A stretch of 64,000 nt of DNA from Tardiphaga sp. vice304 (GTDB taxonomy: Bacteria > Pseudomonadota > Alphaproteobacteria > Rhizobiales > Xanthobacteraceae), in assembly GCF_007018905.1 (NCBI RefSeq), contig NZ_CP041402.1, positions 3,274,001-3,338,000 on the forward strand, read 5' to 3'. The position numbers and the translations under genes were made by a program. A model generated the notes under the pieces. It made no database searches. It saw only the letters and a program-made list of their open reading frames with translations, and was not told the DNA's origin. This document shows, one piece after another, positions 1 to 64,000 of this stretch. Position 1 is the first letter of the stretch. Every line of letters begins with the position of its first letter.

Positions 1-394
1 GGCGCTTGTGCAACTCGGCCAACTGCTCGCGTGCTGGATCGGCCATGCCATCGGCGCCGGGGCGCAGGCACTGCGCCATGGCGGCCAGCATCCGCGCATC
101 GATGGCGTCGGTCTTGGCGAGGAAGCCCGCGGCGCGGGCGAAATCGCGGGCGCGAGCCGGATTGACCCGGGCAAAGGCGATGCCGGCGGCGCCCAAGGCG
201 TGGCGCAGTGCCTTGTCGTAACGGCCTGTGGCCTCGAACAGCACGAATACGTCGCTGCTGGACCACCCGGCGAGCAAGCCTTCGATCGCTTCCGGGCCGT
301 TATCGACGCGGCGGACCGCGCCGACGCTGCCGTCGTACACATCAAGAAAATCCTTCGAGATATCGATTCCAACGAAGCCAGGATGTATCTTCAT
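1..394 (-). CDS. IS110-family transposase, N-terminal part (runs off left edge)
   Basis: The first 131 codons of an IS110-type DEDD transposase are visible; the rest lies beyond the left edge. The RuvC-like fold residues are plain: GIDISKDF (D11), FEATGRY (E54) and KTDAIDAR (D96, D99), with a VNPARARDFARA stretch between, all in the family's usual spacing. The start is the ATG beginning MKIHPGFVG. Known family members carry a second domain with a catalytic serine in the C-terminal half, which cannot be checked here. No frameshift is seen in the visible part. Confidence 0.85.
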   Translation of the reverse strand, partial: MKIHPGFVGIDISKDFLDVYDGSVGAVRRVDNGPEAIEGLLAGWSSSDVFVLFEATGRYDKALRHALGAAGIAFARVNPARARDFARAAGFLAKTDAIDARMLAAMAQCLRPGADGMADPAREQLAELHKR

Positions 395-600
395 GGGGCC
401 TGTCCCTGTGCTGCGAGGTCCGCCGCAGACGGCCTCGATCAACTGTTCAGGTGTGGGTATTAGCGAAGCGGGCGGGTGCCGAGCCGGATCACGGTCTTCT
501 CGACCTGGGACCCAACGGCATACCGCCCGCACCCCATCATGACAGATCCTGACTACACAGGGACCCATACACTCCGAGCCTGTTGATCGCACAGGATTAG
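395..600 (-). mobile_element. IS110 upstream non-coding end, candidate bridge-RNA region
   Basis: About 200 bases upstream of the IS110 transposase ATG carry no gene. IS110-group elements are known to encode a structured bridge RNA in the non-coding end upstream of the recombinase. Here GCGGGCGG at 468-475 can pair with CCGCCCGC at 523-530 to close a larger loop, and shorter complementary stretches lie inside. The outer boundary of the element cannot be fixed because IS110 elements often lack inverted repeats and the other end is outside the window. The RNA itself is inferred from position and pairing only. Confidence 0.35.
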
Positions 601-631
601 GCTACGACGCTTCACCGACCAGACAGACGCT

Positions 632-674
632 ATGGATCCCGGCTTGCGCTCGCAAGCTCGCTTGCCGGGACGAC
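632..674. repeat. Short palindromic repeat
   Basis: A hairpin-forming sequence pairs ATCCCGGC with GCCGGGAC-type ends around a CTTGCGCTCGCAAG core. It resembles short dispersed palindromes common in Bradyrhizobiaceae intergenic DNA. It lies between the IS110 end and the TfoX-like gene. No second copy is present in this window. Confidence 0.4.
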
Positions 675-1077
675 ATTCGGGTTGATCGCTTCCTCGATCG
701 CCAACGGCATCCTACACTTCCCTCATGGACCGCGATTTCCTCATCGAGCTGTTCGCCGGCTTCGGGCCGGTCGTGATACGCCGGATGTTCTCCGGCTACG
801 GCGTGTCCGCTGACGACGTGAACTTCGCGCTTGTGTTGCGCGACGCCATCTATCTGCGTGCCGACGAGAACAGCATTCCGCGCTTCGAGGCGGAGGGCTG
901 CGGGCCGTTCAGCTACGAAATGAAGGGCAAGGTGCGAACCATCGGCTCGTACTGGCAATTGCCGGAGCGATTGTACGACGAGCCTGATGAAGTCACCGAA
1001 TGGGCGCGGACGGCCCACGTCGCCGCGGAGCGCGCGGCGCGGGTGAAGCGGAACAGGGTGCGCAAAGTGGCGGTTAA

Positions 1078-1083
1078 GGGGGA
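1078..1083. repeat. IS21 target-site duplication, left copy
   Basis: The six bases GGGGGA directly precede the left terminal repeat and recur directly after the right one. Four- to eight-base duplications are usual for IS21-family insertion. Confidence 0.8.
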
Positions 1084-1132
1084 TGTAGCGCGTCAATCTG
1101 GATGGGAAGCGCGACAATCAGGATGGCAATTT
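1084..1132. repeat. IS21 left terminal repeat
   Basis: Two tandem copies of the end motif (TGTAGCGCGTCAATCTGGAT, then GCGCGACAATCAGGATGG) form the left end, downstream of istB. The outer copy differs from the right-end copy at three bases. Confidence 0.8.
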
Positions 1133-1222
1133 AGCGGTCGCGGCGTGGGGATGATTGTCGCGGCCTGACGATAACGCAAGCGATAATCGCGTGCTGTAGA
1201 GTTGATTGTCGTGGAGCGACAA

Positions 1223-3726
<2,504 letters not shown>

Positions 3727-3732
3727 GGGGGA
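3727..3732. repeat. IS21 target-site duplication, right copy
   Basis: GGGGGA repeats the six bases that precede the left end of the element. The TfoX-like reading frame resumes from the next base. Confidence 0.8.
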
Positions 3733-3797
3733 GGTTGCGAAGAAGGCCAAGAAGGCGAAGACGCGCAAATCCTCGAGTTAGATCGAGGGCTCAGCGC

Positions 3798-4865
3798 CTA
3801 AGCCACCTGCACCTGTATCTCCGCCGAATATTCCGGATCGACTTCACAGATCACGCGATTGCGGCCGTTGCGTTTGGCGGCGTAGAGGCAGGCGTCGGCG
3901 CGCCCGATCAGGCAGTCCATTTCATCGCCTTCCCGAAGCAGCGAGACGCCGATCGAGATGGTGACGCGACCAAGGATTTCGCCGGTCGATTTTTTCTTCA
4001 GTTCCTTCGACATCACCGCGCGGCGAATATGGTCGGCCACGGTCAGGGCCTGGCGCAGCGATGTATTGGGCAGCACGACGGCGAATTCCTCGCCGCCATA
4101 GCGCGCCGTTATATCGGCGCCCTTGATGGTCTGCTTCAGCGACTGGCCGACCAGGCGCAGCACCTGGTCGCCGGTGAGGTGGCCGTAATTGTCGTTGAAG
4201 GATTTGAAATGGTCGATGTCGAGCATCAGGAGCGACAGCGGCTCCTTCTGCTGATGCGAGATCGCAATCATGGAAGACAGGGCGCGGTCGATATATTTGC
4301 GGTTGCCAAGGCCCGTGAGCGGATCGTTCAGGGTCTCGGCCCGGATCGCTTCCAGGTTCTTCTGCAGGTTCGAGACTTCGCTCTTGGAGGAGTTGAGCCG
4401 CTCTTCCAGCGCCTTGTTGGCGTCGCGGGTCTCGCGCGTGGACTTCACCAGGCCCTCGATCACCGCCTTCAACTGGTCCCGGTCCTTGGCCAGGGACACC
4501 GTTTCGCTGGCCCCCTGCAGCGTCGCGCCAAAGCTTTCGGTCAGGCCAAGGGCGTCGTTGATCAGCGCCATGACGTCATCGATTTCGCTGATAACGCGGG
4601 CGCCGACGTGATCGATGCGGTCGGTGCTGCGGAGCTGCGATAAATAGGTGTCGTGAATCTGGTCGAGATCGACCTCGGTCAGGCAGCCGTTGCGTGCCAG
4701 CGTCTCGTTGATCACGCGGTTCAGCGACGAATTGTAGCCCGTCGCATAGACGTACCAGATCTCGTAATTGCGCGGGATCGCCAATTGACGGAGCGACTTG
4801 ATCTGGCCGAGCGCGATGTCGGCGAAACCGAGGGTCCGTTCCTGATCATCCGTTATAGCGGTCAC
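3798..4865 (-). CDS. GGDEF-domain diguanylate cyclase
   Basis: The protein likely makes cyclic di-GMP from two GTP. The 355 residues comprise an N-terminal region of about 130 residues, a coiled-coil linker (about 125-178) and a GGDEF domain from DPLTGLGNR (181) with active-site GGEEF at 257-261. The product-inhibition site, normally RxxD five residues before the signature, reads K248-G-A-D251, so the key arginine is a lysine and feedback inhibition may be weak. No membrane segment is seen, so it is probably cytoplasmic. Translation starts at a GTG; no in-frame ATG occurs before residue 99. Confidence 0.92.
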   Translation of the reverse strand: MTAITDDQERTLGFADIALGQIKSLRQLAIPRNYEIWYVYATGYNSSLNRVINETLARNGCLTEVDLDQIHDTYLSQLRSTDRIDHVGARVISEIDDVMALINDALGLTESFGATLQGASETVSLAKDRDQLKAVIEGLVKSTRETRDANKALEERLNSSKSEVSNLQKNLEAIRAETLNDPLTGLGNRKYIDRALSSMIAISHQQKEPLSLLMLDIDHFKSFNDNYGHLTGDQVLRLVGQSLKQTIKGADITARYGGEEFAVVLPNTSLRQALTVADHIRRAVMSKELKKKSTGEILGRVTISIGVSLLREGDEMDCLIGRADACLYAAKRNGRNRVICEVDPEYSAEIQVQVA

Positions 4866-4986
4866 GTTCTGTGCCCCCGTCGCCTATCGGCGACATTGCC
4901 GAAATGTACAAATGCGCTTTAATTAAAATACGCATTCAGAGTAGGCGACGGGGATGAAGGACCGGTAAACGAGGGTGCAACTCTAC

Positions 4987-6567
4987 TTAGACGCGAGCCC
5001 GGACGGGGCGCAGCAGGAAGGCCGGGAGATGCGAGTGATCGGCCGGTTCAGCCGCCTCCTCTCGACGCGAACGCGGCGCCTCGGCACGGCCGATGGAAGG
5101 AGTACGCGACGGCGCCGGTGGCACTGGAGCGGTAAAAGAAGGTTCCGCAATCCTTGATTGCACCGCGGCGGCGGGGCGGATCTCGCGTTCGCCGGCCTCC
5201 GACCGGCGCGGTTCGCGCTCGCGGCGCGGCTTGCGCTCGCCCGACGGTTCGCGCTTCGCAGCGGCTTCCCGGTTGCCCGAACCTTCGCGCTTGCCGCCAC
5301 GGGCGTGGTCGCGGCCCCGGCCGGCGCTGCGCGGCTGCTCGGCATTGGCTTCGCGGTTGCCGGTGCGCTGGCGAGCGGGACGGGCCGGCTCGGCGGATGA
5401 GGCTTCGCTGGCGATCGGACCGTCGACGGGCTCATTGATGCTGACGCCGCTCTCGGCCTTCGGGATCGGCTGGCCGATCAGTTTCTCGATCGCGGCCATC
5501 GACTTGACGTCGGAAGGGGCGACCAGCGAGATCGCAGTGCCCAAGCGTCCGGCGCGGCCGGTGCGGCCGATGCGATGGACGTAATCATCGGGATGATGCG
5601 GGACGTCGAAATTGAAGACGTGGCTGACGGCGGGAATGTCGAGGCCGCGGGCGGCGACGTCGGAGGCCACCAGGATCGGCAGCTCGCCCTTGCGGAACTG
5701 GTCGAGGGCTGCGGTGCGGGCCGATTGCTCCATGTCGCCATGCAGCGCGCCGACGCTGAAACCATGCTTCTCGAGCGACTTGGCGAGCAGCGCCACTTCA
5801 CGCTTGCGGTTGCAGAAGATGATCGCATTGTTGAGGTCGGTGGCGTCGCGCATCAGGGCGCGCAGCGCTTCGCGCTTCTCGTGCGGCTCGCGGCCAACAG
5901 CGACCTGTGACTGGGTCACGGTGATCGCGGTGGAGGCCGGCTTGGAGACCTCGATCTTCACCGGGTTGTGCAGGAAGGTTTCGGTGATGCGGCGGATTTC
6001 GGTCGGCATCGTCGCGGTGAAGAATAGCGTCTGGCGGGTGAACGGCACCAGCTTGCAGATCCGCTCGATGTCCGGGATGAAGCCCATGTCGAGCATGCGG
6101 TCGGCTTCGTCGATCACCAGCAATTCGACGCCGGTCAGCAGCAGGCCGCCGCGTTCGGTGTGGTCGAGCAGCCGGCCAGGGGTGGCGATCAGCACGTCGA
6201 CGCCGCGGGTCAGCTTGGTGTCCTGGTCGCCGAACGAGACGCCGCCGATCAGGAGCGCGACATTGAGCTTCTGGCCAACGCCGTATTTGTCGAACTGCTC
6301 CTTGACCTGGGCCGCGAGCTCGCGGGTCGGTTCGAGGATGAGGGTGCGTGGCATCCGGGCGCGGGCGCGGCCCTTTTCCAGCATGGTCATCATGGGAAGG
6401 ACGAAGGCCGCGGTCTTGCCGGTGCCGGTCTGGGCGATGCCGAGCACGTCTTTGCGTGCGAGCACATGGGGGATCGCCTGTTCCTGGATCGGGGTGGGCG
6501 TGGTGTAGCCGGTGGCCGCGACGGCGGCGAGAACCTTGTCGGACAGGCCGAGATGGGAAAAGGACAT
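4987..6567 (-). CDS. DEAD-box ATP-dependent RNA helicase (RhlE-type)
   Basis: This protein remodels RNA using ATP. All helicase motifs are present in order: Q-motif TTPTPIQEQAIP, AQTGTGKT, PTRELAAQ, VIDEADRMLDMGF, FTATMP, VASDVAARGLDIP and HRIGRTGRAG. The core covers about 370 residues and is followed by a low-complexity Arg/Glu/Ala-rich tail to residue 526, typical of RNA-tethering tails in RhlE-like helicases. The ATG giving MSFSHLGLSD is chosen because homology to the Q-motif region begins there; the frame stays open to 6630. A dispersed palindrome lies 19 bases upstream. Confidence 0.93.
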   Translation of the reverse strand: MSFSHLGLSDKVLAAVAATGYTTPTPIQEQAIPHVLARKDVLGIAQTGTGKTAAFVLPMMTMLEKGRARARMPRTLILEPTRELAAQVKEQFDKYGVGQKLNVALLIGGVSFGDQDTKLTRGVDVLIATPGRLLDHTERGGLLLTGVELLVIDEADRMLDMGFIPDIERICKLVPFTRQTLFFTATMPTEIRRITETFLHNPVKIEVSKPASTAITVTQSQVAVGREPHEKREALRALMRDATDLNNAIIFCNRKREVALLAKSLEKHGFSVGALHGDMEQSARTAALDQFRKGELPILVASDVAARGLDIPAVSHVFNFDVPHHPDDYVHRIGRTGRAGRLGTAISLVAPSDVKSMAAIEKLIGQPIPKAESGVSINEPVDGPIASEASSAEPARPARQRTGNREANAEQPRSAGRGRDHARGGKREGSGNREAAAKREPSGERKPRREREPRRSEAGEREIRPAAAVQSRIAEPSFTAPVPPAPSRTPSIGRAEAPRSRREEAAEPADHSHLPAFLLRPVRARV

Positions 6568-6585
6568 TGAGCCTCTGTTATGGGG

Positions 6586-6632
6586 GCATGATCTCTGCCG
6601 AAAACCGGAAAGACCTCTTTTCGGGACCATGC
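6586..6632. repeat. Dispersed palindromic repeat (GCATGATC...CATGC type)
   Basis: The ends GCATGAT and ACCATGC are inverted, with inner arms CCGAAAA and TTTTCGG. This matches a palindrome widely scattered in Bradyrhizobiaceae genomes. It sits in the presumed leader or promoter of the helicase gene. The rest of the roughly 330-base gap to the next gene shows no further recognised feature. Confidence 0.55.
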
Positions 6633-6894
6633 CTCTGGAAGAAACCGCCGCTTGGATTCACGGAAAACACTGTCGCGCTTTACCCCGGAGCGGCACGCTA
6701 AAATGCACGGGGAATCAAAGGGCGCAGACAGGCGGCTTACTCGAGGTATCGCGTTTCGATACCGGGCCGCGTCGCAGCGGAAGATAGGCGGGAATGGGCC
6801 AAAGTCAATGCGGGAAACGCCATCCGGGGCGAAAATGGCGGCGTTTCAGGGGAAGTGACGGCTGTTCGGCACGTCCCGCGCTGTCGGCGGGCGA

Positions 6895-7191
6895 TCAGCG
6901 CCTTGAATATTGCGGGATGCTGTGTGCGAAGTCGTCGAAGCAGGCCAGCCGCTGGTCCTGCTCGGTATAGTACCGGCAGGCCGCGACGTCCCTCGATGTG
7001 GGCTTGGTCTTCGACAAGGGCGCAATCACGGCGTCGTAGCAATCCAGCCGCGCTTTGGTCCCGTCCGGAATCGACAGGCATTTGATCAGGCCGTCATTGA
7101 TCGAAGCGATCGGGGCGCCCCGTGGCGTCGGCTGCTGTGCGGCGGCGGTTGACGCGCAAAACAGGGCGGCGAGGGCGATGGTCTTGTGCAT
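6895..7191 (-). CDS. Small exported protein with paired RLxCYD-like motifs
   Basis: The 98-residue product has a clear signal peptide (MHKTIALAALFCASTAAAQ) and is probably periplasmic. The mature part has four cysteines in two similar units, KARLDCYDAV and DQRLACFDDF, each preceded by an isolated Cys (IKCLSI, AACRYY). That pattern suggests two disulfides. The RLxCYD motif occurs in several unrelated small envelope proteins of proteobacteria. No function can be assigned. It may be co-transcribed with nothing, as the next minus-strand gene upstream ends 62 bases away. Confidence 0.65.
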   Translation of the reverse strand: MHKTIALAALFCASTAAAQQPTPRGAPIASINDGLIKCLSIPDGTKARLDCYDAVIAPLSKTKPTSRDVAACRYYTEQDQRLACFDDFAHSIPQYSRR

Positions 7192-7253
7192 GGAAAGTCA
7201 CTTCGGTTTTGAGATGCCGATGGCTCTGCGGAATCGCTTGCGTGATGGGGGCA

Positions 7254-7577
7254 TCAGGGCCCGAAGGTGCCCAGCCGTCGACCGAGATCCTGCATCACGA
7301 AGGCGTTCATGCGTAGCATCACCATCGTGCCGTTCGGTGACTTGCCATCGATCTCATAGGTTGCCGCATCGACCTGGCGGATGCCGTCAATCTGGCTGAT
7401 CTCCGTGATGGAGGGTGCTTTCGGCGCTGGCGCAGCGGCGTTGACCGGAGCCGGCTTGCGCATCGCGGGCGGGGCGGCACGGACAGCCGGGGCTTGCGAC
7501 GGAGACGGCGCGGCATCCTGCGCCAGGCCGGCGGAGGCCGGAATCAGCAGCGCGGCTGTCAGCAAGATGAGTTTCAA
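7254..7577 (-). CDS. Small exported Ala/Pro-rich protein
   Basis: The 107-residue product has an N-terminal signal peptide (MKLILLTAALLIPASAGLAQ), an Ala/Pro-rich linker of about 35 residues, and a short C-terminal domain (QIDGIRQVDAATYEIDGK...). It starts at a TTG; a GAGGAG ribosome site lies eight bases upstream and no ATG is available before the signal peptide, which supports that start. The family is not recognised. It is on the same strand as the other small exported gene at 6895-7191 and may share its transcript. Confidence 0.55.
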   Translation of the reverse strand: MKLILLTAALLIPASAGLAQDAAPSPSQAPAVRAAPPAMRKPAPVNAAAPAPKAPSITEISQIDGIRQVDAATYEIDGKSPNGTMVMLRMNAFVMQDLGRRLGTFGP

Positions 7578-7662
7578 AGTCGTCTCCTCGGTGGTGGCAA
7601 CGTGCCGGCTGCTTGACGCCGGATTACGGACAATTTGATGGCAGAGTCCGCGTGCAAAGTCG

Positions 7663-7728
7663 TTACCCCATCACCGAAAAACCGCCATCCACCGGAATCG
7701 CCGTGCCGGTGACGAAGTCCGACGCGGC
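7663..7728 (-). pseudogene. Remnant of an SDR gene (last 21 codons)
   Basis: The frame encodes AASDFVTGTAIPVDGGFSVM-G and a TAA. This is identical in protein to the C-terminus of the SDR at 11840-12610. The two DNA stretches differ at four synonymous bases in 65 and in the stop codon. Homology ends abruptly upstream, so only the 3' tip of a related SDR survives on the far side of the autotransporter gene. Confidence 0.75.
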
Positions 7729-7851
7729 TGGGCCAGCAACCACGGGAAACCTTACCGTTTTGGCCGTCACGCGCCATCTCCCCGCGTCCCAAGTCCCAAG
7801 TTCAAGTCTCATTGGGCCAGAGCGCCGATCGAACTGTTTGTAACCGCCGGG

Positions 7852-10800
7852 CTACCAAGCGTAACGCACCACGCCTTTGCCGGCGTAGGAGCGGGTTGCT
7901 TCGGAGAACTCGCTTTCGAAGATTGCGGCAATGGCGATGCCGGTGGAGAATTTAATCTCGGCGGCGGCGGTGGTGAGGGCGGCATCGCGCGCGGGTGCAG
8001 CGCCGTTGACGATGAAGCTTGCGCCGGGCAACGACTGGAACGTCGCCGTCAAAGCCCGATCGGTGGTGTAATTGTGTGCCCAGGCGGCGCGGCCGCGCAA
8101 GGTGAGGCGCGCGTCGCTCACAGCCCATGACGCGTCGGTGCGCAGGCCGAGTTCGGAGCGGGCCGCGGTGACACTCGCGGCTTGATAGTTCAGCGCGAAC
8201 ATGCCGCCGCTGGCGACGCTCTGTTCGCTATAAGCGGGGGCGTCGTAGGTGGTGAACTGGCCTGCAGCATAGGGCGTGACGCCCGCCGAAGGCCCGGCCC
8301 AAGGCGGCGCGAAGCGGCGGCCGGCCTCGACGCGTCCGGACCAGGAATTGACGTCGAACTGCGCACGAAGCTGGGCCGGGCCTGCGCCGACCGGCGAGCG
8401 CTCCGTGGTGACGTCCTGCCAGCCATAGGCGGCGGCGGCGGTGAGGTAGGCCGGGCCGGAATTGTGACGGATGAAGCCCCCCGCCTGGAATAGGTCGGAT
8501 CGCCCCCCGCCCAGGCCGTTGATATTGAAGGTGCTGCCGCCGCCCGCCATGGCGAAGCCGGCCAGCGTGTCCGGCGAGAAGCGGAAATCGGCGCCGACCG
8601 CGCCGGCGGCGAGCCGGCTGGTGGTGGTGTTGGAGCCGAGCCCGACGTTGCCGTCGGTGGTCTGTGCGCCGCCGAATCCGGACGTCCAAACGCTCCAGCC
8701 TGGTGTGAAGGCGGGCAGCGGGGCCTTGGTCATCAGCCGATAGGCGTCGTGTTCGGACGCCGGGCGTTTGCGGCCGCTTGCAACATAGGCCTGTGGCTCC
8801 ATGGCGAAAGCCGAGGCGGACCCGTTACGCGACGGGCCATCGCCGCGGCCGGCAATGAAAGGGTCGCTGATCAGGCCGAGGAACAGGTTCATCGCCTCGA
8901 AGGTCGACTGCTGCGCAGCCACCGCGGGCTCGCCGGAGACCTGCGTCAGGCCGGCCGGCGACAGGCCGCCGAACACCAACGGAATTCCGCCGGTGCGATC
9001 GAAGAAGCCAGTCAGCGCATTGGCGACACGGGTCTGGTTGACATTGAGCCCGCCGTTGCGCGTCGGCGTGAAGTCCAGCGTCAGGTTGAGGTAGGCATTG
9101 TTGGTGTCGGTCGAAAGGCTGGTCTTGAAGCTGCCCGGCAGATTGGTGGTCACCTGGTTGCCAAACGTTCCGAGCACACCGCCAGCAGCATTGATGAGGG
9201 TGTATTGCCGCACGACATAGGTCCCGGAAACGAAGTTGGCGATCACCGTGGCGCCACCGAGCGTCGCGGTGCCCGTGACGTTGGTCCGGTCAGCGGCGGC
9301 GGCGGCAACCTCGACCATGTAGGTCGAGGCCGCCGTGAAGACGAGGTTGCCTTGCACGGTGAGCTGGCCGATCGAATTGCCCGGCGACAGTGTGCCGCCG
9401 TTGAGCGTGGTGCTGCCGACCGTGCCATTGCCGCCGAGCGTGCCGCCGGTGTTGACCGTGACCGCCGAACCGATCGCTCCGTTGACGCTGAGCGTGCCGC
9501 CATTCACCGCGGTCGGCCCGCTATAGTTGCTGATACCGGTCAGGTTCAGATTGCCGGTGCCGACCTTGGTCAGGCCGCCGCTGCCGGTGATGGCGCCGGA
9601 GAAAACCGTGCTGGCGTTGCTGCCGCCGGTGGTCAGCGTTGCCGATCCCAGCGCCGCGGTGCCGGCGCCGCTGAGCGAGCCGAAGGTCGCGTCGAAATTG
9701 TTGAGGTCGATGGTCGCGCCGGCGGCAATACTGACGGCACCCGGCGTACCGAACGCGGTGGCGCTGCCGGCGATCAGCCGGCCGCCGGACACGTCGATCG
9801 CACCGGTAAGGGCGTTGCTGCCGCCGAGGGTGACATCATTGCTGCCGAGCTTGGCGATGCCGCCGGTGCCCGAGATGCTTCCGTTGAAAGCGAACGCATC
9901 GCTGCGGTTGAATGTCAGCGTACCGTTATTGACGACGTCACCGAGGATTGCGCCCGTGGTGCCGCCATTGCCAAGCTGCAGGGTGCCGGCGCTGATCGTG
10001 GTGCCGCCGGTATAGGTGTTGTCGGCGGTGAGCACCGTGGTGCCGGTGCCTGCCTGGGTCACATGACCGGCGTCGGGGCCGAAGTCCACGATCATGCCGC
10101 CGAACACATAGGTGTTGGAGCGATCGAAGGTGAGTTCGCCGCCGTTGAGGACGAAGCTGCTCACGATCGAGCCGGTGGTGCCTCCATTGCCGATCTGCAA
10201 GGTTGCGCAAGAGCAGATGAAAGTATTGCCGCTGTAGGTGTTGGCTCCGGAAAAGATGTATCTTCCGCCGTCGATCTGCACCGGATGCGATCCGGCGATA
10301 ACGCCGGAGAACAGATTGGTACGGCCGGGGTCGCCCAGCAACACCAGCTGGTTGCTGCCCGTGGCGCCGGTATCGACCGTGCCGGCGCCGCTCAGGTTGT
10401 TGATGATCTGCAGGGGCGCGTCGGCATAATCGAGCGTGGCGCCCGAATTGACGGTGACCGATCCGGTTCCGAACAGTAATTGCCACAGACCGGACTGGTA
10501 ATCCCGCAACGTGCCGCCGGCGACGACCACGGCGGAGCTCGTATTGACCGACGGGCTGAAGAACGAGCCGCTGAACAGGATCGTGCCGGCGTCGGTCGGC
10601 GTGCCGAACACCGCCGTGGCGCCGGCGTCCAGCATGAAATTGCTGGTCTTGGTGCCGATCGTCAGCGTCGTGCCGGTCGCCGCAGCGAGGGTGCTGGCGC
10701 CCGGTGCAAAGATGAGATCGTTGACCAGCGTGCCGGTGGCGGTGGTCCGCAGGGTGCCGCCGGCCATGGTCACAATGCCATAGCCGAGCGAATCGAAATT

Positions 10801-11622
10801 TCCCGCGTCGAGGTTGGAGATCGATAGCGTGCCCTGGTTGATGTTGACCGGGCCCGTAAACCCGCTCGCCGAGCCGGTCAACGTCCACGTCGAGCTGCCG
10901 ATCTTGTTGATCGTGCCGAATGCGTTGTACTGCGTCCCGAACTGCGCCATATCGAACGCGCCGCTGCCGGTCCCGCCGAACTGGAACGTGTCGTTGCCGG
11001 TGCCCAGGACATCGCCGGTGATGATCGAGCCCGGCGCCAGCGTCAGTGTGTTGCCGGACCCGCCGAAGCGGATCGCTGCGCTGCCGCCGGAGATGGTGCC
11101 TGCGTTGAACACCGACGAGCCGCCGCCGATGGCAGAGATGCCGTAGCGGCCGCCGAAGATGGTGCCCTCATTGGTGACAATGGCCGCGCCGCTGGCTGCG
11201 ATACCATCGTCCCCGCCGGTAAGCGTCCCCCAATTGGTGACGAACGCATCGCCCGAAAAGGTCCGGATCGCGGTGTTGCCGATCACGTTAGCCCCGGCAC
11301 CGACGTTGATCGTGGCGTCGCCGAACGCCAGGCCGACGCTCGTTCCCTCGACGGAGTTTCCGGACCCGCCGAGCACATTGACGGTGATACCGGTTTCGAT
11401 CCCGGTCCCGTAACCGAAATAGAGAACGTTGTCGCTGTTGTTGCTGGTGCCGCCGCCCTGGTTAATGGTGGAGCCCGAGCAGGTAGCGATGATGGCGCTG
11501 GAAGCGGCGGGCGTGCAGACGGCCTCCGCCGGTGAACTGCCGGCTGCCACCACGGCAACGGCAAGAGCCAACGCGCCCCAGGTCGGGCCTGTGTTTCGCA
11601 GTCTCCCCCAGCTAAAGGTCAT
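7852..11622 (-). CDS. Large autotransporter (type Va secretion), beta-strand-rich passenger
   Basis: The 1256-residue protein should be exported and then translocated across the outer membrane by its own barrel. It has an N-terminal signal sequence ending near SSPAEA, a long passenger rich in Gly, Thr, Ser and Asn with passenger-associated repeats (for example NTYTGGTTISAGTLQLGNGG), and a C-terminal autotransporter barrel of roughly 280 residues ending in VVRYAW, with the terminal aromatic residue usual for outer-membrane barrels. No protease or lipase triad was seen, so adhesion is a plausible role. An ATG after GAAGG is chosen; the frame extends nine codons upstream to a TTG. Confidence 0.9.
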   Translation of the reverse strand: MTFSWGRLRNTGPTWGALALAVAVVAAGSSPAEAVCTPAASSAIIATCSGSTINQGGGTSNNSDNVLYFGYGTGIETGITVNVLGGSGNSVEGTSVGLAFGDATINVGAGANVIGNTAIRTFSGDAFVTNWGTLTGGDDGIAASGAAIVTNEGTIFGGRYGISAIGGGSSVFNAGTISGGSAAIRFGGSGNTLTLAPGSIITGDVLGTGNDTFQFGGTGSGAFDMAQFGTQYNAFGTINKIGSSTWTLTGSASGFTGPVNINQGTLSISNLDAGNFDSLGYGIVTMAGGTLRTTATGTLVNDLIFAPGASTLAAATGTTLTIGTKTSNFMLDAGATAVFGTPTDAGTILFSGSFFSPSVNTSSAVVVAGGTLRDYQSGLWQLLFGTGSVTVNSGATLDYADAPLQIINNLSGAGTVDTGATGSNQLVLLGDPGRTNLFSGVIAGSHPVQIDGGRYIFSGANTYSGNTFICSCATLQIGNGGTTGSIVSSFVLNGGELTFDRSNTYVFGGMIVDFGPDAGHVTQAGTGTTVLTADNTYTGGTTISAGTLQLGNGGTTGAILGDVVNNGTLTFNRSDAFAFNGSISGTGGIAKLGSNDVTLGGSNALTGAIDVSGGRLIAGSATAFGTPGAVSIAAGATIDLNNFDATFGSLSGAGTAALGSATLTTGGSNASTVFSGAITGSGGLTKVGTGNLNLTGISNYSGPTAVNGGTLSVNGAIGSAVTVNTGGTLGGNGTVGSTTLNGGTLSPGNSIGQLTVQGNLVFTAASTYMVEVAAAAADRTNVTGTATLGGATVIANFVSGTYVVRQYTLINAAGGVLGTFGNQVTTNLPGSFKTSLSTDTNNAYLNLTLDFTPTRNGGLNVNQTRVANALTGFFDRTGGIPLVFGGLSPAGLTQVSGEPAVAAQQSTFEAMNLFLGLISDPFIAGRGDGPSRNGSASAFAMEPQAYVASGRKRPASEHDAYRLMTKAPLPAFTPGWSVWTSGFGGAQTTDGNVGLGSNTTTSRLAAGAVGADFRFSPDTLAGFAMAGGGSTFNINGLGGGRSDLFQAGGFIRHNSGPAYLTAAAAYGWQDVTTERSPVGAGPAQLRAQFDVNSWSGRVEAGRRFAPPWAGPSAGVTPYAAGQFTTYDAPAYSEQSVASGGMFALNYQAASVTAARSELGLRTDASWAVSDARLTLRGRAAWAHNYTTDRALTATFQSLPGASFIVNGAAPARDAALTTAAAEIKFSTGIAIAAIFESEFSEATRSYAGKGVVRYAW

Positions 11623-11839
11623 GTGCCTTCGGTACCGTTCCGCCTTCAAGTTTAAAACTACAGGTGGTAATGGGAGATGGCAACGCGAGAACGCTCCGAC
11701 ATTCGTCTGGAGGCGTTCAAGATCGAGATGTGTTGCGAGTCCGACACAGCCGGGGCGCTGAAGCGGCCGCCCACGCTGGCGTCAGCAGAGCGTCGCGGAA
11801 CGAGCCGGCTGTTCGATCGAGATGATGGTGGTTAGGGTG

Positions 11840-12610
11840 CTACCCCATCACCGAGAAGCCGCCATCGACCGGAATCGCCGTCCCGGTGACGAAGTCCGAC
11901 GCGGCGGAGGCGAGGAATACGGCGATCCCGGCGAAATCGTCGGCGGCGCCCCAGCGCGCGGCGGGCGTGCGGACCAGCACCTTGTCATGCAGGCCGTCGA
12001 CCTCGCGGCGCGCATTCTGCGTCAGTTCGGTGTCGATCCAGCCCGGCAGGATCGCATTGACCTGAATGCCGTCGGGCGCCCATGCCACCGCGCAGGACCG
12101 CGTGAACTGCACGATGCCGCCCTTGCTGGCGGCATAGGCCGGCGAATAGCTGGCGCCGAAAATCGACATCATCGAGCCGATGTTGATCACCTTGCCGCCA
12201 CCGTCCTGTTTCATGGCGCTATGCGCCGCCTGCGAGCACAGGAAGGCGCTGGTCAGGTTGGTATCGAGCACCTGGCGCCAGTCCGCCAGCGCCAGTTCGT
12301 GCGGCGGTTTGCGGATGTTGATGCCGGCGTTGTTGACGAGGATGTCGAGCCGGCCGAAGGCCTCCAGCACATGGGCGACCATGGCTTCGACCTCGGCCTG
12401 ATCGGTGACGTCAGCGGTGATGGCGATCGCCCTGGCGCCGATCGCTGCAAGTTCAGCGACTGCGGCGTTCGACTTGGCTTCGTTACGGCCGACGATGGCG
12501 ATGGCAGCGCCTGCGGCGGCGAGGCCACGCGCCATGCCAAGCCCGATGCCGCCATTTCCGCCGGTGACGACCGCCACGCGGCCGGCCAGATCAAACAGTT
12601 GGCTGGTCAT
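11840..12610 (-). CDS. SDR-family oxidoreductase (2-deoxygluconate/gluconate dehydrogenase-like)
   Basis: A classical short-chain dehydrogenase of 256 residues, NAD(P)-dependent. It shows the cofactor motif TGGNGGIG, NNAG, the active-site Tyr-Lys pair YAASK, and the C-terminal VTGTAIPVDGGFS. The substrate is probably a sugar acid or similar ketone, judged only from overall resemblance to KduD/gluconate 5-dehydrogenase-like SDRs. The start is an ATG, MTSQLFDLAGRVAVVTGG. The last 21 codons are duplicated on the other side of the autotransporter gene. Confidence 0.85.
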   Translation of the reverse strand: MTSQLFDLAGRVAVVTGGNGGIGLGMARGLAAAGAAIAIVGRNEAKSNAAVAELAAIGARAIAITADVTDQAEVEAMVAHVLEAFGRLDILVNNAGINIRKPPHELALADWRQVLDTNLTSAFLCSQAAHSAMKQDGGGKVINIGSMMSIFGASYSPAYAASKGGIVQFTRSCAVAWAPDGIQVNAILPGWIDTELTQNARREVDGLHDKVLVRTPAARWGAADDFAGIAVFLASAASDFVTGTAIPVDGGFSVMG

Positions 12611-12694
12611 GATTTCGTCCCCGATGCTGTCGCGCGTTCTGCCGCGCGCGTAGCCGGCATCATCGCAAGAGTAGGGAGCCGGGGGAAGGGGGCG

Positions 12695-12889
12695 TCAGGC
12701 CGGCGGTCGTCGAGCCAGCACCATCAGGCCGATGCCCAATGCCGCCAGCGCAGCACCGTAATAGGCCCACTGCATCTGGCTGATCATGAAACTCGACCGT
12801 GGCCAGGCGATCAGCCCGGTGCCCTGGCCGATCCAGAGCAAGCCGACGAACAGGGCGAGAAGCCCGAGGGTGAGGAATGGGATGCGCAT
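12695..12889 (-). CDS. Small two-helix membrane protein
   Basis: The 64-residue product has two hydrophobic segments (FLTLGLLALFVGLLWIGQG and WAYYGAALAALGIGLMVLA) separated by a short polar loop, ending in RRPPA. It is likely an inner-membrane protein. The ATG giving MRIPFLTLG is chosen; the frame extends 15 codons upstream without hydrophobic character. The function is unknown, though a protein of this layout is common in rhizobial genomes. Confidence 0.6.
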   Translation of the reverse strand: MRIPFLTLGLLALFVGLLWIGQGTGLIAWPRSSFMISQMQWAYYGAALAALGIGLMVLARRPPA

Positions 12890-12957
12890 GGGTGAGATAC
12901 GGGCACTGGCGCAGGTAGTTTCACTTCCTGCCATGCCGATATCGGGCCATCCTCCTG

Positions 12958-15003
12958 CTACACGTCCAGCAGATCGTCGCTGGCGAATTCGGCCTTGTCG
13001 GTGATGAAGGCGAAGCGGGCGTCGGCCTTGGTGCCCATCAGGCGCTCGACGGAATCCGCGGTGCCGTCACGATCGATGTCGGCCAGGTTGACGCGCAGCA
13101 TGGTGCGCCTGGCCGGGTCCATCGTGGTTTCCTTGAGCTGTGCGGGCATCATCTCGCCAAGGCCTTTGAAGCGGCCGATATCGACCTTGGCATTGGCGTT
13201 GAATTCGCTCTTCAGCAGCGCGTCGCGATGCGCTTCGTCGCGGGCGTAGATGGTCTTGCTGCCATGCGTCATGCGGTAGAGCGGCGGCACGGCCAGATAC
13301 AGATGGCCCTCGTCGATCAGCTTCGGCGTCTGGCGGTAGAAGAAGGTGATCAGCAGGGACGCGATATGGGCGCCATCAACGTCGGCGTCGGTCATGATGA
13401 TGATGCGGGAGTAGCGCAAATCCTCTTCGCGATACTGCGCGCCGGTGCCGCAGCCGATCGCCTGCAACAGGTCGGAGATCTGCGCGTTGGCGGTGATCTT
13501 GTCCTTGGTGGCGGAGGCCACGTTGAGGATTTTGCCGCGCAGGGGGAGAATGGCTTGGGTCTTGCGGTCGCGCGCCTGCTTGGCGCTGCCGCCAGCGGAA
13601 TCGCCCTCGACCAGGAACAGTTCGGAGCCTTCGGTGGCGGTATTGGTGCAGTCGGCGAGCTTGCCGGGCAGCCGCAGCTTCTTCACCGCGGTCTTGCGGG
13701 AGGTTTCCTTTTCGGCGCGGCGGCGCAGCCGCTCGTCGGCGCGCTCCAGCACGAATTCCAGCAGCTTGTTGGCCTGCACGGGATTTCCGGACAGCCAGTG
13801 GTCGAACGGGTCCTTGATCGCCTGTTCGACGATCTTCTGCGCTTCGGCGGTGGCGAGGCGGTCCTTGGTCTGGCCCTGGAATTCCGGCTCGCGCACGAAC
13901 ACCGACAGCATCACGGCGGCGCCGACCATGACGTCTTCCGAGGTGATCGAGCCGGAGCGCTTGCCCTGGCCGACGCGCTCGGCGTGGTCCTTCAGCCCGC
14001 GCAGCAGCGCGCTGCGCATGCCGGCCTCATGGGTGCCGCCGTCCGGCGTCGGCACGGTGTTGGTGTAGGACGACATGAAGCCGTCGGCATCCGCGGTCCA
14101 GGCCACCGCCCATTCGCAGGCGCCATGCGCGCCGTTGCGGCCGGACTTGCCGGAGAAGATGTCGGGATGCACCAGCGTATCATTGTGGATCGCGGCGCCC
14201 AGAAAGTCCTTGAGGCCGCCGGGGAAGTGGAATTCGTCCTCGGCCGGGACGTCGGAGACGCCCTTGAGAAGTTCGGGGTCGCACTTCCAGCGGATTTTGA
14301 CGCCGCCGAACAGGTACGCCTTGGAGCGCGCCATCTTGAACAGGCGCTGCGGCTTGAAGGCCGCCTTGTCGCCAAAGATCTCGGTGTCGGGCTTGAAGCG
14401 GATGCGGGTGCCACGGCGGTTATGGATCTTGCCGAGGTCTTGCAGTTTGCCCTGCGGGATGCCGCGAGCGAAGGTCATCTTGTAAAGCTGCTGGTTGCGC
14501 GCGACCTCGACCTCGCAAAGCGAGGACAACGCATTGACCACGGAGACGCCAACGCCGTGCAGGCCGCCGGAGGTCTCGTAGACCTTGGAGTCGAACTTTC
14601 CGCCGGCATGCAGCGTGCACATGATGACTTCGAGCGCCGACTTTTTCGGAAATTTGGGATGCGGGTCGATCGGGATGCCGCGACCATTGTCGGAAACGGT
14701 GAGGTAACCGTCCGCCGCCAGTTCCACTTCGATGAAGGAGGCATGGCCTGCCAGTGCCTCGTCCATCGAGTTGTCGATCACTTCGGCGAACAGATGGTGC
14801 AGCGCCTTTTCGTCGGTGCCGCCGATATACATGCCGGGCCGGCGCCGCACCGGCTCCAGACCTTCGAGCACCTCGATGTCGGCGGCGGTATACCCGTCCT
14901 CGGCCGATGTAGCGCGGGGCGCCGGCTTCGCGGGGGCTGCGGCCTTCGGCGCGTCGGCGCCAAACAGGTCCACTTTAGCATTCGATTTCAAGGGCTTCGA
15001 CAT
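12958..15003 (-). CDS. parE: DNA topoisomerase IV subunit B
   Basis: ParE is the ATPase subunit that with ParC decatenates chromosomes. The 681 residues show the GHKL ATPase motifs (EVIDNSMDEAL, DNGRGIP, GGLHGVGVSVVNALS), the transducer region, and the TOPRIM domain with EGDSAGG, PLRGKILNV and DADVDGAHI. The N-terminal 35 residues form an Ala/Pro-rich extension. ParE rather than GyrB is indicated by the shorter length and the C-terminal sequence after TOPRIM. About 330 bases to the next gene upstream hold no recognised feature. Confidence 0.95.
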   Translation of the reverse strand: MSKPLKSNAKVDLFGADAPKAAAPAKPAPRATSAEDGYTAADIEVLEGLEPVRRRPGMYIGGTDEKALHHLFAEVIDNSMDEALAGHASFIEVELAADGYLTVSDNGRGIPIDPHPKFPKKSALEVIMCTLHAGGKFDSKVYETSGGLHGVGVSVVNALSSLCEVEVARNQQLYKMTFARGIPQGKLQDLGKIHNRRGTRIRFKPDTEIFGDKAAFKPQRLFKMARSKAYLFGGVKIRWKCDPELLKGVSDVPAEDEFHFPGGLKDFLGAAIHNDTLVHPDIFSGKSGRNGAHGACEWAVAWTADADGFMSSYTNTVPTPDGGTHEAGMRSALLRGLKDHAERVGQGKRSGSITSEDVMVGAAVMLSVFVREPEFQGQTKDRLATAEAQKIVEQAIKDPFDHWLSGNPVQANKLLEFVLERADERLRRRAEKETSRKTAVKKLRLPGKLADCTNTATEGSELFLVEGDSAGGSAKQARDRKTQAILPLRGKILNVASATKDKITANAQISDLLQAIGCGTGAQYREEDLRYSRIIIMTDADVDGAHIASLLITFFYRQTPKLIDEGHLYLAVPPLYRMTHGSKTIYARDEAHRDALLKSEFNANAKVDIGRFKGLGEMMPAQLKETTMDPARRTMLRVNLADIDRDGTADSVERLMGTKADARFAFITDKAEFASDDLLDV

Positions 15004-15330
15004 GTTTGTTAAGGTCTTGACTCATCGTTCGGGAGCGCCATTTGGCGAATCGGCTCCGTAACTATGCCACGGTTACGTTGCCAATGTGACCAGTCTGGGA
15101 GACCGGATCGCGGCGGGTGGTGCCGCCGACGGTCACGCCGGCCGTCGTGTTTGCCCGGAAGCAGGCGTTGGAGCTGTCGCATTCCGCCAGTCCCTAGGCA
15201 GGGCGTCGCGCCGTGGGCGATGTGACTTGCTGTGATCGGGGCCGCCGTCTACGTCTCATATGGGGATTCACATTCAGAAGTTAAGCGGTACTGCCGTGCA
15301 GGCGGGGTGGCCGCGAAGGGAATATTTCGA

Positions 15331-15861
15331 ATGGAAGGCTGGATGCACGAGCTGATCGATTTCGTGCGCCAGCACCAAGCTTGGGCCGCCCCGGTGGTGC
15401 TGTTGCTGGCGTTCGGCGAGTCGCTGGCCTTCGTCTCGCTGCTGATACCGGCCTGGGGCGCCTTGGTGGCGATCGGCGCGCTGATCGGGGCCAGCGGCAT
15501 CAGCTTCTGGCCGATCTGGCTGGCCGGCGGCATCGGGGCGGCGCTGGGCGACTGGCTGTCGTACTGGATCGGGGCCCACTACAAGCACCGCGTCGCCAAT
15601 GTGTGGCCGCTGACGAAATTCCCAAATTTGCTGCCGCTTGGCGAGGCGTTCGTCAACAAATGGGGGGTGCCGGGGATTTTCCTGGCGCGATTCTCGGGGC
15701 CGCTGCGGGCTTCGGTGCCCCTGGCCGCCGGCATTTTCGAAATGCCTTACTGGCGCTTCCAGGCAGCCAATGTGCTGTCGGCCCTGGTGTGGTCGGGCGT
15801 GCTGTTGTTGTTCGGCGACGCCATGTCGCATGGCGTGGGGTTGATGTTGCAACGCGGCTGA
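15331..15861 (+). CDS. DedA-family membrane protein
   Basis: DedA/VTT proteins are inner-membrane proteins linked to lipid flipping and envelope homeostasis. The 176 residues have the family layout: an N-terminal amphipathic helix (LIDFVRQHQAWAAP), a re-entrant loop with FGESLAFVSLLIP, a glycine-rich loop (GGIGAALGDWLSYWIG), and the conserved F-x-R-F-x-G-P-x-R motif seen as LARFSGPLRA. The chosen ATG gives MEGWMHELID; a GTG 33 codons upstream and an ATG four codons downstream are alternatives. Confidence 0.85.
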   Translation: MEGWMHELIDFVRQHQAWAAPVVLLLAFGESLAFVSLLIPAWGALVAIGALIGASGISFWPIWLAGGIGAALGDWLSYWIGAHYKHRVANVWPLTKFPNLLPLGEAFVNKWGVPGIFLARFSGPLRASVPLAAGIFEMPYWRFQAANVLSALVWSGVLLLFGDAMSHGVGLMLQRG

Positions 15862-15974
15862 GCCTGGCGCAATTGACGGCACGGACCGGCCGCGGAATAA
15901 GTCGGTCGCGCCGTTGTTGATACCACCGATGGCGCCCACCACGCGCGTCCCCTTGAATCACCGGAGTCTGCATC

Positions 15975-16964
15975 ATGGAACTGTCACGACGTCACGCGCT
16001 GGTCGGCGCTGCTGCGCTCGCCGCTTCACCGCTGCTCCCGACCGCGCCTGCGAGAGCTGCCGCGCCGCTCGCCGACAAGCAGGCGCCGAGCTTCTATCGC
16101 TACAAGATCGGCGACGCCCAGGTGAACGCCATCTCCGACGGCGCCAACACGTTTCCGCTCGCCGACACGCTGGTGCTCAACGCCAAGAAGGACGAAGTAA
16201 ACGCCGCGCTCGAAAAGGCCTTCATGCCGAAGGACAAGATGACCATCCATTTCGCGCCGCTGGTCATCAACACCGGCGGCAAGCTGGTGGTGATCGACAC
16301 CGGCAACGGCCCCGGCGCCTTCGCCTCCAGCAAGGGCAATGTCGGGCAGTTCGCCAGCAACATGGCGGCTGCGGGCTTCGATGCCAAGGCGATCGACATG
16401 GTGGTGATCTCGCATTTCCATGGCGACCACATCAACGGCCTGGTCACCGCCGACGGCACGGCGGCGTTCCCCAACGCTGAAGTGCTGGTGCCGGCGGCGG
16501 AGTGGAAATACTGGATGGACGACGGCGAGATGAGCCGGGCGTCGGCCGGCCGGATGGCCGACCAGTTCAAGAATATCCGCCGGGTGTTCGAGGCCGGTTT
16601 GAAGAAGAAGGTCACGCCCTATGAGTGGGGCAAGGACGTAGCACCCGGCCTGCTGGCCGTGTCATCGGTCGGTCACACGCCGGGCCACACCTCCTATGTG
16701 CTGTCGTCGGGCTCCGACAAGGTCTTCATCCAGTCGGACGTTACCAACCACCCGTCGCTGTTCGTGGCCAATCCCGGCTGGCACCTGATGTTCGACCAGG
16801 ATCCGGCGCAGGCGGAGGCGACGCGGCGCAAGGTTTACGACATGCTGGTCGCCGACCGGATGCGGGTGCAGGGCTTCCACTATCCGTTCCCCGCCAACGG
16901 CTTCGTCGAGAAGGACGGCAGCGGCTACCGTCTGGTGCCGGCGCCGTGGAGCCCGGTGATCTGA
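15975..16964 (+). CDS. Exported MBL-fold metallo-hydrolase
   Basis: The 329-residue protein begins with a Tat-type signal (SRRHALVGAAALAAS) and is probably periplasmic. The metallo-beta-lactamase metal site is clear: HFHGDH at residues 147-152, a downstream GHTPGHTS and FIQSDVTNHP. The family includes lactonases and other hydrolases; the substrate cannot be read from sequence. It stands alone, with a hairpin just after its stop. Confidence 0.85.
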   Translation: MELSRRHALVGAAALAASPLLPTAPARAAAPLADKQAPSFYRYKIGDAQVNAISDGANTFPLADTLVLNAKKDEVNAALEKAFMPKDKMTIHFAPLVINTGGKLVVIDTGNGPGAFASSKGNVGQFASNMAAAGFDAKAIDMVVISHFHGDHINGLVTADGTAAFPNAEVLVPAAEWKYWMDDGEMSRASAGRMADQFKNIRRVFEAGLKKKVTPYEWGKDVAPGLLAVSSVGHTPGHTSYVLSSGSDKVFIQSDVTNHPSLFVANPGWHLMFDQDPAQAEATRRKVYDMLVADRMRVQGFHYPFPANGFVEKDGSGYRLVPAPWSPVI

Positions 16965-16981
16965 TCGTCTTGACGAAATCC

Positions 16982-17005
16982 GGGCGCGGTCTTATGACCG
17001 CGCCC
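16982..17005 (+). terminator. Hairpin after MBL-fold gene
   Basis: GGGCGCGGTC and GACCGCGCCC form a perfect 10-bp stem around TTAT, 18 bases past the stop. There is no strong T-run, so termination may be partial or factor-assisted. Confidence 0.45.
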
Positions 17006-17170
17006 ATGATCAACGCGTTGACCATCATCGCCCGCCGCCGCCGCATCCTCGCGGCAGCTAACGGCGTTCGCGTTTAGATCGTCGCCCCTGCCGCCGGATT
17101 TGGTCCGCGGTATCGCTCGACACTCCCCGCAGTCCCGATCCGACGGCTCCTCACCCGACAGGAGGCCGCC

Positions 17171-17854
17171 ATGTACACGCCACCCCGATTCAAGCCCGAC
17201 CGCGCCGCGGCCTTGGCGTTTGCAGCCGCGCGCGGCTTCGGCACGGCGTGCGCGTGGGATGGCGACAAGCCGGTCGCCTCGGCGCTGCCATTCGCGCTCG
17301 ATTACAGCGCCGACGGCACGCCGCGTCTCGCCTTCCATATGGCGTGGCAGAATCCGCTGCTCCGGCTGGCCGACGGCGCGACGCCGTGGGTGATGGCGGT
17401 GAACGGCGCCGATGCCTATGTCTCCGCCGACTGGTATGTCTCGTCGGACCAGGTACCGACCTGGCTGTATCAGGCGGTCCACCTGACCGGGCCGGTGCGG
17501 CGGCTTCGCGACGATGAACTGGGTTCTCACCTTGACGCGCTGTCCGGCAAATTCGAAGACTGGCTGTTGCCGAAGCCGCCATGGAGCTCGAGCAAGATGA
17601 CGGCCGGGCGGTTGGACGCGATGAAGAAGGCGATTGTCGGTGTCGTGCTGACGGTGGACGAGGTCGAGGGCAGCTTCAAGCTGAACCAGCACAAATCCGA
17701 CGCCGACTATGCCGCGGTGGCGGGCGCGCTGTCGGTGCAGCCGGATGCGGCTTCGCAAAAGCTGGCCAGCGAGATGCGCGTGCTACGACCGGTGCTGTTC
17801 GCGGATGAAGTGACACAATTGGATGCTATGCCGACCCTGGAAGGAACCACGTGA
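17171..17854 (+). CDS. FMN-binding PaiB-like protein
   Basis: The 227-residue product starts MYTPPRF, the hallmark N-terminus of PaiB/protease-synthase regulator-like proteins with a split-barrel flavin fold. Further family features are AFHMAWQNPLLR, NGADAYVSADWY and the WSSSKMTAGRLDAMKKAIVG stretch. PaiB is annotated as a negative regulator, but many members may be flavin or haem-related enzymes, so the role is open. A GACAGGAGG ribosome site precedes the ATG. Its TGA overlaps the argC ATG by one base, so the two are probably co-transcribed. Confidence 0.85.
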   Translation: MYTPPRFKPDRAAALAFAAARGFGTACAWDGDKPVASALPFALDYSADGTPRLAFHMAWQNPLLRLADGATPWVMAVNGADAYVSADWYVSSDQVPTWLYQAVHLTGPVRRLRDDELGSHLDALSGKFEDWLLPKPPWSSSKMTAGRLDAMKKAIVGVVLTVDEVEGSFKLNQHKSDADYAAVAGALSVQPDAASQKLASEMRVLRPVLFADEVTQLDAMPTLEGTT

Positions 17855-18831
17855 TGAGCAGCGATACGAAGACGACGGCTCCGGCCACCGCCACCCGCCT
17901 CGCGACGCCGACCGTGTTCGTCGATGGCGCAGCCGGCACCACCGGGCTCGGCATCCGCGAGCGGCTGGCGCACCAGAACGATGTTGCGGTGAAGATCATC
18001 GATCCCGACAAGCGCAAGGATGTCGCCGCCAAGCGCGCGCTGATGGAGGAGGTCGACCTCGTCATCCTGTGCCTGCCCGACGATGCTGCGAAAGAGACGG
18101 TGGCGCTGATCGACGCCATGGGCGCCAAGGGGCCGAAGGTACTCGACGCCTCGACCGCCTACCGCGTCGCGCCGGACTGGGTCTATGGTTTCGCCGAGCT
18201 GGCGCCGGATCAGGCCGACAAGATCCGCCAGGCGCGGAAGGTGTCGAACCCCGGCTGCTATCCGACGGGCGCGATCGCGCTGCTGCGACCGCTCGTCGAT
18301 GCCGGGCTGATCCCGGCCGACCATCCGGTGACCGTCAACGCGGTCAGCGGCTATTCCGGCGGCGGCAAGTCGATGATCGAGAGCTATGAGGACGGCTCGG
18401 CGCCGGCCTTCGAGCTCTATGGCCTCAACCTGCAGCACAAGCATCTGCCGGAAACGCAGCTTTATTCGCATCTCGCGCGGCGGCCGATCTTCGTGCCGTC
18501 GGTCGGCAATTTCCGGCAGGGCATGCTGGTGTCGGTGCCGCTGCACCTCGACATGCTGCCCGGCAGGCCGAGCGGCGCAATGCTGCATGATGCGCTCGCG
18601 AAACGCTATGCGGGCAGCGCCAACGTGGTGGTGATGCCGCTCGATGACGTGGCGATCAAGAACGGCCGCATCGAGCCGGAGGCGCTCAACGAGACCAACA
18701 GGCTGGAGCTCTATGTGTTTGCCAATGACGCGCTGGGGCAGGCGGTGCTGGTCGCCCGGCTCGACAATCTCGGCAAGGGCGCGTCGGGCGCCGCGGTGCA
18801 GAATATGCGGCTGATGCTCGGGCTGGAGTGA
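17854..18831 (+). CDS. argC: N-acetyl-gamma-glutamyl-phosphate reductase, short type
   Basis: ArgC reduces N-acetylglutamyl phosphate to the semialdehyde in arginine synthesis. The 325-residue length and sequence fit the short ArgC class. Visible motifs are VDGAAGTTGLGIRERL (NADP site), SNPGCYPTGA with catalytic Cys135, SGYSGGGKSM and VPSVGNFRQGM. The ATG overlaps the stop of the upstream PaiB-like gene. A dispersed palindrome and a strong hairpin follow the stop. Confidence 0.95.
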   Translation: MSSDTKTTAPATATRLATPTVFVDGAAGTTGLGIRERLAHQNDVAVKIIDPDKRKDVAAKRALMEEVDLVILCLPDDAAKETVALIDAMGAKGPKVLDASTAYRVAPDWVYGFAELAPDQADKIRQARKVSNPGCYPTGAIALLRPLVDAGLIPADHPVTVNAVSGYSGGGKSMIESYEDGSAPAFELYGLNLQHKHLPETQLYSHLARRPIFVPSVGNFRQGMLVSVPLHLDMLPGRPSGAMLHDALAKRYAGSANVVVMPLDDVAIKNGRIEPEALNETNRLELYVFANDALGQAVLVARLDNLGKGASGAAVQNMRLMLGLE

Positions 18832-18834
18832 TCC

Positions 18835-18915
18835 GTAGCCCGGATGACAATCCGGGGCCGGCCCATCCGTCACGAAGGCTGGTTCCCGGATTGCGCTGCG
18901 CTCCATCCGGGCTAC
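18835..18915. repeat. Dispersed palindromic repeat (GTAGCCCGGATG family), copy 1
   Basis: The ends GTAGCCCGGATG and CATCCGGGCTAC are perfectly inverted. Read on the minus strand, its interior (CAATCCGGG..., GGGCCGGCCCCGGATTG) matches the copy at 36715-36816. It begins four bases after the argC stop. Confidence 0.75.
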
Positions 18916-18925
18916 CGACAAGCAA

Positions 18926-18953
18926 AACGGCCCGGACTTTGGTCCGGGCCGTT
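18926..18953. terminator. Bidirectional hairpin terminator between argC and glnII
   Basis: AACGGCCCGGAC and GTCCGGGCCGTT form a perfect 12-bp stem with a TTTG loop, flanked by A and T runs. It sits between the convergent genes argC and glnII and can serve both. Confidence 0.8.
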
Positions 18954-18974
18954 TCCGTATCGATGAAGTTTCGC

Positions 18975-20015
18975 TTACGCGGCGGCCGAGGCTTTGCCTT
19001 CGGTCGAGACTTCCGAGATGGTCTTCAGGATCTGCGAGGCGATGGCGTAGGGGTCGCCCTGCGAGTTCGGACGGCGATCCTCCAGGTAGCCCTTGTACTC
19101 ATTGTTGACGAATGAGTGCGGGACTCGGATCGAGGCGCCGCGGTCCGCGATGCCGTAGCTGAACTTGTTCCACGGCGCGGTTTCGTGCTTGCCGGTCAGG
19201 CGCAGGTGGTTGTCCGGACCGTAGACCTCGATGTGCGCTTCCCAGTTCTTGCCGAACTGCGCCATCAGAGCCTCGAAGTAGGCCTTGCCGCCGACGGTGC
19301 GCATGTACTCGGTCGAGAAGTTGGCGTGCATGCCGGAGCCGTTCCAGTCGGTGTCGCCGAGCGGCTTGCAGTGATACTCGATGTCGATGCCGTACTTCTC
19401 GGTCAGGCGCTGCAACAGGTAGCGGGCCATCCACATTTCGTCAGCGGCCTTCTTGGAGCCCTTGCCGAAGATCTGGAATTCCCATTGGCCCTTGGCCACT
19501 TCGGCGTTGATGCCTTCGTGGTTGATGCCGGCGGCGAGGCAGAGGTCGAGATGTTCTTCGACGATCTCGCGAGCAATCGAGCCGACGTTCTTGTAGCCGA
19601 CGCCGGTGTAATAGGGGCCCTGCGGCGCGGGATAGCCGGCCTCGGGGAAGCCGAGCGGACGGCCGTCCTCGTAGAAGAAGTATTCCTGCTCGAAGCCGAA
19701 CCATGCGCCGTCATCGTCGAGGATGGTGGCGCGGGTGTTGGTCGGGTGCGCGGTCTTGCCGTCGGGCATCATGACTTCGCACATCACCAGCACGCCGTTC
19801 TCGCGCGCGCCGTCCGGGAACACGCGGACCGGCTTCAGCACGCAATCGGAATTGCTGCCTTCGGCCTGCATCGTGGAGGAGCCGTCGAAGCCCCACAGCG
19901 GCAGCTGCTCGAGGGTCGGAAATTCATCGAATTCCTTGATCTGGGTCTTGCCACGCAGGTTCGGAACCGGCGTGTAGCCATCGAGCCAAATATACTCGAG
20001 CTTGTACTTGGTCAT
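18975..20015 (-). CDS. glnII: Glutamine synthetase II (eukaryotic type)
   Basis: GSII condenses glutamate and ammonia using ATP. The 346-residue protein has the GSII features LEYIWLDG at the N-terminus, LPLWGFDGSST, GFEQEYFFY, GINHEGINAEVAKGQWEFQI and NNEYKGYLEDRRP; it is much shorter than bacterial GSI (about 470 residues). GSII is typical of rhizobia and relatives and is not adenylylated. Control by nitrogen status is supported by a sigma-54-type promoter 95 bases upstream. A DUF2735 gene diverges from the same intergenic region. Confidence 0.97.
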   Translation of the reverse strand: MTKYKLEYIWLDGYTPVPNLRGKTQIKEFDEFPTLEQLPLWGFDGSSTMQAEGSNSDCVLKPVRVFPDGARENGVLVMCEVMMPDGKTAHPTNTRATILDDDGAWFGFEQEYFFYEDGRPLGFPEAGYPAPQGPYYTGVGYKNVGSIAREIVEEHLDLCLAAGINHEGINAEVAKGQWEFQIFGKGSKKAADEMWMARYLLQRLTEKYGIDIEYHCKPLGDTDWNGSGMHANFSTEYMRTVGGKAYFEALMAQFGKNWEAHIEVYGPDNHLRLTGKHETAPWNKFSYGIADRGASIRVPHSFVNNEYKGYLEDRRPNSQGDPYAIASQILKTISEVSTEGKASAAA

Positions 20016-20110
20016 GCGGATCTCTCATGAGTTGACGTTACGAGGGGTGAGGAATTCCCTGGGCCTGCCGGCGTCAAACATACCCGGCGCCGGCGGCCGC
20101 GCTTCTTTAA

Positions 20111-20126
20111 AGCATTTTATATGCCA
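20111..20126 (-). promoter_or_regulatory. Sigma-54 (-24/-12) promoter for glnII
   Basis: On the minus strand the sequence TGGCATATAAAATGCT matches the sigma-54 consensus TGGCACGNNNNTTGCW in the invariant GG and GC, which have the exact 10-base spacing. Transcription would begin roughly 85 bases upstream of the glnII ATG. NtrC/sigma-54 control of glnII is well established in rhizobia. No convincing NtrC site was found upstream. Confidence 0.7.
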
Positions 20127-20535
20127 AGCGCCAAAGTCCGCCTGACCAGCCCCTGAAAAGTCGTGAGGGTGGTTGGTTGGCGGACGGGCGGGGCCGCGAT
20201 GCTGGCCGAGTCGTGCACGAAAATGCCCTGCGACAATCCGCACGGGGGTGCTTGCCAATGTGGCGTTGTGCAAATTTTGCGCAGTTGCGGGGATGGCGTG
20301 GATTCTTTCGGAACCTTTCTGCCGTCCAACCGCTCATTCTTTACGTGCAATGGCAAAGATCCGCGATTGTAGGCTGCCGCTCGAACCCGCATCCCGACGA
20401 TCTGCGCATAATGTCGGCAATTGCTGCTTTTAACGAGGCAGATCGCACATATGAAGTGCGCCATCTGCTAAAACGGGGCCTGTCGCGTTGATGCGCAGAG
20501 CAATCGCAAACCAGATGCGAAAGGAGAGATGAAAG

Positions 20536-20736
20536 ATGCCGACCAATACCCCGCACCAGAGCGCGAAAATCTATCAGTTCCCGATCGGTGGCCGCGCTGC
20601 AGCCCATGGGCTTCGCAACGACGCACGGAGCCATCTCGAACGGATCGCCCCGCACGTGACGCCAACCGTCTGCGGCGAAGGCTGGTACCACGACGCGGCG
20701 ATCCAGCAGGATGCCAAGCGGACCCGCGACCACTGA
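20536..20736 (+). CDS. DUF2735 protein (GstI-like, divergent from glnII)
   Basis: The 66-residue product (MPTNTPHQSAKIYQFPIGGR...) fits DUF2735, some members of which are annotated as glutamine synthetase translation inhibitors after gstI of Rhizobium leguminosarum. The position, divergent from glnII, supports that relation, but inhibition by this protein is unproven. A strong AAGGAGAGAT ribosome site precedes the ATG, and a rho-independent terminator follows. The 520-base gap to glnII holds the glnII promoter. Confidence 0.75.
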   Translation: MPTNTPHQSAKIYQFPIGGRAAAHGLRNDARSHLERIAPHVTPTVCGEGWYHDAAIQQDAKRTRDH

Positions 20737-20787
20737 TGCCCGTCACCGGATCGTCTCCCACGTCACCGTCGCCATCGCAGGCAAGTC

Positions 20788-20819
20788 AGGGTCGAAACTT
20801 TCAGGTTTCGGCCCTTTTT
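20788..20819 (+). terminator. Rho-independent terminator after DUF2735 gene
   Basis: A stem of GGGTCGAAAC and GTTTCGGCCC around TTTCAG is followed by TTTTTG. It ends the short transcript and separates it from the convergent glutaminase gene. Confidence 0.8.
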
Positions 20820-20830
20820 GTTGGGCGGTG

Positions 20831-21769
20831 CTAGACGCCGAAGATCGACCAGCCCATCCGCTTGGTCAGCGCTTCCAGCGCGATACGGCCAAGATGCGAA
20901 TTGCCGGCCTTGTCGAGACCGGGCGCCCATACCGCAATGGAAGCCTTGCCCGGCGCAATGGCCAGGATGCCGCCGCCGACGCCGCTCTTGCCGGGCAGGC
21001 CGACCCGGTAGGCGAATTCGCCGGAGCCGTCGTAATGGCCGCAGGTGAGCATCAGCGCATTGATGCGCCGCGCTCGCTCCGCGGATACGACCGAAAGCCC
21101 GGTCGAGGGATTGCGCCCGGAATAAGCCAGGAAGCGTCCCGCGGTCGCCAATTGCCGGCAGCTCATCGAGATCGCGCAGTGGTGGAAGTAGACGCCGAGC
21201 GTGAAATCGACCGGGTTTTCGATCACGCCGAACGACTTCATGTAATTCGCCAGCGCGGTGTTGCGAAAGCCGGTGCGTTTTTCGGACGCCGCCACCTTTT
21301 CGTCGATCATGATGGAGGGATCGCCGGCCAGAAACTGCATGAAGCGAAGGATCTCGCCGATCGCCTCGCGCGGCTGGTGGCCGGACAGGATCACGTCGGT
21401 CACGGCGATGGCGCCGGCATTGATGAAGGGATTGCGCGGCACGCCGCGCTCGCGCTCGAGCTGGACGATGGAGTTGAACGCGTTGCCGGACGGCTCGCGG
21501 CCGACGTGGCGCCACAGGCGGTCGCCGACCATGCCGAGCGCCAGCGTCAGCGTGAACACTTTCGAGATGCTCTGGATCGAGAACGGCACGTCGGCGTCGC
21601 CGCCGGCCGCCATGTTGCCCTCGGCATCGGTGACGACCAGGGCGAAGTGTTTGGGGTCGACGTTGCCAAGCTCCGGAATATAGCTGGCGACCTCGCCGCG
21701 GTCGGTCCGCGCGGCCATCTCCTCGGCAATTTCCTGGACGACGGTTTCCAGATGGGCGAATTCGGGCAT
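20831..21769 (-). CDS. glsA: Glutaminase (serine-dependent, GlsA type)
   Basis: This enzyme hydrolyses glutamine to glutamate and ammonia. The 312 residues match the bacterial glutaminase family of the beta-lactamase-like fold: the S-x-x-K pair in SIQSISKVF (S67, K70), the NPFINAGAI segment, [13 protein letters not shown] and [14 protein letters not shown]. Length is normal for the family. Its position next to glnII and DUF2735 places glutamine synthesis and breakdown side by side, though the genes are on separate transcripts. Confidence 0.95.
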
Positions 21770-21820
21770 GGGCGCTCGGGGTTCGAGCTCTCCCCGCGCC
21801 GGGCGGGGAGAGTTACAGGC

Positions 21821-22219
21821 CTAGGCCAGCCGCAGGATGGCGACGGCGAGGACGGCCTGGGCGGCGAAACCGACCACGAAGGCGAGGGTGCGCAGCACCG
21901 GCAGGCCCGCGGTATAGACGATCAGGTGCACCAGCCGGGACCAGAAGAACACCGCGCAGGCCAGCACCGTGGTGGGCGTCGAGACGTCGGCGGCGTTGAG
22001 GATCAGCACGAGCGGCGCGAACACGATCAGGTTCTCGATCGCGTTGTCATGCGCGAACATCAACCGGTTCGCCCATTCCGCCTGCGGCTTGTCGGTGCGC
22101 GACGGATTGGCCATGGCGCCCGACACGCCGCGCACCATGATGCGGTTCAGCACATAGGGCACCCAGAGCAGGCCGGTGAGGATCACGGTCAGCGTCAGCC
22201 AGAACAATTCGCGCGTCAT
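21821..22219 (-). CDS. MAPEG-family membrane protein
   Basis: The 132-residue protein has four hydrophobic segments and the MAPEG signature seen as RLMFAHDNAIENLIVFAPLVL followed by FFWSRLVHLIVYTAGLPVLRT. The family covers membrane glutathione- and eicosanoid-metabolising enzymes in eukaryotes; bacterial members mostly lack a known substrate. It lies in the inner membrane by prediction. The ATG start is plain. Confidence 0.85.
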   Translation of the reverse strand: MTRELFWLTLTVILTGLLWVPYVLNRIMVRGVSGAMANPSRTDKPQAEWANRLMFAHDNAIENLIVFAPLVLILNAADVSTPTTVLACAVFFWSRLVHLIVYTAGLPVLRTLAFVVGFAAQAVLAVAILRLA

Positions 22220-22351
22220 CCGCGGTTCCTTTCAGAGGGTAGGTCCGCGAGCGCGGAGAGGGCGATCAGGAATCGCTTGGGCGGAAAATGCCGGCGCGAT
22301 GCGGCAACCATAGACAATTGATGCGACGCCGCCAATGCGGCGTTCCCTGTT

Positions 22352-22501
22352 GTCGTTCCGGGATGCATCGGACGGCGAAGCCGGCCGATGGAGACAAGGG
22401 AACCCCGGGCTGATTTGCGCTGACCATGTCGAGGTTCCCCACCGCTCCAAATGGAGCGGCTGAGGTTCGCTCGCGCCGATGCGCTCGCGCCCCGGAACGA
22501 C
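22352..22501. repeat. Long imperfect palindrome (GTCGTTCCGGG...CCCGGAACGAC)
   Basis: Eleven-base perfectly inverted ends enclose about 130 bases with further internal pairing (GATGCATCGG / CCGATGCGCTC, CTCCAAATGGAG). It resembles dispersed intergenic repeats of Bradyrhizobiaceae and lies just after the phaC stop, so it may also end that transcript. Confidence 0.6.
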
Positions 22502-22513
22502 AGCGGGGGAGGC

Positions 22514-24319
22514 CTACGCCCGCACCCGCACGTAGCTGCCCGGCGCATCCTCCAGCGGCGGCAGCGCTTCGGTGCCGACGCTGCGTGCCGGAACCTGTTC
22601 GCCGTCGATGCCGGACAGCCATTCCCGCCAGTTCGGCCACCATGAGCCGGCGTGTTCCTGCGCGGTCTTCATCCAGTCGGCGACCGTTTCAGCGTGACTG
22701 GCGTCGTTGGTCCAGTATTGATACTTGCCGGCGGCCGGCGGGTTGATTACGCCGGCGATGTGGCCGGAGCCGGACAGCACGTATTTGACCGGGCCGCCGA
22801 AGAATTGCGAGCCGTACAGCACGGACTCTGCCGGCGCGATGTGATCCTCGCGGGTCGCCAGATTATAGACTGGCACTTTGACCCTGGAGAGATCCAGCCG
22901 CGTGTTGTCGATTACCATCTTGCCCGACGACAGCTTGTTCTCAAGGTAGCAGTTCCGCAGGTAGAACGAGTGGTTGGCGGCCGGCATCCGGGTGGCGTCG
23001 GAATTCCAGTGCAGCAGGTCGAACGCCGAGGGCTGCTTGCCCTTGAGATAATTGCTGACGACATAGGCCCAGATCAGGTCGTTGGAGCGCAGCATGTTGA
23101 AGGCCATGGCCATCTTGCTGCCTTCCAGCACGCCGGTGGCCTGCATGTCCTTTTCCAGCGCCGAGATCTGCTGCTCATCGACGAACACCAAGAGGTCGCC
23201 GGCATGGCTGAAATCGACCTGTGTGGCCAGGAAGGTGGCGGACGCCACGCGGACGCGGCGCTTCTCGGCGAGCCAGGCCAGGGTCGTGGCAAGCAGGGTG
23301 CCGCCGACGCAATAGCCGACAGTGTGCACGGTCATTTCACCGGTGACCTGCTCGATGACGTCCATCGCCGCGAGCGGGCCTTCCTTCATGTAGTCCTCGA
23401 AGGTCTTGTTGCCGAGCCGCTTGTCGGGGTTGACCCAGGAAATCAGAAACACCGTGATGCCCTGATCGACACACCATTTAACGAAGGATTTTTCCGGCTT
23501 CAAATCGAGGATGTAAAACTTGTTGATCCATGGCGGCACGATCAAAAGCGGCGTGCTTAGCACGTTCTCCGTGGCCGGCTGATACTGGATCAGCTGCATG
23601 ATTTCGTTCTGGAAGATCACCTTGCCCGCGGTGGTCGCCATGTTGACACCGACCTCGAGATTGGCCGGGTCGGATTGCCGGATGCGCAGCGACCCGTGGC
23701 CGGCTTCGATGTCTTCGACCAGCATGCCCATGCCGCGCACCAGATTGCTGCCGTTGGACGCCACCGTCTCGCGCAGCACTTCCGGGTTGGTCATGACGAA
23801 ATTGGAGGGCGCCAGCGCATTGGCGATCTGCTGGACGTAGAATTCGGCCTTTTTGCGGGTATGCTCGTCCAGCCCCTCGGCGTTATCAACGAGTTCCTGC
23901 GCCCATTTGGTGGTCAGCAGGTAGGCCTGCATGATGAAGTCGAAAAACTGGTTCGATTTCCACTCCGGGTCGGCAAACCGCTTGTCGCGCGGCGGCGGCT
24001 CGATCGCCGGCCTGGCCTCTTCGCCGGCCATGCGGTGCATCGCCGAACCCCACAAATCGAGATAGGCACGCCCGAGCTTGATCTGCAGTTCGGCGCTGCG
24101 CTTGTCGTCGGACAACCAGTAATTTGCGACCGTGCTGAAGGTCTTGATGATCTCGTTGACCTCGTTCGGCGGCTTGTCGCGCGCCTCGCCGTTTTCGCGC
24201 GGCTTGAGGTAGGCGGCGAGGGCCTGACCGCTGCTCTCCATCGCCTTGGCGATGTTCAACGCGAAAGCCTCGGGATCGAAGGTGTTCGGGGCCTTGGTTT
24301 CGACTGCGACTTCACTCAT
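22514..24319 (-). CDS. phaC: Class I poly(3-hydroxyalkanoate) synthase
   Basis: PhaC polymerises hydroxyacyl-CoA into carbon-storage polyester granules. The 601-residue protein has the N-terminal PhaC domain and the alpha/beta-hydrolase core. The lipase-like box reads GYCVGG with nucleophile Cys337; the acid and base are in REDHIAP and GSGHIAGV. Other family blocks are VPPWINKFYILDL and WVNPDKRL. Length matches class I. The gene stands alone here, without phaAB or phaR nearby. Confidence 0.96.
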   Translation of the reverse strand: MSEVAVETKAPNTFDPEAFALNIAKAMESSGQALAAYLKPRENGEARDKPPNEVNEIIKTFSTVANYWLSDDKRSAELQIKLGRAYLDLWGSAMHRMAGEEARPAIEPPPRDKRFADPEWKSNQFFDFIMQAYLLTTKWAQELVDNAEGLDEHTRKKAEFYVQQIANALAPSNFVMTNPEVLRETVASNGSNLVRGMGMLVEDIEAGHGSLRIRQSDPANLEVGVNMATTAGKVIFQNEIMQLIQYQPATENVLSTPLLIVPPWINKFYILDLKPEKSFVKWCVDQGITVFLISWVNPDKRLGNKTFEDYMKEGPLAAMDVIEQVTGEMTVHTVGYCVGGTLLATTLAWLAEKRRVRVASATFLATQVDFSHAGDLLVFVDEQQISALEKDMQATGVLEGSKMAMAFNMLRSNDLIWAYVVSNYLKGKQPSAFDLLHWNSDATRMPAANHSFYLRNCYLENKLSSGKMVIDNTRLDLSRVKVPVYNLATREDHIAPAESVLYGSQFFGGPVKYVLSGSGHIAGVINPPAAGKYQYWTNDASHAETVADWMKTAQEHAGSWWPNWREWLSGIDGEQVPARSVGTEALPPLEDAPGSYVRVRA

Positions 24320-24545
24320 GGGGCAACAAACTTCATTTCATGTCCGGTGACGACAGATCAGCACGCAGCAGGATGATGGCACAGTTCGCGCGATGTCGCA
24401 GGATTCGATGTGTTGCACTGCGACAAGGCGCCCGCTCGCCGGCTCCCCTTTGTTTTGTCATATTGCAGGTCCAAGCCTGCCTCGTTCGCGGGGCGTTAAT
24501 CGTTTCGATCCATTTTGGTTTATGCTGCATTGCGACGAACGCGTA

Positions 24546-24881
24546 ATGGGTTGGATAGGTGAGCAAGGCGTGAAGCGGATTAGGACATTCGGACCGGCAG
24601 GTCACAGCGGCCGGGCAGGGATGCCGACGGCGTTGCTGCTGCTGGCGCTGACGCTTGGCGGCTGCGCCTCGACCATCGCCGACCTGCCGATGGTCGGCAC
24701 GCCCGCCGGCGCGCCGGCGCGGCCGGCCCAGCCCGGCGAATATCTCCCCGTGCACGATCTCCCCACCTCGCGCGAAGGCACCGCCATGGCGCCGGCCGAA
24801 CAGGCCAAGATCCAGGCCGAGCTGATCGCCGCCCGCGACCGCCAGGCCGTCGCAACCCCGGCCGCTCCCGGCCGGAAGTAA
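24546..24881 (+). CDS. Small predicted lipoprotein
   Basis: The N-terminal region includes a hydrophobic segment ending in the lipobox LTLGGC, so the mature 68-residue protein would be anchored through Cys. The mature part is Ala/Pro-rich (GTPAGAPARPAQPGEYLPVHDLP) and ends in a charged helix (PAEQAKIQAELIAARD). No family is recognised. The ATG giving MGWIGEQG is used; a GTG eight codons later and an ATG 25 codons later, nearer the signal peptide, are alternatives. Confidence 0.6.
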   Translation: MGWIGEQGVKRIRTFGPAGHSGRAGMPTALLLLALTLGGCASTIADLPMVGTPAGAPARPAQPGEYLPVHDLPTSREGTAMAPAEQAKIQAELIAARDRQAVATPAAPGRK

Positions 24882-24971
24882 GCAAAACCGCCCCGACATG
24901 GCTGGTGTCACTGGGGTTCCGTGGTAAAAAGAAGCGATTCAACCGCACCGAGCGGTTCGGGAGCCCTTGTT

Positions 24972-26192
24972 ATGGAAGAATTCTACCGCATTCGCCGCCT
25001 GCCGCCTTACGTGTTCGAGCAGATCAACCGGGCCAAGGCGGCCGCGCGCAATGCCGGTGCCGACATCATCGACATGGGCATGGGCAATCCGGACCTGCCG
25101 ACGCCGCCGCACGTCATCGAGAAACTCAAGGAAACCCTCGGCAAGCCGCGCACCGACCGTTATTCGGCTTCGCGCGGTATCACCGGGCTGCGCAAGGCCC
25201 AGGCCGCCTATTACGACCGCCGCTTCGGCGTGAAGCTCAACCCCGACACCCAGATCGTCGCCACGCTCGGCTCCAAGGAAGGCTTCGCCAACGTCGCGCA
25301 GGCCATCACCGCGCCGGGCGATGTCGTGCTGTGCCCCAATCCGAGCTACCCGATCCATGCCTTCGGCTTCCTGATGGCCGGCGGCGTGATCCGCTCGGTG
25401 CCGTCGGAGCCCGGCCCGGAATTCTTCGCCGCGGTCGAACGCGCCATCATCCACTCGATCCCGAAGCCGATCGCGTTGATCGTGTGCTACCCGTCCAACC
25501 CAACGGCGCAGGTCGCCAGCCTGGATTTTTACAAGGACCTGGTGGCGTTCGCTAAGAAGCACGAGATCTACATCCTGTCGGACCTCGCTTATGCCGAGGT
25601 CTATTTCGACGACAACAACCCGCCGCCCTCGGTGCTGCAGGTGCCCGGCGCAATCGACGTCACCGTCGAGTTCACCTCGATGTCCAAGACGTTCTCGATG
25701 GCCGGCTGGCGGATGGGCTTTGCGGTCGGCAACGAGCGCATCATCGCAGCGCTCGCACGGGTCAAATCCTATCTCGATTACGGCGCCTTCACCCCGGTGC
25801 AGGTCGCGGCCACCGCGGCGCTGAACGGGCCGGATGACTGCATCCGCGAGATGCGCGAGACCTACAAGCGGCGCCGCGACGTCATGGTGGAGACGTTCGG
25901 CAAGGCCGGCTGGGACGTTCCGGCGCCGTCCGCCTCGATGTTCGCCTGGGCGCCGCTGCCGCCGAAATTCGCGGAACTGGGCAGCATGCAGTTCGCCACC
26001 CTGATGGTGGAGAAATCCGGCGTGGTGGTGTCGCCCGGCGTTGCCTTCGGCGAGCATGGCGAGGGCTACGTCCGCATCGCTCTGGTTGAAAACGAGCAGC
26101 GCATCCGCCAAGCCGCGCGCGGCGTTCGGCGCTTCCTTGAAAGCGGGCTCGAAACGTTGCACAACGTGGTTCCTCTCGCCACCCGGCGCTAG
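24972..26192 (+). CDS. Class I/II aminotransferase (LL-DAP/alanine aminotransferase-like)
   Basis: A PLP-dependent fold-type I aminotransferase of 406 residues. Visible blocks are DMGMGNPDLPTP, GSKEGFANVAQA, CYPSNPTAQVA, SDLAYAEVYFDD and the PLP-lysine motif SMSKTFSMAGWRMGF. It resembles enzymes annotated as LL-diaminopimelate or alanine aminotransferase; substrate choice cannot be settled from sequence. The ATG giving MEEFYRIRRLPPY is chosen; a GTG 17 codons upstream is possible. Homoserine dehydrogenase follows 27 bases later, consistent with an amino-acid operon. Confidence 0.88.
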   Translation: MEEFYRIRRLPPYVFEQINRAKAAARNAGADIIDMGMGNPDLPTPPHVIEKLKETLGKPRTDRYSASRGITGLRKAQAAYYDRRFGVKLNPDTQIVATLGSKEGFANVAQAITAPGDVVLCPNPSYPIHAFGFLMAGGVIRSVPSEPGPEFFAAVERAIIHSIPKPIALIVCYPSNPTAQVASLDFYKDLVAFAKKHEIYILSDLAYAEVYFDDNNPPPSVLQVPGAIDVTVEFTSMSKTFSMAGWRMGFAVGNERIIAALARVKSYLDYGAFTPVQVAATAALNGPDDCIREMRETYKRRRDVMVETFGKAGWDVPAPSASMFAWAPLPPKFAELGSMQFATLMVEKSGVVVSPGVAFGEHGEGYVRIALVENEQRIRQAARGVRRFLESGLETLHNVVPLATRR

Positions 26193-26219
26193 GCTCTTTC
26201 CGAATAGGTTTTCAGTTAC

Positions 26220-27542
26220 ATGGTCGCACCCCTCCGCGTGGGTATCGCCGGCCTCGGCACCGTTGGCGCCGAGGTGGTCCGCCTCATCGAACAGCAGAGC
26301 AAGGTCCTGGCCGCGCGCTCCGGCCGCGGCGTCAAGGTCGTGTCGGTCACGGCGCGGTCCAAGGCCAAGAAGCGCAATGTCGATCTCTCCGGCATTCGCT
26401 GGGCCAGGGATCCGATGGCGGTCGCCACCGACCCGGAAGTCGATTGCTTCGTCGAACTGATGGGCGGCGTTGGCGATCCCGCGCTGTCGGCGATCGAGGC
26501 CGCCCTGTCGTCCGGGAAGTCGGTGGTCACCGCCAACAAGGCGCTGATCGCCAAGCACGGCTTGAAACTGGCGGCGCTGGCCGAAAAACACGGCGGCGCG
26601 CTGAATTACGAGGCCGCCGTGGCCGGCGCCATTCCGGTCGTGAAAACCCTTCGCGAGGGCCTGGCCGGCACCGGCATCAATCGCGTCTATGGAATCCTCA
26701 ACGGCACCTGCAATTACATTCTGAGCCGGATGGAGCAGGAGGGCCTGTCGTTTGAAGAATGTCTGAAGGACGCGCAACGGCTCGGCTATGCCGAAGCGGA
26801 TCCGTCGTTCGACGTCGACGGCCACGACACCGCGCAGAAGCTGGCGATCCTGGCCAGCCTCGCGTTCGGCACCAAGGTCGCGCAGAGCGCGGTCTATGTG
26901 GAGGGCATCACCTCGATTGCAGCCGCCGATCTGCGCGCTGCCGCCGAACTCGGCTACCGGGTCAAGCTGCTCGGCGTCGCGGTGCGTACCGCGACCGGCA
27001 TCGAACAGCGCGTGCATCCGACCATGGTGCCGCTGAAATCCTCGATTGCGCAGGTGATGGGCGTGACCAATGCGGTGACGATCGACGGCGCCGGCATCTC
27101 GCCGATCACGCTGGTGGGGCCCGGCGCCGGAGGTGCTGCGACCGCCTCCGCGGTGCTGGCCGACATCGCCGATGTCGCCCGCGGCGTGCGCGCGCTGCCG
27201 TTCGGCCGGCCGGTGGCGAAGCTCGACGCGACCACCAAGGCGCCGATGGAGCGCCATCTTGGCGGCTATTACATCCGGCTGATGGCGCGCGACCTGGCCG
27301 GCACCGCAGCAAGGATTGCGACGCGGCTTGCGGAGCAGAAGATCTCACTGGAATCGATCGTGCAGCGTCATCCCGACGGCATGATCGAGCCGATCGATGG
27401 CAAGAAGAAATCCCAGCCGGTTCCGGTGATCCTGATCACCTATGCCACCTCCGAAGATGCGATGCGCCGCGCGCTGGCCGCCGTGCAGAGCGACAAGGTC
27501 ATCAGCGGCAAGCCGCAGGTGATCCGCATCGAGAAAAACTGA
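26220..27542 (+). CDS. hom: Homoserine dehydrogenase
   Basis: Hom reduces aspartate semialdehyde to homoserine, feeding threonine and methionine synthesis. The 440 residues comprise an NAD(P)-binding domain (VGIAGLGTVGAEV), the catalytic domain with NGTCNYILSRM and GYAEADPSFDVDGHDTAQKLAIL, and a C-terminal ACT domain (YYIRLMARDLAGTAARIA...) that in relatives mediates threonine feedback. The ATG start lies 27 bases after the aminotransferase gene, so the two are probably one operon. Confidence 0.96.
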   Translation: MVAPLRVGIAGLGTVGAEVVRLIEQQSKVLAARSGRGVKVVSVTARSKAKKRNVDLSGIRWARDPMAVATDPEVDCFVELMGGVGDPALSAIEAALSSGKSVVTANKALIAKHGLKLAALAEKHGGALNYEAAVAGAIPVVKTLREGLAGTGINRVYGILNGTCNYILSRMEQEGLSFEECLKDAQRLGYAEADPSFDVDGHDTAQKLAILASLAFGTKVAQSAVYVEGITSIAAADLRAAAELGYRVKLLGVAVRTATGIEQRVHPTMVPLKSSIAQVMGVTNAVTIDGAGISPITLVGPGAGGAATASAVLADIADVARGVRALPFGRPVAKLDATTKAPMERHLGGYYIRLMARDLAGTAARIATRLAEQKISLESIVQRHPDGMIEPIDGKKKSQPVPVILITYATSEDAMRRALAAVQSDKVISGKPQVIRIEKN

Positions 27543-27602
27543 CGATTCGTTTGAGACATTTACGGGTCCACTGACCCGTTGTGACGTTTGAAGGAGACTA
27601 CG

Positions 27603-28601
27603 ATGTCGACCCATATTACCGTGCCGCCGCAGCAACTGCTGGAACGCATCCTGACGCTGGAGATCGTTCGCGTGACCGAGCGCGCCGCGGTGTCGGCGGC
27701 GCGCCTGCGCGGCCTCGGCCAGGAAAAAGCGGCCGACCAGGCCGCCGTCGATGCGATGCGCCGCGAGCTCAACAAGATGCCGATCGAAGGCACCATCGTG
27801 ATCGGCGAGGGCGAACGCGACGAAGCCCCTATGCTGTTCATCGGCGAGAAGGTCGGCATCAATGCCGGCCCGAAGGTCGACATCGCCGTCGATCCGCTGG
27901 AAGGCACCACGCTGTGCGCCAAGGACATGCCGGGCTCGATCGCCACCATGGCGATGGCCGACGGCGGCACGCTGCTGCATGCGCCTGACGTCTACATGAA
28001 GAAGATCGCGATCGGCCCGGGCTACGACAAGAACGTCATCGAGCTCGACGCCTCGCCGGAAGAGAACGTCCGCCGTCTCGCCAAGGCCAAGGGCGTGCCG
28101 ATGACGGGCATCACCGTGCTGGTGCTCGACCGTCCGCGCCATGTCGACATGATCGCCGCGATCCGCTCCACGGGTGCTGCGGTGCGCCTGATCGACGACG
28201 GCGACGTCGCCGGCGTGATCCACTGCGCCAACCCCGAGAAGTCCGGCATCGATCTCTACATCGGCACCGGCGGCGCCCCGGAAGGCGTGCTGGCTGCGGC
28301 AGCGCTGCGCTGCATCGGCGGCCAGATGCAGACCCGACTGATCCTCGACACCGACGAGAAGCGCGAACGCGCGCTGAAGATGGGCATCACCGATCCGAAG
28401 ATGATCTACGGCATCGAGGACATGGCGCGCGGCGACTGCCTGTTCGCGGCCACCGGCGTCACCGACGGCTCGCTGCTGTCGGGCGTCAAGTTCCGCAAGC
28501 ATGTGATCGAAACCGAGACCATCGTGATGCGCTCGGTGACCGGCACCGTCCGCATCATCAAGGCCGAGCACCGCCAGTTCGAAAAATTCCACCTCGATTG
28601 A
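27603..28601 (+). CDS. glpX: Fructose-1,6-bisphosphatase class II
   Basis: GlpX dephosphorylates fructose 1,6-bisphosphate (and often sedoheptulose bisphosphate) in gluconeogenesis and the Calvin cycle. The 332-residue protein has IGEGERDEAPML and VDPLEGTTLCAKDMPGS metal-site blocks, GTGGAPEGVLAAAAL and IYGIEDMARGD. An AAGGAG ribosome site sits before the ATG. It follows hom by 60 bases and is followed closely by an acetyltransferase gene. Confidence 0.95.
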   Translation: MSTHITVPPQQLLERILTLEIVRVTERAAVSAARLRGLGQEKAADQAAVDAMRRELNKMPIEGTIVIGEGERDEAPMLFIGEKVGINAGPKVDIAVDPLEGTTLCAKDMPGSIATMAMADGGTLLHAPDVYMKKIAIGPGYDKNVIELDASPEENVRRLAKAKGVPMTGITVLVLDRPRHVDMIAAIRSTGAAVRLIDDGDVAGVIHCANPEKSGIDLYIGTGGAPEGVLAAAALRCIGGQMQTRLILDTDEKRERALKMGITDPKMIYGIEDMARGDCLFAATGVTDGSLLSGVKFRKHVIETETIVMRSVTGTVRIIKAEHRQFEKFHLD

Positions 28602-28611
28602 GTTTGGTAGC

Positions 28612-29061
28612 ATGACCGCAAACGTCGTAATCCGTCCGGTCGGCGCCGATGAGCGAGCCGACTGGGAGCCGCTGTGGCAGGGCTACCTGACTTTCTACAA
28701 AGCGACGCTGCCGCAGCTCGCGACCGACACGGCCTGGGCGCGCTTCCACGACCCGAAGGAAGCGATGTTCCTGCTCGGCGCCTATGTCGACGGCAAGCTT
28801 ACCGGCATCGTCCAGTTTCTGTACCACCGCTCGTCCTGGACGCCGGGTGATTACTGCTATTTGCAGGACCTCTATGTCGACGACAGCGCGCGCGGGCTAG
28901 GGCTCGGGCGCGCGCTGATCGAGGCGGTGTACGACCGTGCCCGTGCCGATGGCTGCAGCCGCGTGCACTGGCTGACGCAGAACGACAATGCGACGGCGCG
29001 GCTATTGTACGACCGGATCGCCGACAATTCCGGCTTCATTCAATACCGGAAAGTGTTTTAG
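28612..29061 (+). CDS. GNAT-family N-acetyltransferase
   Basis: The 149-residue protein carries the GNAT fold: strand-rich centre YCYLQDLYVDD, the acetyl-CoA loop ARGLGLGRALIEAV and the C-terminal WLTQNDNATARLLYDR. The acceptor substrate is unknown; the sequence resembles small-molecule acetyltransferases of the YpeA/amine type. The ATG lies ten bases after the glpX stop, so it is probably co-transcribed. Confidence 0.88.
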   Translation: MTANVVIRPVGADERADWEPLWQGYLTFYKATLPQLATDTAWARFHDPKEAMFLLGAYVDGKLTGIVQFLYHRSSWTPGDYCYLQDLYVDDSARGLGLGRALIEAVYDRARADGCSRVHWLTQNDNATARLLYDRIADNSGFIQYRKVF

Positions 29062-29080
29062 ACTAGCGAATACCCTCAGC

Positions 29081-29170
29081 CGTCATTGCGAGGAGCGAAG
29101 CGACGCGGCAATCCAGCAAACCACAAGCAAAGACTGGATTGCTTCGTCGCAAGGGCTCCTCGCAATGACG
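29081..29170. repeat. Dispersed palindromic repeat (CGTCATTGCGAGGAG family), copy 1
   Basis: The 15-base ends CGTCATTGCGAGGAG and CTCCTCGCAATGACG are perfectly inverted. Inside are GCGACGCGGCAATCCAG and CTGGATTGCTTCGTCGC, which also pair. The copy at 32064-32186 shares both arms. Confidence 0.8.
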
Positions 29171-29214
29171 GGGAGAGGTGAATGATAAAACAAGAAACTT
29201 CGGGAGCGAAACGC

Positions 29215-29934
29215 ATGAGCGAGTTGCACGACGTCAAGGCGCTGGTGTTCGATGTGTTCGGCACGGTGGTGGACTGGCGCTCCAGCCTGATTGCCGATCT
29301 GGGCCAATGGGGCGGTGCCAATGGCGTCAGTGCGGACTGGACGCAACTGGTCGATGCCTGGCGGCAGGCCTACATGCCGGCCATGGACGTGGTGCGGCAT
29401 CATCCCGAACTCGGTTTCAAGAAGCTCGACACGCTGCATCGCAAGTCGCTGGAGAACCTGGTGCAGAAATTCCGCATCAGCGGCCTCACCGCGGACGATT
29501 TGCACCATTTCACGCTGGGCTGGCACCGGCTGCATCCCTGGCCCGACTCGGTCGGCGGCCTGACCCGGCTGAAGACCAAATACATCATCAGCCCGCTGTC
29601 GAACGGCAATGTCGCGCTGCTCACCAACATGGCCAAATTCGCCGGGCTGCCGTGGGACCTGATCATGTCCGCGGAATTGTTCGAGCACTACAAGCCGGAC
29701 CCGCAGACCTATCTCGGCGCCGCGCGGCTGCTCAATCTGGAGCCCGGGCAGGTGATGATGGTCGCCGCCCACAACAACGACCTCGACGCTGCGCAAAAAC
29801 TCGGCCTCAAGACCGCCTTCGTGCCGCGCATCACCGAATACGGCCCGCACCAGAGCCGCGACTTCAAGGCCGACGGCGAATGGGACGTGGTGGCGGATGA
29901 TTTCGGCGACCTGGCGACACGGATGGGGTGCTGA
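29215..29934 (+). CDS. Haloacid dehalogenase type II (HAD superfamily)
   Basis: The 239-residue protein has HAD motif I as FDVFGTVVDWR with the nucleophilic Asp, a helical cap, motif II SPLSNGNVALL, motif III in the YKPDPQTYLGA stretch, and a final motif at MVAAHNNDLDAAQ. These fit L-2-haloacid dehalogenases, though many such proteins act on other substrates. The ATG giving MSELHDVKALVFDVFG has GGGAG before it; another ATG lies 11 codons upstream. Confidence 0.87.
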   Translation: MSELHDVKALVFDVFGTVVDWRSSLIADLGQWGGANGVSADWTQLVDAWRQAYMPAMDVVRHHPELGFKKLDTLHRKSLENLVQKFRISGLTADDLHHFTLGWHRLHPWPDSVGGLTRLKTKYIISPLSNGNVALLTNMAKFAGLPWDLIMSAELFEHYKPDPQTYLGAARLLNLEPGQVMMVAAHNNDLDAAQKLGLKTAFVPRITEYGPHQSRDFKADGEWDVVADDFGDLATRMGC

Positions 29935-29935
29935 G

Positions 29936-30016
29936 ATGCCGAGCAAGAAGCAGCTCGTTTTTCTGGCGGTCGCGCTTTTCGTGGCAGCCAACGTTCTCCG
30001 GCACTTCGGCCAATAG
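29936..30016 (+). CDS. Possible 26-residue membrane peptide
   Basis: Starting one base after the dehalogenase stop (TGAGATG), a 26-codon frame encodes MPSKKQ, a hydrophobic run LVFLAVALFVAANVL, then RHFGQ. The layout, two lysines before a single helix, is that of a small inner-membrane peptide, and the tight spacing would allow translational coupling. It could equally be chance; no family is recognised. Confidence 0.35.
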   Translation: MPSKKQLVFLAVALFVAANVLRHFGQ

Positions 30017-30209
30017 CGACCTGGCTGCAATACACGCGACGGCTTCGAAGCATGCGCCGCAAACGCCTGTGGCCGCATCGTTCGCGGCTCGTCCTTCGGC
30101 GAGCTCCTCAGGATGACGGGAGCGGAGCTGGTGGCGACGAGACTGAGCTGGTGGCAACCGGCGGCGGCCGGTTTGCCTCGCCCGCGCTTCGTGCTTATGT
30201 CCGGGCATC

Positions 30210-32045
30210 ATGTCACCCACCATCATTCCCGTTGAATCCAGGCCCGCCTTTCTCGGCGTGACGCTGTCGGCGACCGGCAAGACCTGGCGCGACCGGGTCG
30301 ACCAGCGCGGCGCGGCGCGGGCGCTGGCGATGGTGCAGCGGTTTCAACTGCCGGAAATGCTCGCGCGGCTGCTCGCCGGGCGCGGCGTCGAGCTCGACGC
30401 CGTCGAGGATTTTCTCGACCCGACCATCCGCAAGCTGATGCCCGATCCCTTTACCGTGACGCAGATGGAAGCCGCCGCCAAGCGCATCGCGGATGTCGCG
30501 GTGAACGGCGAGAAGGTCGCGATCTTCGGCGATTACGACGTCGACGGCGCGACCTCGTCGGCACTGCTGGCCTGGCATCTGCGGCATTGCGGCCTCGATC
30601 CGCAGATCCACATTCCCGACCGCATCTTTGAAGGCTACGGCCCCAACACCGACGCCATCCGCATGCTGGCGGACAACGGCGCGACGCTGCTGGTGACCGT
30701 CGATTGCGGCACCACCAGCCTGGAGCCGCTGGCGGAAGCGAAGAAGGTCGGCATGTCGGTCGTCGTCATCGATCACCATCAGGCCGGCGACGAATTGCCA
30801 GACGTCGAGGCGCTGGTGAATCCCAACCGGCTCGACGACATCTCCGGCCTTGGCCATCTTGCCGCGGTCGGCCTCGTCTTCATCACGCTGGTGGCTGTCA
30901 ACCGCGAGCTGCGCCAGCGCGGCTTCTGGACCGCGACCCGGCCGGAGCCGAACCTGCTCGACATGCTGCATCATGTGGCGCTCGGCACCGTCGCCGACGT
31001 CGCGCTGCTGACCGGGCTCAACCGCGCCTTCGTCGCCAAGGGCCTGATCGCGCTGCGCCGCCGCGACCATGTCGGCCACACCGCCTTGATGGATGTGGCA
31101 CGGCTCAACGGCCCGCCGGAGGCGTGGCATCTCGGCTTCATGCTGGGGCCGCGCATCAATGCCGGCGGCCGTATCGGCCGCGCCGACCTCGGCGTGCGGC
31201 TGCTGCTGGAGGGTGACATCTCGGAAGCGGCAAGGATTGCCGCCGAACTCGACCGGCTCAATGTCGAGCGCCGCGTCATCGAACAGATGGCCGAGGCGCA
31301 GGCGGAAGCCGAGGCGATGGCCTCGCTTGGCCTCGAGGACAAGGGCTCGGTGGTCGTCACCGCCGCTGAAGGCTGGCATCCCGGCGTGGTCGGGCTCGTC
31401 GCCTCGCGGCTGAAGGAGAAGTTTTCGCGGCCGGCCTTTGCGATCGCGCTGGAGCCGGGCGGAATCGGCACCGGCTCGGGCCGCTCGATTAGCGGTGTCG
31501 ATCTCGGTAAGGCCGTGCGGCAGGCGGTGACGGACGGCTTGCTTATAAAAGGCGGTGGCCATGCGATGGCAGCCGGCATCACGCTGCGCAAGGAACGGCT
31601 CGCCGAATTCCGCGCCTATATCGAAAGCGCGCTGGCCCCAGACGTAGCGAAATCGCGCAACGAGAAGGAGCTGTTCATCGACGGCGCCGTCACCGCGCGC
31701 GGCGTCACGCCGGAGCTGGTCGCGACCATGAACCGGGCAGGGCCGTTTGGCGCCGGCAATCCGGAGCCGGTGGTCGCGCTGCCGTCGCATCAACTGGTCT
31801 ATGCCGATGAGGTCGGTCAGGCGCATCTGCGGCTGCGCTTCAAGTCGAGTGACGGCACCATCGTCAACGGCATCGCCTTTCGCTCGGTCGGCCAGAAGCT
31901 CGGTAACGCACTGCTCGCGCATCGCGGCCAGCTACTGCATGTCGCGGGCTCGCTGGCCGTGGACCGCTGGCAGGGCAATGAGCGCGTGCAGTTGCGGGTG
32001 ATCGACATCGCGGTGCCGGACGACGGGCCGGCGAGGATCAGGTAA
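30210..32045 (+). CDS. recJ: Single-stranded-DNA exonuclease RecJ
   Basis: RecJ degrades single-stranded DNA 5' to 3' in recombination and repair. The 611-residue protein has the DHH metal motifs in order: FGDYDVDGATSSA, VTVDCGTTS, VIDHHQAGDELP, and in the DHHA1 domain KGGGHAMAAGITL, followed by an OB-fold C-terminal region (GPFGAGNPEPVVALPSH). Length and order match the family. The upstream 190 bases hold no clear feature apart from the short frame at 29936. Confidence 0.96.
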   Translation: MSPTIIPVESRPAFLGVTLSATGKTWRDRVDQRGAARALAMVQRFQLPEMLARLLAGRGVELDAVEDFLDPTIRKLMPDPFTVTQMEAAAKRIADVAVNGEKVAIFGDYDVDGATSSALLAWHLRHCGLDPQIHIPDRIFEGYGPNTDAIRMLADNGATLLVTVDCGTTSLEPLAEAKKVGMSVVVIDHHQAGDELPDVEALVNPNRLDDISGLGHLAAVGLVFITLVAVNRELRQRGFWTATRPEPNLLDMLHHVALGTVADVALLTGLNRAFVAKGLIALRRRDHVGHTALMDVARLNGPPEAWHLGFMLGPRINAGGRIGRADLGVRLLLEGDISEAARIAAELDRLNVERRVIEQMAEAQAEAEAMASLGLEDKGSVVVTAAEGWHPGVVGLVASRLKEKFSRPAFAIALEPGGIGTGSGRSISGVDLGKAVRQAVTDGLLIKGGGHAMAAGITLRKERLAEFRAYIESALAPDVAKSRNEKELFIDGAVTARGVTPELVATMNRAGPFGAGNPEPVVALPSHQLVYADEVGQAHLRLRFKSSDGTIVNGIAFRSVGQKLGNALLAHRGQLLHVAGSLAVDRWQGNERVQLRVIDIAVPDDGPARIR

Positions 32046-32063
32046 GAAGCACACACCTCTCTC

Positions 32064-32186
32064 CGTCATTGCGAGGTCAGGGGAAAGCCAATCGGCTTTC
32101 GCCTTAGCGAACCGACGCGGCAATCCAGAAGCCACAAGCTCGGCAAGAACTGGATTGCTTCGTCGCAAGGGCTCCTCGTAATGACG
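32064..32186. repeat. Dispersed palindromic repeat (CGTCATTGCGAGG family), copy 2
   Basis: This copy shares its outer and inner arms with the one at 29081-29170 but carries an extra segment of about 35 bases in the left half containing its own small inverted repeat (AAAGCCAATCGGCTTT). It lies 18 bases after recJ, between convergent genes. Confidence 0.8.
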
Positions 32187-32210
32187 GCCGAGAGGGCCGC
32201 GTGACGCCAG

Positions 32211-33446
32211 CTAGCCGCCCTGCCTTAACCTTGCCAGCACCTTGAGCCCGCCATAACCATCCGCCGGCAGCAGGCCCATCTTCGTCTGATAGTCGCGCAC
32301 GGCCTTCATGGTATCATTGCCGACGCGGCCGTCGGTGCCACCGGTATCAAAACCGGCGCGGGTCAGGCGGGTCTGTACTTCCTGCACTTCGGCCAACGTC
32401 AGGATGCGCTCGGAGCCCGGGAACGGCTGCAGGAACGGCGGCGCGCCGAGAATGCGGTCGCCGAGATGGCAGATCGCCAACGCGTAGTTCATCGACGGAT
32501 TGTAGCTGCGCACGGCGTAGAAACCCTGGCCGAGCAGGAAGCTAGGGCCGCCGGCCACCGGAATCCATAGCTTGGCGGTGGCGCTCGGCTGCGGGAACGG
32601 CTTGCCATCGGCGCGGGTGACGCCGGCTGCCGACCACGACGCGAAGCTGCGGCTGCTCTCCGACGATGCCGCGCCCTCGGCGCGGACCTCGTAGCCCCAA
32701 TGTTCGCCGCGCGGATATTTGCCGCGGTTGACCAGAAAGCGCGCGGACGAGCCCAGCGCATCATCCGGCCTGCCGAACGGCGAGACACGGCCGTCGCGGT
32801 CATAGTCGATGCCGACATTGAGCCAGACTTCCGGCATCCATTGCGTATGGCCCATCGCGCCGGCCCAGGAGCCGCGCATCTCCTCCGGCGTGCCCCAGCC
32901 CTTGTCGACGATCTTCAGCGCGTTGATGAGTTCGGTTTCCCAATAGCTGCGCCGGCGCGGTTCGTTCCACGCCAGTGCGGCCAGCGACGGAAACACCGGG
33001 CGCATATGGTTCTGCTGCACGATCGGATCGCCATAGGCGGATTCCACGCCCCACAGCGCCAGCAGCGTGCCGCGCTCGACGCCGAAGTCCTGTTCGATCC
33101 GGCCGAACAACGCCTCGTGCTTGCGCAGCGCTTCCTTGCCGGCGGTGATGCGCCAGTCGGAAGCGCGGCGGTTGACGTATTGCCAGAGCTGCTCGTGGAA
33201 TTCGGGCTGCTTCTGCATCGATTTGAACACCGACATGTCCGGCTCGATGCGGCCCATCACGCGGGAATAGGTGGCGTCCGAGACGCCCTTGGCCAGCGCG
33301 CGGGACCGGAAGCCGTCGCGCCAGGCGTCGAAGCCTACTGGAGCGGCAAAGGCAGCTCCGGGCAATGCCAGAGCGGCGGCGGCACTGAGGCTTGACTGCA
33401 GCATCGCGCGGCGGGAGAGGCGGTGTTGGGAATCGTTCTGGGTCAT
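32211..33446 (-). CDS. Lytic murein transglycosylase (MltB-type) with peptidoglycan-binding domain
   Basis: The enzyme cleaves peptidoglycan glycan strands in the periplasm. The 411 residues start with a Tat-like signal (LSRRAMLQSSLSAAAALALPGAAFA). The MltB/SLT-2 domain has catalytic Glu135 in LWGVESAYGD and the family blocks AGAMGHTQWMPEVW and YNPSMNYALAI. A peptidoglycan-binding domain 1 closes the protein (VQEVQTRLTRAGFDTGGTDG...). No lipobox is seen, so it is likely soluble rather than lipid-anchored. Confidence 0.93.
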   Translation of the reverse strand: MTQNDSQHRLSRRAMLQSSLSAAAALALPGAAFAAPVGFDAWRDGFRSRALAKGVSDATYSRVMGRIEPDMSVFKSMQKQPEFHEQLWQYVNRRASDWRITAGKEALRKHEALFGRIEQDFGVERGTLLALWGVESAYGDPIVQQNHMRPVFPSLAALAWNEPRRRSYWETELINALKIVDKGWGTPEEMRGSWAGAMGHTQWMPEVWLNVGIDYDRDGRVSPFGRPDDALGSSARFLVNRGKYPRGEHWGYEVRAEGAASSESSRSFASWSAAGVTRADGKPFPQPSATAKLWIPVAGGPSFLLGQGFYAVRSYNPSMNYALAICHLGDRILGAPPFLQPFPGSERILTLAEVQEVQTRLTRAGFDTGGTDGRVGNDTMKAVRDYQTKMGLLPADGYGGLKVLARLRQGG

Positions 33447-33527
33447 GTCCCAGAGTAGCGCCGCGAAATGGGCAGCGCGAGGGCGTACGGCGTCGCGGAT
33501 GGTCGAGGTCGCCGCCTACCTCTCAGT

Positions 33528-33558
33528 TGTCGTCGCCCGACCAAGCCGGGCGACGACA
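33528..33558 (-). terminator. Strong hairpin downstream of efp
   Basis: TGTCGTCGCCCG and CGGGCGACGACA form a perfect 12-bp stem with a seven-base loop, 18 bases past the efp stop. There is no T-run in the direction of efp. Confidence 0.55.
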
Positions 33559-33575
33559 GTTGTACTTTTGGCAGC

Positions 33576-34142
33576 TCAGTCCTTGGCGCGTTCAACGTAG
33601 GAGTTGTCTTCGGTCATGACGACAATGCGGGTGCCGGTGCCGATGTGCGGCGGCACCAGGGTGCGGATGCCGTTGGCCAGCATCGCCGGCTTGTAGGACG
33701 ACGACGCCGTCTGGCCCTTGGTGACCGGCTCGGTGTCGACGACTTCGACCGTGGCGCGCTGCGGCATGGTGATGGAGACCGGGACCAGGCCGTGCAGCGA
33801 GAGCTTCACGGTCATGTTCTCGGTCAGATAGGCCTCGGCATCGCCGATCACGTCCTTCTGCACGGACACCTGGTCGTAATTGTCGTTGTTCATGAAGTGG
33901 AAGCCGTCGGCGTCCTTGTAGAGGTAATTGAAGTTCTGGTCTTCGATGGTCGCCTTTTCCACCGCGTCCGTGGTCTTGTAACGCTCCGAGATCTTCACGC
34001 CGTCGCTGATTCGGCGCATTTCGATCTGGCTGACCGGAGTTCCCTTGCCGGGATGGATGTTCTCGGCGGTCAGAACCACGTAGAGCTTGCCGTCTTGCTC
34101 GATCACGTTGCCCTTGCGAATAGAACTGGCGATGACTTTCAC
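33576..34142 (-). CDS. efp: Translation elongation factor P
   Basis: EF-P binds stalled ribosomes and promotes peptide bonds at polyproline stretches. The 188-residue protein has the KOW-like N-domain, two OB domains and the signature [26 protein letters not shown]. Lys33 in HPGKGTP is the residue expected to receive beta-lysine, equivalent to Lys34 of E. coli. The start is a GTG matching the family N-terminus [12 protein letters not shown]. The modifying enzymes EpmA and EpmB are encoded divergently right next to it. Confidence 0.97.
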
Positions 34143-34280
34143 AGGTGTGTTTCCTAAAATTCAGGCCCGGGACCGATCCGGACGAGGGTGTCCTGTGGCC
34201 AGCGAAGCGTTGTCTGCGCGCAACATACTGATTTTGCCCGTCGATGCCAGCGTTTTGCGGCCTTCCGGGGCGGTACTCTG

Positions 34281-35333
34281 ATGGCCGGGCACGACCGACC
34301 ATCGCCGTGGTGGAGCCCCGCGCGGCACCAGGACCGCCGCGGCTTCCTGCTGGCGCGCGGCAACGTCACCCGGGCGACCCGGGAATGGTTCGGGAAGCAG
34401 GGCTTTATCGAGGTCGAGACCGGCGTCTTGCAGGTCTCGCCGGGCAACGAGACCCATCTGCACGCGGCAAAGACCGAGCTGATCGATCGCGACGGCGCGC
34501 ATCTGACGCGCTATTTGCGGACCTCACCGGAATTCGCCTGCAAGAAGCTGCTGGCGGCGGGCGAGGAGCAGATCTTCGAGTTCGCCCGCGTGTTCCGCGA
34601 CCGCGAGCGCGGCGACCTGCATCTGCCGGAATTCACCATGCTGGAATGGTACCGCGCCAATGCCGGCTATGAGGCGGTCATCACCGACTGCGTCGCCGTC
34701 ATCGCCCATGCCGCCAAGGCGACCGGCACGAAACAGTTCTCGTTTCGCGGACGCGCCGCCGATCCGTTCGCCGACCCGGAGATGCTGACCGTGGCGGGCG
34801 CGTTCGAGAAATACGCCGGCATCGATCTGCTCGCGACCGTTTCCGGCCACCAGGGCGATCGTGCCGCATTGGCCGCTGCGGCATCCGGCAAGGTGCGGAT
34901 CGCCGAAGATGACACCTGGTCGGACATTTTCAGCAAGGTGCTGGTCGAACACGTCGAGCCGAGACTAGGGCAGGGGCGATTGACGGTGCTGTACGAATAT
35001 CCGGCGCCGGAGGCCGCGCTGGCGCGGACCACGCAACATGATTCCGATGTCGCCGAACGCTTCGAGGTCTATGCCTGCGGTGTCGAGCTCGCCAACGGCT
35101 TTGGCGAGTTGACGGATGCCAACGAGCAGCGCCGTCGCTTCACGGCGGACATGGACGAGAAGCAGCGCCGCTACGGCGAGCGCTATCCGCTCGACGAAGA
35201 TTTCCTGGAGGCGGTGGCCGCGATGCCCGACGCCGCCGGCGTCGCGCTCGGCTTCGACCGGCTGGTGATGCTGGCTGCGGGCGCGACACGGATCGACCAG
35301 GTGGTGTGGACGCCGCCGGCAGGCGCGCCATGA
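34281..35333 (+). CDS. epmA: EF-P--(R)-beta-lysine ligase EpmA
   Basis: EpmA (GenX/PoxA) is a lysyl-tRNA-synthetase-like enzyme that joins beta-lysine to EF-P. The 350 residues lack an anticodon-binding domain, as expected, and contain class II synthetase motifs: ETHLHAAK..., FEFARVFRDRERGDLHLPEFTMLEWY (motif 2), and the motif 3 region GVALGFDRLVMLAAGA. The ATG giving MAGHDRPSPWW is used; the frame stays open upstream. Its TGA overlaps the epmB ATG by four bases. Confidence 0.95.
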   Translation: MAGHDRPSPWWSPARHQDRRGFLLARGNVTRATREWFGKQGFIEVETGVLQVSPGNETHLHAAKTELIDRDGAHLTRYLRTSPEFACKKLLAAGEEQIFEFARVFRDRERGDLHLPEFTMLEWYRANAGYEAVITDCVAVIAHAAKATGTKQFSFRGRAADPFADPEMLTVAGAFEKYAGIDLLATVSGHQGDRAALAAAASGKVRIAEDDTWSDIFSKVLVEHVEPRLGQGRLTVLYEYPAPEAALARTTQHDSDVAERFEVYACGVELANGFGELTDANEQRRRFTADMDEKQRRYGERYPLDEDFLEAVAAMPDAAGVALGFDRLVMLAAGATRIDQVVWTPPAGAP

Positions 35334-36406
35334 AGGTCACAACGACGTTGCGGCAGCCAGCCGAACTGATCGCGCACGGCCTCGCGCCGGCCGACGCCCA
35401 GGCCGGACTGGAGAAGGTCGCCGCGCGTTACGCCGTGGCGGTGACGCCGGCGGTGGCGGCGCTGATCGATACCAGCGATCCCTTTGACCCGATCGCGCGC
35501 CAATACATTCCCTCGGTCGACGAGCTGGTAGCGCAGCCGAACGAGAATGCCGATCCGATCGGCGACCACACGCATTCGCCGGTCGACGGCATCGTGCATC
35601 GCTATCCCGACCGCGTGCTGTTCAAGCTGGTGCATGTCTGCGCGGTATATTGCCGGTTCTGCTTCCGCCGCGAGATGGTCGGGCCCGGCAAGGAGACCGC
35701 GCTGTCAGGCGACGCCTATGCCGGCGCGCTGGACTACATCCGCGCGCATGACGAGATCTGGGAAGTGATCCTCACCGGCGGCGATCCCCTGATGCTGTCG
35801 CCGCGGCGGATGGCGGAAATCATGGCCGATCTCGCCGCCATCGATCATGTGAAGATCATCCGCCTGCACACCCGCGTGCCGGTCGCCGATCCTGCCCGCG
35901 TCACGCCCGAGATGGTAGCGGCGCTGAGAGTGCCGGGCGCGGCGACCTGGGTCGCGCTGCACGCCAATCATCCGCGCGAGCTGACACAAGCCGCGCGGGC
36001 GGCCTGCGCCAGGATGGTCGATGCCGGCATTCCCCTGGTCAGCCAGTCGGTGCTGCTGCGCGGCGTCAACGACAGCGCGGCGACGCTGGAAGCGTTGATG
36101 CGGGCGTTCGTCGAATGCCGCATCAAGCCGTACTACCTGCACCACGGTGATCTGGCGCCGGGCACCGCGCATCTGCGCACCACGATCGCGCAGGGCCAGG
36201 CCTTGATGCGCGCGTTGCGCGGAAATGTTTCCGGACTTTGCCAGCCCGATTATGTGCTCGATATTCCCGGCGGCTTCGGCAAGGCGCCGGTCGGTCCCGA
36301 ATATTTGTCGGCTACGTCCGACGCCGCACATGAAGCGACGGCGGAATCGGTCTATCGTGTCACGGATTACTGCGGCGACGTTCACCTCTATCCGCCCAAA
36401 GCCTGA
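35330..36406 (+). CDS. epmB: EF-P beta-lysylation protein EpmB (lysine 2,3-aminomutase-like)
   Basis: EpmB is a radical-SAM, PLP-dependent enzyme that turns L-alpha-lysine into beta-lysine for EpmA. The 358 residues contain the iron-sulfur motif C104-AVY-C108-RF-C111 (HVCAVYCRFCFRRE), SAM-site stretch ILTGGDPLML, and YYLHHGDLAPGTAHLRT near the end, as in KamA/EpmB. ATGA overlap with epmA shows coupling. No hydroxylase (EpmC) gene is seen nearby. Confidence 0.95.
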   Translation: MKVTTTLRQPAELIAHGLAPADAQAGLEKVAARYAVAVTPAVAALIDTSDPFDPIARQYIPSVDELVAQPNENADPIGDHTHSPVDGIVHRYPDRVLFKLVHVCAVYCRFCFRREMVGPGKETALSGDAYAGALDYIRAHDEIWEVILTGGDPLMLSPRRMAEIMADLAAIDHVKIIRLHTRVPVADPARVTPEMVAALRVPGAATWVALHANHPRELTQAARAACARMVDAGIPLVSQSVLLRGVNDSAATLEALMRAFVECRIKPYYLHHGDLAPGTAHLRTTIAQGQALMRALRGNVSGLCQPDYVLDIPGGFGKAPVGPEYLSATSDAAHEATAESVYRVTDYCGDVHLYPPKA

Positions 36407-36437
36407 GCGTTGGCGCCTGACCGGTCGGAGAGGCCCC

Positions 36438-36707
36438 ATGAAGAAACGGATCGTAACGCTCGTTTGTCTGATGCTGTTCTGCGGATCGCTGGCGCACGCC
36501 CAGGACTCGACCCGCAACGCGCCGCCGGCGTCTGTAAAGCGGGCCCAGCAGGGCGTTCAGCCGCGACCAGGACTTGACGCGCCGGTCGGCCACCGCCAGC
36601 CTCGCGCCGGCGACGTTCCCGAGACCGGCAGCAACGATCCCGGCAAGATCGACGCGCAGGACCGAGAACTCGACCGCATGATCAAGGGCATCTGCAAGGG
36701 GTGTTGA
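36438..36707 (+). CDS. Small exported protein of unknown function
   Basis: The 89-residue product has a signal peptide (MKKRIVTLVCLMLFCGSLAHAQ) and a short polar mature part rich in Pro, Arg and Asp that ends DRELDRMIKGICKGC, with a Cys pair at the C-terminus. It begins 32 bases after epmB behind GGAGAGG, so it may be part of the same transcript. The family is not recognised. Confidence 0.6.
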   Translation: MKKRIVTLVCLMLFCGSLAHAQDSTRNAPPASVKRAQQGVQPRPGLDAPVGHRQPRAGDVPETGSNDPGKIDAQDRELDRMIKGICKGC

Positions 36708-36714
36708 GACACAG

Positions 36715-36816
36715 GTAGCCCGGATGAAGTCGGCGCGCCGCTTCAGCGGCGCGGCGACGCAATCCGGGGAAAGCAGTCATGTCGATGGGCCGGCCCCGGA
36801 TTGGCATCCGGGCTAC
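36715..36816. repeat. Dispersed palindromic repeat (GTAGCCCGGATG family), copy 2
   Basis: It has the same inverted 12-base ends as the copy at 18835-18915 and shares the interior GGGCCGGCCCCGGATTG. It lies between the convergent small exported gene and hspQ, six bases from the latter's stop, and may act as their terminator. Confidence 0.75.
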
Positions 36817-36822
36817 GGGCGA

Positions 36823-37155
36823 TCAATTCAGCGACGGATTGCGCGGCCGGTAGCTGCCGGACTTGTCCTTGATGAAGATCTCGGCGACCTGCGAGTGGCG
36901 GATCGGTTCGCCGGAATCGTCTGGCAGCAGGTTCTGCTCCGAGACATAGGCGACATATTCGGATTCCGAATTTTCCGCCAGCAGGTGGTAGAACGGCTGG
37001 TCCTTGCGGGGGCGCACGTCCTCGGGGATCGACAGCCACCATTCCTCGGTGTTGTTGAACTCCGGATCGATGTCGAACACCACGCCCCGGAACGAAAAGA
37101 TCCGGTGCCGGACGATCTGGCCGATCTGGAACTTGGCGGTGCGGGCAATAATCAT
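36823..37155 (-). CDS. hspQ: Heat shock protein HspQ
   Basis: HspQ is a small protein known in E. coli as a Lon specificity enhancer and DnaA-stability factor. The 110-residue product has the family sequence AKFQIGQIVRHRIFSFRGVVFDIDPEF, followed by PFYHLLAENSESEYVAYVSEQNLLPDDSGEPIRH read in separate blocks. The ATG giving MIIARTAKFQIG is chosen over an upstream non-ATG extension. It stands alone. Confidence 0.92.
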   Translation of the reverse strand: MIIARTAKFQIGQIVRHRIFSFRGVVFDIDPEFNNTEEWWLSIPEDVRPRKDQPFYHLLAENSESEYVAYVSEQNLLPDDSGEPIRHSQVAEIFIKDKSGSYRPRNPSLN

Positions 37156-37495
37156 TCTGGTCGAATAGACCAGGATTGTGGCCGATGCTAGAGGCAAATG
37201 ACCGATTTGCGACGGCTATGCGGCCCCGTCCACGCGTTTGACCACGGTGGGAAACCCATTCAGTCATGTAGCTCGGACAACATGGGGCTCGCCCTTGAGG
37301 CGTACCGGGTTGGTCGCGCGATGATCTTGTTGGGAGAGGAATTTTATTCAAACAAACACGCGCATGGCAAAAGCCACTCTTTCCAGCCTGCCTGTGGCAA
37401 CTTCCTCCTTAATTCCGACAAGCGCTGGACCATCCGGGCTACCGCACGTAAATCTCTGCCAATATTGATGAATTCAGACTGTCCGAGGATTTGCC
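37156..37495. other. Intergenic region with a half repeat
   Basis: About 340 bases between hspQ and the first sulfur transporter contain no supported gene. A solitary half of the GTAGCCCGGATG repeat (CATCCGGGCTAC) lies at 37431-37442. Since the sulfur-oxidation island begins just after, this region is a candidate island edge and holds the promoter for the transporter gene. Confidence 0.5.
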
Positions 37496-38542
37496 ATGAT
37501 CGATATTGCGGTTACCGCCGGGTTTGCGATCGGCGTTGCCTTCGGCGTGATCGGCCTGCTGAGCGGCTTCTGTCTCACGAGCAGTCTTCGCGACTGGAGC
37601 GCACATGACGGCCGCCGTATCCGGAGCTATGCGCTCGCTCTGGCGGTGGCGATCGCAGGCACCCAGTTTCTCGCCGCGGCGGACATCGTGGATATCGGAA
37701 AGTCGCTGTATCTGCAGCCGGCATTTTCCGCGCCGCTGATCTTCGCAGGTGGCCTGCTGTTCGGCCTTGGAATGGTACTGGCGAACGGCTGTGCATCGCG
37801 TGCACTGGTGCTGCTGGGCAAGGGCAATCTGCGGTCTCTCGTGGTCCTCGTGATCCTCGGAATTGCCGCCCAGATGACGCTGAAGGGCCTGCTGGCGCCA
37901 TCGCGCCTCGCGATCATTCAATGGACGCAGATTTCCCCGGCGAGTGTGTCGGCGCCGGCGTTGCTCGCGTCGATCGGACTCGGCGACACGGCCGCGCGCA
38001 TCCTTGCGACATTGATCGGCAGCGGCACGCTTTTCGCCTTTGCCTTTTCCGACCGCCAGTTCCGTCGTTCTCCTGCGCAGATCACCGCCGGCCTCGCCGT
38101 CGGATTACTGGTAATAGCGGGATGGTTGGCCACGGGCTGGCTCGGTGCGGACGAATTCAACCCGATCCCGGTGACATCGCTGACGTTCATCGCGCCGGTC
38201 GCCGACACGCTGCAATATGCGATGCTCTCGACCGGTCTCACGCTGAACTTTGGAATAGCCATCGTCGTTGGCGTGCTGACCGGCAGCCTCGCGACGTCGC
38301 TGCTCACGGGACGCTTTCGCGTCGAAGGCTATGCGTCGGCCGATCACATGATGCGTTCGATATCGGGCGCGGCGCTGATGGGGATCGGCGGCGCGATGGC
38401 CTATGGCTGTTCGGTCGGGCAGGGACTGACAGGGCTCTCGACGCTCTCGCTCTCGTCGGTGATCGCCGTCGCCGGCATTCTCACCGGTGCAGCCGTGGGC
38501 CTGCGACGACGTGTGCCGGCGCCGGCTCTGGTGACTCAATAG
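37496..38542 (+). CDS. YeeE/YedE-family sulfur transporter (first of three)
   Basis: YeeE/TsuA-type proteins import thiosulfate, passing it along conserved cysteines. The 348-residue protein is strongly hydrophobic and has all three family cysteine motifs: LLSGFCLTSS (C26), LANGCASRALVLLGKGN (C98) and AYGCSVGQGLTG (C304). It heads a plus-strand group with two exported DsrE-like proteins. It is a paralogue of the proteins at 39602 and 50052 but not a recent copy, as identity outside the motifs is low. Confidence 0.9.
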   Translation: MIDIAVTAGFAIGVAFGVIGLLSGFCLTSSLRDWSAHDGRRIRSYALALAVAIAGTQFLAAADIVDIGKSLYLQPAFSAPLIFAGGLLFGLGMVLANGCASRALVLLGKGNLRSLVVLVILGIAAQMTLKGLLAPSRLAIIQWTQISPASVSAPALLASIGLGDTAARILATLIGSGTLFAFAFSDRQFRRSPAQITAGLAVGLLVIAGWLATGWLGADEFNPIPVTSLTFIAPVADTLQYAMLSTGLTLNFGIAIVVGVLTGSLATSLLTGRFRVEGYASADHMMRSISGAALMGIGGAMAYGCSVGQGLTGLSTLSLSSVIAVAGILTGAAVGLRRRVPAPALVTQ

Positions 38543-38653
38543 CAACAATGCGGCTGCGGAGAGCCTGCGTTGAAGTGTTGGTCGCATCTCGCGGAATGGG
38601 CTAGACCGTCATGGCAGGCTCTGAAGAAGCCGGTCATGGGAGGACGAACCCGG

Positions 38654-39127
38654 ATGCTTTCGCGCTATTTTCTGGCAGGATTACTGGTTGCCGCTGTGGG
38701 AGCCGCCGCGGCGTTTCCTGCGGCCTCGCAGACCAGACCCGCATCCGGGGCATCCTCCGAAGACAAGCCCTTCGCCGAGCATTTCCTGGCGCTGCAGCTC
38801 TCGGACTCCGATGCCAGAAAGGAGCGGCTCGTGCTCAGCGTGGCGAGCAACATCCTGAAATTCTACGGCCCCGACAAGGTGGCCATCGAAGTCGTGACGT
38901 TCGGTCCGGGTATCCACCTGCTCAGAACGGGCAACGAGCACCGTCAGCTCGTGGATAGTCTGGTGAGCCAGGGCGTCCGCTTCTCGGTGTGCGGCAATAC
39001 GCTGGACACGATTGAACGCGACACCGGAAAGCGGCCGGACATCAATCCGTACGCCAAGGAAGTCGAGGCCGGCGTTGCGCAACTGCTGAAACTGACCGAA
39101 AACGGCTACACGCTTGTGCGTCCTTGA
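38654..39127 (+). CDS. Exported DsrE-like protein 1
   Basis: The 157-residue product has a signal peptide (MLSRYFLAGLLVAAVGAAAAFPAASQ) followed by a DsrE/TusD-like domain: LVLSVASNILKFYG, IEVVTFGPGIHLLRTG, and GVRFSVCGNTLDTIERD with a lone conserved Cys113. DsrE-fold proteins carry sulfane sulfur on such a cysteine, usually in the cytoplasm; this one is exported. An ATG six codons upstream (38636) is an alternative. The next gene is a paralogue 12 bases downstream, so they form one unit. Confidence 0.82.
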   Translation: MLSRYFLAGLLVAAVGAAAAFPAASQTRPASGASSEDKPFAEHFLALQLSDSDARKERLVLSVASNILKFYGPDKVAIEVVTFGPGIHLLRTGNEHRQLVDSLVSQGVRFSVCGNTLDTIERDTGKRPDINPYAKEVEAGVAQLLKLTENGYTLVRP

Positions 39128-39139
39128 AGGAGAGATGAG

Positions 39140-39592
39140 ATGAAATTCTTGTGCACTGCAGTCGTCGCCGTGGCGTTGCTGGTCGCGAATGCCGGCCCGG
39201 GTACTGCTGCCGAGCCGAAGCAGCATCGTGTCGCGATCCAGGTCGACCAGAACGATGCCGACGTGATGAATCTTGCGCTGAACAACGCCACCAACATCAT
39301 GGAGCAGTACAAGTCGAAGGGCGAGACGGTAGAAATCGAAATCGTGACCTACGGCCCAGGCCTTCACATGCTGCGCGCCGACACATCGCCGGTGAAAGAT
39401 CGGATCAAGCAGATCGTCGACGCCAGCTTCCCGTCCGGCATCAGGGTCTCGGCCTGCAACAATACCAAGGAGGGCATGGAGAAGCGGGAGGGACGTGCGG
39501 TCAGCCTCATCCCTGAGGCCGAACTGGTGCCGTCCGGCGCGGTGCGGCTGATCGAGCTTCAGGAGAATGGCTGGAGCTATCTCCGGCCTTGA
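39140..39592 (+). CDS. Exported DsrE-like protein 2
   Basis: The 150-residue paralogue of the preceding protein has a signal peptide (MKFLCTAVVAVALLVANAGPGTAA) and the same domain landmarks: NATNIMEQYK, IEIVTYGPGLHMLRAD and IRVSACNNTKEGMEKREG with Cys106, and both proteins end in a Y-x-L/V-R-P. An AAGGAGAGATGAG ribosome site precedes the ATG. The pair could form a hetero-oligomer, as DsrE-fold proteins generally do; that is inference. Confidence 0.85.
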   Translation: MKFLCTAVVAVALLVANAGPGTAAEPKQHRVAIQVDQNDADVMNLALNNATNIMEQYKSKGETVEIEIVTYGPGLHMLRADTSPVKDRIKQIVDASFPSGIRVSACNNTKEGMEKREGRAVSLIPEAELVPSGAVRLIELQENGWSYLRP

Positions 39593-39601
39593 TCGGGTCT
39601 G

Positions 39602-40711
39602 CTATTTCGAGGGGTGGGGTCTTCCCAGCAGACTGGCCCAGCCGCGCGCCAGCAACTCTCTCGGAGCACAGTCAATCAGTGTCGCAATTCCCAGCCGCGC
39701 GCCGATCATCATGCCGCCCACGGCGAACGGCCAGGACAGCGACAGCATCGAGCCGGCGGTGATGCCCTGTCCGATGGTGCAGCCACCGGCCAGGATGCCG
39801 CCAATGCCCATCAGCGCCGCTCCGCCGAGATGACGCCGCATCTCACGGTCGTCGTCGAAGGCTTCCCATTGCAATTCGTCGGCGCGCCACGCCGCGAGGA
39901 AGGCGCCGGCGACCACGCCGAGAACGGAGCCGACGCCAAAATCGGCAAAACCGGCGGTGCTCAGCAGAGCCGAGTAGAAGGCCTTCCCGACGGTGGACAC
40001 GAAGGTCAGGCTTTGCGGACGGATCGGCGCAGCGAATTCGTCTCCGATCCATGACGTCGCCGCCCAGCCCGCTACCGTCAGCATGCCCAGGGCCACGCCG
40101 CCCGACAGCAGGCGCGGCGAATGACGAAGCTTTTTATGGCTGAATGCGAGCAGGCACAGTCCGCCACCGATGAAGGTTGCGATGATCGCGCGGACGTCAA
40201 ATCCCAGCATGCGTGCAGCAAGAGAGGCGAGGTCGGAGCGGATCTCATCCGGCATCGCGACAGCAAGGCTCTCAAGGATGACGATGCGAAAGTTTGCAAA
40301 GACGCCGCGCAACGTCGCATAGGCGGTGGCACCCAGCACGATCAGAACGACGAGGCTGCGCAGGTCGCCGGCCCCCAGCCGCACCAGCGAGCCGAAACCG
40401 CAGGTTCCCACCCAGGCCATGCCGATACCGAACATGACGCTGCCGATGGCGATCGCGAAGATGGGGATAGCCGACGGCGTGTAGCTGGTTTGCATCGGAT
40501 CAAGCAGCCCGCCGATGACGAGCGCCTGCGTTCCGACGATTGCAACGCCGAGGGCAAGTCCGAAGATTCTCAGGCGGCGGCTGTCGCCACCGACCAACGC
40601 GTCCTCGATCGCGCCGAACGAACACAGTCTGGCGTGACGCACGAAAAATCCTGCCGCCGCGCCGATGGCAAAGCCAACCAGCGCGAGCATCCAGCCAGAC
40701 AGGTTCTGCAT
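39602..40711 (-). CDS. soxT: SoxT-like YeeE/YedE sulfur transporter
   Basis: The 369-residue membrane protein has the three cysteine motifs RHARLCSFGAIED, WVGTCGFGSLVRLGAGDLRS and LAGGCTIGQGITAGSML. It is last in the minus-strand order soxS-soxR-soxT, the arrangement known from Pseudaminobacter. The ATG giving MQNLSGWMLALVGF follows CGGGAGTG; a GTG 20 codons upstream is possible. It converges with the DsrE-like pair, ten bases apart. Confidence 0.88.
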   Translation of the reverse strand: MQNLSGWMLALVGFAIGAAAGFFVRHARLCSFGAIEDALVGGDSRRLRIFGLALGVAIVGTQALVIGGLLDPMQTSYTPSAIPIFAIAIGSVMFGIGMAWVGTCGFGSLVRLGAGDLRSLVVLIVLGATAYATLRGVFANFRIVILESLAVAMPDEIRSDLASLAARMLGFDVRAIIATFIGGGLCLLAFSHKKLRHSPRLLSGGVALGMLTVAGWAATSWIGDEFAAPIRPQSLTFVSTVGKAFYSALLSTAGFADFGVGSVLGVVAGAFLAAWRADELQWEAFDDDREMRRHLGGAALMGIGGILAGGCTIGQGITAGSMLSLSWPFAVGGMMIGARLGIATLIDCAPRELLARGWASLLGRPHPSK

Positions 40712-40786
40712 GGCGTCACTCCCGGGTTCGGAGCAGGGCTGGCGTCGCGTTGACGATGCCCCGTCATTCACCTGCCACCGGCAGAT

Positions 40787-41167
40787 CTATTTCTTTTTCG
40801 CTTTCGGCGCAGGCGGCGCGCAGAAGATGTCATAGATCACCGAGATGACGCGCCGGACGTCTTCATTGGCGAGGCTGTAGTAGATCGTCTTGCCGTCGCG
40901 CCTCGTATCGACCATCCCGTCGTAGCGCAGGCGTGCGAGTTGCTGGGAAACGGCGGACTGCCGCATCGACAGGATGTTTTCCAGTTCGGAAACGGATCGT
41001 TCGCGTTCCGCGAGCAGGCACAGCAGCAACAGGCGGTTTTCGTGCGAAACGGCCTTCAGGAAATTGCTCGCCTTGCGCGCCTTGCGCATCAACTGATCGA
41101 GTTCGGGCGAATATTCCGCGCCGTCGCGAAGTTCGTTCTCGAGATCGCTTGAGATGATAGATGTCAT
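40787..41167 (-). CDS. soxR: SoxR/BigR/SqrR-type persulfide-sensing ArsR repressor
   Basis: The 126-residue winged-helix protein has the ArsR DNA-reading helix in RQSAVSQQLARLRYDG and wing RRDGKTIYYSLA. Two cysteines, C50 (LLLLCLL) and C116 (YDIFCAPP), are 66 residues apart, exactly the spacing of the sensor pair in BigR (42/108) and SqrR (41/107), which form a tetrasulfide bridge on exposure to persulfide. It should therefore repress the sox genes until sulfane sulfur appears. Its ATG overlaps the soxS stop by four bases. It is unrelated to the E. coli redox regulator of the same name. Confidence 0.9.
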   Translation of the reverse strand: MTSIISSDLENELRDGAEYSPELDQLMRKARKASNFLKAVSHENRLLLLCLLAERERSVSELENILSMRQSAVSQQLARLRYDGMVDTRRDGKTIYYSLANEDVRRVISVIYDIFCAPPAPKAKKK

Positions 41168-41604
41168 GGCGTTTTCATGCCGTTCGAAGTGTTGGTGGAA
41201 GGCTGGCCCAGCTGCGAGTGCTCGGTCAGGCGCTGCGACTGCAGTCGGGTCACGAATGGGCCGAGCAAACCCCAGAACGCATCGTCGCTGATGAAACCGG
41301 TGATGCGGCCGATTTCGCGACCTTGATCGGCCACCACGAAAGTCGGCGTGTAGCGCACCGCCGATGTCAGCACGGTGCCTGCGTCGGACTGCTTGTCGAT
41401 ATTGATGCGCCGCAACGGAAGCAACCTGGCTTCATCGGTCTTGCCGTAGATCTGGCCGACCTCGCGATCCCAACGTTGGCACCATACGCAGCCGTCGCGC
41501 TCGAACATCAGCAGCTCGGCTGCTTGCGATGCGACCGGCACGAGACACAGAGTGAGCACACAGCACGCGATGAGCCACGATTTCAGGAGCATTTTGCCAA
41601 TCAT
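41164..41604 (-). CDS. soxS: SoxS-like periplasmic thioredoxin
   Basis: The 146-residue protein has an N-terminal signal/anchor (MLLKSWLIACCVLTLCLVPV) and a thioredoxin-like active site C39-VW-C42 in FERDGCVWCQRWDREVGQIY. In Paracoccus, SoxS reactivates SoxYZ by reducing its cysteine adduct. YTPTFVVADQGREIGRITGF is the cis-proline region. The ATG giving MIGKMLLKS is used; MLLKS four codons later is also possible. It is the first gene of the soxSRT unit. Confidence 0.87.
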   Translation of the reverse strand: MIGKMLLKSWLIACCVLTLCLVPVASQAAELLMFERDGCVWCQRWDREVGQIYGKTDEARLLPLRRINIDKQSDAGTVLTSAVRYTPTFVVADQGREIGRITGFISDDAFWGLLGPFVTRLQSQRLTEHSQLGQPSTNTSNGMKTP

Positions 41605-41653
41605 GTGATACACATACACGAATTCGCATGTATCTACCAGAGTTGGTATCGCT
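41605..41653. promoter_or_regulatory. Divergent soxS / soxV control region
   Basis: Only 49 bases separate two divergent starts. An imperfect dyad centred on GAATTC (CATACACGAATTCGCATGTA) occupies the middle and is the best candidate operator for the ArsR-type SoxR encoded by this operon. The published SqrR pattern ATTC-N8-GAAT was not found here, so the assignment is tentative. Confidence 0.4.
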
Positions 41654-42397
41654 GTGATTTCAAATATTTCCTTGGTTGGAGCGTTGGGGGCGGGACTGCT
41701 ATCGTTCCTGTCCCCGTGCATCCTGCCGTTGGTGCCGCCCTATCTTTGCTTTCTGGCCGGCATCAGCCTCGACGATCTGACCAAAGCAGAGCAGCGTCAG
41801 GGCAGGGGCCCGAACTGGCATGTGGTGGCGATGTCCGTCGCTTTTGTGCTCGGCTTTGCGACCGTGTTCGTGGCGCTGGGCGCGTCGGCCTCGCTGATCG
41901 GCAAGGCCGTCACGGCGCATTTCGATACCCTTGGAATGATTGCCGGCGCTGTGATCCTGGTCCTTGGCCTGCATTTTCTCGGCGTATTCAGGATTGGCCT
42001 GCTGTTTCGTGAAGCTCGTTTTCAAGCGGTACGAAAGCCAGCCGGCTTTCTCGGTGCCTACCTCGTGGGGCTGGCATTTGCCTTCGGCTGGACGCCCTGC
42101 GTCGGGCCGGTGCTGGCCGCGATCCTGATGGTCGCCGGCGTCGAGGGATCGGCCGGGCGGGGCGCCTTGTTGCTTGGCGTATATGCGTTCGGGATTGGCA
42201 TTCCTTTCCTGCTGGCTGCCCTGTTTGCGGACCGCTTCGTCCGGCTGCTGGCGCGGCTGCGCCATCACATGAACCTTGTCGAGAAGATGATCGGCTCCGC
42301 ACTTGTGCTGACCGGAATTCTGTTTTTGACTGGGACGATGCCGCTCATAGCTGGCTGGCTGTTGCAGGCGTTTCCCGCTTTCTCGTCGATTGGCTGA
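41654..42397 (+). CDS. soxV: SoxV-like CcdA thiol-disulfide transporter
   Basis: SoxV passes electrons from cytoplasmic thioredoxin to periplasmic SoxW/SoxS. The 247-residue protein has the CcdA-family hydrophobic helices and the redox pair in FLSPCILPLVPPY (C22) and GWTPCVGPVLAAIL (C149). Length is right for CcdA proteins. Translation starts at GTG. SoxW follows 25 bases downstream, matching the known soxVW order. Confidence 0.92.
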   Translation: MISNISLVGALGAGLLSFLSPCILPLVPPYLCFLAGISLDDLTKAEQRQGRGPNWHVVAMSVAFVLGFATVFVALGASASLIGKAVTAHFDTLGMIAGAVILVLGLHFLGVFRIGLLFREARFQAVRKPAGFLGAYLVGLAFAFGWTPCVGPVLAAILMVAGVEGSAGRGALLLGVYAFGIGIPFLLAALFADRFVRLLARLRHHMNLVEKMIGSALVLTGILFLTGTMPLIAGWLLQAFPAFSSIG

Positions 42398-42422
42398 ACG
42401 GATGAACAGGGAGAAGACGCCG

Positions 42423-43010
42423 ATGCTGAATCCCGCCTACCTGCTGACACGAAGGAACGTCGTTGCCGGTCTCGGCCTTTGTACGATGGGCTTCGCTCCG
42501 ACGCCGGTGAAAGCCGCCGCAAAGCTCGGCGACGACGGCCTGTACCAGATGGACTGGTACCTAGAGAGTTTTCTCGACCTCTCCAAGGACCTCGCCGGCG
42601 CCACATCGAAGGGCAAGCGCCTCGCGATCATGTGGGGCCTCAAGGGGTGCCCGGCGTGCAAGCGGATGCATGAAGTCCATCTGATGGATCCGAAAATCGA
42701 GAGCTATGTCCGCGACAATTTCGAGGTGCTGCACCTCAATCACATCGGATCACGGGCGGTGACCGATTTCGACGGACGCAAGCTGACCGAGAAGGCGCTT
42801 GGCGAGGCCTATGGTATTCGCTTTACCCCGACGATCCAGTTTTTGCCGAACAAGATCGACGGCCTCACCGGCAAGAGCGGGCAGGCGCGCGAGGTTGCCC
42901 GGATGCCCGGACTGCTCGAGCCTTCGGAGTTTCTCGCCATGTTCCGCTACGTGCGCGAGAAGGGCTACGAGGCGTTGTCGTTTCCTGACTGGCTGCGCAA
43001 GCAGGCCTGA
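42423..43010 (+). CDS. soxW: SoxW-like periplasmic thioredoxin
   Basis: The 195-residue protein has a Tat-like N-terminus (LTRRNVVAGLGLCTMGF) and the active site C76-PA-C79 in GLKGCPACKRMHEVHL, with GIRFTPTIQFLPN as the cis-proline loop. It should receive electrons from SoxV and keep Sox proteins reduced. The ATG giving MLNPAYLLTRR follows GGGAGAAG; an ATG seven codons upstream is also open. Confidence 0.88.
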   Translation: MLNPAYLLTRRNVVAGLGLCTMGFAPTPVKAAAKLGDDGLYQMDWYLESFLDLSKDLAGATSKGKRLAIMWGLKGCPACKRMHEVHLMDPKIESYVRDNFEVLHLNHIGSRAVTDFDGRKLTEKALGEAYGIRFTPTIQFLPNKIDGLTGKSGQAREVARMPGLLEPSEFLAMFRYVREKGYEALSFPDWLRKQA

Positions 43011-43043
43011 CGCGATGGCGCCTCAGGCTCACACGCCTGCCGC

Positions 43044-43544
43044 TCAGAAATCGAGTTTGTCCTTGATTGCGTCGATGCCGGCTTTGGCGCAGGCTTCATC
43101 GGCTTCGCCGCCGGGGGCGCCGGAGACGCCGATGGCGCCGATCAGCGAGCCGCCGGCCTCGACGACCATGCCGCCGCCAATGACGACGGCGCCGGGCAGG
43201 TTGCGGATGCCGGCCTGCGGCATGCCGGGCTGGCTGATCGCCTGCAGGTCCCCGGTGCCAGTCCGGAACGAAGCGGCCGTCCAGGCCTTGCCAGTCGCCG
43301 TGGCGGGAGTATGGGCGCCGGCGAAGCGGTCACGCAGCATGACCTGCGTCACGCCGAAGCGATCGACCACGGCCACCGCGACTTGATAACCGCGCTTGCG
43401 GCACTCGCCGAGTGCAGCCCGGGCGGAGTCGAGGGCGAGTTCCGGGCTCAGTACCTTGTAGGTGACGAGTGCGTCCTGCGCCTGGGCGGATACCGCCGTC
43501 AGTGCAAGCAGTGCCGCCGCCGTCAACAAGCTTCGAATGGTCAT
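43044..43544 (-). CDS. GlcG/HbpS-family exported protein
   Basis: The 166-residue product has a signal peptide (MTIRSLLTAAALLALTAVSAQAQ) and the GlcG/HbpS domain: LALDSARAALGECRKRGY, VAVVDRFGVTQVMLRD, KAWTAASFRTGT and the glycine-rich GSLIGAIGVSGAPGGEADEACA. HbpS binds haem in Streptomyces; the role of most members is unknown. It lies downstream of soxXA on the same strand, 48 bases after soxX, so it may be co-expressed with them, possibly in haem or redox handling. Confidence 0.85.
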   Translation of the reverse strand: MTIRSLLTAAALLALTAVSAQAQDALVTYKVLSPELALDSARAALGECRKRGYQVAVAVVDRFGVTQVMLRDRFAGAHTPATATGKAWTAASFRTGTGDLQAISQPGMPQAGIRNLPGAVVIGGGMVVEAGGSLIGAIGVSGAPGGEADEACAKAGIDAIKDKLDF

Positions 43545-43592
43545 GCTCAATCCTTTTCTTTGACCGGCATCCGCGTTTGAGGCGTGAGGCGG

Positions 43593-44231
43593 CTACTTGT
43601 TGACCGGTGACGCCGGGTCGAACAGGAATGCAACGAGATCCTTGATCTGCTTTTCGGTGAGGAATTTGTTGGCACCAAAACGCGGCATGTTCGAACAGGC
43701 CAGCACGGCCTGAGAATTGTAGATCTTCGTATAGGCCTGCTTGATCTCGTCGGCACCAAATTTGCGGTCCTTGCCATAGGAGGTGAGGCTCGGTCCGAGC
43801 GTACCGTAGCTGACTTCGGTGCGCTCCATCTGGTGGCAGGCGTAGCAATTGCCGCCGTTGACGGTCTTGTCGTCGTCGGAAAACTGCCCGCCGCGCCCGT
43901 TGTTGGCGATTTTCGCGCCTTCCTTCCAGTCGCCAAGGAAATTGCCATCTGCCGGCAGCACGACCCGGGTCAGTTCGCGCGCGACGATCTTGTCGGCTTC
44001 GGCCGACGGCACATCGTTGCGGTACTGATTGCAGGTCGTCAGCGTTTCATCGGGTTCGATACGTGCCTGCCATTCGGGCTGCGCCTTTCCGAAGGTCGAC
44101 TTGAGGTAGGCGTCAACAACAGCAGGGGCGACGGTGACCGCCTTCGGCTGAGTGTTCTGCGCGAATGCCGTGGGCGAAAGCATCGTGACGCCGGCGGTGA
44201 TCACAAGCGCAATCTGCAAAGTCGTTTTCAT
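43593..44231 (-). CDS. soxX: Sulfur oxidation cytochrome c SoxX
   Basis: SoxX pairs with SoxA to attach thiosulfate to the SoxY cysteine. The 212-residue protein has a signal peptide ending in AFAQ and one c-type haem site, C129-YA-C132-H133 (GGNCYACHQME). A Met in CSNMPRFG is the likely distal ligand. The start is the ATG 11 bases after the soxA stop, so the two form one operon transcribed away from soxY. Confidence 0.95.
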   Translation of the reverse strand: MKTTLQIALVITAGVTMLSPTAFAQNTQPKAVTVAPAVVDAYLKSTFGKAQPEWQARIEPDETLTTCNQYRNDVPSAEADKIVARELTRVVLPADGNFLGDWKEGAKIANNGRGGQFSDDDKTVNGGNCYACHQMERTEVSYGTLGPSLTSYGKDRKFGADEIKQAYTKIYNSQAVLACSNMPRFGANKFLTEKQIKDLVAFLFDPASPVNK

Positions 44232-44242
44232 CGGAGGCTCCC

Positions 44243-45073
44243 TCAGCGCTTGATCGACGGGACGGTGATGTTGCCGCCGGCTGCCTGCTGGTTCAGGAAC
44301 ACGGTGAGCGCGGTGATGCTGTCGGAGGCGTATTCGGGGACCGGCCAGCGCTGCTGTCGGTAGCAGTCCCACAGCCGGTGCTGCATGGTCCGCAGCGCGC
44401 CCTGCGAGACGCGGTATGTCGGCCATGAGCCCATGGTGTCCTGCGCCTCCTTGCCGGGCTTCGAGAAGTTCGGCAGGCCTTGCAGCCGGATCCGCTTTCC
44501 TTCGTCCGCATGGCACGTGGCACAGGCGAAATCCATCACCCCGCCGCGCCGGTAGAACAACTCCTCACCGACGGCAGCCATTTCCTTTTCCTTGGGATGG
44601 CTCAATTGCACGTCGATTTTCATGTCGCTGGACTTGTTGGCGATATAGGCGACCAGATCCTCCATGTCGGAGGCGCGGCCGGGCCCGGAAAACCGCCGGG
44701 TCACGACGTCCTTGGTATCGAGACCCTCGACGTTCTGCATGCACCACAGCAGCCGCTGCTCGAGGTCCATCACCTTGTCGGCGTCCTTGAAATAGCGCGG
44801 AAGCTTCGCATAGGCGCCTTCCAGCTTGCCGGCACCAAGCCCGAGATCGCATTGCTCGAGCGATGCGTTCTTGCTGCCTCGCTTCTCGCTCCACAAAATC
44901 TCGCCGCGATCGACCGCGAGAAAACCGGGATTGGACATTGGATCCGAGATCATCGCGCGATAGCGCTCGATTTCCTTCTCACTGGCATCCTGCGCGGATT
45001 GTGCTGATGCGCCCAATGATATTGTGCAAAGCACCATGGCGAAAAGCGCAGAACCGATTGCGGCTCGTACCAT
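44243..45073 (-). CDS. soxA: Sulfur oxidation cytochrome c SoxA
   Basis: SoxA is the catalytic subunit of the SoxXA thiosulfate-conjugating complex. The 276-residue protein has a signal peptide and one haem site C184-AT-C187-H188 in the C-terminal domain. C237 in [12 protein letters not shown] is the axial ligand known to carry a persulfide. The N-terminal domain keeps C75 and C111 but no CxxCH, so this is the monohaem type with a disulfide in place of the first haem. The ATG giving MVRAAIGS follows a strong GGGAGGTAGAGGA site. Confidence 0.95.
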
Positions 45074-45253
45074 TCCTCTACCTCCCAATTGCATGACCGT
45101 CTTGTGCGGTCCTCGCTCCGAATTTTTTCGGAGATCTTTACATTCAAGAAAAACAATATAATGATGTTTGCAGATCTTGATAGATCAAATCTGGAATCGT
45201 CAAGCGATTCCGTTGTCAGGGATACCCCAAGATATCCTGCTGGAGGATGCCAT
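45074..45253. promoter_or_regulatory. Divergent soxA / soxY control region with inverted repeats
   Basis: The 180-base gap between divergent soxXA and soxYZBCD must hold both promoters. A perfect inverted repeat GGAATCG-TCAAG-CGATTCC lies at 45193-45211, 43 bases before the soxY ATG, and a smaller TTGAT-AG-ATCAA pair lies 20 bases further upstream. The region is AT-rich compared with its surroundings. Both are candidate SoxR operators by position only. Confidence 0.5.
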
Positions 45254-45718
45254 ATGGTTTGGACGTCGGTTGAAACGACCCGTCGTGAGACGCTTGCTTT
45301 CGCTTCGATTCTAGGGCTCGCAGCGCTACTTGCTCCAAGAATGACCTTTGCCGACGAGCAGGCGGTCGCCGCTGAAATCAAGAAGCTTTACGGCGACAAG
45401 AAATTCGACAGCGGCAAGATCAAGCTCGACGTACCCGAGATTGCGGAAAACGGGCTCGTCGTTCCCGTCAACGTGGATGTCGAGAGCCCGATGACGGAGG
45501 CGGACTACGTCAAGGCCGTGCATGTCTTCGCGGATGGAAACCCGCTGCCAGGTATCGTGAGTTACAAGTTCACGCCCGCCTGCGGCAAGGCTTCCGCCTC
45601 GACGCGGATGCGGCTGGCGCAGACCCAGAACATCATTTGCATCGCGGAAATGTCGAACGGAAACCTGCATATGGCCAAGGCCAATGTGAAGGTGACGATC
45701 GGCGGCTGCGGCGGCTGA
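45254..45718 (+). CDS. soxY: Thiosulfate carrier protein SoxY
   Basis: SoxY carries the sulfur substrate on a swinging C-terminal arm. The 154-residue protein ends in the diagnostic GGCGG with the carrier Cys152. Its Tat signal (TTRRETLAFASILGLAALL) fits export as a folded SoxYZ complex. The ATG follows GGAGG and is preferred to upstream in-frame starts. soxZ follows 46 bases later. Confidence 0.95.
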   Translation: MVWTSVETTRRETLAFASILGLAALLAPRMTFADEQAVAAEIKKLYGDKKFDSGKIKLDVPEIAENGLVVPVNVDVESPMTEADYVKAVHVFADGNPLPGIVSYKFTPACGKASASTRMRLAQTQNIICIAEMSNGNLHMAKANVKVTIGGCGG

Positions 45719-45764
45719 TCAATTCGTCCACGAAGCTGTGTAGAATTAAGAACGAGGAATCCCG

Positions 45765-46097
45765 ATGGCTACGCAACCGACACCACGCGTTCGCGTTCCT
45801 GCCCAGGCCAAGCCAGGCGAACTGTTCGAGATCAAGACGCTGATCTCGCACGAGATGGAATCAGGGCAGCGCAAGGACGCCGCCGGCAAGATCGTGCCGC
45901 GCAAGATCATCAACAAGTTCATTGCCGAGTTCAACGGCAAGACGGTGTTCGAGGCCGAATGGAATCCGGCGATCTCCGCCAATCCCTATCAGTCATTTTT
46001 TTACAAGGCCGCTGAAAGCGGTGAATTCACCTTCACGTGGAAGGACGACGACGGCTCGAACTACGTTTCCAAGAGCAAATTGACCGTCGCGGCGTGA
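45765..46097 (+). CDS. soxZ: Thiosulfate carrier subunit SoxZ
   Basis: SoxZ is the partner of SoxY and has no signal of its own, being co-exported with it. The 110-residue protein shows the family's RVRVPAQAKPGELFEIKTLISHEMESGQR read in two blocks, IVPRKIINKF, WNPAISANPY and a C-terminal FTWKDDDGS stretch. Length is standard. It lies between soxY and soxB in the usual order. Confidence 0.95.
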   Translation: MATQPTPRVRVPAQAKPGELFEIKTLISHEMESGQRKDAAGKIVPRKIINKFIAEFNGKTVFEAEWNPAISANPYQSFFYKAAESGEFTFTWKDDDGSNYVSKSKLTVAA

Positions 46098-46187
46098 CCC
46101 GGCGCACTTGAGAAGCGCAGTCGACAGGAAGTAATAAAAGCTTCCTTCTGAATCTGCTGGCAAAGCCAGACTGGCAAGGGTGGGACG

Positions 46188-47885
46188 ATGATATCGAGGC
46201 GGGAATTCCTGCAGGCGACTGCGGCTGCGTCGGCTTTGCTGGCCGGCAGCGGTCTTGGCGGTCTGGGACGGGTCGCTGCTCAGCAGCGCCTGTCGCAAGC
46301 CGACATCACCCGCTTCGAGCCGCTCGGGACGGTCACGATCCTGCACGTGACAGATATCCACGCCCAGCTGATGCCGCTGCATTTCCGCGAGCCGTCGGTC
46401 AATCTCGGCGTCGGTGAAGCCAAGGGTTTGCCGCCGCACCTGACGGATTCTGAATTCCGCAGCTACTTCAAGATTGCCACCGGCTCTGCCGACGCTTTTG
46501 CGCTGACCGCGGACGACTTCACCGCGATGGCCCGCAACTACGGCAAGATGGGCGGCATGGACCGCATCGCGACGCTGGTTGGCGCGGTGCGTGCGGAACG
46601 CGGTGCCGACAAGGTGCTACTGCTCGACGGCGGCGACACCTGGCAGGGCAGCTGGACGTCCTTGAAGACCAAGGGCCAGGACATGGTCGACGTCATGTCG
46701 GCGCTGAAGGTCGATGCCATGGTCGGGCATTGGGAATTCACCTATGGCGCCGAGCGCGTCAAACAGATCGCGGACTCCGCCTCCTTCGCCTTCCTCGCCC
46801 AGAACGTCCGCGACAACGAATGGCAGGAGCCGGTGTTCGAGGCGCGCAAGATGTTCGAGCGCGGCGGCGCGAAGATCGCGGTGATCGGGCAGGCGCTGCC
46901 GCGCACTGCGGTGGCCAATCCGCGCTGGATGTTTCCGAAGTGGGAATTCGGCATTCGCGAGGAAGACATGCAGAAGCAGGTCGATGAGGCGCGCGCCGAA
47001 GGCGCTTCGATCGTGGTGCTGCTGTCGCATAATGGCTTCGACGTCGATCGCAAGCTGGCGGGGCGGGTCAAAGGCCTCGACGTGATCCTGACCGCCCACA
47101 CCCATGACGCGATGCCTGGACTCGTCCGCGTCGGCAACACGGTGCTGGTGGCGTCGGGCTCGCACGGCAAGTTCGTCTCGCGGCTCGATATCGCGGTAAA
47201 GGACAACAAGGTGGCCGACATCCGCTTCAAGCTGATGCCGGTGTTCGCCGACGCCATCAAACCCGATCCGGCGATGGCGAAATTGGTCGAGCAGGTGCGG
47301 GCGCCCTATGCCAAGGATCTGGCGCGGGTGATCGGCAAGACCGACTCGCTATTGTATCGCCGTGGCAATTTCAACGGCACTTTCGACGACCTGATCTGCA
47401 ACGCGATGTTGGCCGAACGCGACACCGAGATCGCGCTGTCGCCGGGCTTCCGCTGGGGCGGCACGCTGCTGCCCGAGGACAATATTACCTGGGAAAATAT
47501 CACCAACGCCACGGCGATCACCTATCCGAACTGCTACCGCAACCAGATGACCGGAGCGCAGCTCAAGGAAGTGCTGGAAGACATCGCCGACAACATCTTC
47601 CATCCCGACCCTTACTTCCAGGGTGGCGGCGACATGGTGCGGACCGGCGGCATGGGCTACGCGATCGATGTCGGCAAGCCGATGGGCTCGCGCATCAGCA
47701 GTCTCACGCACCTCAAATCCGGCCAGCCGATCGAGGCATCGAAGACGTACACCGTTTCCGGCTGGGCCAGCATCAACGAGAACACGCAGGGCCCGCCGAT
47801 CTGGGACGTCGTGGCGGCCCATGTCGGGCGCGTCGGCAGCGTAAAAATCGATGCGAACACCGCCGTGAAGGTCACGGGAGCCTGA
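46188..47885 (+). CDS. soxB: Thiosulfohydrolase SoxB
   Basis: SoxB releases sulfate from the SoxY-bound sulfur chain using two manganese ions. The 565-residue protein starts with a Tat signal (ISRREFLQATAAASALLAG). The metallophosphatase ligands are visible: HVTDIHAQL, LLDGGDTWQGS, VGHWEFTYG, LLSHNGFDVD and TAHTHDAMPG, followed by the 5'-nucleotidase-like C-terminal domain. Length is normal for SoxB. Confidence 0.96.
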   Translation: MISRREFLQATAAASALLAGSGLGGLGRVAAQQRLSQADITRFEPLGTVTILHVTDIHAQLMPLHFREPSVNLGVGEAKGLPPHLTDSEFRSYFKIATGSADAFALTADDFTAMARNYGKMGGMDRIATLVGAVRAERGADKVLLLDGGDTWQGSWTSLKTKGQDMVDVMSALKVDAMVGHWEFTYGAERVKQIADSASFAFLAQNVRDNEWQEPVFEARKMFERGGAKIAVIGQALPRTAVANPRWMFPKWEFGIREEDMQKQVDEARAEGASIVVLLSHNGFDVDRKLAGRVKGLDVILTAHTHDAMPGLVRVGNTVLVASGSHGKFVSRLDIAVKDNKVADIRFKLMPVFADAIKPDPAMAKLVEQVRAPYAKDLARVIGKTDSLLYRRGNFNGTFDDLICNAMLAERDTEIALSPGFRWGGTLLPEDNITWENITNATAITYPNCYRNQMTGAQLKEVLEDIADNIFHPDPYFQGGGDMVRTGGMGYAIDVGKPMGSRISSLTHLKSGQPIEASKTYTVSGWASINENTQGPPIWDVVAAHVGRVGSVKIDANTAVKVTGA

Positions 47886-47960
47886 CATGAAGCCATCGCA
47901 CACAACATCACGATCACGCGCAACATATTCACGTATCACAATAACAGTGGGGCATGCCGC

Positions 47961-49235
47961 ATGAGTGACAAGCCAATTGCCGAGGTTTTAAATCGCCGCC
48001 GCTTTCTCGGCGCGGCGGGACTTGCCGGCGCCGGCGCGATGCTGCCGCAGCTGGCGAAAGCCGAAGCGCCGAAGCCGGATCCGTTGATCACCGAAGTACA
48101 GGACTGGAGCCGCTATCTCGGCGAAGGCGTCGACAAGCGACCGTATGGCATGCCGTCGAAATACGAAAAGCATATCGTCCGCCGCGACGTCTCCTGGCTG
48201 ACGGCGTCGCCGGAATCTTCGGTGAACTTCACGCCGCTGCACGAAATCGACGGCATCATCACGCCGTCGGGCCTGTGTTTCGAGCGGCACCATGGCGGGG
48301 TCGCCGAGATCAATCCGGCCGACCACCGGCTGATGATCAACGGCCTGGTCGACAAGCCGCTGGTGTTTACCATGGACGACATCAAGCGGATGCCGCGGGT
48401 GAACAAGGTGTACTTCCTGGAATGCGCGGCGAATTCCGGCATGGAATGGCGCGGTGCCCAGCTCAACGGCTGCCAGTTCACCCACGGTATGATCCACAAC
48501 GTGATGTACACCGGCGTGCCGCTCAAGGTGTTGCTCAACGAGGCCGGACTGAAGCCGAACGTGAAGTGGCTGATGCTGGAAGGCGCCGATGCCGCCGGCA
48601 TGAACCGCTCGCTGCCGATCGAGAAGGCGCTGGACGACGTGCTGATCGCGTTTGCGATGAACGGCGAGGCGCTGCGGCCGGAGAACGGCTATCCGCTGCG
48701 CGCGGTGATCCCGGGCTGGCAGGGCAATCTCTGGGTGAAGTGGCTGCGCCGGATCGAGGCCGGCGACCAGCCGTGGCAGACCCGCGAGGAAACCTCCAAA
48801 TACACCGACCTGATGGCCGACGGCCGCTCGCGCAAATACACCTTTGTGATGGACGCCAAGTCGGTGGTGACCAATCCGTCGCCGCAGGCACCGCTGAAAT
48901 TCAAGGGCCGCAACGTGCTGACCGGTATCGCCTGGTCGGGGCGCGGTACGGTCAAGCGCGTCGACGTCTCGCTGGACGGCGGCCGCAACTGGCAAACGGC
49001 GCGGCTCGACGGTCCGGTTCTGGATAAGTCGATCGTGCGGTTCTACGTCGATTTCGACTGGAACGGACAGGAGCTCATGATTCAGTCCCGCGCCATCGAT
49101 GAGACCGGCTACGTGCAACCCTCGAAGGACGAGTTGCGCAAGGTGCGCGGCGTCAACTCGATCTATCACAACAATGGTATCCAGACCTGGCTGGTGCGGC
49201 CCGACGGGGAGACTGAAAATGTCGAGATCGGTTAG
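47961..49235 (+). CDS. soxC: Sulfane dehydrogenase molybdenum subunit SoxC
   Basis: SoxC with SoxD oxidises the sulfane sulfur on SoxY, allowing full conversion of thiosulfate to sulfate without sulfur globules. The 424-residue protein has a Tat signal (LNRRRFLGAAGLAGAGAML), the sulfite-oxidase-type molybdopterin fold with Cys155 in FLECAANSG as the Mo ligand, and a C-terminal dimerisation domain. Its last 17 bases overlap soxD. Confidence 0.95.
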   Translation: MSDKPIAEVLNRRRFLGAAGLAGAGAMLPQLAKAEAPKPDPLITEVQDWSRYLGEGVDKRPYGMPSKYEKHIVRRDVSWLTASPESSVNFTPLHEIDGIITPSGLCFERHHGGVAEINPADHRLMINGLVDKPLVFTMDDIKRMPRVNKVYFLECAANSGMEWRGAQLNGCQFTHGMIHNVMYTGVPLKVLLNEAGLKPNVKWLMLEGADAAGMNRSLPIEKALDDVLIAFAMNGEALRPENGYPLRAVIPGWQGNLWVKWLRRIEAGDQPWQTREETSKYTDLMADGRSRKYTFVMDAKSVVTNPSPQAPLKFKGRNVLTGIAWSGRGTVKRVDVSLDGGRNWQTARLDGPVLDKSIVRFYVDFDWNGQELMIQSRAIDETGYVQPSKDELRKVRGVNSIYHNNGIQTWLVRPDGETENVEIG

Positions 49236-49938
49236 TCTCCTTCTCGCCGGCGTCCTTACGGTCTCGGGAGTCGCTCTCGTGCATGCACCGGCTGGGGCGC
49301 AGCAGACGGCGGCGAAAGCCTCGACGCAGAAGGCCGCGGTCACCTTGCCTGCCAAGCTCGGGCTTGGCCGGCCTGCATTGCCTGAGGAAGTCCGCGCCTG
49401 GGACGACGACGTCCGGCCGGATGGCGTCGGCCTGCCGAAGGGCAGGGGCACCGCCAAGCAGGGCGACGAGATCTTTCAGGAGAAATGCGCGTCGTGCCAC
49501 GGCGAGTTCGGCCAGGGCGTCGGGCGCTGGCCGGTGCTGTCCGGCGGCCTCGGCACGCTGACCGCCGATCGCCCCGACAAGACCGTCGGCTCGTTCTGGC
49601 CGGACGCCACCACCGCCTTCGACTATATCCAGCGCGCGATGCCACTCGGCAATGCGCGTTCGCTCGCCAGCGACGAGGTCTATGCGCTGGTCGCCTACAT
49701 CCTCAGCATGAGCGACGTCATCAAGGATGAGAACTATGAGTTGAACGAAAGCAATCTGGCCAAGGTCAAAATGCCCAATGCCGGCGGCTTCTTCGTGGAC
49801 GATCGCGACGTCAGCGAGAAGCACTTCTGGCAGCGCGATCCCTGCATGAAGAATTGCCGGCCGCCGCCGAAGGTGATCGGGCGCGCGATGTCGGTCGACG
49901 TCACGCCGGACTCCAAGGCCGGGCCGAAGGTGGATTGA
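49219..49938 (+). CDS. soxD: Sulfane dehydrogenase cytochrome subunit SoxD (short, monohaem)
   Basis: SoxD takes electrons from SoxC. This 239-residue form has a signal peptide (VSLLLAGVLTVSGVALVHAPAGA) and a single haem site C90-AS-C93-H94 with Met ligands plausible in AMPLGNARS. Paracoccus SoxD is longer and dihaem; here the C-terminal haem domain is absent, and the late pair CMKNC lacks the histidine. The ATG overlaps the soxC end, which supports translational coupling. Confidence 0.93.
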   Translation: MSRSVSLLLAGVLTVSGVALVHAPAGAQQTAAKASTQKAAVTLPAKLGLGRPALPEEVRAWDDDVRPDGVGLPKGRGTAKQGDEIFQEKCASCHGEFGQGVGRWPVLSGGLGTLTADRPDKTVGSFWPDATTAFDYIQRAMPLGNARSLASDEVYALVAYILSMSDVIKDENYELNESNLAKVKMPNAGGFFVDDRDVSEKHFWQRDPCMKNCRPPPKVIGRAMSVDVTPDSKAGPKVD

Positions 49939-50051
49939 TCGCGAACGGCGCGGACCGGGATCCGCGTCGTGTGAGGTAGCAAGTCACGGAATGCCGTTAT
50001 GAGTTGAACGGGTTGCTTCAGATCAATGCCGGACCGGTGATTGGGCGCACA

Positions 50052-51194
50052 ATGTCACATCATGCTGCGGCGAGCTTACAGATCGGTGTTGCGCGGCCTA
50101 CAGGTGCGCCAGTGATTATCGAATCGCTCATCGAACGTTTCGGCGACACGGCCGCGCTCACGACCGGTGGATTGCTGGTCGGATTTGCATTCGGTGCTTG
50201 CGCGCAACGCAGCAAGTTCTGCCTCCGCGCGGCGGTCATCGAGTTTTCGCAAGGCCAGTTCGGTCCCAAGCTGGCGATCTGGCTTCTGACGTTTTCGGCC
50301 GCGCTTGCCGCCACCCAGGCGGCGATCGCCATCGGCGCGCTCGACGTCAGCGAGGCGCGGCAACTCGCCGCGCGCGGCTCGCTGTCCGGCAGTATCATCG
50401 GCGGCATGATGTTCGGTGCCGGCATGATCATGGCGCGGGGCTGCGCCAGTCGTCTGCTCGTTCTGTCGGCGACCGGCAATCTTCGGGCGCTGGTGACCGG
50501 CCTGATCCTCACCATCGTGGCGCAGGCCTCGTTGCGCGGCGTGCTGTCGCCGGCCCGGGAGAGCCTGTCGGAACTCTGGACCGTGCAGGGTGGCCCGTCG
50601 CGCAACCTGCTCTCGGTGCTCAATGCGGACGCTGTGCTCGGTGCGGTATTGGGATTGGCCGGACTTGCCTTTGCATGCTGGCTGGCGCGCCGCGCCCGGG
50701 TTGGTGCCGTCACCGCGCTGAGCGCGATCGGCGTCGGCCTTGCGGTGTTCGCGGGCTGGCTGATCACCTACACGCTGTCGCAGCATTCCTTCAGCCCGAT
50801 CACCATCAAGAGCGTCAGCTTCACCGGCCCGTCGGCCGATACGCTGATGGGGTTGATCAATTCGCCCTCGGTGCCGCTCGGCTTCGACATCGGGCTAGTG
50901 CCCGGCGTATTCGCCGGTGCGCTGATCGCCTCGCTGCTCGCCCGCGACTGGCAGCTGCAGGGATTTCATGACGGACCGAGCATGCGGCGTTATGCTGCTG
51001 GCGCTTTCCTGATGGGATTTGGTGGCATGCTGGCCGGCGGCTGCGCGGTCGGTGCCGGCGTCACAGGCGGTGCGATCTTCGCTGTCACCGCCTGGCTTGC
51101 GCTGGCGGCGATGTGGCTGGGCGCGCTGGTCACGCATGTTATAATGGACAAGGATGTGGCGGGCGAGATCGCGCCTGCGCTGACGTTAAAATAG
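50052..51194 (+). CDS. YeeE/YedE-family sulfur transporter (third of three)
   Basis: The 380-residue membrane protein keeps the three cysteine motifs QRSKFCLRAAVIEF, MARGCASRLLVLSATGN and LAGGCAVGAGVTGG. It lies between soxD and the SoxF genes on the same strand, so it probably belongs to the sulfide branch or imports sulfur released in the periplasm. An ATG (MSHHAAASLQ) is used; a GTG 20 codons later, closer to the first helix, is also possible. Confidence 0.87.
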   Translation: MSHHAAASLQIGVARPTGAPVIIESLIERFGDTAALTTGGLLVGFAFGACAQRSKFCLRAAVIEFSQGQFGPKLAIWLLTFSAALAATQAAIAIGALDVSEARQLAARGSLSGSIIGGMMFGAGMIMARGCASRLLVLSATGNLRALVTGLILTIVAQASLRGVLSPARESLSELWTVQGGPSRNLLSVLNADAVLGAVLGLAGLAFACWLARRARVGAVTALSAIGVGLAVFAGWLITYTLSQHSFSPITIKSVSFTGPSADTLMGLINSPSVPLGFDIGLVPGVFAGALIASLLARDWQLQGFHDGPSMRRYAAGAFLMGFGGMLAGGCAVGAGVTGGAIFAVTAWLALAAMWLGALVTHVIMDKDVAGEIAPALTLK

Positions 51195-51301
51195 TTCGGC
51201 AGCAAGCCGGCACGCTACCGGGAAACGCACATGAGCCTCGAGGGAATGTTGACCGCGAGATATCCAGACAGCCGATCCGGGCCTGGCCGGCGGGCCTCGA
51301 C

Positions 51302-51637
51302 ATGACGGGCGGCCGCGAGCTGTCACCGGTCGCACTGGGTGCCGCGATCATGCTGTGCGGAGTTGCGCCGTTGTGCGCCGGTGACCGGGAGCTTGGCGAA
51401 TATCTGTCGAGCGAGTGCGTCACCTGTCACCAGATCAGCGGCCGCTACGACGGCATTCCGCCGATTGTCGGCTGGCCCGAGACTGATTTCGTGCAGGCGC
51501 TCGGTGAATATCGCGACAAGTCGCGCGAGAACGCGGTGATGCGCTCGATCGCCGTGAAGTTTACCGACGAGGAGATCGCCGCGCTTGCCAGCTACTTCGG
51601 CAGCATCGGACCGCACGCCGAAAAAAGCCAGAGATGA
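51302..51637 (+). CDS. Monohaem c-type cytochrome, partner of SoxF/FccB
   Basis: The 111-residue protein has a signal peptide (LGAAIMLCGVAPLCAG) and a class I haem site CVTCH in LSSECVTCHQISGRYDG, with a Met ligand likely in NAVMRSIAVKF. It directly precedes the first flavoprotein gene, the position and size expected of the cytochrome subunit of flavocytochrome c sulfide dehydrogenase (FccA). Paracoccus SoxE, by contrast, is dihaem. Confidence 0.85.
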   Translation: MTGGRELSPVALGAAIMLCGVAPLCAGDRELGEYLSSECVTCHQISGRYDGIPPIVGWPETDFVQALGEYRDKSRENAVMRSIAVKFTDEEIAALASYFGSIGPHAEKSQR

Positions 51638-51681
51638 AAGCAACGCCGCGCCATGCGGCACATTCACAGAAGGGGAGCACC

Positions 51682-52944
51682 ATGACGTCACTCAGCCGTC
51701 GCCAATTTTCTGCCGGGCTAGTTGCCGGCCTCGTCGCGATGCCGGGCGTGCTGCGCGCCCAGGCCAAGCCGCGCCTCGTCGTGATCGGCGGCGGTCCCGG
51801 CGGCGCCACGGTGGCGAAATATGTCGCCAAGGATTCACAAGGCGCCATCGACGTCACCATGATCGAGCCGCTGGAAAAGTTCACTACCTGCTTTCATTCC
51901 AATCTGGTGCTCGGCGGTTTGCGCAGCCTGGAATCCACTACCCATGCCTACAAGCTCGACGCCTACGGCGTGAAACAGGTCCGCCAGGTCGCCGCCGCGA
52001 TCGACCGCGACAAGAAGCAGGTGCGGCTCGCCGACGGCAGCACGCTCGCCTATGACCGGCTCGTGGTATCGCCCGGCATCGACATCAAATTCGAGTCGGT
52101 GCCCGGCTATTCCGAAGCCGCCTCGGAGATCATGCCGCACGCCTGGAAGCCCGGACCGCAGATGCAGCTTCTGAAGAAGCAGCTCGATGCGCTGCAGGAC
52201 GGCGCGACCATCGTGATGCTGGCGCCGCCCAATCCCTATCGCTGCCCGCCCGGGCCCTATGAGCGGGCATCGTGCATGGCGCATGTGCTGAAGGCCAAGG
52301 GTCACACCCGGTCGAAGATCGTCATCATCGATCCGAAGGACAGGTTTTCCAAGATGGCGGTGTTTCAGGAAGGCTGGCAGAAGCATTATCCCGGCATGAT
52401 CGAGTGGATGGACCCGAAGATGCACGGCGGGGTGAAGTCGATCGATGCCAAGGCGATGACGGTGACGACCGATTTCGAGACCATCAAGGCCGATCTGGTG
52501 AACGTCATCCCGGCGCAGATGGCCGGCAAGATCGCCCGCGACGCCGGCCTCACCAACCAGACCGGCTATTGCCCGATCGACGCTGCCAACATGCGGTCGG
52601 CGATCGATCCGAATATCTACGTGCTCGGCGACGCCTCGATCGCCGGCGCGATGCCGAAATCGGCTTTCGCGGCCAACAGCCAGGCCAAGGTGGTGGCGAT
52701 GGCAGTGCGCGGCGAGCTAGCCGGCAGCCGTACCTTCCCGGCGCGCTATGCCAACACCTGCTGGTCGGTGATCCAGACCGACGACACGATCAAGGTCGGC
52801 GGGCGCTACGAGCCGAAGGAGGGTGCCATCGCCGAGGTCGAGGGTTTCGTCTCGAAGCCCGGCGAGGACGCCGGCGTTCGCGTGCAGACCACCGAGGAAA
52901 ACATGGGCTGGTACGCCGGCATCGTCGCCGACATTTTTGCCTGA
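51682..52944 (+). CDS. soxF: SoxF/FccB-type sulfide dehydrogenase flavoprotein 1
   Basis: The 420-residue protein oxidises sulfide in the periplasm with FAD and passes electrons to a cytochrome. It has a Tat signal (LSRRQFSAGLVAGLVAMPG), FAD motif VVIGGGPGGATVA, and the FccB cysteines: C70 in FTTCFHSN, equivalent to the covalent-FAD Cys42 of Allochromatium FccB, and the redox pair C188 (YRCPPGPYERAS) and C360 (YANTCWS). A GGGGAG ribosome site precedes the ATG; an earlier ATG overlaps the cytochrome stop. Confidence 0.92.
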   Translation: MTSLSRRQFSAGLVAGLVAMPGVLRAQAKPRLVVIGGGPGGATVAKYVAKDSQGAIDVTMIEPLEKFTTCFHSNLVLGGLRSLESTTHAYKLDAYGVKQVRQVAAAIDRDKKQVRLADGSTLAYDRLVVSPGIDIKFESVPGYSEAASEIMPHAWKPGPQMQLLKKQLDALQDGATIVMLAPPNPYRCPPGPYERASCMAHVLKAKGHTRSKIVIIDPKDRFSKMAVFQEGWQKHYPGMIEWMDPKMHGGVKSIDAKAMTVTTDFETIKADLVNVIPAQMAGKIARDAGLTNQTGYCPIDAANMRSAIDPNIYVLGDASIAGAMPKSAFAANSQAKVVAMAVRGELAGSRTFPARYANTCWSVIQTDDTIKVGGRYEPKEGAIAEVEGFVSKPGEDAGVRVQTTEENMGWYAGIVADIFA

Positions 52945-52997
52945 TCCCAAGCGTCCGCGATGTCGCGCGTCGCGGGCGCCGTCCATGGAGAGTTGAC

Positions 52998-54269
52998 GTG
53001 AGCAAGCCCATCGGGATTGGCCGGCGCAGCGTACTGCGCGGTCTGGCGGGGAGTACGGCGCTGCTGGCCTGTCCGGCGATCGCGCAGGTGAAGCCGCGCG
53101 TCGTCGTGGTCGGCGGCGGACCCGGTGGGGCGACCGCGGCGCGCTATCTGCGCCATGGCGACGACTCCATGCATGTCACGCTGATCGAGCCGAACCGGAT
53201 CTACACCACGCCTTTCACGTCGAACCTGTATCTCGGCGGGCTGAAGCCGTTCGAGACGCTGAATTTCGGCTACGAGGCGATTGCCGCCGCCGGTGTCGGC
53301 ATGGTGTTCGACAGCGTCACCGCGATCGATCGCGATGCCAGGCAGGTGAGCACCAACGGCGGTGCTCGCATCTCCTACGACCGTCTGGTGTTGTCGCCCG
53401 GCATCGACTTCCGCTGGGGCGCCGTGCCTGGCTATTCTCCGGAAGCCGCGGAGCGGATGCCGCACGGCTATCGCGGCGCCGAGCAATTCAAACTGTTGAA
53501 GCAACAGCTCGACGCGGTCAGCGACGATGGCGTCATCGTCATCATCGCGCCGCCGCTACCCTATCGCTGCCCGCCGGCGCCCTATGAGCGCGCCTCGATG
53601 ATGGCCTATGCGCTGAAGGCCCGTGGGGTGAAGAATGCCCGGATCGTGATCCTCGATACCAAGGACCACTTCGCGATGCAGACGCTGTTCATCGACGGAT
53701 GGGAGCGGCATTATGGCGGCATGATCGAATGGCAGGATCCGGCCATCCACGGCGGCATCAAGGCGGTCGATATCAAGGCAATGACCGTGACCACCGATTT
53801 CGAAACCCACAGAGCGACGCTCGTCAACGTGATCCCGCCGCAGATCGCCGGCCGACTCGCTCGCGATGCCGGGCTCGCCGACGACAGCGGCTTCTGCCCG
53901 GTCGATGCCGGCACGATGGCTTCGCGGATCGATCCCGCGATCCATGTGATCGGCGACTCCGCGACCGGCGGCGAATTCCCGAAATCCGGCTTCGACGCCA
54001 ACAATGAAGCCAAGATGACCGCCATGGTGCTGCGCGCCGAGCTTGCGGGCGGGCGCCGTCTGCCGGTTCGCTTCACCAATCATTGCTGGAGCACGATAGC
54101 GCCGAACGACGCCGTCAAGAACGGCGCCCGCTACGAGCCGCGCGACGGCAGGATCGTGATGATCGATCCCTACACGTCGCAACTGGAAGAGGGCGCCGAG
54201 CTGCGCGCCAAGCAGGCGCGCGAGGCGGCCGGCTGGTACGTGGGCATGACGACCGATATCTTCGGTTGA
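52998..54269 (+). CDS. SoxF/FccB-type flavoprotein 2, lacking covalent-FAD cysteine
   Basis: The 423-residue paralogue of the preceding protein has a Tat-like signal (GRRSVLRGLAGSTALLACP), FAD motif VVVGGGPGGATAA and the redox cysteines C191 (YRCPPAPYERAS) and C363 (NHCWSTI). The residue matching the covalent-FAD cysteine is Pro72 (IYTTPFTSNLYLGG), so flavin should be bound non-covalently. It starts at GTG after GGAGAG. It has no cytochrome gene of its own and may share the upstream one or reduce another acceptor. Confidence 0.9.
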   Translation: MSKPIGIGRRSVLRGLAGSTALLACPAIAQVKPRVVVVGGGPGGATAARYLRHGDDSMHVTLIEPNRIYTTPFTSNLYLGGLKPFETLNFGYEAIAAAGVGMVFDSVTAIDRDARQVSTNGGARISYDRLVLSPGIDFRWGAVPGYSPEAAERMPHGYRGAEQFKLLKQQLDAVSDDGVIVIIAPPLPYRCPPAPYERASMMAYALKARGVKNARIVILDTKDHFAMQTLFIDGWERHYGGMIEWQDPAIHGGIKAVDIKAMTVTTDFETHRATLVNVIPPQIAGRLARDAGLADDSGFCPVDAGTMASRIDPAIHVIGDSATGGEFPKSGFDANNEAKMTAMVLRAELAGGRRLPVRFTNHCWSTIAPNDAVKNGARYEPRDGRIVMIDPYTSQLEEGAELRAKQAREAAGWYVGMTTDIFG

Positions 54270-54372
54270 TCCGTGACCACGGTGTGGCGGGATTCACTGA
54301 TTTTCTGGCCGATCCGATCGATCCGTTAAATCATCAGGCCGGCATGGCAACCACAAAGCAAGCGGAGCACAG

Positions 54373-54984
54373 ATGAGCGAGCACGATGTCTGGGAGACTC
54401 GTTTCGGCGGGACGGATTTCATCTTCGGCAAGCAGCCGAACCATTTTCTGGCGTCCTGCAAGATGTTGTTGCCCGGATCTGGCAAGGCGCTTGCGATTGC
54501 CGACGGTGAGGGACGCAATGGCGTCTGGCTGGCCGAGCAGGGGCTCGACGTCGTGTCACTCGATTTTTCCGAAGCGGCGCAGGTCAAGGCCGCCTCGCTG
54601 GCAAAGGAGCGCGGCGTCGAGATCGTGTTGATCAGGGCGGACGTCCAGGCTTGGGATTATCCGGCAGAGACGTTTGACGTCGTGATCGATATCTTTACGC
54701 AGTTCAGTTCGCCGGCGGGGCGCGCAGAAAAATGGCGCGGCGTCCTTCGGAGCCTCAAGCCAAACGGATTGGTCATCGTCCAGGGCTACACGCCAAAGCA
54801 ACTGGAGTACGGCACGGGTGGTCCGAAGGTTGTCGAGAATCTCTACACGCGTGAAATGCTGCAGGAGGCCTTCGGTTCGCTCCGCGACATCACCATCACG
54901 GAAGAGGAGCGCGAACTGCACGAAGGTGCTGCCCATAGCGGGATGTCGGCTGTCATAGGCCTCACCGCGCGCAAGGCTCCGTGA
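54373..54984 (+). CDS. Class I SAM-dependent methyltransferase (TehB-like)
   Basis: The 203-residue protein has the SAM-binding block ALAIADGEGRNGVWLAEQG, acidic strand end VVSLDFSEAA and VIDIFTQFSSP. It resembles TehB/tellurite-resistance and thiol methyltransferase-like proteins, which often act on chalcogen compounds. The N-terminus WETRFGGTDFIFGKQPNHFL is typical of that group. Its place at the end of the sox cluster, 103 bases after the second flavoprotein, makes methylation of sulfide or thiols an attractive but unproven idea. Confidence 0.82.
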   Translation: MSEHDVWETRFGGTDFIFGKQPNHFLASCKMLLPGSGKALAIADGEGRNGVWLAEQGLDVVSLDFSEAAQVKAASLAKERGVEIVLIRADVQAWDYPAETFDVVIDIFTQFSSPAGRAEKWRGVLRSLKPNGLVIVQGYTPKQLEYGTGGPKVVENLYTREMLQEAFGSLRDITITEEERELHEGAAHSGMSAVIGLTARKAP

Positions 54985-56255
54985 CCGCGATGCTTTCGAG
55001 AGTTCTGCTTCTTTGAGTCCGCGCTTCGCGCTCTCCTCGAATATCGCCGGCACCTATTCTTCCCGTTCCGCGCCGAGAGAAATCCGAACGACTGCTGGCG
55101 CATTATCGCGTCCATGTGTGCGAATAGATCGCAAGCCGGTCATTCAACCGCGACAGAACGCTGTTCCGAAGCTGCGATGCCTGATCGGTAACCAGATGCT
55201 CGACGGGTTCATCGAGAAGCACGATCGGGCTGTCGCAGAGCAGTACACCCCTCCCTGGCTACCCAATTGTTCGTCATATGTTCTATGTAGTTAACCGGAT
55301 TCAATTCGAATTCGAGAAGCAGCGGTATTGCGCAGGCCTCAAGTCTGAGGCCTTTGATCAACCAGATTCGAAAGATGAGCGATCCGAATGGCCTCTTGGC
55401 TCTTGGCGTCTCGACATGGCGCGAAGTCAGAATGGCCGACTTCTGCTTGTGATTGGCTGCAGCACGCGAATAAGGATCGAGAGCGCGCAACCTCTAAATT
55501 CAGCCTTTTTTGCCCTGCCGATAGGGTGCTATTCCTGTGTCCGCCAGAACTTTGGTTCAAAAGTGCGGAACATTGGGTATCCCACCAACCATAGTGGTGG
55601 GAAACTCAAAGGTCTGCACAAGGCATCCGGCAAAGCGTTGATAAGACAATGCAATCTTGAGGCCGAAATTCGCGCGACCCGAAGTTCTGTTCATCTTGTG
55701 CTCAAAGTTGTGCCCTTGGGGGGATTAAAGTCAGCTTTGGTACACGGAAGGCTTCGTGGGCGCTGTCGCTTGGATTGGGTTGCGTTTGGCGACGTTAGGA
55801 GCCTCGACGTTCAACGATCCAGAGCGTTGATCACGCGATCGCGCCGTCGCGGGCTCAATATTCCGAAGAGGCATCCGCAAAACGGGCAGCATGCACCGAT
55901 CTCAAGATCGGCTCATGCGCACAGTAGGCAGGCCGTAAACTGCCCGAAGGATGAACCGGCAGGCAGGCGGTGACCGTTGATCATCGCTGTCGATCAGTGC
56001 CCACACACGAGTGGGGTAAATGTTCGGCGCTGATTGGGGACAGATGCCTTGCCGATTCACAGCGAAATTTTATCGTGTTTTATGGGCGAAAGCTTTCCGC
56101 GATTTAGTCCGTCGTGGCTTTATGAACCGACTATGAGGAGGTGCCGTCCCATATGGCCTGTACGCTGCTTCCGTGAAGACCTTCGGTTCGCCTTCGATCC
56201 TGAAACTTTCGAGGCGATGGTCCCGAGGACCCGTTTACAGCGGTCAGCGATATAC
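54985..56255. other. Gene-poor region between sox island and catabolic cluster
   Basis: About 1.27 kb contains no supported intact gene. The longest open frames (such as 55278-55973 plus strand) have no domain-like sequence and lack ribosome sites. The base composition is less GC-rich and codon pattern is lost relative to the flanks. One short ABC-ATPase remnant is recognisable. The region looks like decayed DNA at a junction between two acquired clusters. Confidence 0.55.
55103..55258 (-). pseudogene. Remnant of an ABC-transporter ATPase C-terminus
   Basis: A 51-codon open stretch reads LLCDSPIVLLDEPVEHL, then a degenerate tail with YSHTWTR before a stop. The Walker B and following glutamate (IVLLDE) are intact and the His near the end fits the H-loop. 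The signature motif, Walker A and the rest of the domain are missing, and a stop lies just upstream. The DEPvEHL form recalls CydC-type ATPases, but the piece is too short to assign. Confidence 0.5.
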
Positions 56256-57965
56256 TTAGCATCTCACGTTGTGAGAATGCTCCGCGAGATGTTTGGCTGC
56301 GATATAGCCGAATGTAAGCGCTGGCCCCAAGGTGATGCCGCCTCCGGGGTAGTTGCCTCCCATAATGCTGTTCAGATCGTTGCCTGCTGCGTAAAGGCCC
56401 GGGATCGGTCGGCCTTCATGATCGGTGACCCGGCTGTACCGATCTGCGCGCAGACCCGCAAAGGTGCCGAGATCGCCAACAACAACCTCGACGGCATAGA
56501 ATGGGCCCGTTGCAAGCGGCGCCAGACATGGATTGGGTTCGAAATCCGGATCTCCATTAAACCGATTGTAGGAGGTCGTACCTTTCCCGAAGGCCTTGTC
56601 CTCTCCATTGGCGATGTCTTTGTTCCACTGATCCACAGTTGCTTCGAGAGCCGTGGCATCGATACCCGCGGCGCGGGCAAGCTCTGCAACGGTTTTTCCG
56701 GTCTTCAGATAGCCCGACCGGATATTGCCGCCAACCGGAACGGGGAACGGCTTGACGAAGCCCAAGCCATATCGGGTGAGGAACGGCTGATCGACGACGA
56801 GATACGCCCGGGCGGCGGCGTCGGTGCCGACCGCCGCGAACAGTGCCTGGCAAAAATCGTGATAGGAGTTGGCTTCATTGACGAAGCGCTTGCCGTTCGG
56901 CAGCACGGCGATCAGGCCGGGCTTGGCGCGGTCGATGAAATGCGGGAATACGCCATAGCTGCCGTCGCGTCGCGGGACGCGCGATACCGGCACCCAGGCT
57001 GCGGCGTTGGGATAGCCCTTCTCGGCAACAGCGCCGACTTCCTCGCCGAGCCGCAACCCGTCGCCCGTGTTTCCTTTCGGCGCGGGCGAAAAGTGCCCGT
57101 CATTGCTGCGGTCGTGCGGAAACATTTCTCGTCGCCGGCTCATGTCTTGCGGGAACCCCCCGGCTGCCAGGACCACGCCTCGTTTCGCTCTGACCGTGAT
57201 GTCACCGCTCTTCGTATTGATGACGGCGCCCGTCACGGCGTCTCCTTCGCGTATCAATCTGGCTACCGGCGAATCCGTCCAGACATCGACTCCCAGATCC
57301 AGTGCGCTTCGGAACAGACGGGCGACCAAGGCATTGCCGTTTGTCAGCAACATGCCGCGCTGGTAGAGCGCGAGATCGCGCGCATGCGCCAGCAATCGCT
57401 GCGCAACGTAGGCGGCCGACTTCAGCGAGCGCGTGACGTTGAAGAAATGCTTGAGTTCAGGACCGGACCCGATCATGAGGCCCACGAATGTGAGTTCGGG
57501 AAGCGGGGGGCTCAATCTGTTGAGCTCTTTTCCGAGCCCCTGGGCGCGATAGGGAAGTGCCTTGATCGAGCGCCCGCCGGCGCGGCCGCCCGGCGCGTCC
57601 GGATGATAGTCTGAAAATGCCGATGCCGGTTCGAATTGCAGCGCGGTCTTTTCGTGGAAGAACGCAATGGCCTCCGGACCTTCCTGGAGAAATGCTTCGA
57701 CATTCTCCGCGTTGAAGTGGTTGCCGGCCTCATGCCGCAGGTAGGTCCGCGCGGCGTCCACGGTGTCCTCGATTCCATCGGCCCGGGATATCGGGTTGTT
57801 CGGCACCCACATGAAGCCGCCCGAGAGAGCGGTCGTGCCGCCGACCCATTTCTCCTTCTCTGCGACGATGACCTTCAAGCCTCGTGCCTGGGCCGCGACT
57901 GCGGCGGCAAAGCCGCCCGCGCCAGAACCTACAACGAGTACATCGCAATCGACGGTCTGCGCCAT
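56256..57965 (-). CDS. FAD-binding dehydrogenase (3-ketosteroid delta1-dehydrogenase-like)
   Basis: The 569-residue flavoprotein has VLVVGSGAGGFAAAVAA as its FAD site, EKEKWVGGTTALSGGFMWVPNN, and the C-terminal GGNYPGGGITLGPALTFGYIAA block typical of the fumarate reductase/KstD group. Such enzymes desaturate or reduce ring ketones. The ATG giving MAQTVDCDVL follows AAAGGAAACTAGG. It is last in a four-gene minus-strand operon, ending two bases from the oxidoreductase gene upstream of it. Confidence 0.87.
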   Translation of the reverse strand: MAQTVDCDVLVVGSGAGGFAAAVAAQARGLKVIVAEKEKWVGGTTALSGGFMWVPNNPISRADGIEDTVDAARTYLRHEAGNHFNAENVEAFLQEGPEAIAFFHEKTALQFEPASAFSDYHPDAPGGRAGGRSIKALPYRAQGLGKELNRLSPPLPELTFVGLMIGSGPELKHFFNVTRSLKSAAYVAQRLLAHARDLALYQRGMLLTNGNALVARLFRSALDLGVDVWTDSPVARLIREGDAVTGAVINTKSGDITVRAKRGVVLAAGGFPQDMSRRREMFPHDRSNDGHFSPAPKGNTGDGLRLGEEVGAVAEKGYPNAAAWVPVSRVPRRDGSYGVFPHFIDRAKPGLIAVLPNGKRFVNEANSYHDFCQALFAAVGTDAAARAYLVVDQPFLTRYGLGFVKPFPVPVGGNIRSGYLKTGKTVAELARAAGIDATALEATVDQWNKDIANGEDKAFGKGTTSYNRFNGDPDFEPNPCLAPLATGPFYAVEVVVGDLGTFAGLRADRYSRVTDHEGRPIPGLYAAGNDLNSIMGGNYPGGGITLGPALTFGYIAAKHLAEHSHNVRC

Positions 57966-57966
57966 C

Positions 57967-59175
57967 CTAGTTTCCTTTGTCATTGTCGGCATTGTTGCCT
58001 GCCGAGCTTCTTATGAATTCGCGACGCGCCCGGAGTTCATCACCGATCTGACTGTCGCGTCGCGAAAGCCATGACCCATAGCGAGCCGGCCAATCCGAGT
58101 AATCGGGATCCAGCCCAAGCATTTCCCTTGCTCGCCTCGGCCAATAGGGATCATTGAGCGCCTCGCGGGCGATCGCGACCAGGTCGGCCGCGCCGGACTG
58201 CAGGATGTCTTCTGCCTGCCGTCCATCGACGATCATCCCCACAGCCTGGGTCACGACGCCCGCACCGCGCTTGATGTCATTGGCGAAGCCAACCTGGAAA
58301 CCGAGTCCGCGGGGTACGTTGCTCCGGCGTGTTTCTTCGGAAAGGCCGCCGGACGACACGTCAATGACGTCAACACCCACGTTGGAAAGATCCCGCGCAA
58401 GATGCACCGAATCATCCACCGACCATCCCCCTTCCGCGCCATCGATTGCGGATAGTCTGCAGAACAGAGGCATGCCATCCGGTATCCCGGAACGGACGCG
58501 CTCTGCTATCTCCAATGCAAGGCGCATACGGTTGTCTCTGCTTCCACCATATGCATCGGACCGATGGTTGGAGATTGGCGAAAGAAAGCTGGCGAGCAGA
58601 TATCCATGGCCGAAGTGCAGTTCGATGGCATCAACGCCCGCGGCGACAGCGCGTGCGGCGGAAGCGGCGAACTGGTCGGCCACGTCCCGGATGTCGCTCT
58701 CGTCGAGCGGTTCCGGAACGCTCCATTCGGGACCGGCTGCCACCGGGCTCGGTCCGATCCGCCGCCATGGCGTGCCGTCGGGAAAATGCATATCTTCAAG
58801 CGTGAACGCTTGCCCGCCCTCCCAGAGCGGCTGGGAACCCGCCTTGCGCCCGGCATGTGCCAACTGCACGCCAACCGGCACTCCCTGGTCATGGACGAAA
58901 TCGATGACACGCTTGAGTGGTTCGATCTGATCATCTGACCAAAGGCCGAGATCGTCGATGCCGATGCGACCATGCGGAGACACCGCCGTGCTCTCTGTGA
59001 AAATAAGGCCCGCGCCTCCCATCGCAAACTTGCCGAGATGAACGAGGTGCCAGTCGGTTGCCTTTCCCTGGTCCGCGGCGTGCTGGCACATCGGCGAAAT
59101 GACGATGCGGTTGCGAAGCGTCAGCCCGCGCAGCGTCAGCGGAGAAAACAGGAGGCGTGCGTTGGTCCTTGGCAT
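57967..59175 (-). CDS. Old Yellow Enzyme, YqjM-like NADH:flavin oxidoreductase
   Basis: The 402-residue protein reduces activated C=C bonds with FMN. It has VISPMCQH with Cys30, as in the YqjM (thermophilic-like) class, VQLAHAGRKAG, and the substrate-anion pair H187 and H190 in ELHFGHGYLLASFLSP. A C-terminal extension runs past the barrel (QIGDELRARREFIRS). The ATG is one base from the stop of the EthD gene, so translation is coupled. Confidence 0.92.
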   Translation of the reverse strand: MPRTNARLLFSPLTLRGLTLRNRIVISPMCQHAADQGKATDWHLVHLGKFAMGGAGLIFTESTAVSPHGRIGIDDLGLWSDDQIEPLKRVIDFVHDQGVPVGVQLAHAGRKAGSQPLWEGGQAFTLEDMHFPDGTPWRRIGPSPVAAGPEWSVPEPLDESDIRDVADQFAASAARAVAAGVDAIELHFGHGYLLASFLSPISNHRSDAYGGSRDNRMRLALEIAERVRSGIPDGMPLFCRLSAIDGAEGGWSVDDSVHLARDLSNVGVDVIDVSSGGLSEETRRSNVPRGLGFQVGFANDIKRGAGVVTQAVGMIVDGRQAEDILQSGAADLVAIAREALNDPYWPRRAREMLGLDPDYSDWPARYGSWLSRRDSQIGDELRARREFIRSSAGNNADNDKGN

Positions 59176-59176
59176 T

Positions 59177-59860
59177 TCAGATAACGACGTGGGGTTCGAC
59201 GAGAAAGGCCGTGATGGTCTCCAGAAAATGGAGCGCATGCGCTTGAGACGTGTCGGCTGCCGGCGACCTGAACGCTGCGCAAAGATCCTGCTGGTTCCGG
59301 AACCACATCTCGACGATGCCGTCCAATGGCGGCTCCCCCGTGTCGTCGTCGATACCCGGCGCCTGGCCACGACCGATCACCAGGTTCTGCGTGTAACCCG
59401 CAAGCAGGGGGAAATCAGCGACCATCGCGGCATGTTTGCCGAGCCATTCAGTACGAAACTCGTCTCGCGACATTCCCTTTCGTCTCTCGAGAATGGATAT
59501 TCGCTTGATCAGCGGACTATCGGCCCGCGGCACCACGACGGTTTGCTCGGCCACGATCACCGTTGTCGCCGCAATCAGCCTGGGAGAGTCTGCCACCGTT
59601 GGCGGGTAGGCGTCGGAGGCGATTGCACGGTCCATCGATGCGAGATCGTCAAACCAGAGTTCGGAGATCCCATCGAGATCCCAATTGCCGCGATCATGGT
59701 CGATCGCCAGCTGGGTTTTGTCAACGATATGGTTCTGGTGATAAGCGCGCAGCCCCGGCATCTTTGCGGCGAGCGGTCCGTGGACCTCGCGCCAGTGACG
59801 ACGGAATTCTGCGGTTGAAAGGCCGGGCAGCTTCTTTGAAAGTCCCATTCTGACGATCAT
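59177..59860 (-). CDS. Tandem EthD-domain protein
   Basis: The 227-residue product has two ferredoxin-like EthD units: first LSTAEFRRHWREVHGPLAAKMPGLRAYHQN in two blocks and then MSRDEFRTEWLGKHAAMVADFPLL. Each has the His-rich helix followed by an aromatic-rich strand. EthD-like proteins are small accessory or isomerase-like proteins in degradation pathways. It sits between the SDR and Old Yellow Enzyme genes of one operon, so a role in the same pathway is likely. Confidence 0.85.
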   Translation of the reverse strand: MIVRMGLSKKLPGLSTAEFRRHWREVHGPLAAKMPGLRAYHQNHIVDKTQLAIDHDRGNWDLDGISELWFDDLASMDRAIASDAYPPTVADSPRLIAATTVIVAEQTVVVPRADSPLIKRISILERRKGMSRDEFRTEWLGKHAAMVADFPLLAGYTQNLVIGRGQAPGIDDDTGEPPLDGIVEMWFRNQQDLCAAFRSPAADTSQAHALHFLETITAFLVEPHVVI

Positions 59861-59867
59861 GTGACTC

Positions 59868-60617
59868 TCACAGTGCTAGGTAGCCGCCATCGACGACAAG
59901 CGTCGTGCCTGTAACGTAGCTGGACATGGTCGAGGCCAGGAAGACGGTCGGCCCGACCAGTTCTTTAGGGTCGCCATAGCGGCCCATGGGAATTCTCGCC
60001 AGGAAGCGCTCCGATCTCTCCGCATTGGAGCGCGTCGCCTCTGTCATGGCTGTGGCGAAGGTGCCGGGTGCAATGGCATTGACCCGTACGCCATCCTTGG
60101 CGAGTTCATGCGCCATGCTCTGGGTCAGGGCTCTGACGCCGGCTTTCGAGACCGGGTAGCTGACTGAGGTCGCGGTCGAGACAAATGACGCGATCGACGC
60201 GATGTTGATGATTGCGCCCTTGGTTTTTCGCAATGCCGGGAGAAACGCGACGGAGACGTTCAACGTGCCCCGCAGATTGACATCCAGCGCGGCATTCCAA
60301 TGCGCAAAAAGGTCGGGACTGTCGATCGTGTGTCGCGGACAAATGCCGGCATTGTTGACGACGATCGAGACGTCTCCGACGGATGCTGCGATCTCTTTTG
60401 CCAGATCCTCGCACTCGGTCGCGTCTGTAACATCCAGCCGGAACGCCCAGGCCTGTCCGCCCGAATCGCGGATACGCCGCGCGGTCGTCTCCGCTGAGTG
60501 CGCTGCGATATCAGTCACGATCACGCGGGCACCTTCGGCAGCGAGGCCTAGGGCAATTGCTTCGCCATTGCCCTGTCCAGCGCCGGTAACGAGCGCAACT
60601 CTGGCGTCAAGAAGCAT
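59868..60617 (-). CDS. SDR-family alcohol/ketone dehydrogenase
   Basis: A 249-residue classical short-chain dehydrogenase with VTGAGQGNGEAIA (cofactor), NNAGICPRH, catalytic YPVSK and the C-terminal YVTGTTLVVDGGYLAL. Asp after the second strand (VIVTDIAAH) favours NAD over NADP. It is the first gene of the minus-strand operon and probably oxidises a hydroxyl group in the catabolic substrate. Confidence 0.9.
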   Translation of the reverse strand: MLLDARVALVTGAGQGNGEAIALGLAAEGARVIVTDIAAHSAETTARRIRDSGGQAWAFRLDVTDATECEDLAKEIAASVGDVSIVVNNAGICPRHTIDSPDLFAHWNAALDVNLRGTLNVSVAFLPALRKTKGAIINIASIASFVSTATSVSYPVSKAGVRALTQSMAHELAKDGVRVNAIAPGTFATAMTEATRSNAERSERFLARIPMGRYGDPKELVGPTVFLASTMSSYVTGTTLVVDGGYLAL

Positions 60618-60887
60618 TGCTTCCTCCTCATTTCACGCATTTTTGGCCGCCGCTTCCGAACGGGACAAATTCTGCTATAGCGAATAAGTTCGGTAATAAC
60701 AAATTTATTTTGCAAAACGGCCTCTGCTCCCATTGCGCGGGAGAGGACCGCTTGATAGTGAAGACGACGATCAACGAGACGGCGTTCAAGCCGGCCGAGC
60801 GCGACAACAATCAGCCGCCCGAAATCCTGCGCCTCTTGTGAAAGGCCTGTGTTCGGAGACGGCGGTAGCAACAGGGGAGAAGAAACA
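60618..60887. promoter_or_regulatory. Divergent control region of catabolic and transport operons
   Basis: About 270 bases separate the SDR start from the binding-protein start. An AT-rich patch (about 60685-60720, TTCGGTAATAACAAATTTAT) is the likely core promoter area. No regulator gene or clear operator was identified. Shared control of degradation and uptake would be natural here but is inference. Confidence 0.4.
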
Positions 60888-62117
60888 ATGACGTCAATCA
60901 GGACGACCAGTCGCCGTGGCTTCAACAAGCTTGCGATCTCGGGAATATTCACCGCCTCTCTTGGAGCTCTGACGGCTGGGCGGGCCTGGGCCGACGGGCC
61001 GGTCAAGCTCGGATTTAATGGTGACCTTTCGGCTTCGCCATCGGCACAGTCCGGGCGGGCTGCGGTGGTCGGCATCCAGGCCGCGATCGATGATCTCAAG
61101 ACGCAGGGCACAGGCCTGGGTTACGACTTCACCTTGGTCGTGCGCGACGATCTTTCGCAGCCGCCGAAGTCGATTCAAAACATGTCCGATCTGATTGACA
61201 ACGAAAAGGTCGTTGCCGTGCTCGGTCCGACGAATTCGGGCAACGCGCTCGCATGGCGGCAAATTCCGAACCAGAAGCAGATTCCGGTGATGGGGTGCAT
61301 CGGATCGGCTACGGATATCGTGAAGCCGATGAGTCCCGGAGCTGACAACTACATGTTTCGCGTCGGCAGCGTCGATCGCACGCAGATCGTCACGTTGATG
61401 GGCTATGCCAAAAAAAGCAAGGCCGTCAAAAACGTAGGATTTCTCACCGAGACGACGGGGTATGGCCAGGGCGGCCTCAAGGACTTGCAGGAAATCGCCG
61501 TTCTGCAGGGCATCACGCCGGTCGCCAACGAAAAGTTCAACGTCAACGACACCGACATGACCTCCCAGCTCGGCAAGATGAAGGCGGCGGGAGTGGACAC
61601 CGTGCTCGTCTGGGCGCAGGGCACTCCCATCGGCCAATTGATGCGGAGCATGGAGAAGATTGACTACTTCCCGATTGTGTTGACGAGCTGGGCCGCGGAC
61701 AACCTGAGCTTTATCAACGCGGCAGGACCGGCGCTCGCCGAGAAGCCGATTTTCCTGCGGACGGTTTCCGAAGCTCGCACGCCGTTTCAGCAGAAGTTTT
61801 TCGACCGGATTCGGCCGAAGATCGACGCCGACTCCGCGTTCTCCTTTGCGGTACATGGCTACGATTCCACAATGTTGCTCGCTGCCGCGATCCAGCAGGC
61901 AGGCACAACCGCGGGGCCGAAGGTGCGTGAAGCGCTGGAGGATCTGAAGAAGCCGTTCGATGGTTATGCAAAATCCTACAACAAGCCGTTCAGCAAGACC
62001 GAGCATGACGCACTGACGGCCGCGGATCAGCGCTGGACATGCTGGCGTGGCGGCAAGCTGGCCGCCTACAACGACGAGGTCGTTGCGTCCCTTAAGCCCG
62101 AAGACTTCAAGGGATAG
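60888..62117 (+). CDS. ABC transporter substrate-binding protein (branched-chain amino-acid type)
   Basis: The 409-residue periplasmic binding protein has a Tat-like signal (TSRRGFNKLAISGIFTASLG) and the peripla-BP-6/Leu-binding fold: VKLGFNGDLSASPSAQSGRA, VAVLGPTNSGNALA, VGFLTETTGYGQGGLKDL and VDTVLVWAQGTPIGQLM. Proteins of this family in catabolic clusters often bind aromatic or other carboxylates rather than amino acids. It heads the importer operon with livH and livM. Confidence 0.92.
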   Translation: MTSIRTTSRRGFNKLAISGIFTASLGALTAGRAWADGPVKLGFNGDLSASPSAQSGRAAVVGIQAAIDDLKTQGTGLGYDFTLVVRDDLSQPPKSIQNMSDLIDNEKVVAVLGPTNSGNALAWRQIPNQKQIPVMGCIGSATDIVKPMSPGADNYMFRVGSVDRTQIVTLMGYAKKSKAVKNVGFLTETTGYGQGGLKDLQEIAVLQGITPVANEKFNVNDTDMTSQLGKMKAAGVDTVLVWAQGTPIGQLMRSMEKIDYFPIVLTSWAADNLSFINAAGPALAEKPIFLRTVSEARTPFQQKFFDRIRPKIDADSAFSFAVHGYDSTMLLAAAIQQAGTTAGPKVREALEDLKKPFDGYAKSYNKPFSKTEHDALTAADQRWTCWRGGKLAAYNDEVVASLKPEDFKG

Positions 62118-62175
62118 TGCGGTTGGCGGCCTGACGGCCTCGACTGTCTGGTTCAGCCAAGAGGGAGGGGCGCGA

Positions 62176-63105
62176 GTGCTTGCAACATATCTGCAGGTCC
62201 TGATGAGTGGTTTGGCGGTGGGAGGAGTTTACGCTCTGATCGCCTTGAGCTTTAGCATCACATTCACGACGACGAAGACACTCAATTTTTCGCAGGGTGA
62301 ATTTATCGGTTTCGGGGCCTTCCTTGGTGTGACGGTTCTCTACCTGCTATCGGCCGATCACGGCAGTTCCGGTGTTGCCGGGTTGGCCGGCAGCGCTTCC
62401 GCCGGATTAAACTATCCGATTGCGGCGCTTGCCGTGGGCTGCGTCACCGGTGTGCTCGGCATCGTGATCTTCCTTGCTGCGATACGACCGTTCTCGGGAA
62501 AGCCGGGGATGTCGTGGGTGATGAGCACGATCGGTTTCGGCGTCATCCTCCAGAGCATTGGACTTGCTGTCTGGGGGCCAGCCCCCGTGAAGCTGCCTTC
62601 GCCTTTCGGCGACGACGTGCTGCGGATTGCGGGAGCAGGGGTCCGCCCCCAGGAAGTTCTCGTGTTCGTGACGGCCGTCGTCCTGATGGTCGCACTTGAT
62701 GTCGTGATGCGCGCAACGCGGATAGGCAAGGCAATGCGCGCGGTCGCCCATAATCCGGCGGTCGCATCGCTGATGGGGATCAACGTGACGGCTGTCATGA
62801 TCGGTGCATTCGTGCTTTCCAGTGCGCTGGCCGGTTTGGGTGGCGTGCTGGTTGCGCCGATCGCATCGGCGTCGCTTTTCATGGGCCTGGGGATCGCCTT
62901 GAAGGCTTTCTCAGGAGCCATCATGGGCGGATTGGACAACCCGCGGGGCTGCATTTTCGGGGGATTCGCTCTCGGACTTCTGGAGCAGGGTGTTGCGCTG
63001 TGGCAGGCCCAGTGGCGTGAGATCGTTATTTTTGCATTGATCATCCTCGTGCTTTCAGTCTGGCCCAACGGGCTGTTCGGATCGCGCTCGTTCGATAAGG
63101 TCTGA
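62176..63105 (+). CDS. livH: Branched-chain-type ABC permease LivH
   Basis: The 309-residue inner-membrane permease has multiple helices and LivH features: SGLAVGGVYALIALSFSITF, LNFSQGEFIGFGAF, and the EAA-like loop RAVAHNPAVASLMGINV. It starts at GTG behind GGGAGGGG. It follows the binding protein by 58 bases and precedes livM by four. Confidence 0.92.
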   Translation: MLATYLQVLMSGLAVGGVYALIALSFSITFTTTKTLNFSQGEFIGFGAFLGVTVLYLLSADHGSSGVAGLAGSASAGLNYPIAALAVGCVTGVLGIVIFLAAIRPFSGKPGMSWVMSTIGFGVILQSIGLAVWGPAPVKLPSPFGDDVLRIAGAGVRPQEVLVFVTAVVLMVALDVVMRATRIGKAMRAVAHNPAVASLMGINVTAVMIGAFVLSSALAGLGGVLVAPIASASLFMGLGIALKAFSGAIMGGLDNPRGCIFGGFALGLLEQGVALWQAQWREIVIFALIILVLSVWPNGLFGSRSFDKV

Positions 63106-63109
63106 TCCG

Positions 63110-64000
63110 ATGCGAGGAACACTGGTCGCCATCGGTCTGGCTGTCGTGGCCGCTTTGATTGTCGGAATCATTGGCAACGACTTCTATCTCCGCGTTATGT
63201 TTTCGATTTGCGTCTATTTTCTCTGCGCCGTCGGCACCAACGTCCTCGTGGGCTATGCCGGTCAGAAATCTCTTGGACAAGCTGGCCTCTTCGCCGCAGG
63301 CGCATACTCGGCCGCTCTTCTCACCACGTCCTGGGACATGAACCCGTGGCTGGCCTTGATTGTTGCGGTCGTTATATCAGCGTTGTTCGGTATCCTGATC
63401 GCCGCGCCGTCCTTGCGCGTCAGAGGGCCGAGCCTGGCGATGGTGACGCTGGCGTTTGGAATCGTGGTCGAAAAATTCGTGACCGAGACCTCGGACGTGT
63501 TCGGCGGGGCCATGGGCATCTACGCGATCAAGTCGCTAACGTTCAATGGTTCTCCATTCGACATGAAGCAGTGGGTATGGTTTGGCATCCTGGCCTCGCT
63601 CGCGGTGTACCTGCTGTTGTGCAACCTGCTGACCGGCCGTTTTGGCCGGGCACTTCTCTCGATCCAGGCGGACGAGATTGCGGCCTCTGCGATGGGCGTT
63701 CCCGTACTGCGTTACAAGATCATCGCATTCGTGATCGCCGCGGCGACCTGCGGCCTTGCAGGCGCTCTGGTCGCGCAACAGAACCAGTATATCAATTCGG
63801 ACTTCATCAACTTCAACCTGTCGATCTTCATCCTGCTGCTGGTGATGTTCGGCGGAAGTGGCTCTCTCGCTGGTCCGTTGCTGGGCGCGGTTTTCCTGAC
63901 AATACTCAATAGCGTCCTGGCACGCTGGACCTGGGCCGAGCATTTTGCGAACGGAGCCTTGTTGCTGTTCGCCCTTTATGTGATGCCGCGCGGGTTGGCT
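63110..64000 (+). CDS. livM: Branched-chain-type ABC permease LivM (cut by right edge)
   Basis: The first 297 codons of the second permease are present and the frame is open to the edge. Family features include GTNVLVGYAGQKSLGQAGLFAAGAYSAALL read in blocks, PSLRVRGPSLAMVTLAFGIV and the loop SIQADEIAASAMGVPVLRYK. ATPase genes livG and livF would be expected just beyond the window. The ATG (MRGTLVAIGL) is four bases after the livH stop. Confidence 0.93.
   Translation, partial: MRGTLVAIGLAVVAALIVGIIGNDFYLRVMFSICVYFLCAVGTNVLVGYAGQKSLGQAGLFAAGAYSAALLTTSWDMNPWLALIVAVVISALFGILIAAPSLRVRGPSLAMVTLAFGIVVEKFVTETSDVFGGAMGIYAIKSLTFNGSPFDMKQWVWFGILASLAVYLLLCNLLTGRFGRALLSIQADEIAASAMGVPVLRYKIIAFVIAAATCGLAGALVAQQNQYINSDFINFNLSIFILLLVMFGGSGSLAGPLLGAVFLTILNSVLARWTWAEHFANGALLLFALYVMPRGLA

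Follow-up and report, generated by a model that had tools for sequence, protein, structure and literature searches.

Putatively Exported DsrE-Fold Proteins in a Tardiphaga sox Cluster Co-Occur with One Clade of YeeE-Type Transporters

YeeE-type transporters and DsrE-fold proteins in described systems

In Hyphomicrobium denitrificans, the YeeE-type proteins SoxT1A and SoxT1B have been described as sulfur-import and signal modules. The available parts of that report read soxT-R-S-type YeeE relatives as signal transducers where the Sox system is complete, and state that sulfane sulfur gets to the cytoplasm 'by unknown means' (PMC11582611). The locus studied here lies at positions 37496..40711 of a 64,000-nucleotide stretch of the Tardiphaga sp. 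vice304 genome (the window). Like the Hyphomicrobium modules, it encodes YeeE-type transporters that have three channel cysteines, one transporter gene being in a soxS-R-T arrangement, and a periplasmic protein is the proposed presenter of sulfur to the transporter. It differs in that the presenter proposed there, in the parts available, is a DsbA-like thioredoxin or SoxS, whereas here a predicted exported DsrE adjoins the transporter, and in that the Sox system is complete here, with SoxCD present.

A further likeness is to the YTD cluster, or DsrEFH type II, found in cable bacteria and in sulfur disproportionators, in which adjacent YeeE and DsrE-fold genes are read as a transmembrane sulfur relay (PMC13293266, PMC13047784; available sections). 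In that relay DsrE is assigned to the cytoplasm, as part of a DsrEFH-like complex accompanied by TusA, whereas the DsrE proteins here carry a predicted signal peptide, and neither tusA nor dsrF or dsrH was seen in the cluster. The sole TusA match of the genome is located at 2067941, more than 1 Mb from the window, and the YTD-type tusA-yeeE-dsrE grouping was not found. In sequence and fold, the nearest relatives of DsrE1 and DsrE2 are MTH1491 (1L1S) and ST0148 (2PD2). In contrast to our proteins, these archaeal chains of 113 and 108 residues begin at the DsrE domain, leaving no room for a signal peptide.

DsrE-family genes in or beside sox clusters have been noted before, as orf2 in two Sulfitobacter sox clusters (PMC11034169) and as dsrE in Sulfurovum indicum, where thiosulfate raises the sox-adjacent dsrE, soxW, and soxH1 2.17-3.83-fold (PMC10045233). 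The accessible portions of both articles only touch on these genes, calling them a thioredoxin or an orf without known function, and propose for them neither a link to a YeeE clade nor a carrier role. Among the titles and abstracts listed in the open-library literature searched, none concerned an exported DsrE serving a YeeE.

The dsrE pair in a complete sox cluster

As stated in the original prediction, the two tandem dsrE paralogues are flanked by two YeeE-type transporter genes, both with the three channel cysteines intact, and each DsrE has a signal-peptide-like N-terminus and one conserved cysteine. The upstream transporter, YeeE-a (37496..38542, forward strand; PF04143, 206.9 bits), was aligned to 6LEO and has the cysteines C26, C99, and C305. 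It scores well under the cut-offs of the NCBIfam TsuA equivalogs (87.8 bits vs 400 for NF052577 and 70.4 vs 645 for NF041049). It is followed on the same strand by dsrE1 (38654..39127), encoding 157 aa with the single cysteine C113 (SVCGNTL), and dsrE2 (39140..39592), encoding 150 aa with C106 (SACNNTK) as the cysteine of the mature protein. The second flanking transporter, SoxT1 (39602..40711, reverse strand; PF04143, 181.5 bits), is convergent with dsrE2; its open frame extends to 40771, with an ATG at 40711.

By gene order, soxT1 belongs to a soxS-soxR-soxT unit on the reverse strand. It comes after soxR (40787..41167), which encodes an ArsR-type repressor (PF01022) whose nearest NCBIfam equivalog, BigR, is matched at 100 bits against a cut-off of 155, and a soxS-like thioredoxin gene (41164..41721), assigned by position and a weak match to thioredoxin (26.2 bits against a cut-off of 27), the true start of which is probably downstream of the ORF start. 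The forward-strand genes soxV (41654..42397; CcdA/DsbD transmembrane domain PF02683, 70.2 bits) and soxW (42390..43010; thioredoxin-like, PF13098, 59.3 bits) follow. The c-type cytochrome genes soxX and soxA (43593..45094, reverse strand; TIGR04485, 95.3 bits, cut-off 61, and TIGR04484, 253.6 bits, cut-off 110) come next, then, all on the forward strand, soxY and soxZ for the periplasmic sulfur carrier (45089..46097; TIGR04488, 149.1 bits, cut-off 125, and TIGR04490, 107.1 bits, cut-off 76), the thiosulfohydrolase gene soxB (46188..47885; TIGR04486, 851.5 bits, cut-off 550), and soxC with a soxD-like cytochrome gene (47961..49938; TIGR04555, 633.2 bits, cut-off 420, and PF00034 for the cytochrome, which gave no match in the NCBIfam search). 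The dsrE pair and its flanking YeeE genes occupy an end of this sox cluster, which is complete (soxT-R-S, V, W, X, A, Y, Z, B, C, D). Two features escaped the original prediction. One is YeeE-c (50004..51194, forward strand; PF04143, 169.2 bits), the third YeeE-type transporter encoded in the cluster, which lies outside 37496..40711; the other is a second sox cluster at a different site of the genome, which carries a soxB-dsrE1-dsrE2 of its own.

Regulatory signals were scanned as well. A scan of short, gapped inverted repeats for an operator shared by the regions upstream of yeeE-a, soxV, and soxY gave no clear excess over shuffled sequences (top 3 vs 0-2). The gap between yeeE-a and dsrE1 contained no terminator-like site, and the two such sites at the end of dsrE2 were not above shuffles (2 vs a mean of 1.8).

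Signal-peptide-like N-termini were recognized by our own heuristic in both DsrE proteins and in 103 of 105 homologues, so that export, as judged from sequence, is well supported. The conserved cysteine is present in 88 of 89 homologues, the remaining one being gapped at that column, and the C106/C113 column aligns with the cysteine of MTH1491. DsrE2 matches PF02635 at 23.7 bits, above the cut-off of 22.7; DsrE1 scores below it (16.7 bits) and is placed in the family because it is homologous to DsrE2 (35% identity over 133 columns) and has the same predicted fold. The DsrE fold was found for the predicted models of both proteins. The AlphaFold2 model of DsrE2 has a mean pLDDT of 85.8, and Foldseek returned 1l1s as its top match (E 3.9e-10) and also 2hy5_A (E 3.0e-4). 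The DsrEFH sulfurtransferase is a cytoplasmic heterohexamer whose three different subunits are encoded side by side, whereas here the N-termini are signal-peptide-like by our heuristic and only two dsrE genes are present. A natural DsrE1-DsrE2 fusion (P0043) was also encountered.

Association with SoxB and with the YeeE-a clade

The primary association of the exported-type DsrE is with the Sox cluster. In a family sample of 119 genomes, with gene positions transcribed by hand, SoxB was encoded in 38 of the 43 genomes with DsrE (Fisher p 7e-7), and in a class sample in 12 of 15, compared with 20 of 190 overall, the overlap being compared by hand. The link to Sox is thus well supported, and this DsrE is a Sox-cluster accessory that tracks SoxB.

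The survey for a link between exported DsrE and YeeE, suggested in the original prediction, showed that the pairing recurs: among the YeeE matches listed, 15 of the 119 family genomes, including our own, have the two within 1 kb, by positions transcribed by hand. The outcome named there as refuting the idea, a lack of such pairing in other genomes, was therefore not observed. By a hand comparison, this was so in only 2 of the 15 class-sample genomes with an exported DsrE of this type. The family list comprises YeeE matches of at least 153.6 bits in at least 77 genomes (at least 81 when every match at E 1e-20 is counted), and matches below 153.6 bits, some of them full length (e.g., in G199, G209, and G281), were omitted. 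With this list, DsrE and YeeE in general showed no association among SoxB genomes (35/3 against 30/3), and 26 exported DsrE matches in 22 genomes were distant from both SoxB and YeeE. A general association was therefore dropped after accounting for SoxB, and a clade-specific one took its place.

In the YeeE tree, which lacks the loci L127, L128, L141, and L145, where a YeeE was expected and phmmer gave no match, YeeE-a forms its own monophyletic clade, whose 26 members all have the three cysteines and which is less distant from the SoxT1 group than from YeeE-c. DsrE1/2 tracks this one clade, even with the genes apart: both were present in 24 family genomes, DsrE1/2 only in 5 (of 29), YeeE-a only in 2 (of 26), and neither in 88 (p 4e-18), from sets drawn post hoc and compiled by hand, with G250 assigned to the DsrE2 clade from genus and score. 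After removal of the 15 genomes with the YeeE-a/SoxT1 arrangement and with SoxB required, the counts were 10/2/1/44 (p 1.6e-8); counted by genus, also by hand and as the only level of kinship control, they were 10/2/1/34 (p 1.3e-7). One of the two YeeE-a-only genomes, G205 (L057), retains both transporters with no DsrE between them. Where yeeE-a stands apart from dsrE, a search for a conserved sulfur neighbour identified an alcohol-dehydrogenase-like gene alone. In an order sample, a YeeE-a of at least 62% identity occurred in 8 of 249 genomes, the same 8 that have DsrE at E <=1.7e-52. Weaker exported-type DsrE matches (best E 1.6e-43) occurred in 23 more genomes, all lacking YeeE-a. In G337 and G459, whose YeeE is 54-55% identical, no DsrE matched at E 1e-25.

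The predicted module for sulfane-sulfur capture and import thus held in part: the exported DsrE tracks the YeeE-a clade, while its main tie is with Sox and, among SoxB genomes, none is seen with YeeE generally. Likewise, of the two flanking transporters proposed as partners, the clade of YeeE-a co-occurs with DsrE1/2, whereas the convergent one belongs to the soxT-R-S unit.

Possible routes of sulfur from Sox to YeeE-a

The DsrE pair lies between transporters in a sox cluster and the pairing recurs in relatives; therefore, DsrE1 and DsrE2 probably act as sulfur carriers in the periplasm, in conjunction with the Sox/transporter machinery. More specifically, we propose, tentatively and at slightly less than even confidence, that they carry Sox sulfane sulfur and hand it to YeeE-a. 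Sulfane sulfur, most likely from a SoxY persulfide or periplasm-made polysulfide, would be loaded onto C113/C106, and the persulfidated proteins would pass it to the neighbouring YeeE-a, whose C26, C99, and C305 may relay it to the cytoplasm. Given the presence of SoxCD, sulfur imported in this way would probably serve sensing (SoxR), assimilation, or recycling and less likely bulk oxidation. The exported group, tracking Sox and one YeeE clade, is a concrete candidate for the Sox-to-YeeE hand-over of sulfur and suggests that DsrE-fold carriers extend beyond the cytoplasm.

In 4 of 5 loci, yeeE genes of the sister clade accompany soxY or soxYZ, as is likewise the case on a Paracoccus alcaliphilus plasmid, as if DsrE replaces the carrier beside yeeE. 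It is conceivable, if somewhat doubtful, that exported DsrE is a dedicated periplasmic sulfur-binding partner of this YeeE clade, taking the place of SoxYZ there. It would act like a substrate-binding protein, with the sulfur delivered as a covalent persulfide, not as a bound solute.

Alternatively, DsrE1 and DsrE2 could be confined to the periplasmic Sox cycle, for example bringing polysulfide or S0 onto SoxYZ or removing stalled SoxY adducts, and never meet YeeE, with YeeE-a accompanying them only as part of the same lineage's Sox type. The lack of a general DsrE-YeeE association among SoxB genomes is in line with this. In the second cluster dsrE directly follows soxB with a 4-bp overlap, and in 12 of the 119 family genomes, including our own, dsrE and soxB are no more than 1 kb apart while none of the listed YeeE matches comes that close, by hand-transcribed positions. 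A Methylosinus trichosporium OB3b plasmid has soxB followed by two DsrE-family genes, the first alone matching DsrE1/2, and a Sulfurovum mangrovi plasmid has two such genes about 5-7 kb downstream of soxYZA. However, a purely Sox-internal role predicts neither the tracking of one of several YeeE clades, far-apart genes included, nor the yeeE-a-dsrE order conserved in 14 family genomes, and we consider it less likely than the hand-over to YeeE-a.

DsrE might also offer sulfane sulfur to SoxT1 instead of YeeE-a, as a periplasmic arm of SoxR signalling. The convergent position of the two genes and the signal-transducing role of SoxT1B in Hyphomicrobium, assumed also for complete Sox systems in the available parts of that report, would agree with this target. 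On the other hand, the family contains soxT-R-S Sox clusters without DsrE1/2 (e.g., L098, L102, and L114 in genomes G197, G262, and G278), and the presenting role has already been proposed for SoxS (PMC11582611), which makes SoxT1 an improbable target. Least probable is a different periplasmic task of the DsrE fold, such as thiol redox control or small-ligand binding: a sox-linked periplasmic DsrE is termed a thioredoxin in the available text of PMC10045233 and the closest solved structures are titled unknown function or hypothetical, but each mature protein has one cysteine and therefore no CxxC, and the sox context recurs.

As to how the two proteins presumed to supply YeeE-a act together, relatives keep DsrE1 alone (L049 and L050) or DsrE2 alone (L051-L055 and L059). 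Because either one can be lost, they are not an obligate pair, and an obligate DsrE1-DsrE2 heterodimer is unlikely.

The yeeE-dsrE locus and its sox cluster

Re-examination of the window agreed with the original prediction on the coordinates of the four genes at 37496-40711, namely yeeE-a (37496-38542, plus strand), dsrE1 (38654-39127, plus), dsrE2 (39140-39592, plus) and a convergent yeeE, soxT1 (39602-40711, minus). The gaps between the plus-strand genes are 111 and 12 bases, and GGAGGA lies upstream of the dsrE1 ATG. The claimed cysteines, C113 in DsrE1 and C106 in DsrE2, and the signal-peptide-like N-termini were found in both sequences, and the three cysteines claimed for each flanking transporter were intact in alignment. 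The four genes lie at the edge of a complete sox cluster, in which soxT1 is followed by soxR, a soxS-like thioredoxin gene, soxV, soxW, an exported HbpS-like gene (PF03928; 43044-43550), soxX, soxA, soxY, soxZ, soxB, soxC and a soxD-like cytochrome gene. As SoxC scored 633 bits with its equivalog model (cut-off 420), the predicted periplasmic Sox pathway looks complete. The cluster also holds a third yeeE, encoding YeeE-c (50004-51194), placed by the tree in a clade distinct from YeeE-a and SoxT1. At 51634-54269 lies a tandem pair of flavocytochrome-c/SoxF-like flavoprotein genes, preceded by a small c-type-cytochrome-like ORF.

A block at 37399-37414, AACTTCCTCCTTAATT, ends 81 bases upstream of yeeE-a. 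Of 14 other loci in which yeeE-a adjoins soxT1, 6 carry it at that position (at most 2 mismatches over 14 bases). Within the window, the 16-base form was not matched again when up to 3 mismatches were allowed, and the 14-base form had one further match, at 46139, with 2 mismatches.

Fold, cysteine and export of the DsrE proteins

Modelled with AlphaFold2, DsrE2 and DsrE1 (mean pLDDT 85.8 and 84.2) both have a predicted DsrE fold. The top structural match for each was MTH1491 (1l1s), and chain A of DsrEFH (2hy5_A) matched as well. In a profile of 28 relatives, the conserved cysteine aligned with one cysteine of MTH1491; it was present in 88 of 89 DsrE relatives from the fetched loci, the remaining one being gapped there. 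Export was assessed with a simple heuristic of our own, combining a charged residue, a hydrophobic stretch and a small-x-small site. A signal-peptide-like N-terminus was thereby scored in 103 of 105 DsrE relatives, and among controls in 4 of 42 SoxR proteins and 10 of 273 internal SoxB/SoxC stretches. By eye, one of the two negative relatives carries a twin-arginine-like signal, and an RRx[FL]-like motif was seen in 32 of the 105. Judged from these N-termini, export of DsrE1 and DsrE2 is well supported.

Association with SoxB and with the YeeE-a clade

DsrE of the DsrE1/2 type was found in 15 of 190 genomes sampled across the class (E 1e-6). SoxB was present in 12 of these 15, versus 20 of the 190 overall, while a YeeE within 1 kb of DsrE was seen, on comparison by hand, in only two, including Tardiphaga sp. 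vice304 itself. Among 119 genomes of the family, 43 had such a DsrE (E 1e-10), 38 of them with SoxB (Fisher p 7e-7). That DsrE1 and DsrE2 belong to the Sox system is well supported. Across the phylum, 30 of 349 sampled genomes gave a match at E 1e-10, and 10 of those 30 belong to other classes. On a Methylosinus trichosporium OB3b plasmid, soxB is followed by two DsrE-family genes, only the first of which matched DsrE1/2, and a Sulfurovum mangrovi plasmid has two DsrE-family genes about 5-7 kb 3' of soxYZA. No sox genes were found near the plasmid-borne relatives in the stretches fetched from Azospirillum brasilense, Acidithiobacillus caldus and Rhizobium tumorigenes; in the last (L231, 6359-8036), the DsrE2 relative has a DoxX-family gene on one side and a TlpA-type thioredoxin gene on the other.

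The original prediction further depended on a genomic association of exported DsrE with YeeE. Among the matches listed for the family, DsrE was associated with YeeE above 150 bits (p 8e-4), but restriction to SoxB genomes removed the association (35/3 versus 30/3), so for YeeE in general this association was rejected. It held for one clade. A tree was built of 113 YeeE proteins; its 26 YeeE-a-like members (above 400 bits to the window's yeeE-a; next best 325) formed a single clade (support 0.85), all with the three cysteines. Counting genomes with both, the DsrE1/2 clade only, YeeE-a only, or neither, the family gave 24/5/2/88 (p 4e-18), with the DsrE1/2 clade in 29 genomes. Within SoxB genomes the counts were 23/2/2/44, and 10/2/1/44 (p 1.6e-8) after exclusion of the 15 genomes with the YeeE-a/SoxT1 arrangement; at genus level they were 10/2/1/34 (p 1.3e-7). 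These p-values serve only as a guide, because the sets were defined post hoc and kinship was controlled coarsely. Among 249 genomes of the order, the eight with YeeE-a (62-100% identity), six of them from one genus, were the same eight with DsrE at E ≤1.7e-52. Weaker DsrE matches (best E 1.6e-43) occurred in 23 more genomes, lacking such a YeeE-a, and two genomes had a 54-55% identical YeeE and no DsrE at E 1e-25.

Two gene orders beside sox genes were prominent in the family. Context I, the order of the window (yeeE-a, dsrE1 and/or dsrE2, convergent soxT-soxR-soxS), was found in 14 genomes including our own; in one (G248) it lies close to a contig end and the genome has no SoxB match. In a fifteenth genome, G236, the YeeE adjoining DsrE is of a different clade. 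Of the 11 context I loci long enough to show it, 10 have the HbpS-like gene; L053 does not. In context II, dsrE1 and/or dsrE2 lie within 1 kb of soxB. Of its 12 genomes, six have an HbpS-like gene alongside, and one is Tardiphaga sp. vice304, through its second sox cluster. That second cluster, soxCDXYZAB-dsrE1-dsrE2-hbpS (L031, genome positions 2000001-2020000; 9352-16955 of the locus), has overlaps of 4 bp at soxB/dsrE1 and dsrE2/hbpS. Upstream of it are a half-length yeeE and metallo-beta-lactamase genes, and an additional exported DsrE-like gene lies at 7234-7884. Another 26 strong DsrE matches, in 22 family genomes, lie away from both contexts; in G232, one strong match is 2 kb from soxB. 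Conserved gene order and clade-specific co-occurrence together support a partnership of DsrE with YeeE-a.

Paralogues, possible role and related genes

DsrE1 and DsrE2 fall into different clades, and both clades include members from contexts I and II, so their duplication probably predates the divergence of the contexts. In context I, both proteins are encoded in six genomes, DsrE1 only in two and DsrE2 only in six; a single DsrE, whichever of the two, seems to be enough. Genome G205 (L057) keeps both transporters without a DsrE between them, its only DsrE-like gene there being a distant one of another family further along the sox cluster (18651-19169). A 272-aa metagenome protein, P0043, joins DsrE1 and DsrE2 in a single chain, a putative fusion or possibly a sequencing error.

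From the DsrE family and from work on YeeE/SoxT, we infer that DsrE would carry a persulfide and pass it to YeeE-a. Where the Sox system is complete, PMC11582611 interprets SoxT proteins as signal transducers, mass import being unnecessary. Accordingly, a small sulfur flux for sensing, assimilation or recycling appears likelier than bulk oxidation. TusA had a single match in the genome, distant from the window.

Sox-linked dsrE and YeeE-DsrE pairing are both mentioned in published work. In Sulfurovum indicum on thiosulfate, sox-linked dsrE, soxW and soxH1 rose 2.17-3.83-fold, the DsrE being termed a periplasmic thioredoxin (PMC10045233), and PMC11034169 reports the sox-linked dsrE of two Sulfitobacter as an orf of unknown function. 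The YTD/DsrEFH type II systems pair YeeE with a cytoplasmic DsrE (PMC13293266, PMC13047784), whereas the DsrE proteins of the window have signal-peptide-like N-termini. None of the titles and abstracts in the literature searched described an exported DsrE that partners a YeeE clade.

Five YeeE proteins form the branch adjacent to the YeeE-a clade, and soxY or soxYZ together with SoxF-like genes occur at four of their loci (L119, L124, L125 and L126; not L120), as they do beside a 43.5% identical YeeE on a Paracoccus alcaliphilus plasmid. A periplasmic sulfur carrier is thus a recurrent neighbour of these transporters, and exported DsrE may take that place beside the YeeE-a group.

A separate DsrE-like family with twin-arginine-like signals was also seen within sox clusters, the copy in L101 (7182-7739) matching PF02635. 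Its members lie between soxX and soxW (L098, L101, L108, L118, L121, L122), between SoxE- and SoxF-like genes (L049, L057) or downstream of soxD (L104). In sox clusters of G051 and G232, the direct neighbour of a YeeE-c-clade transporter is a more distantly related exported DsrE (PF02635; L047 9860-10300 and L085 15158-15772).
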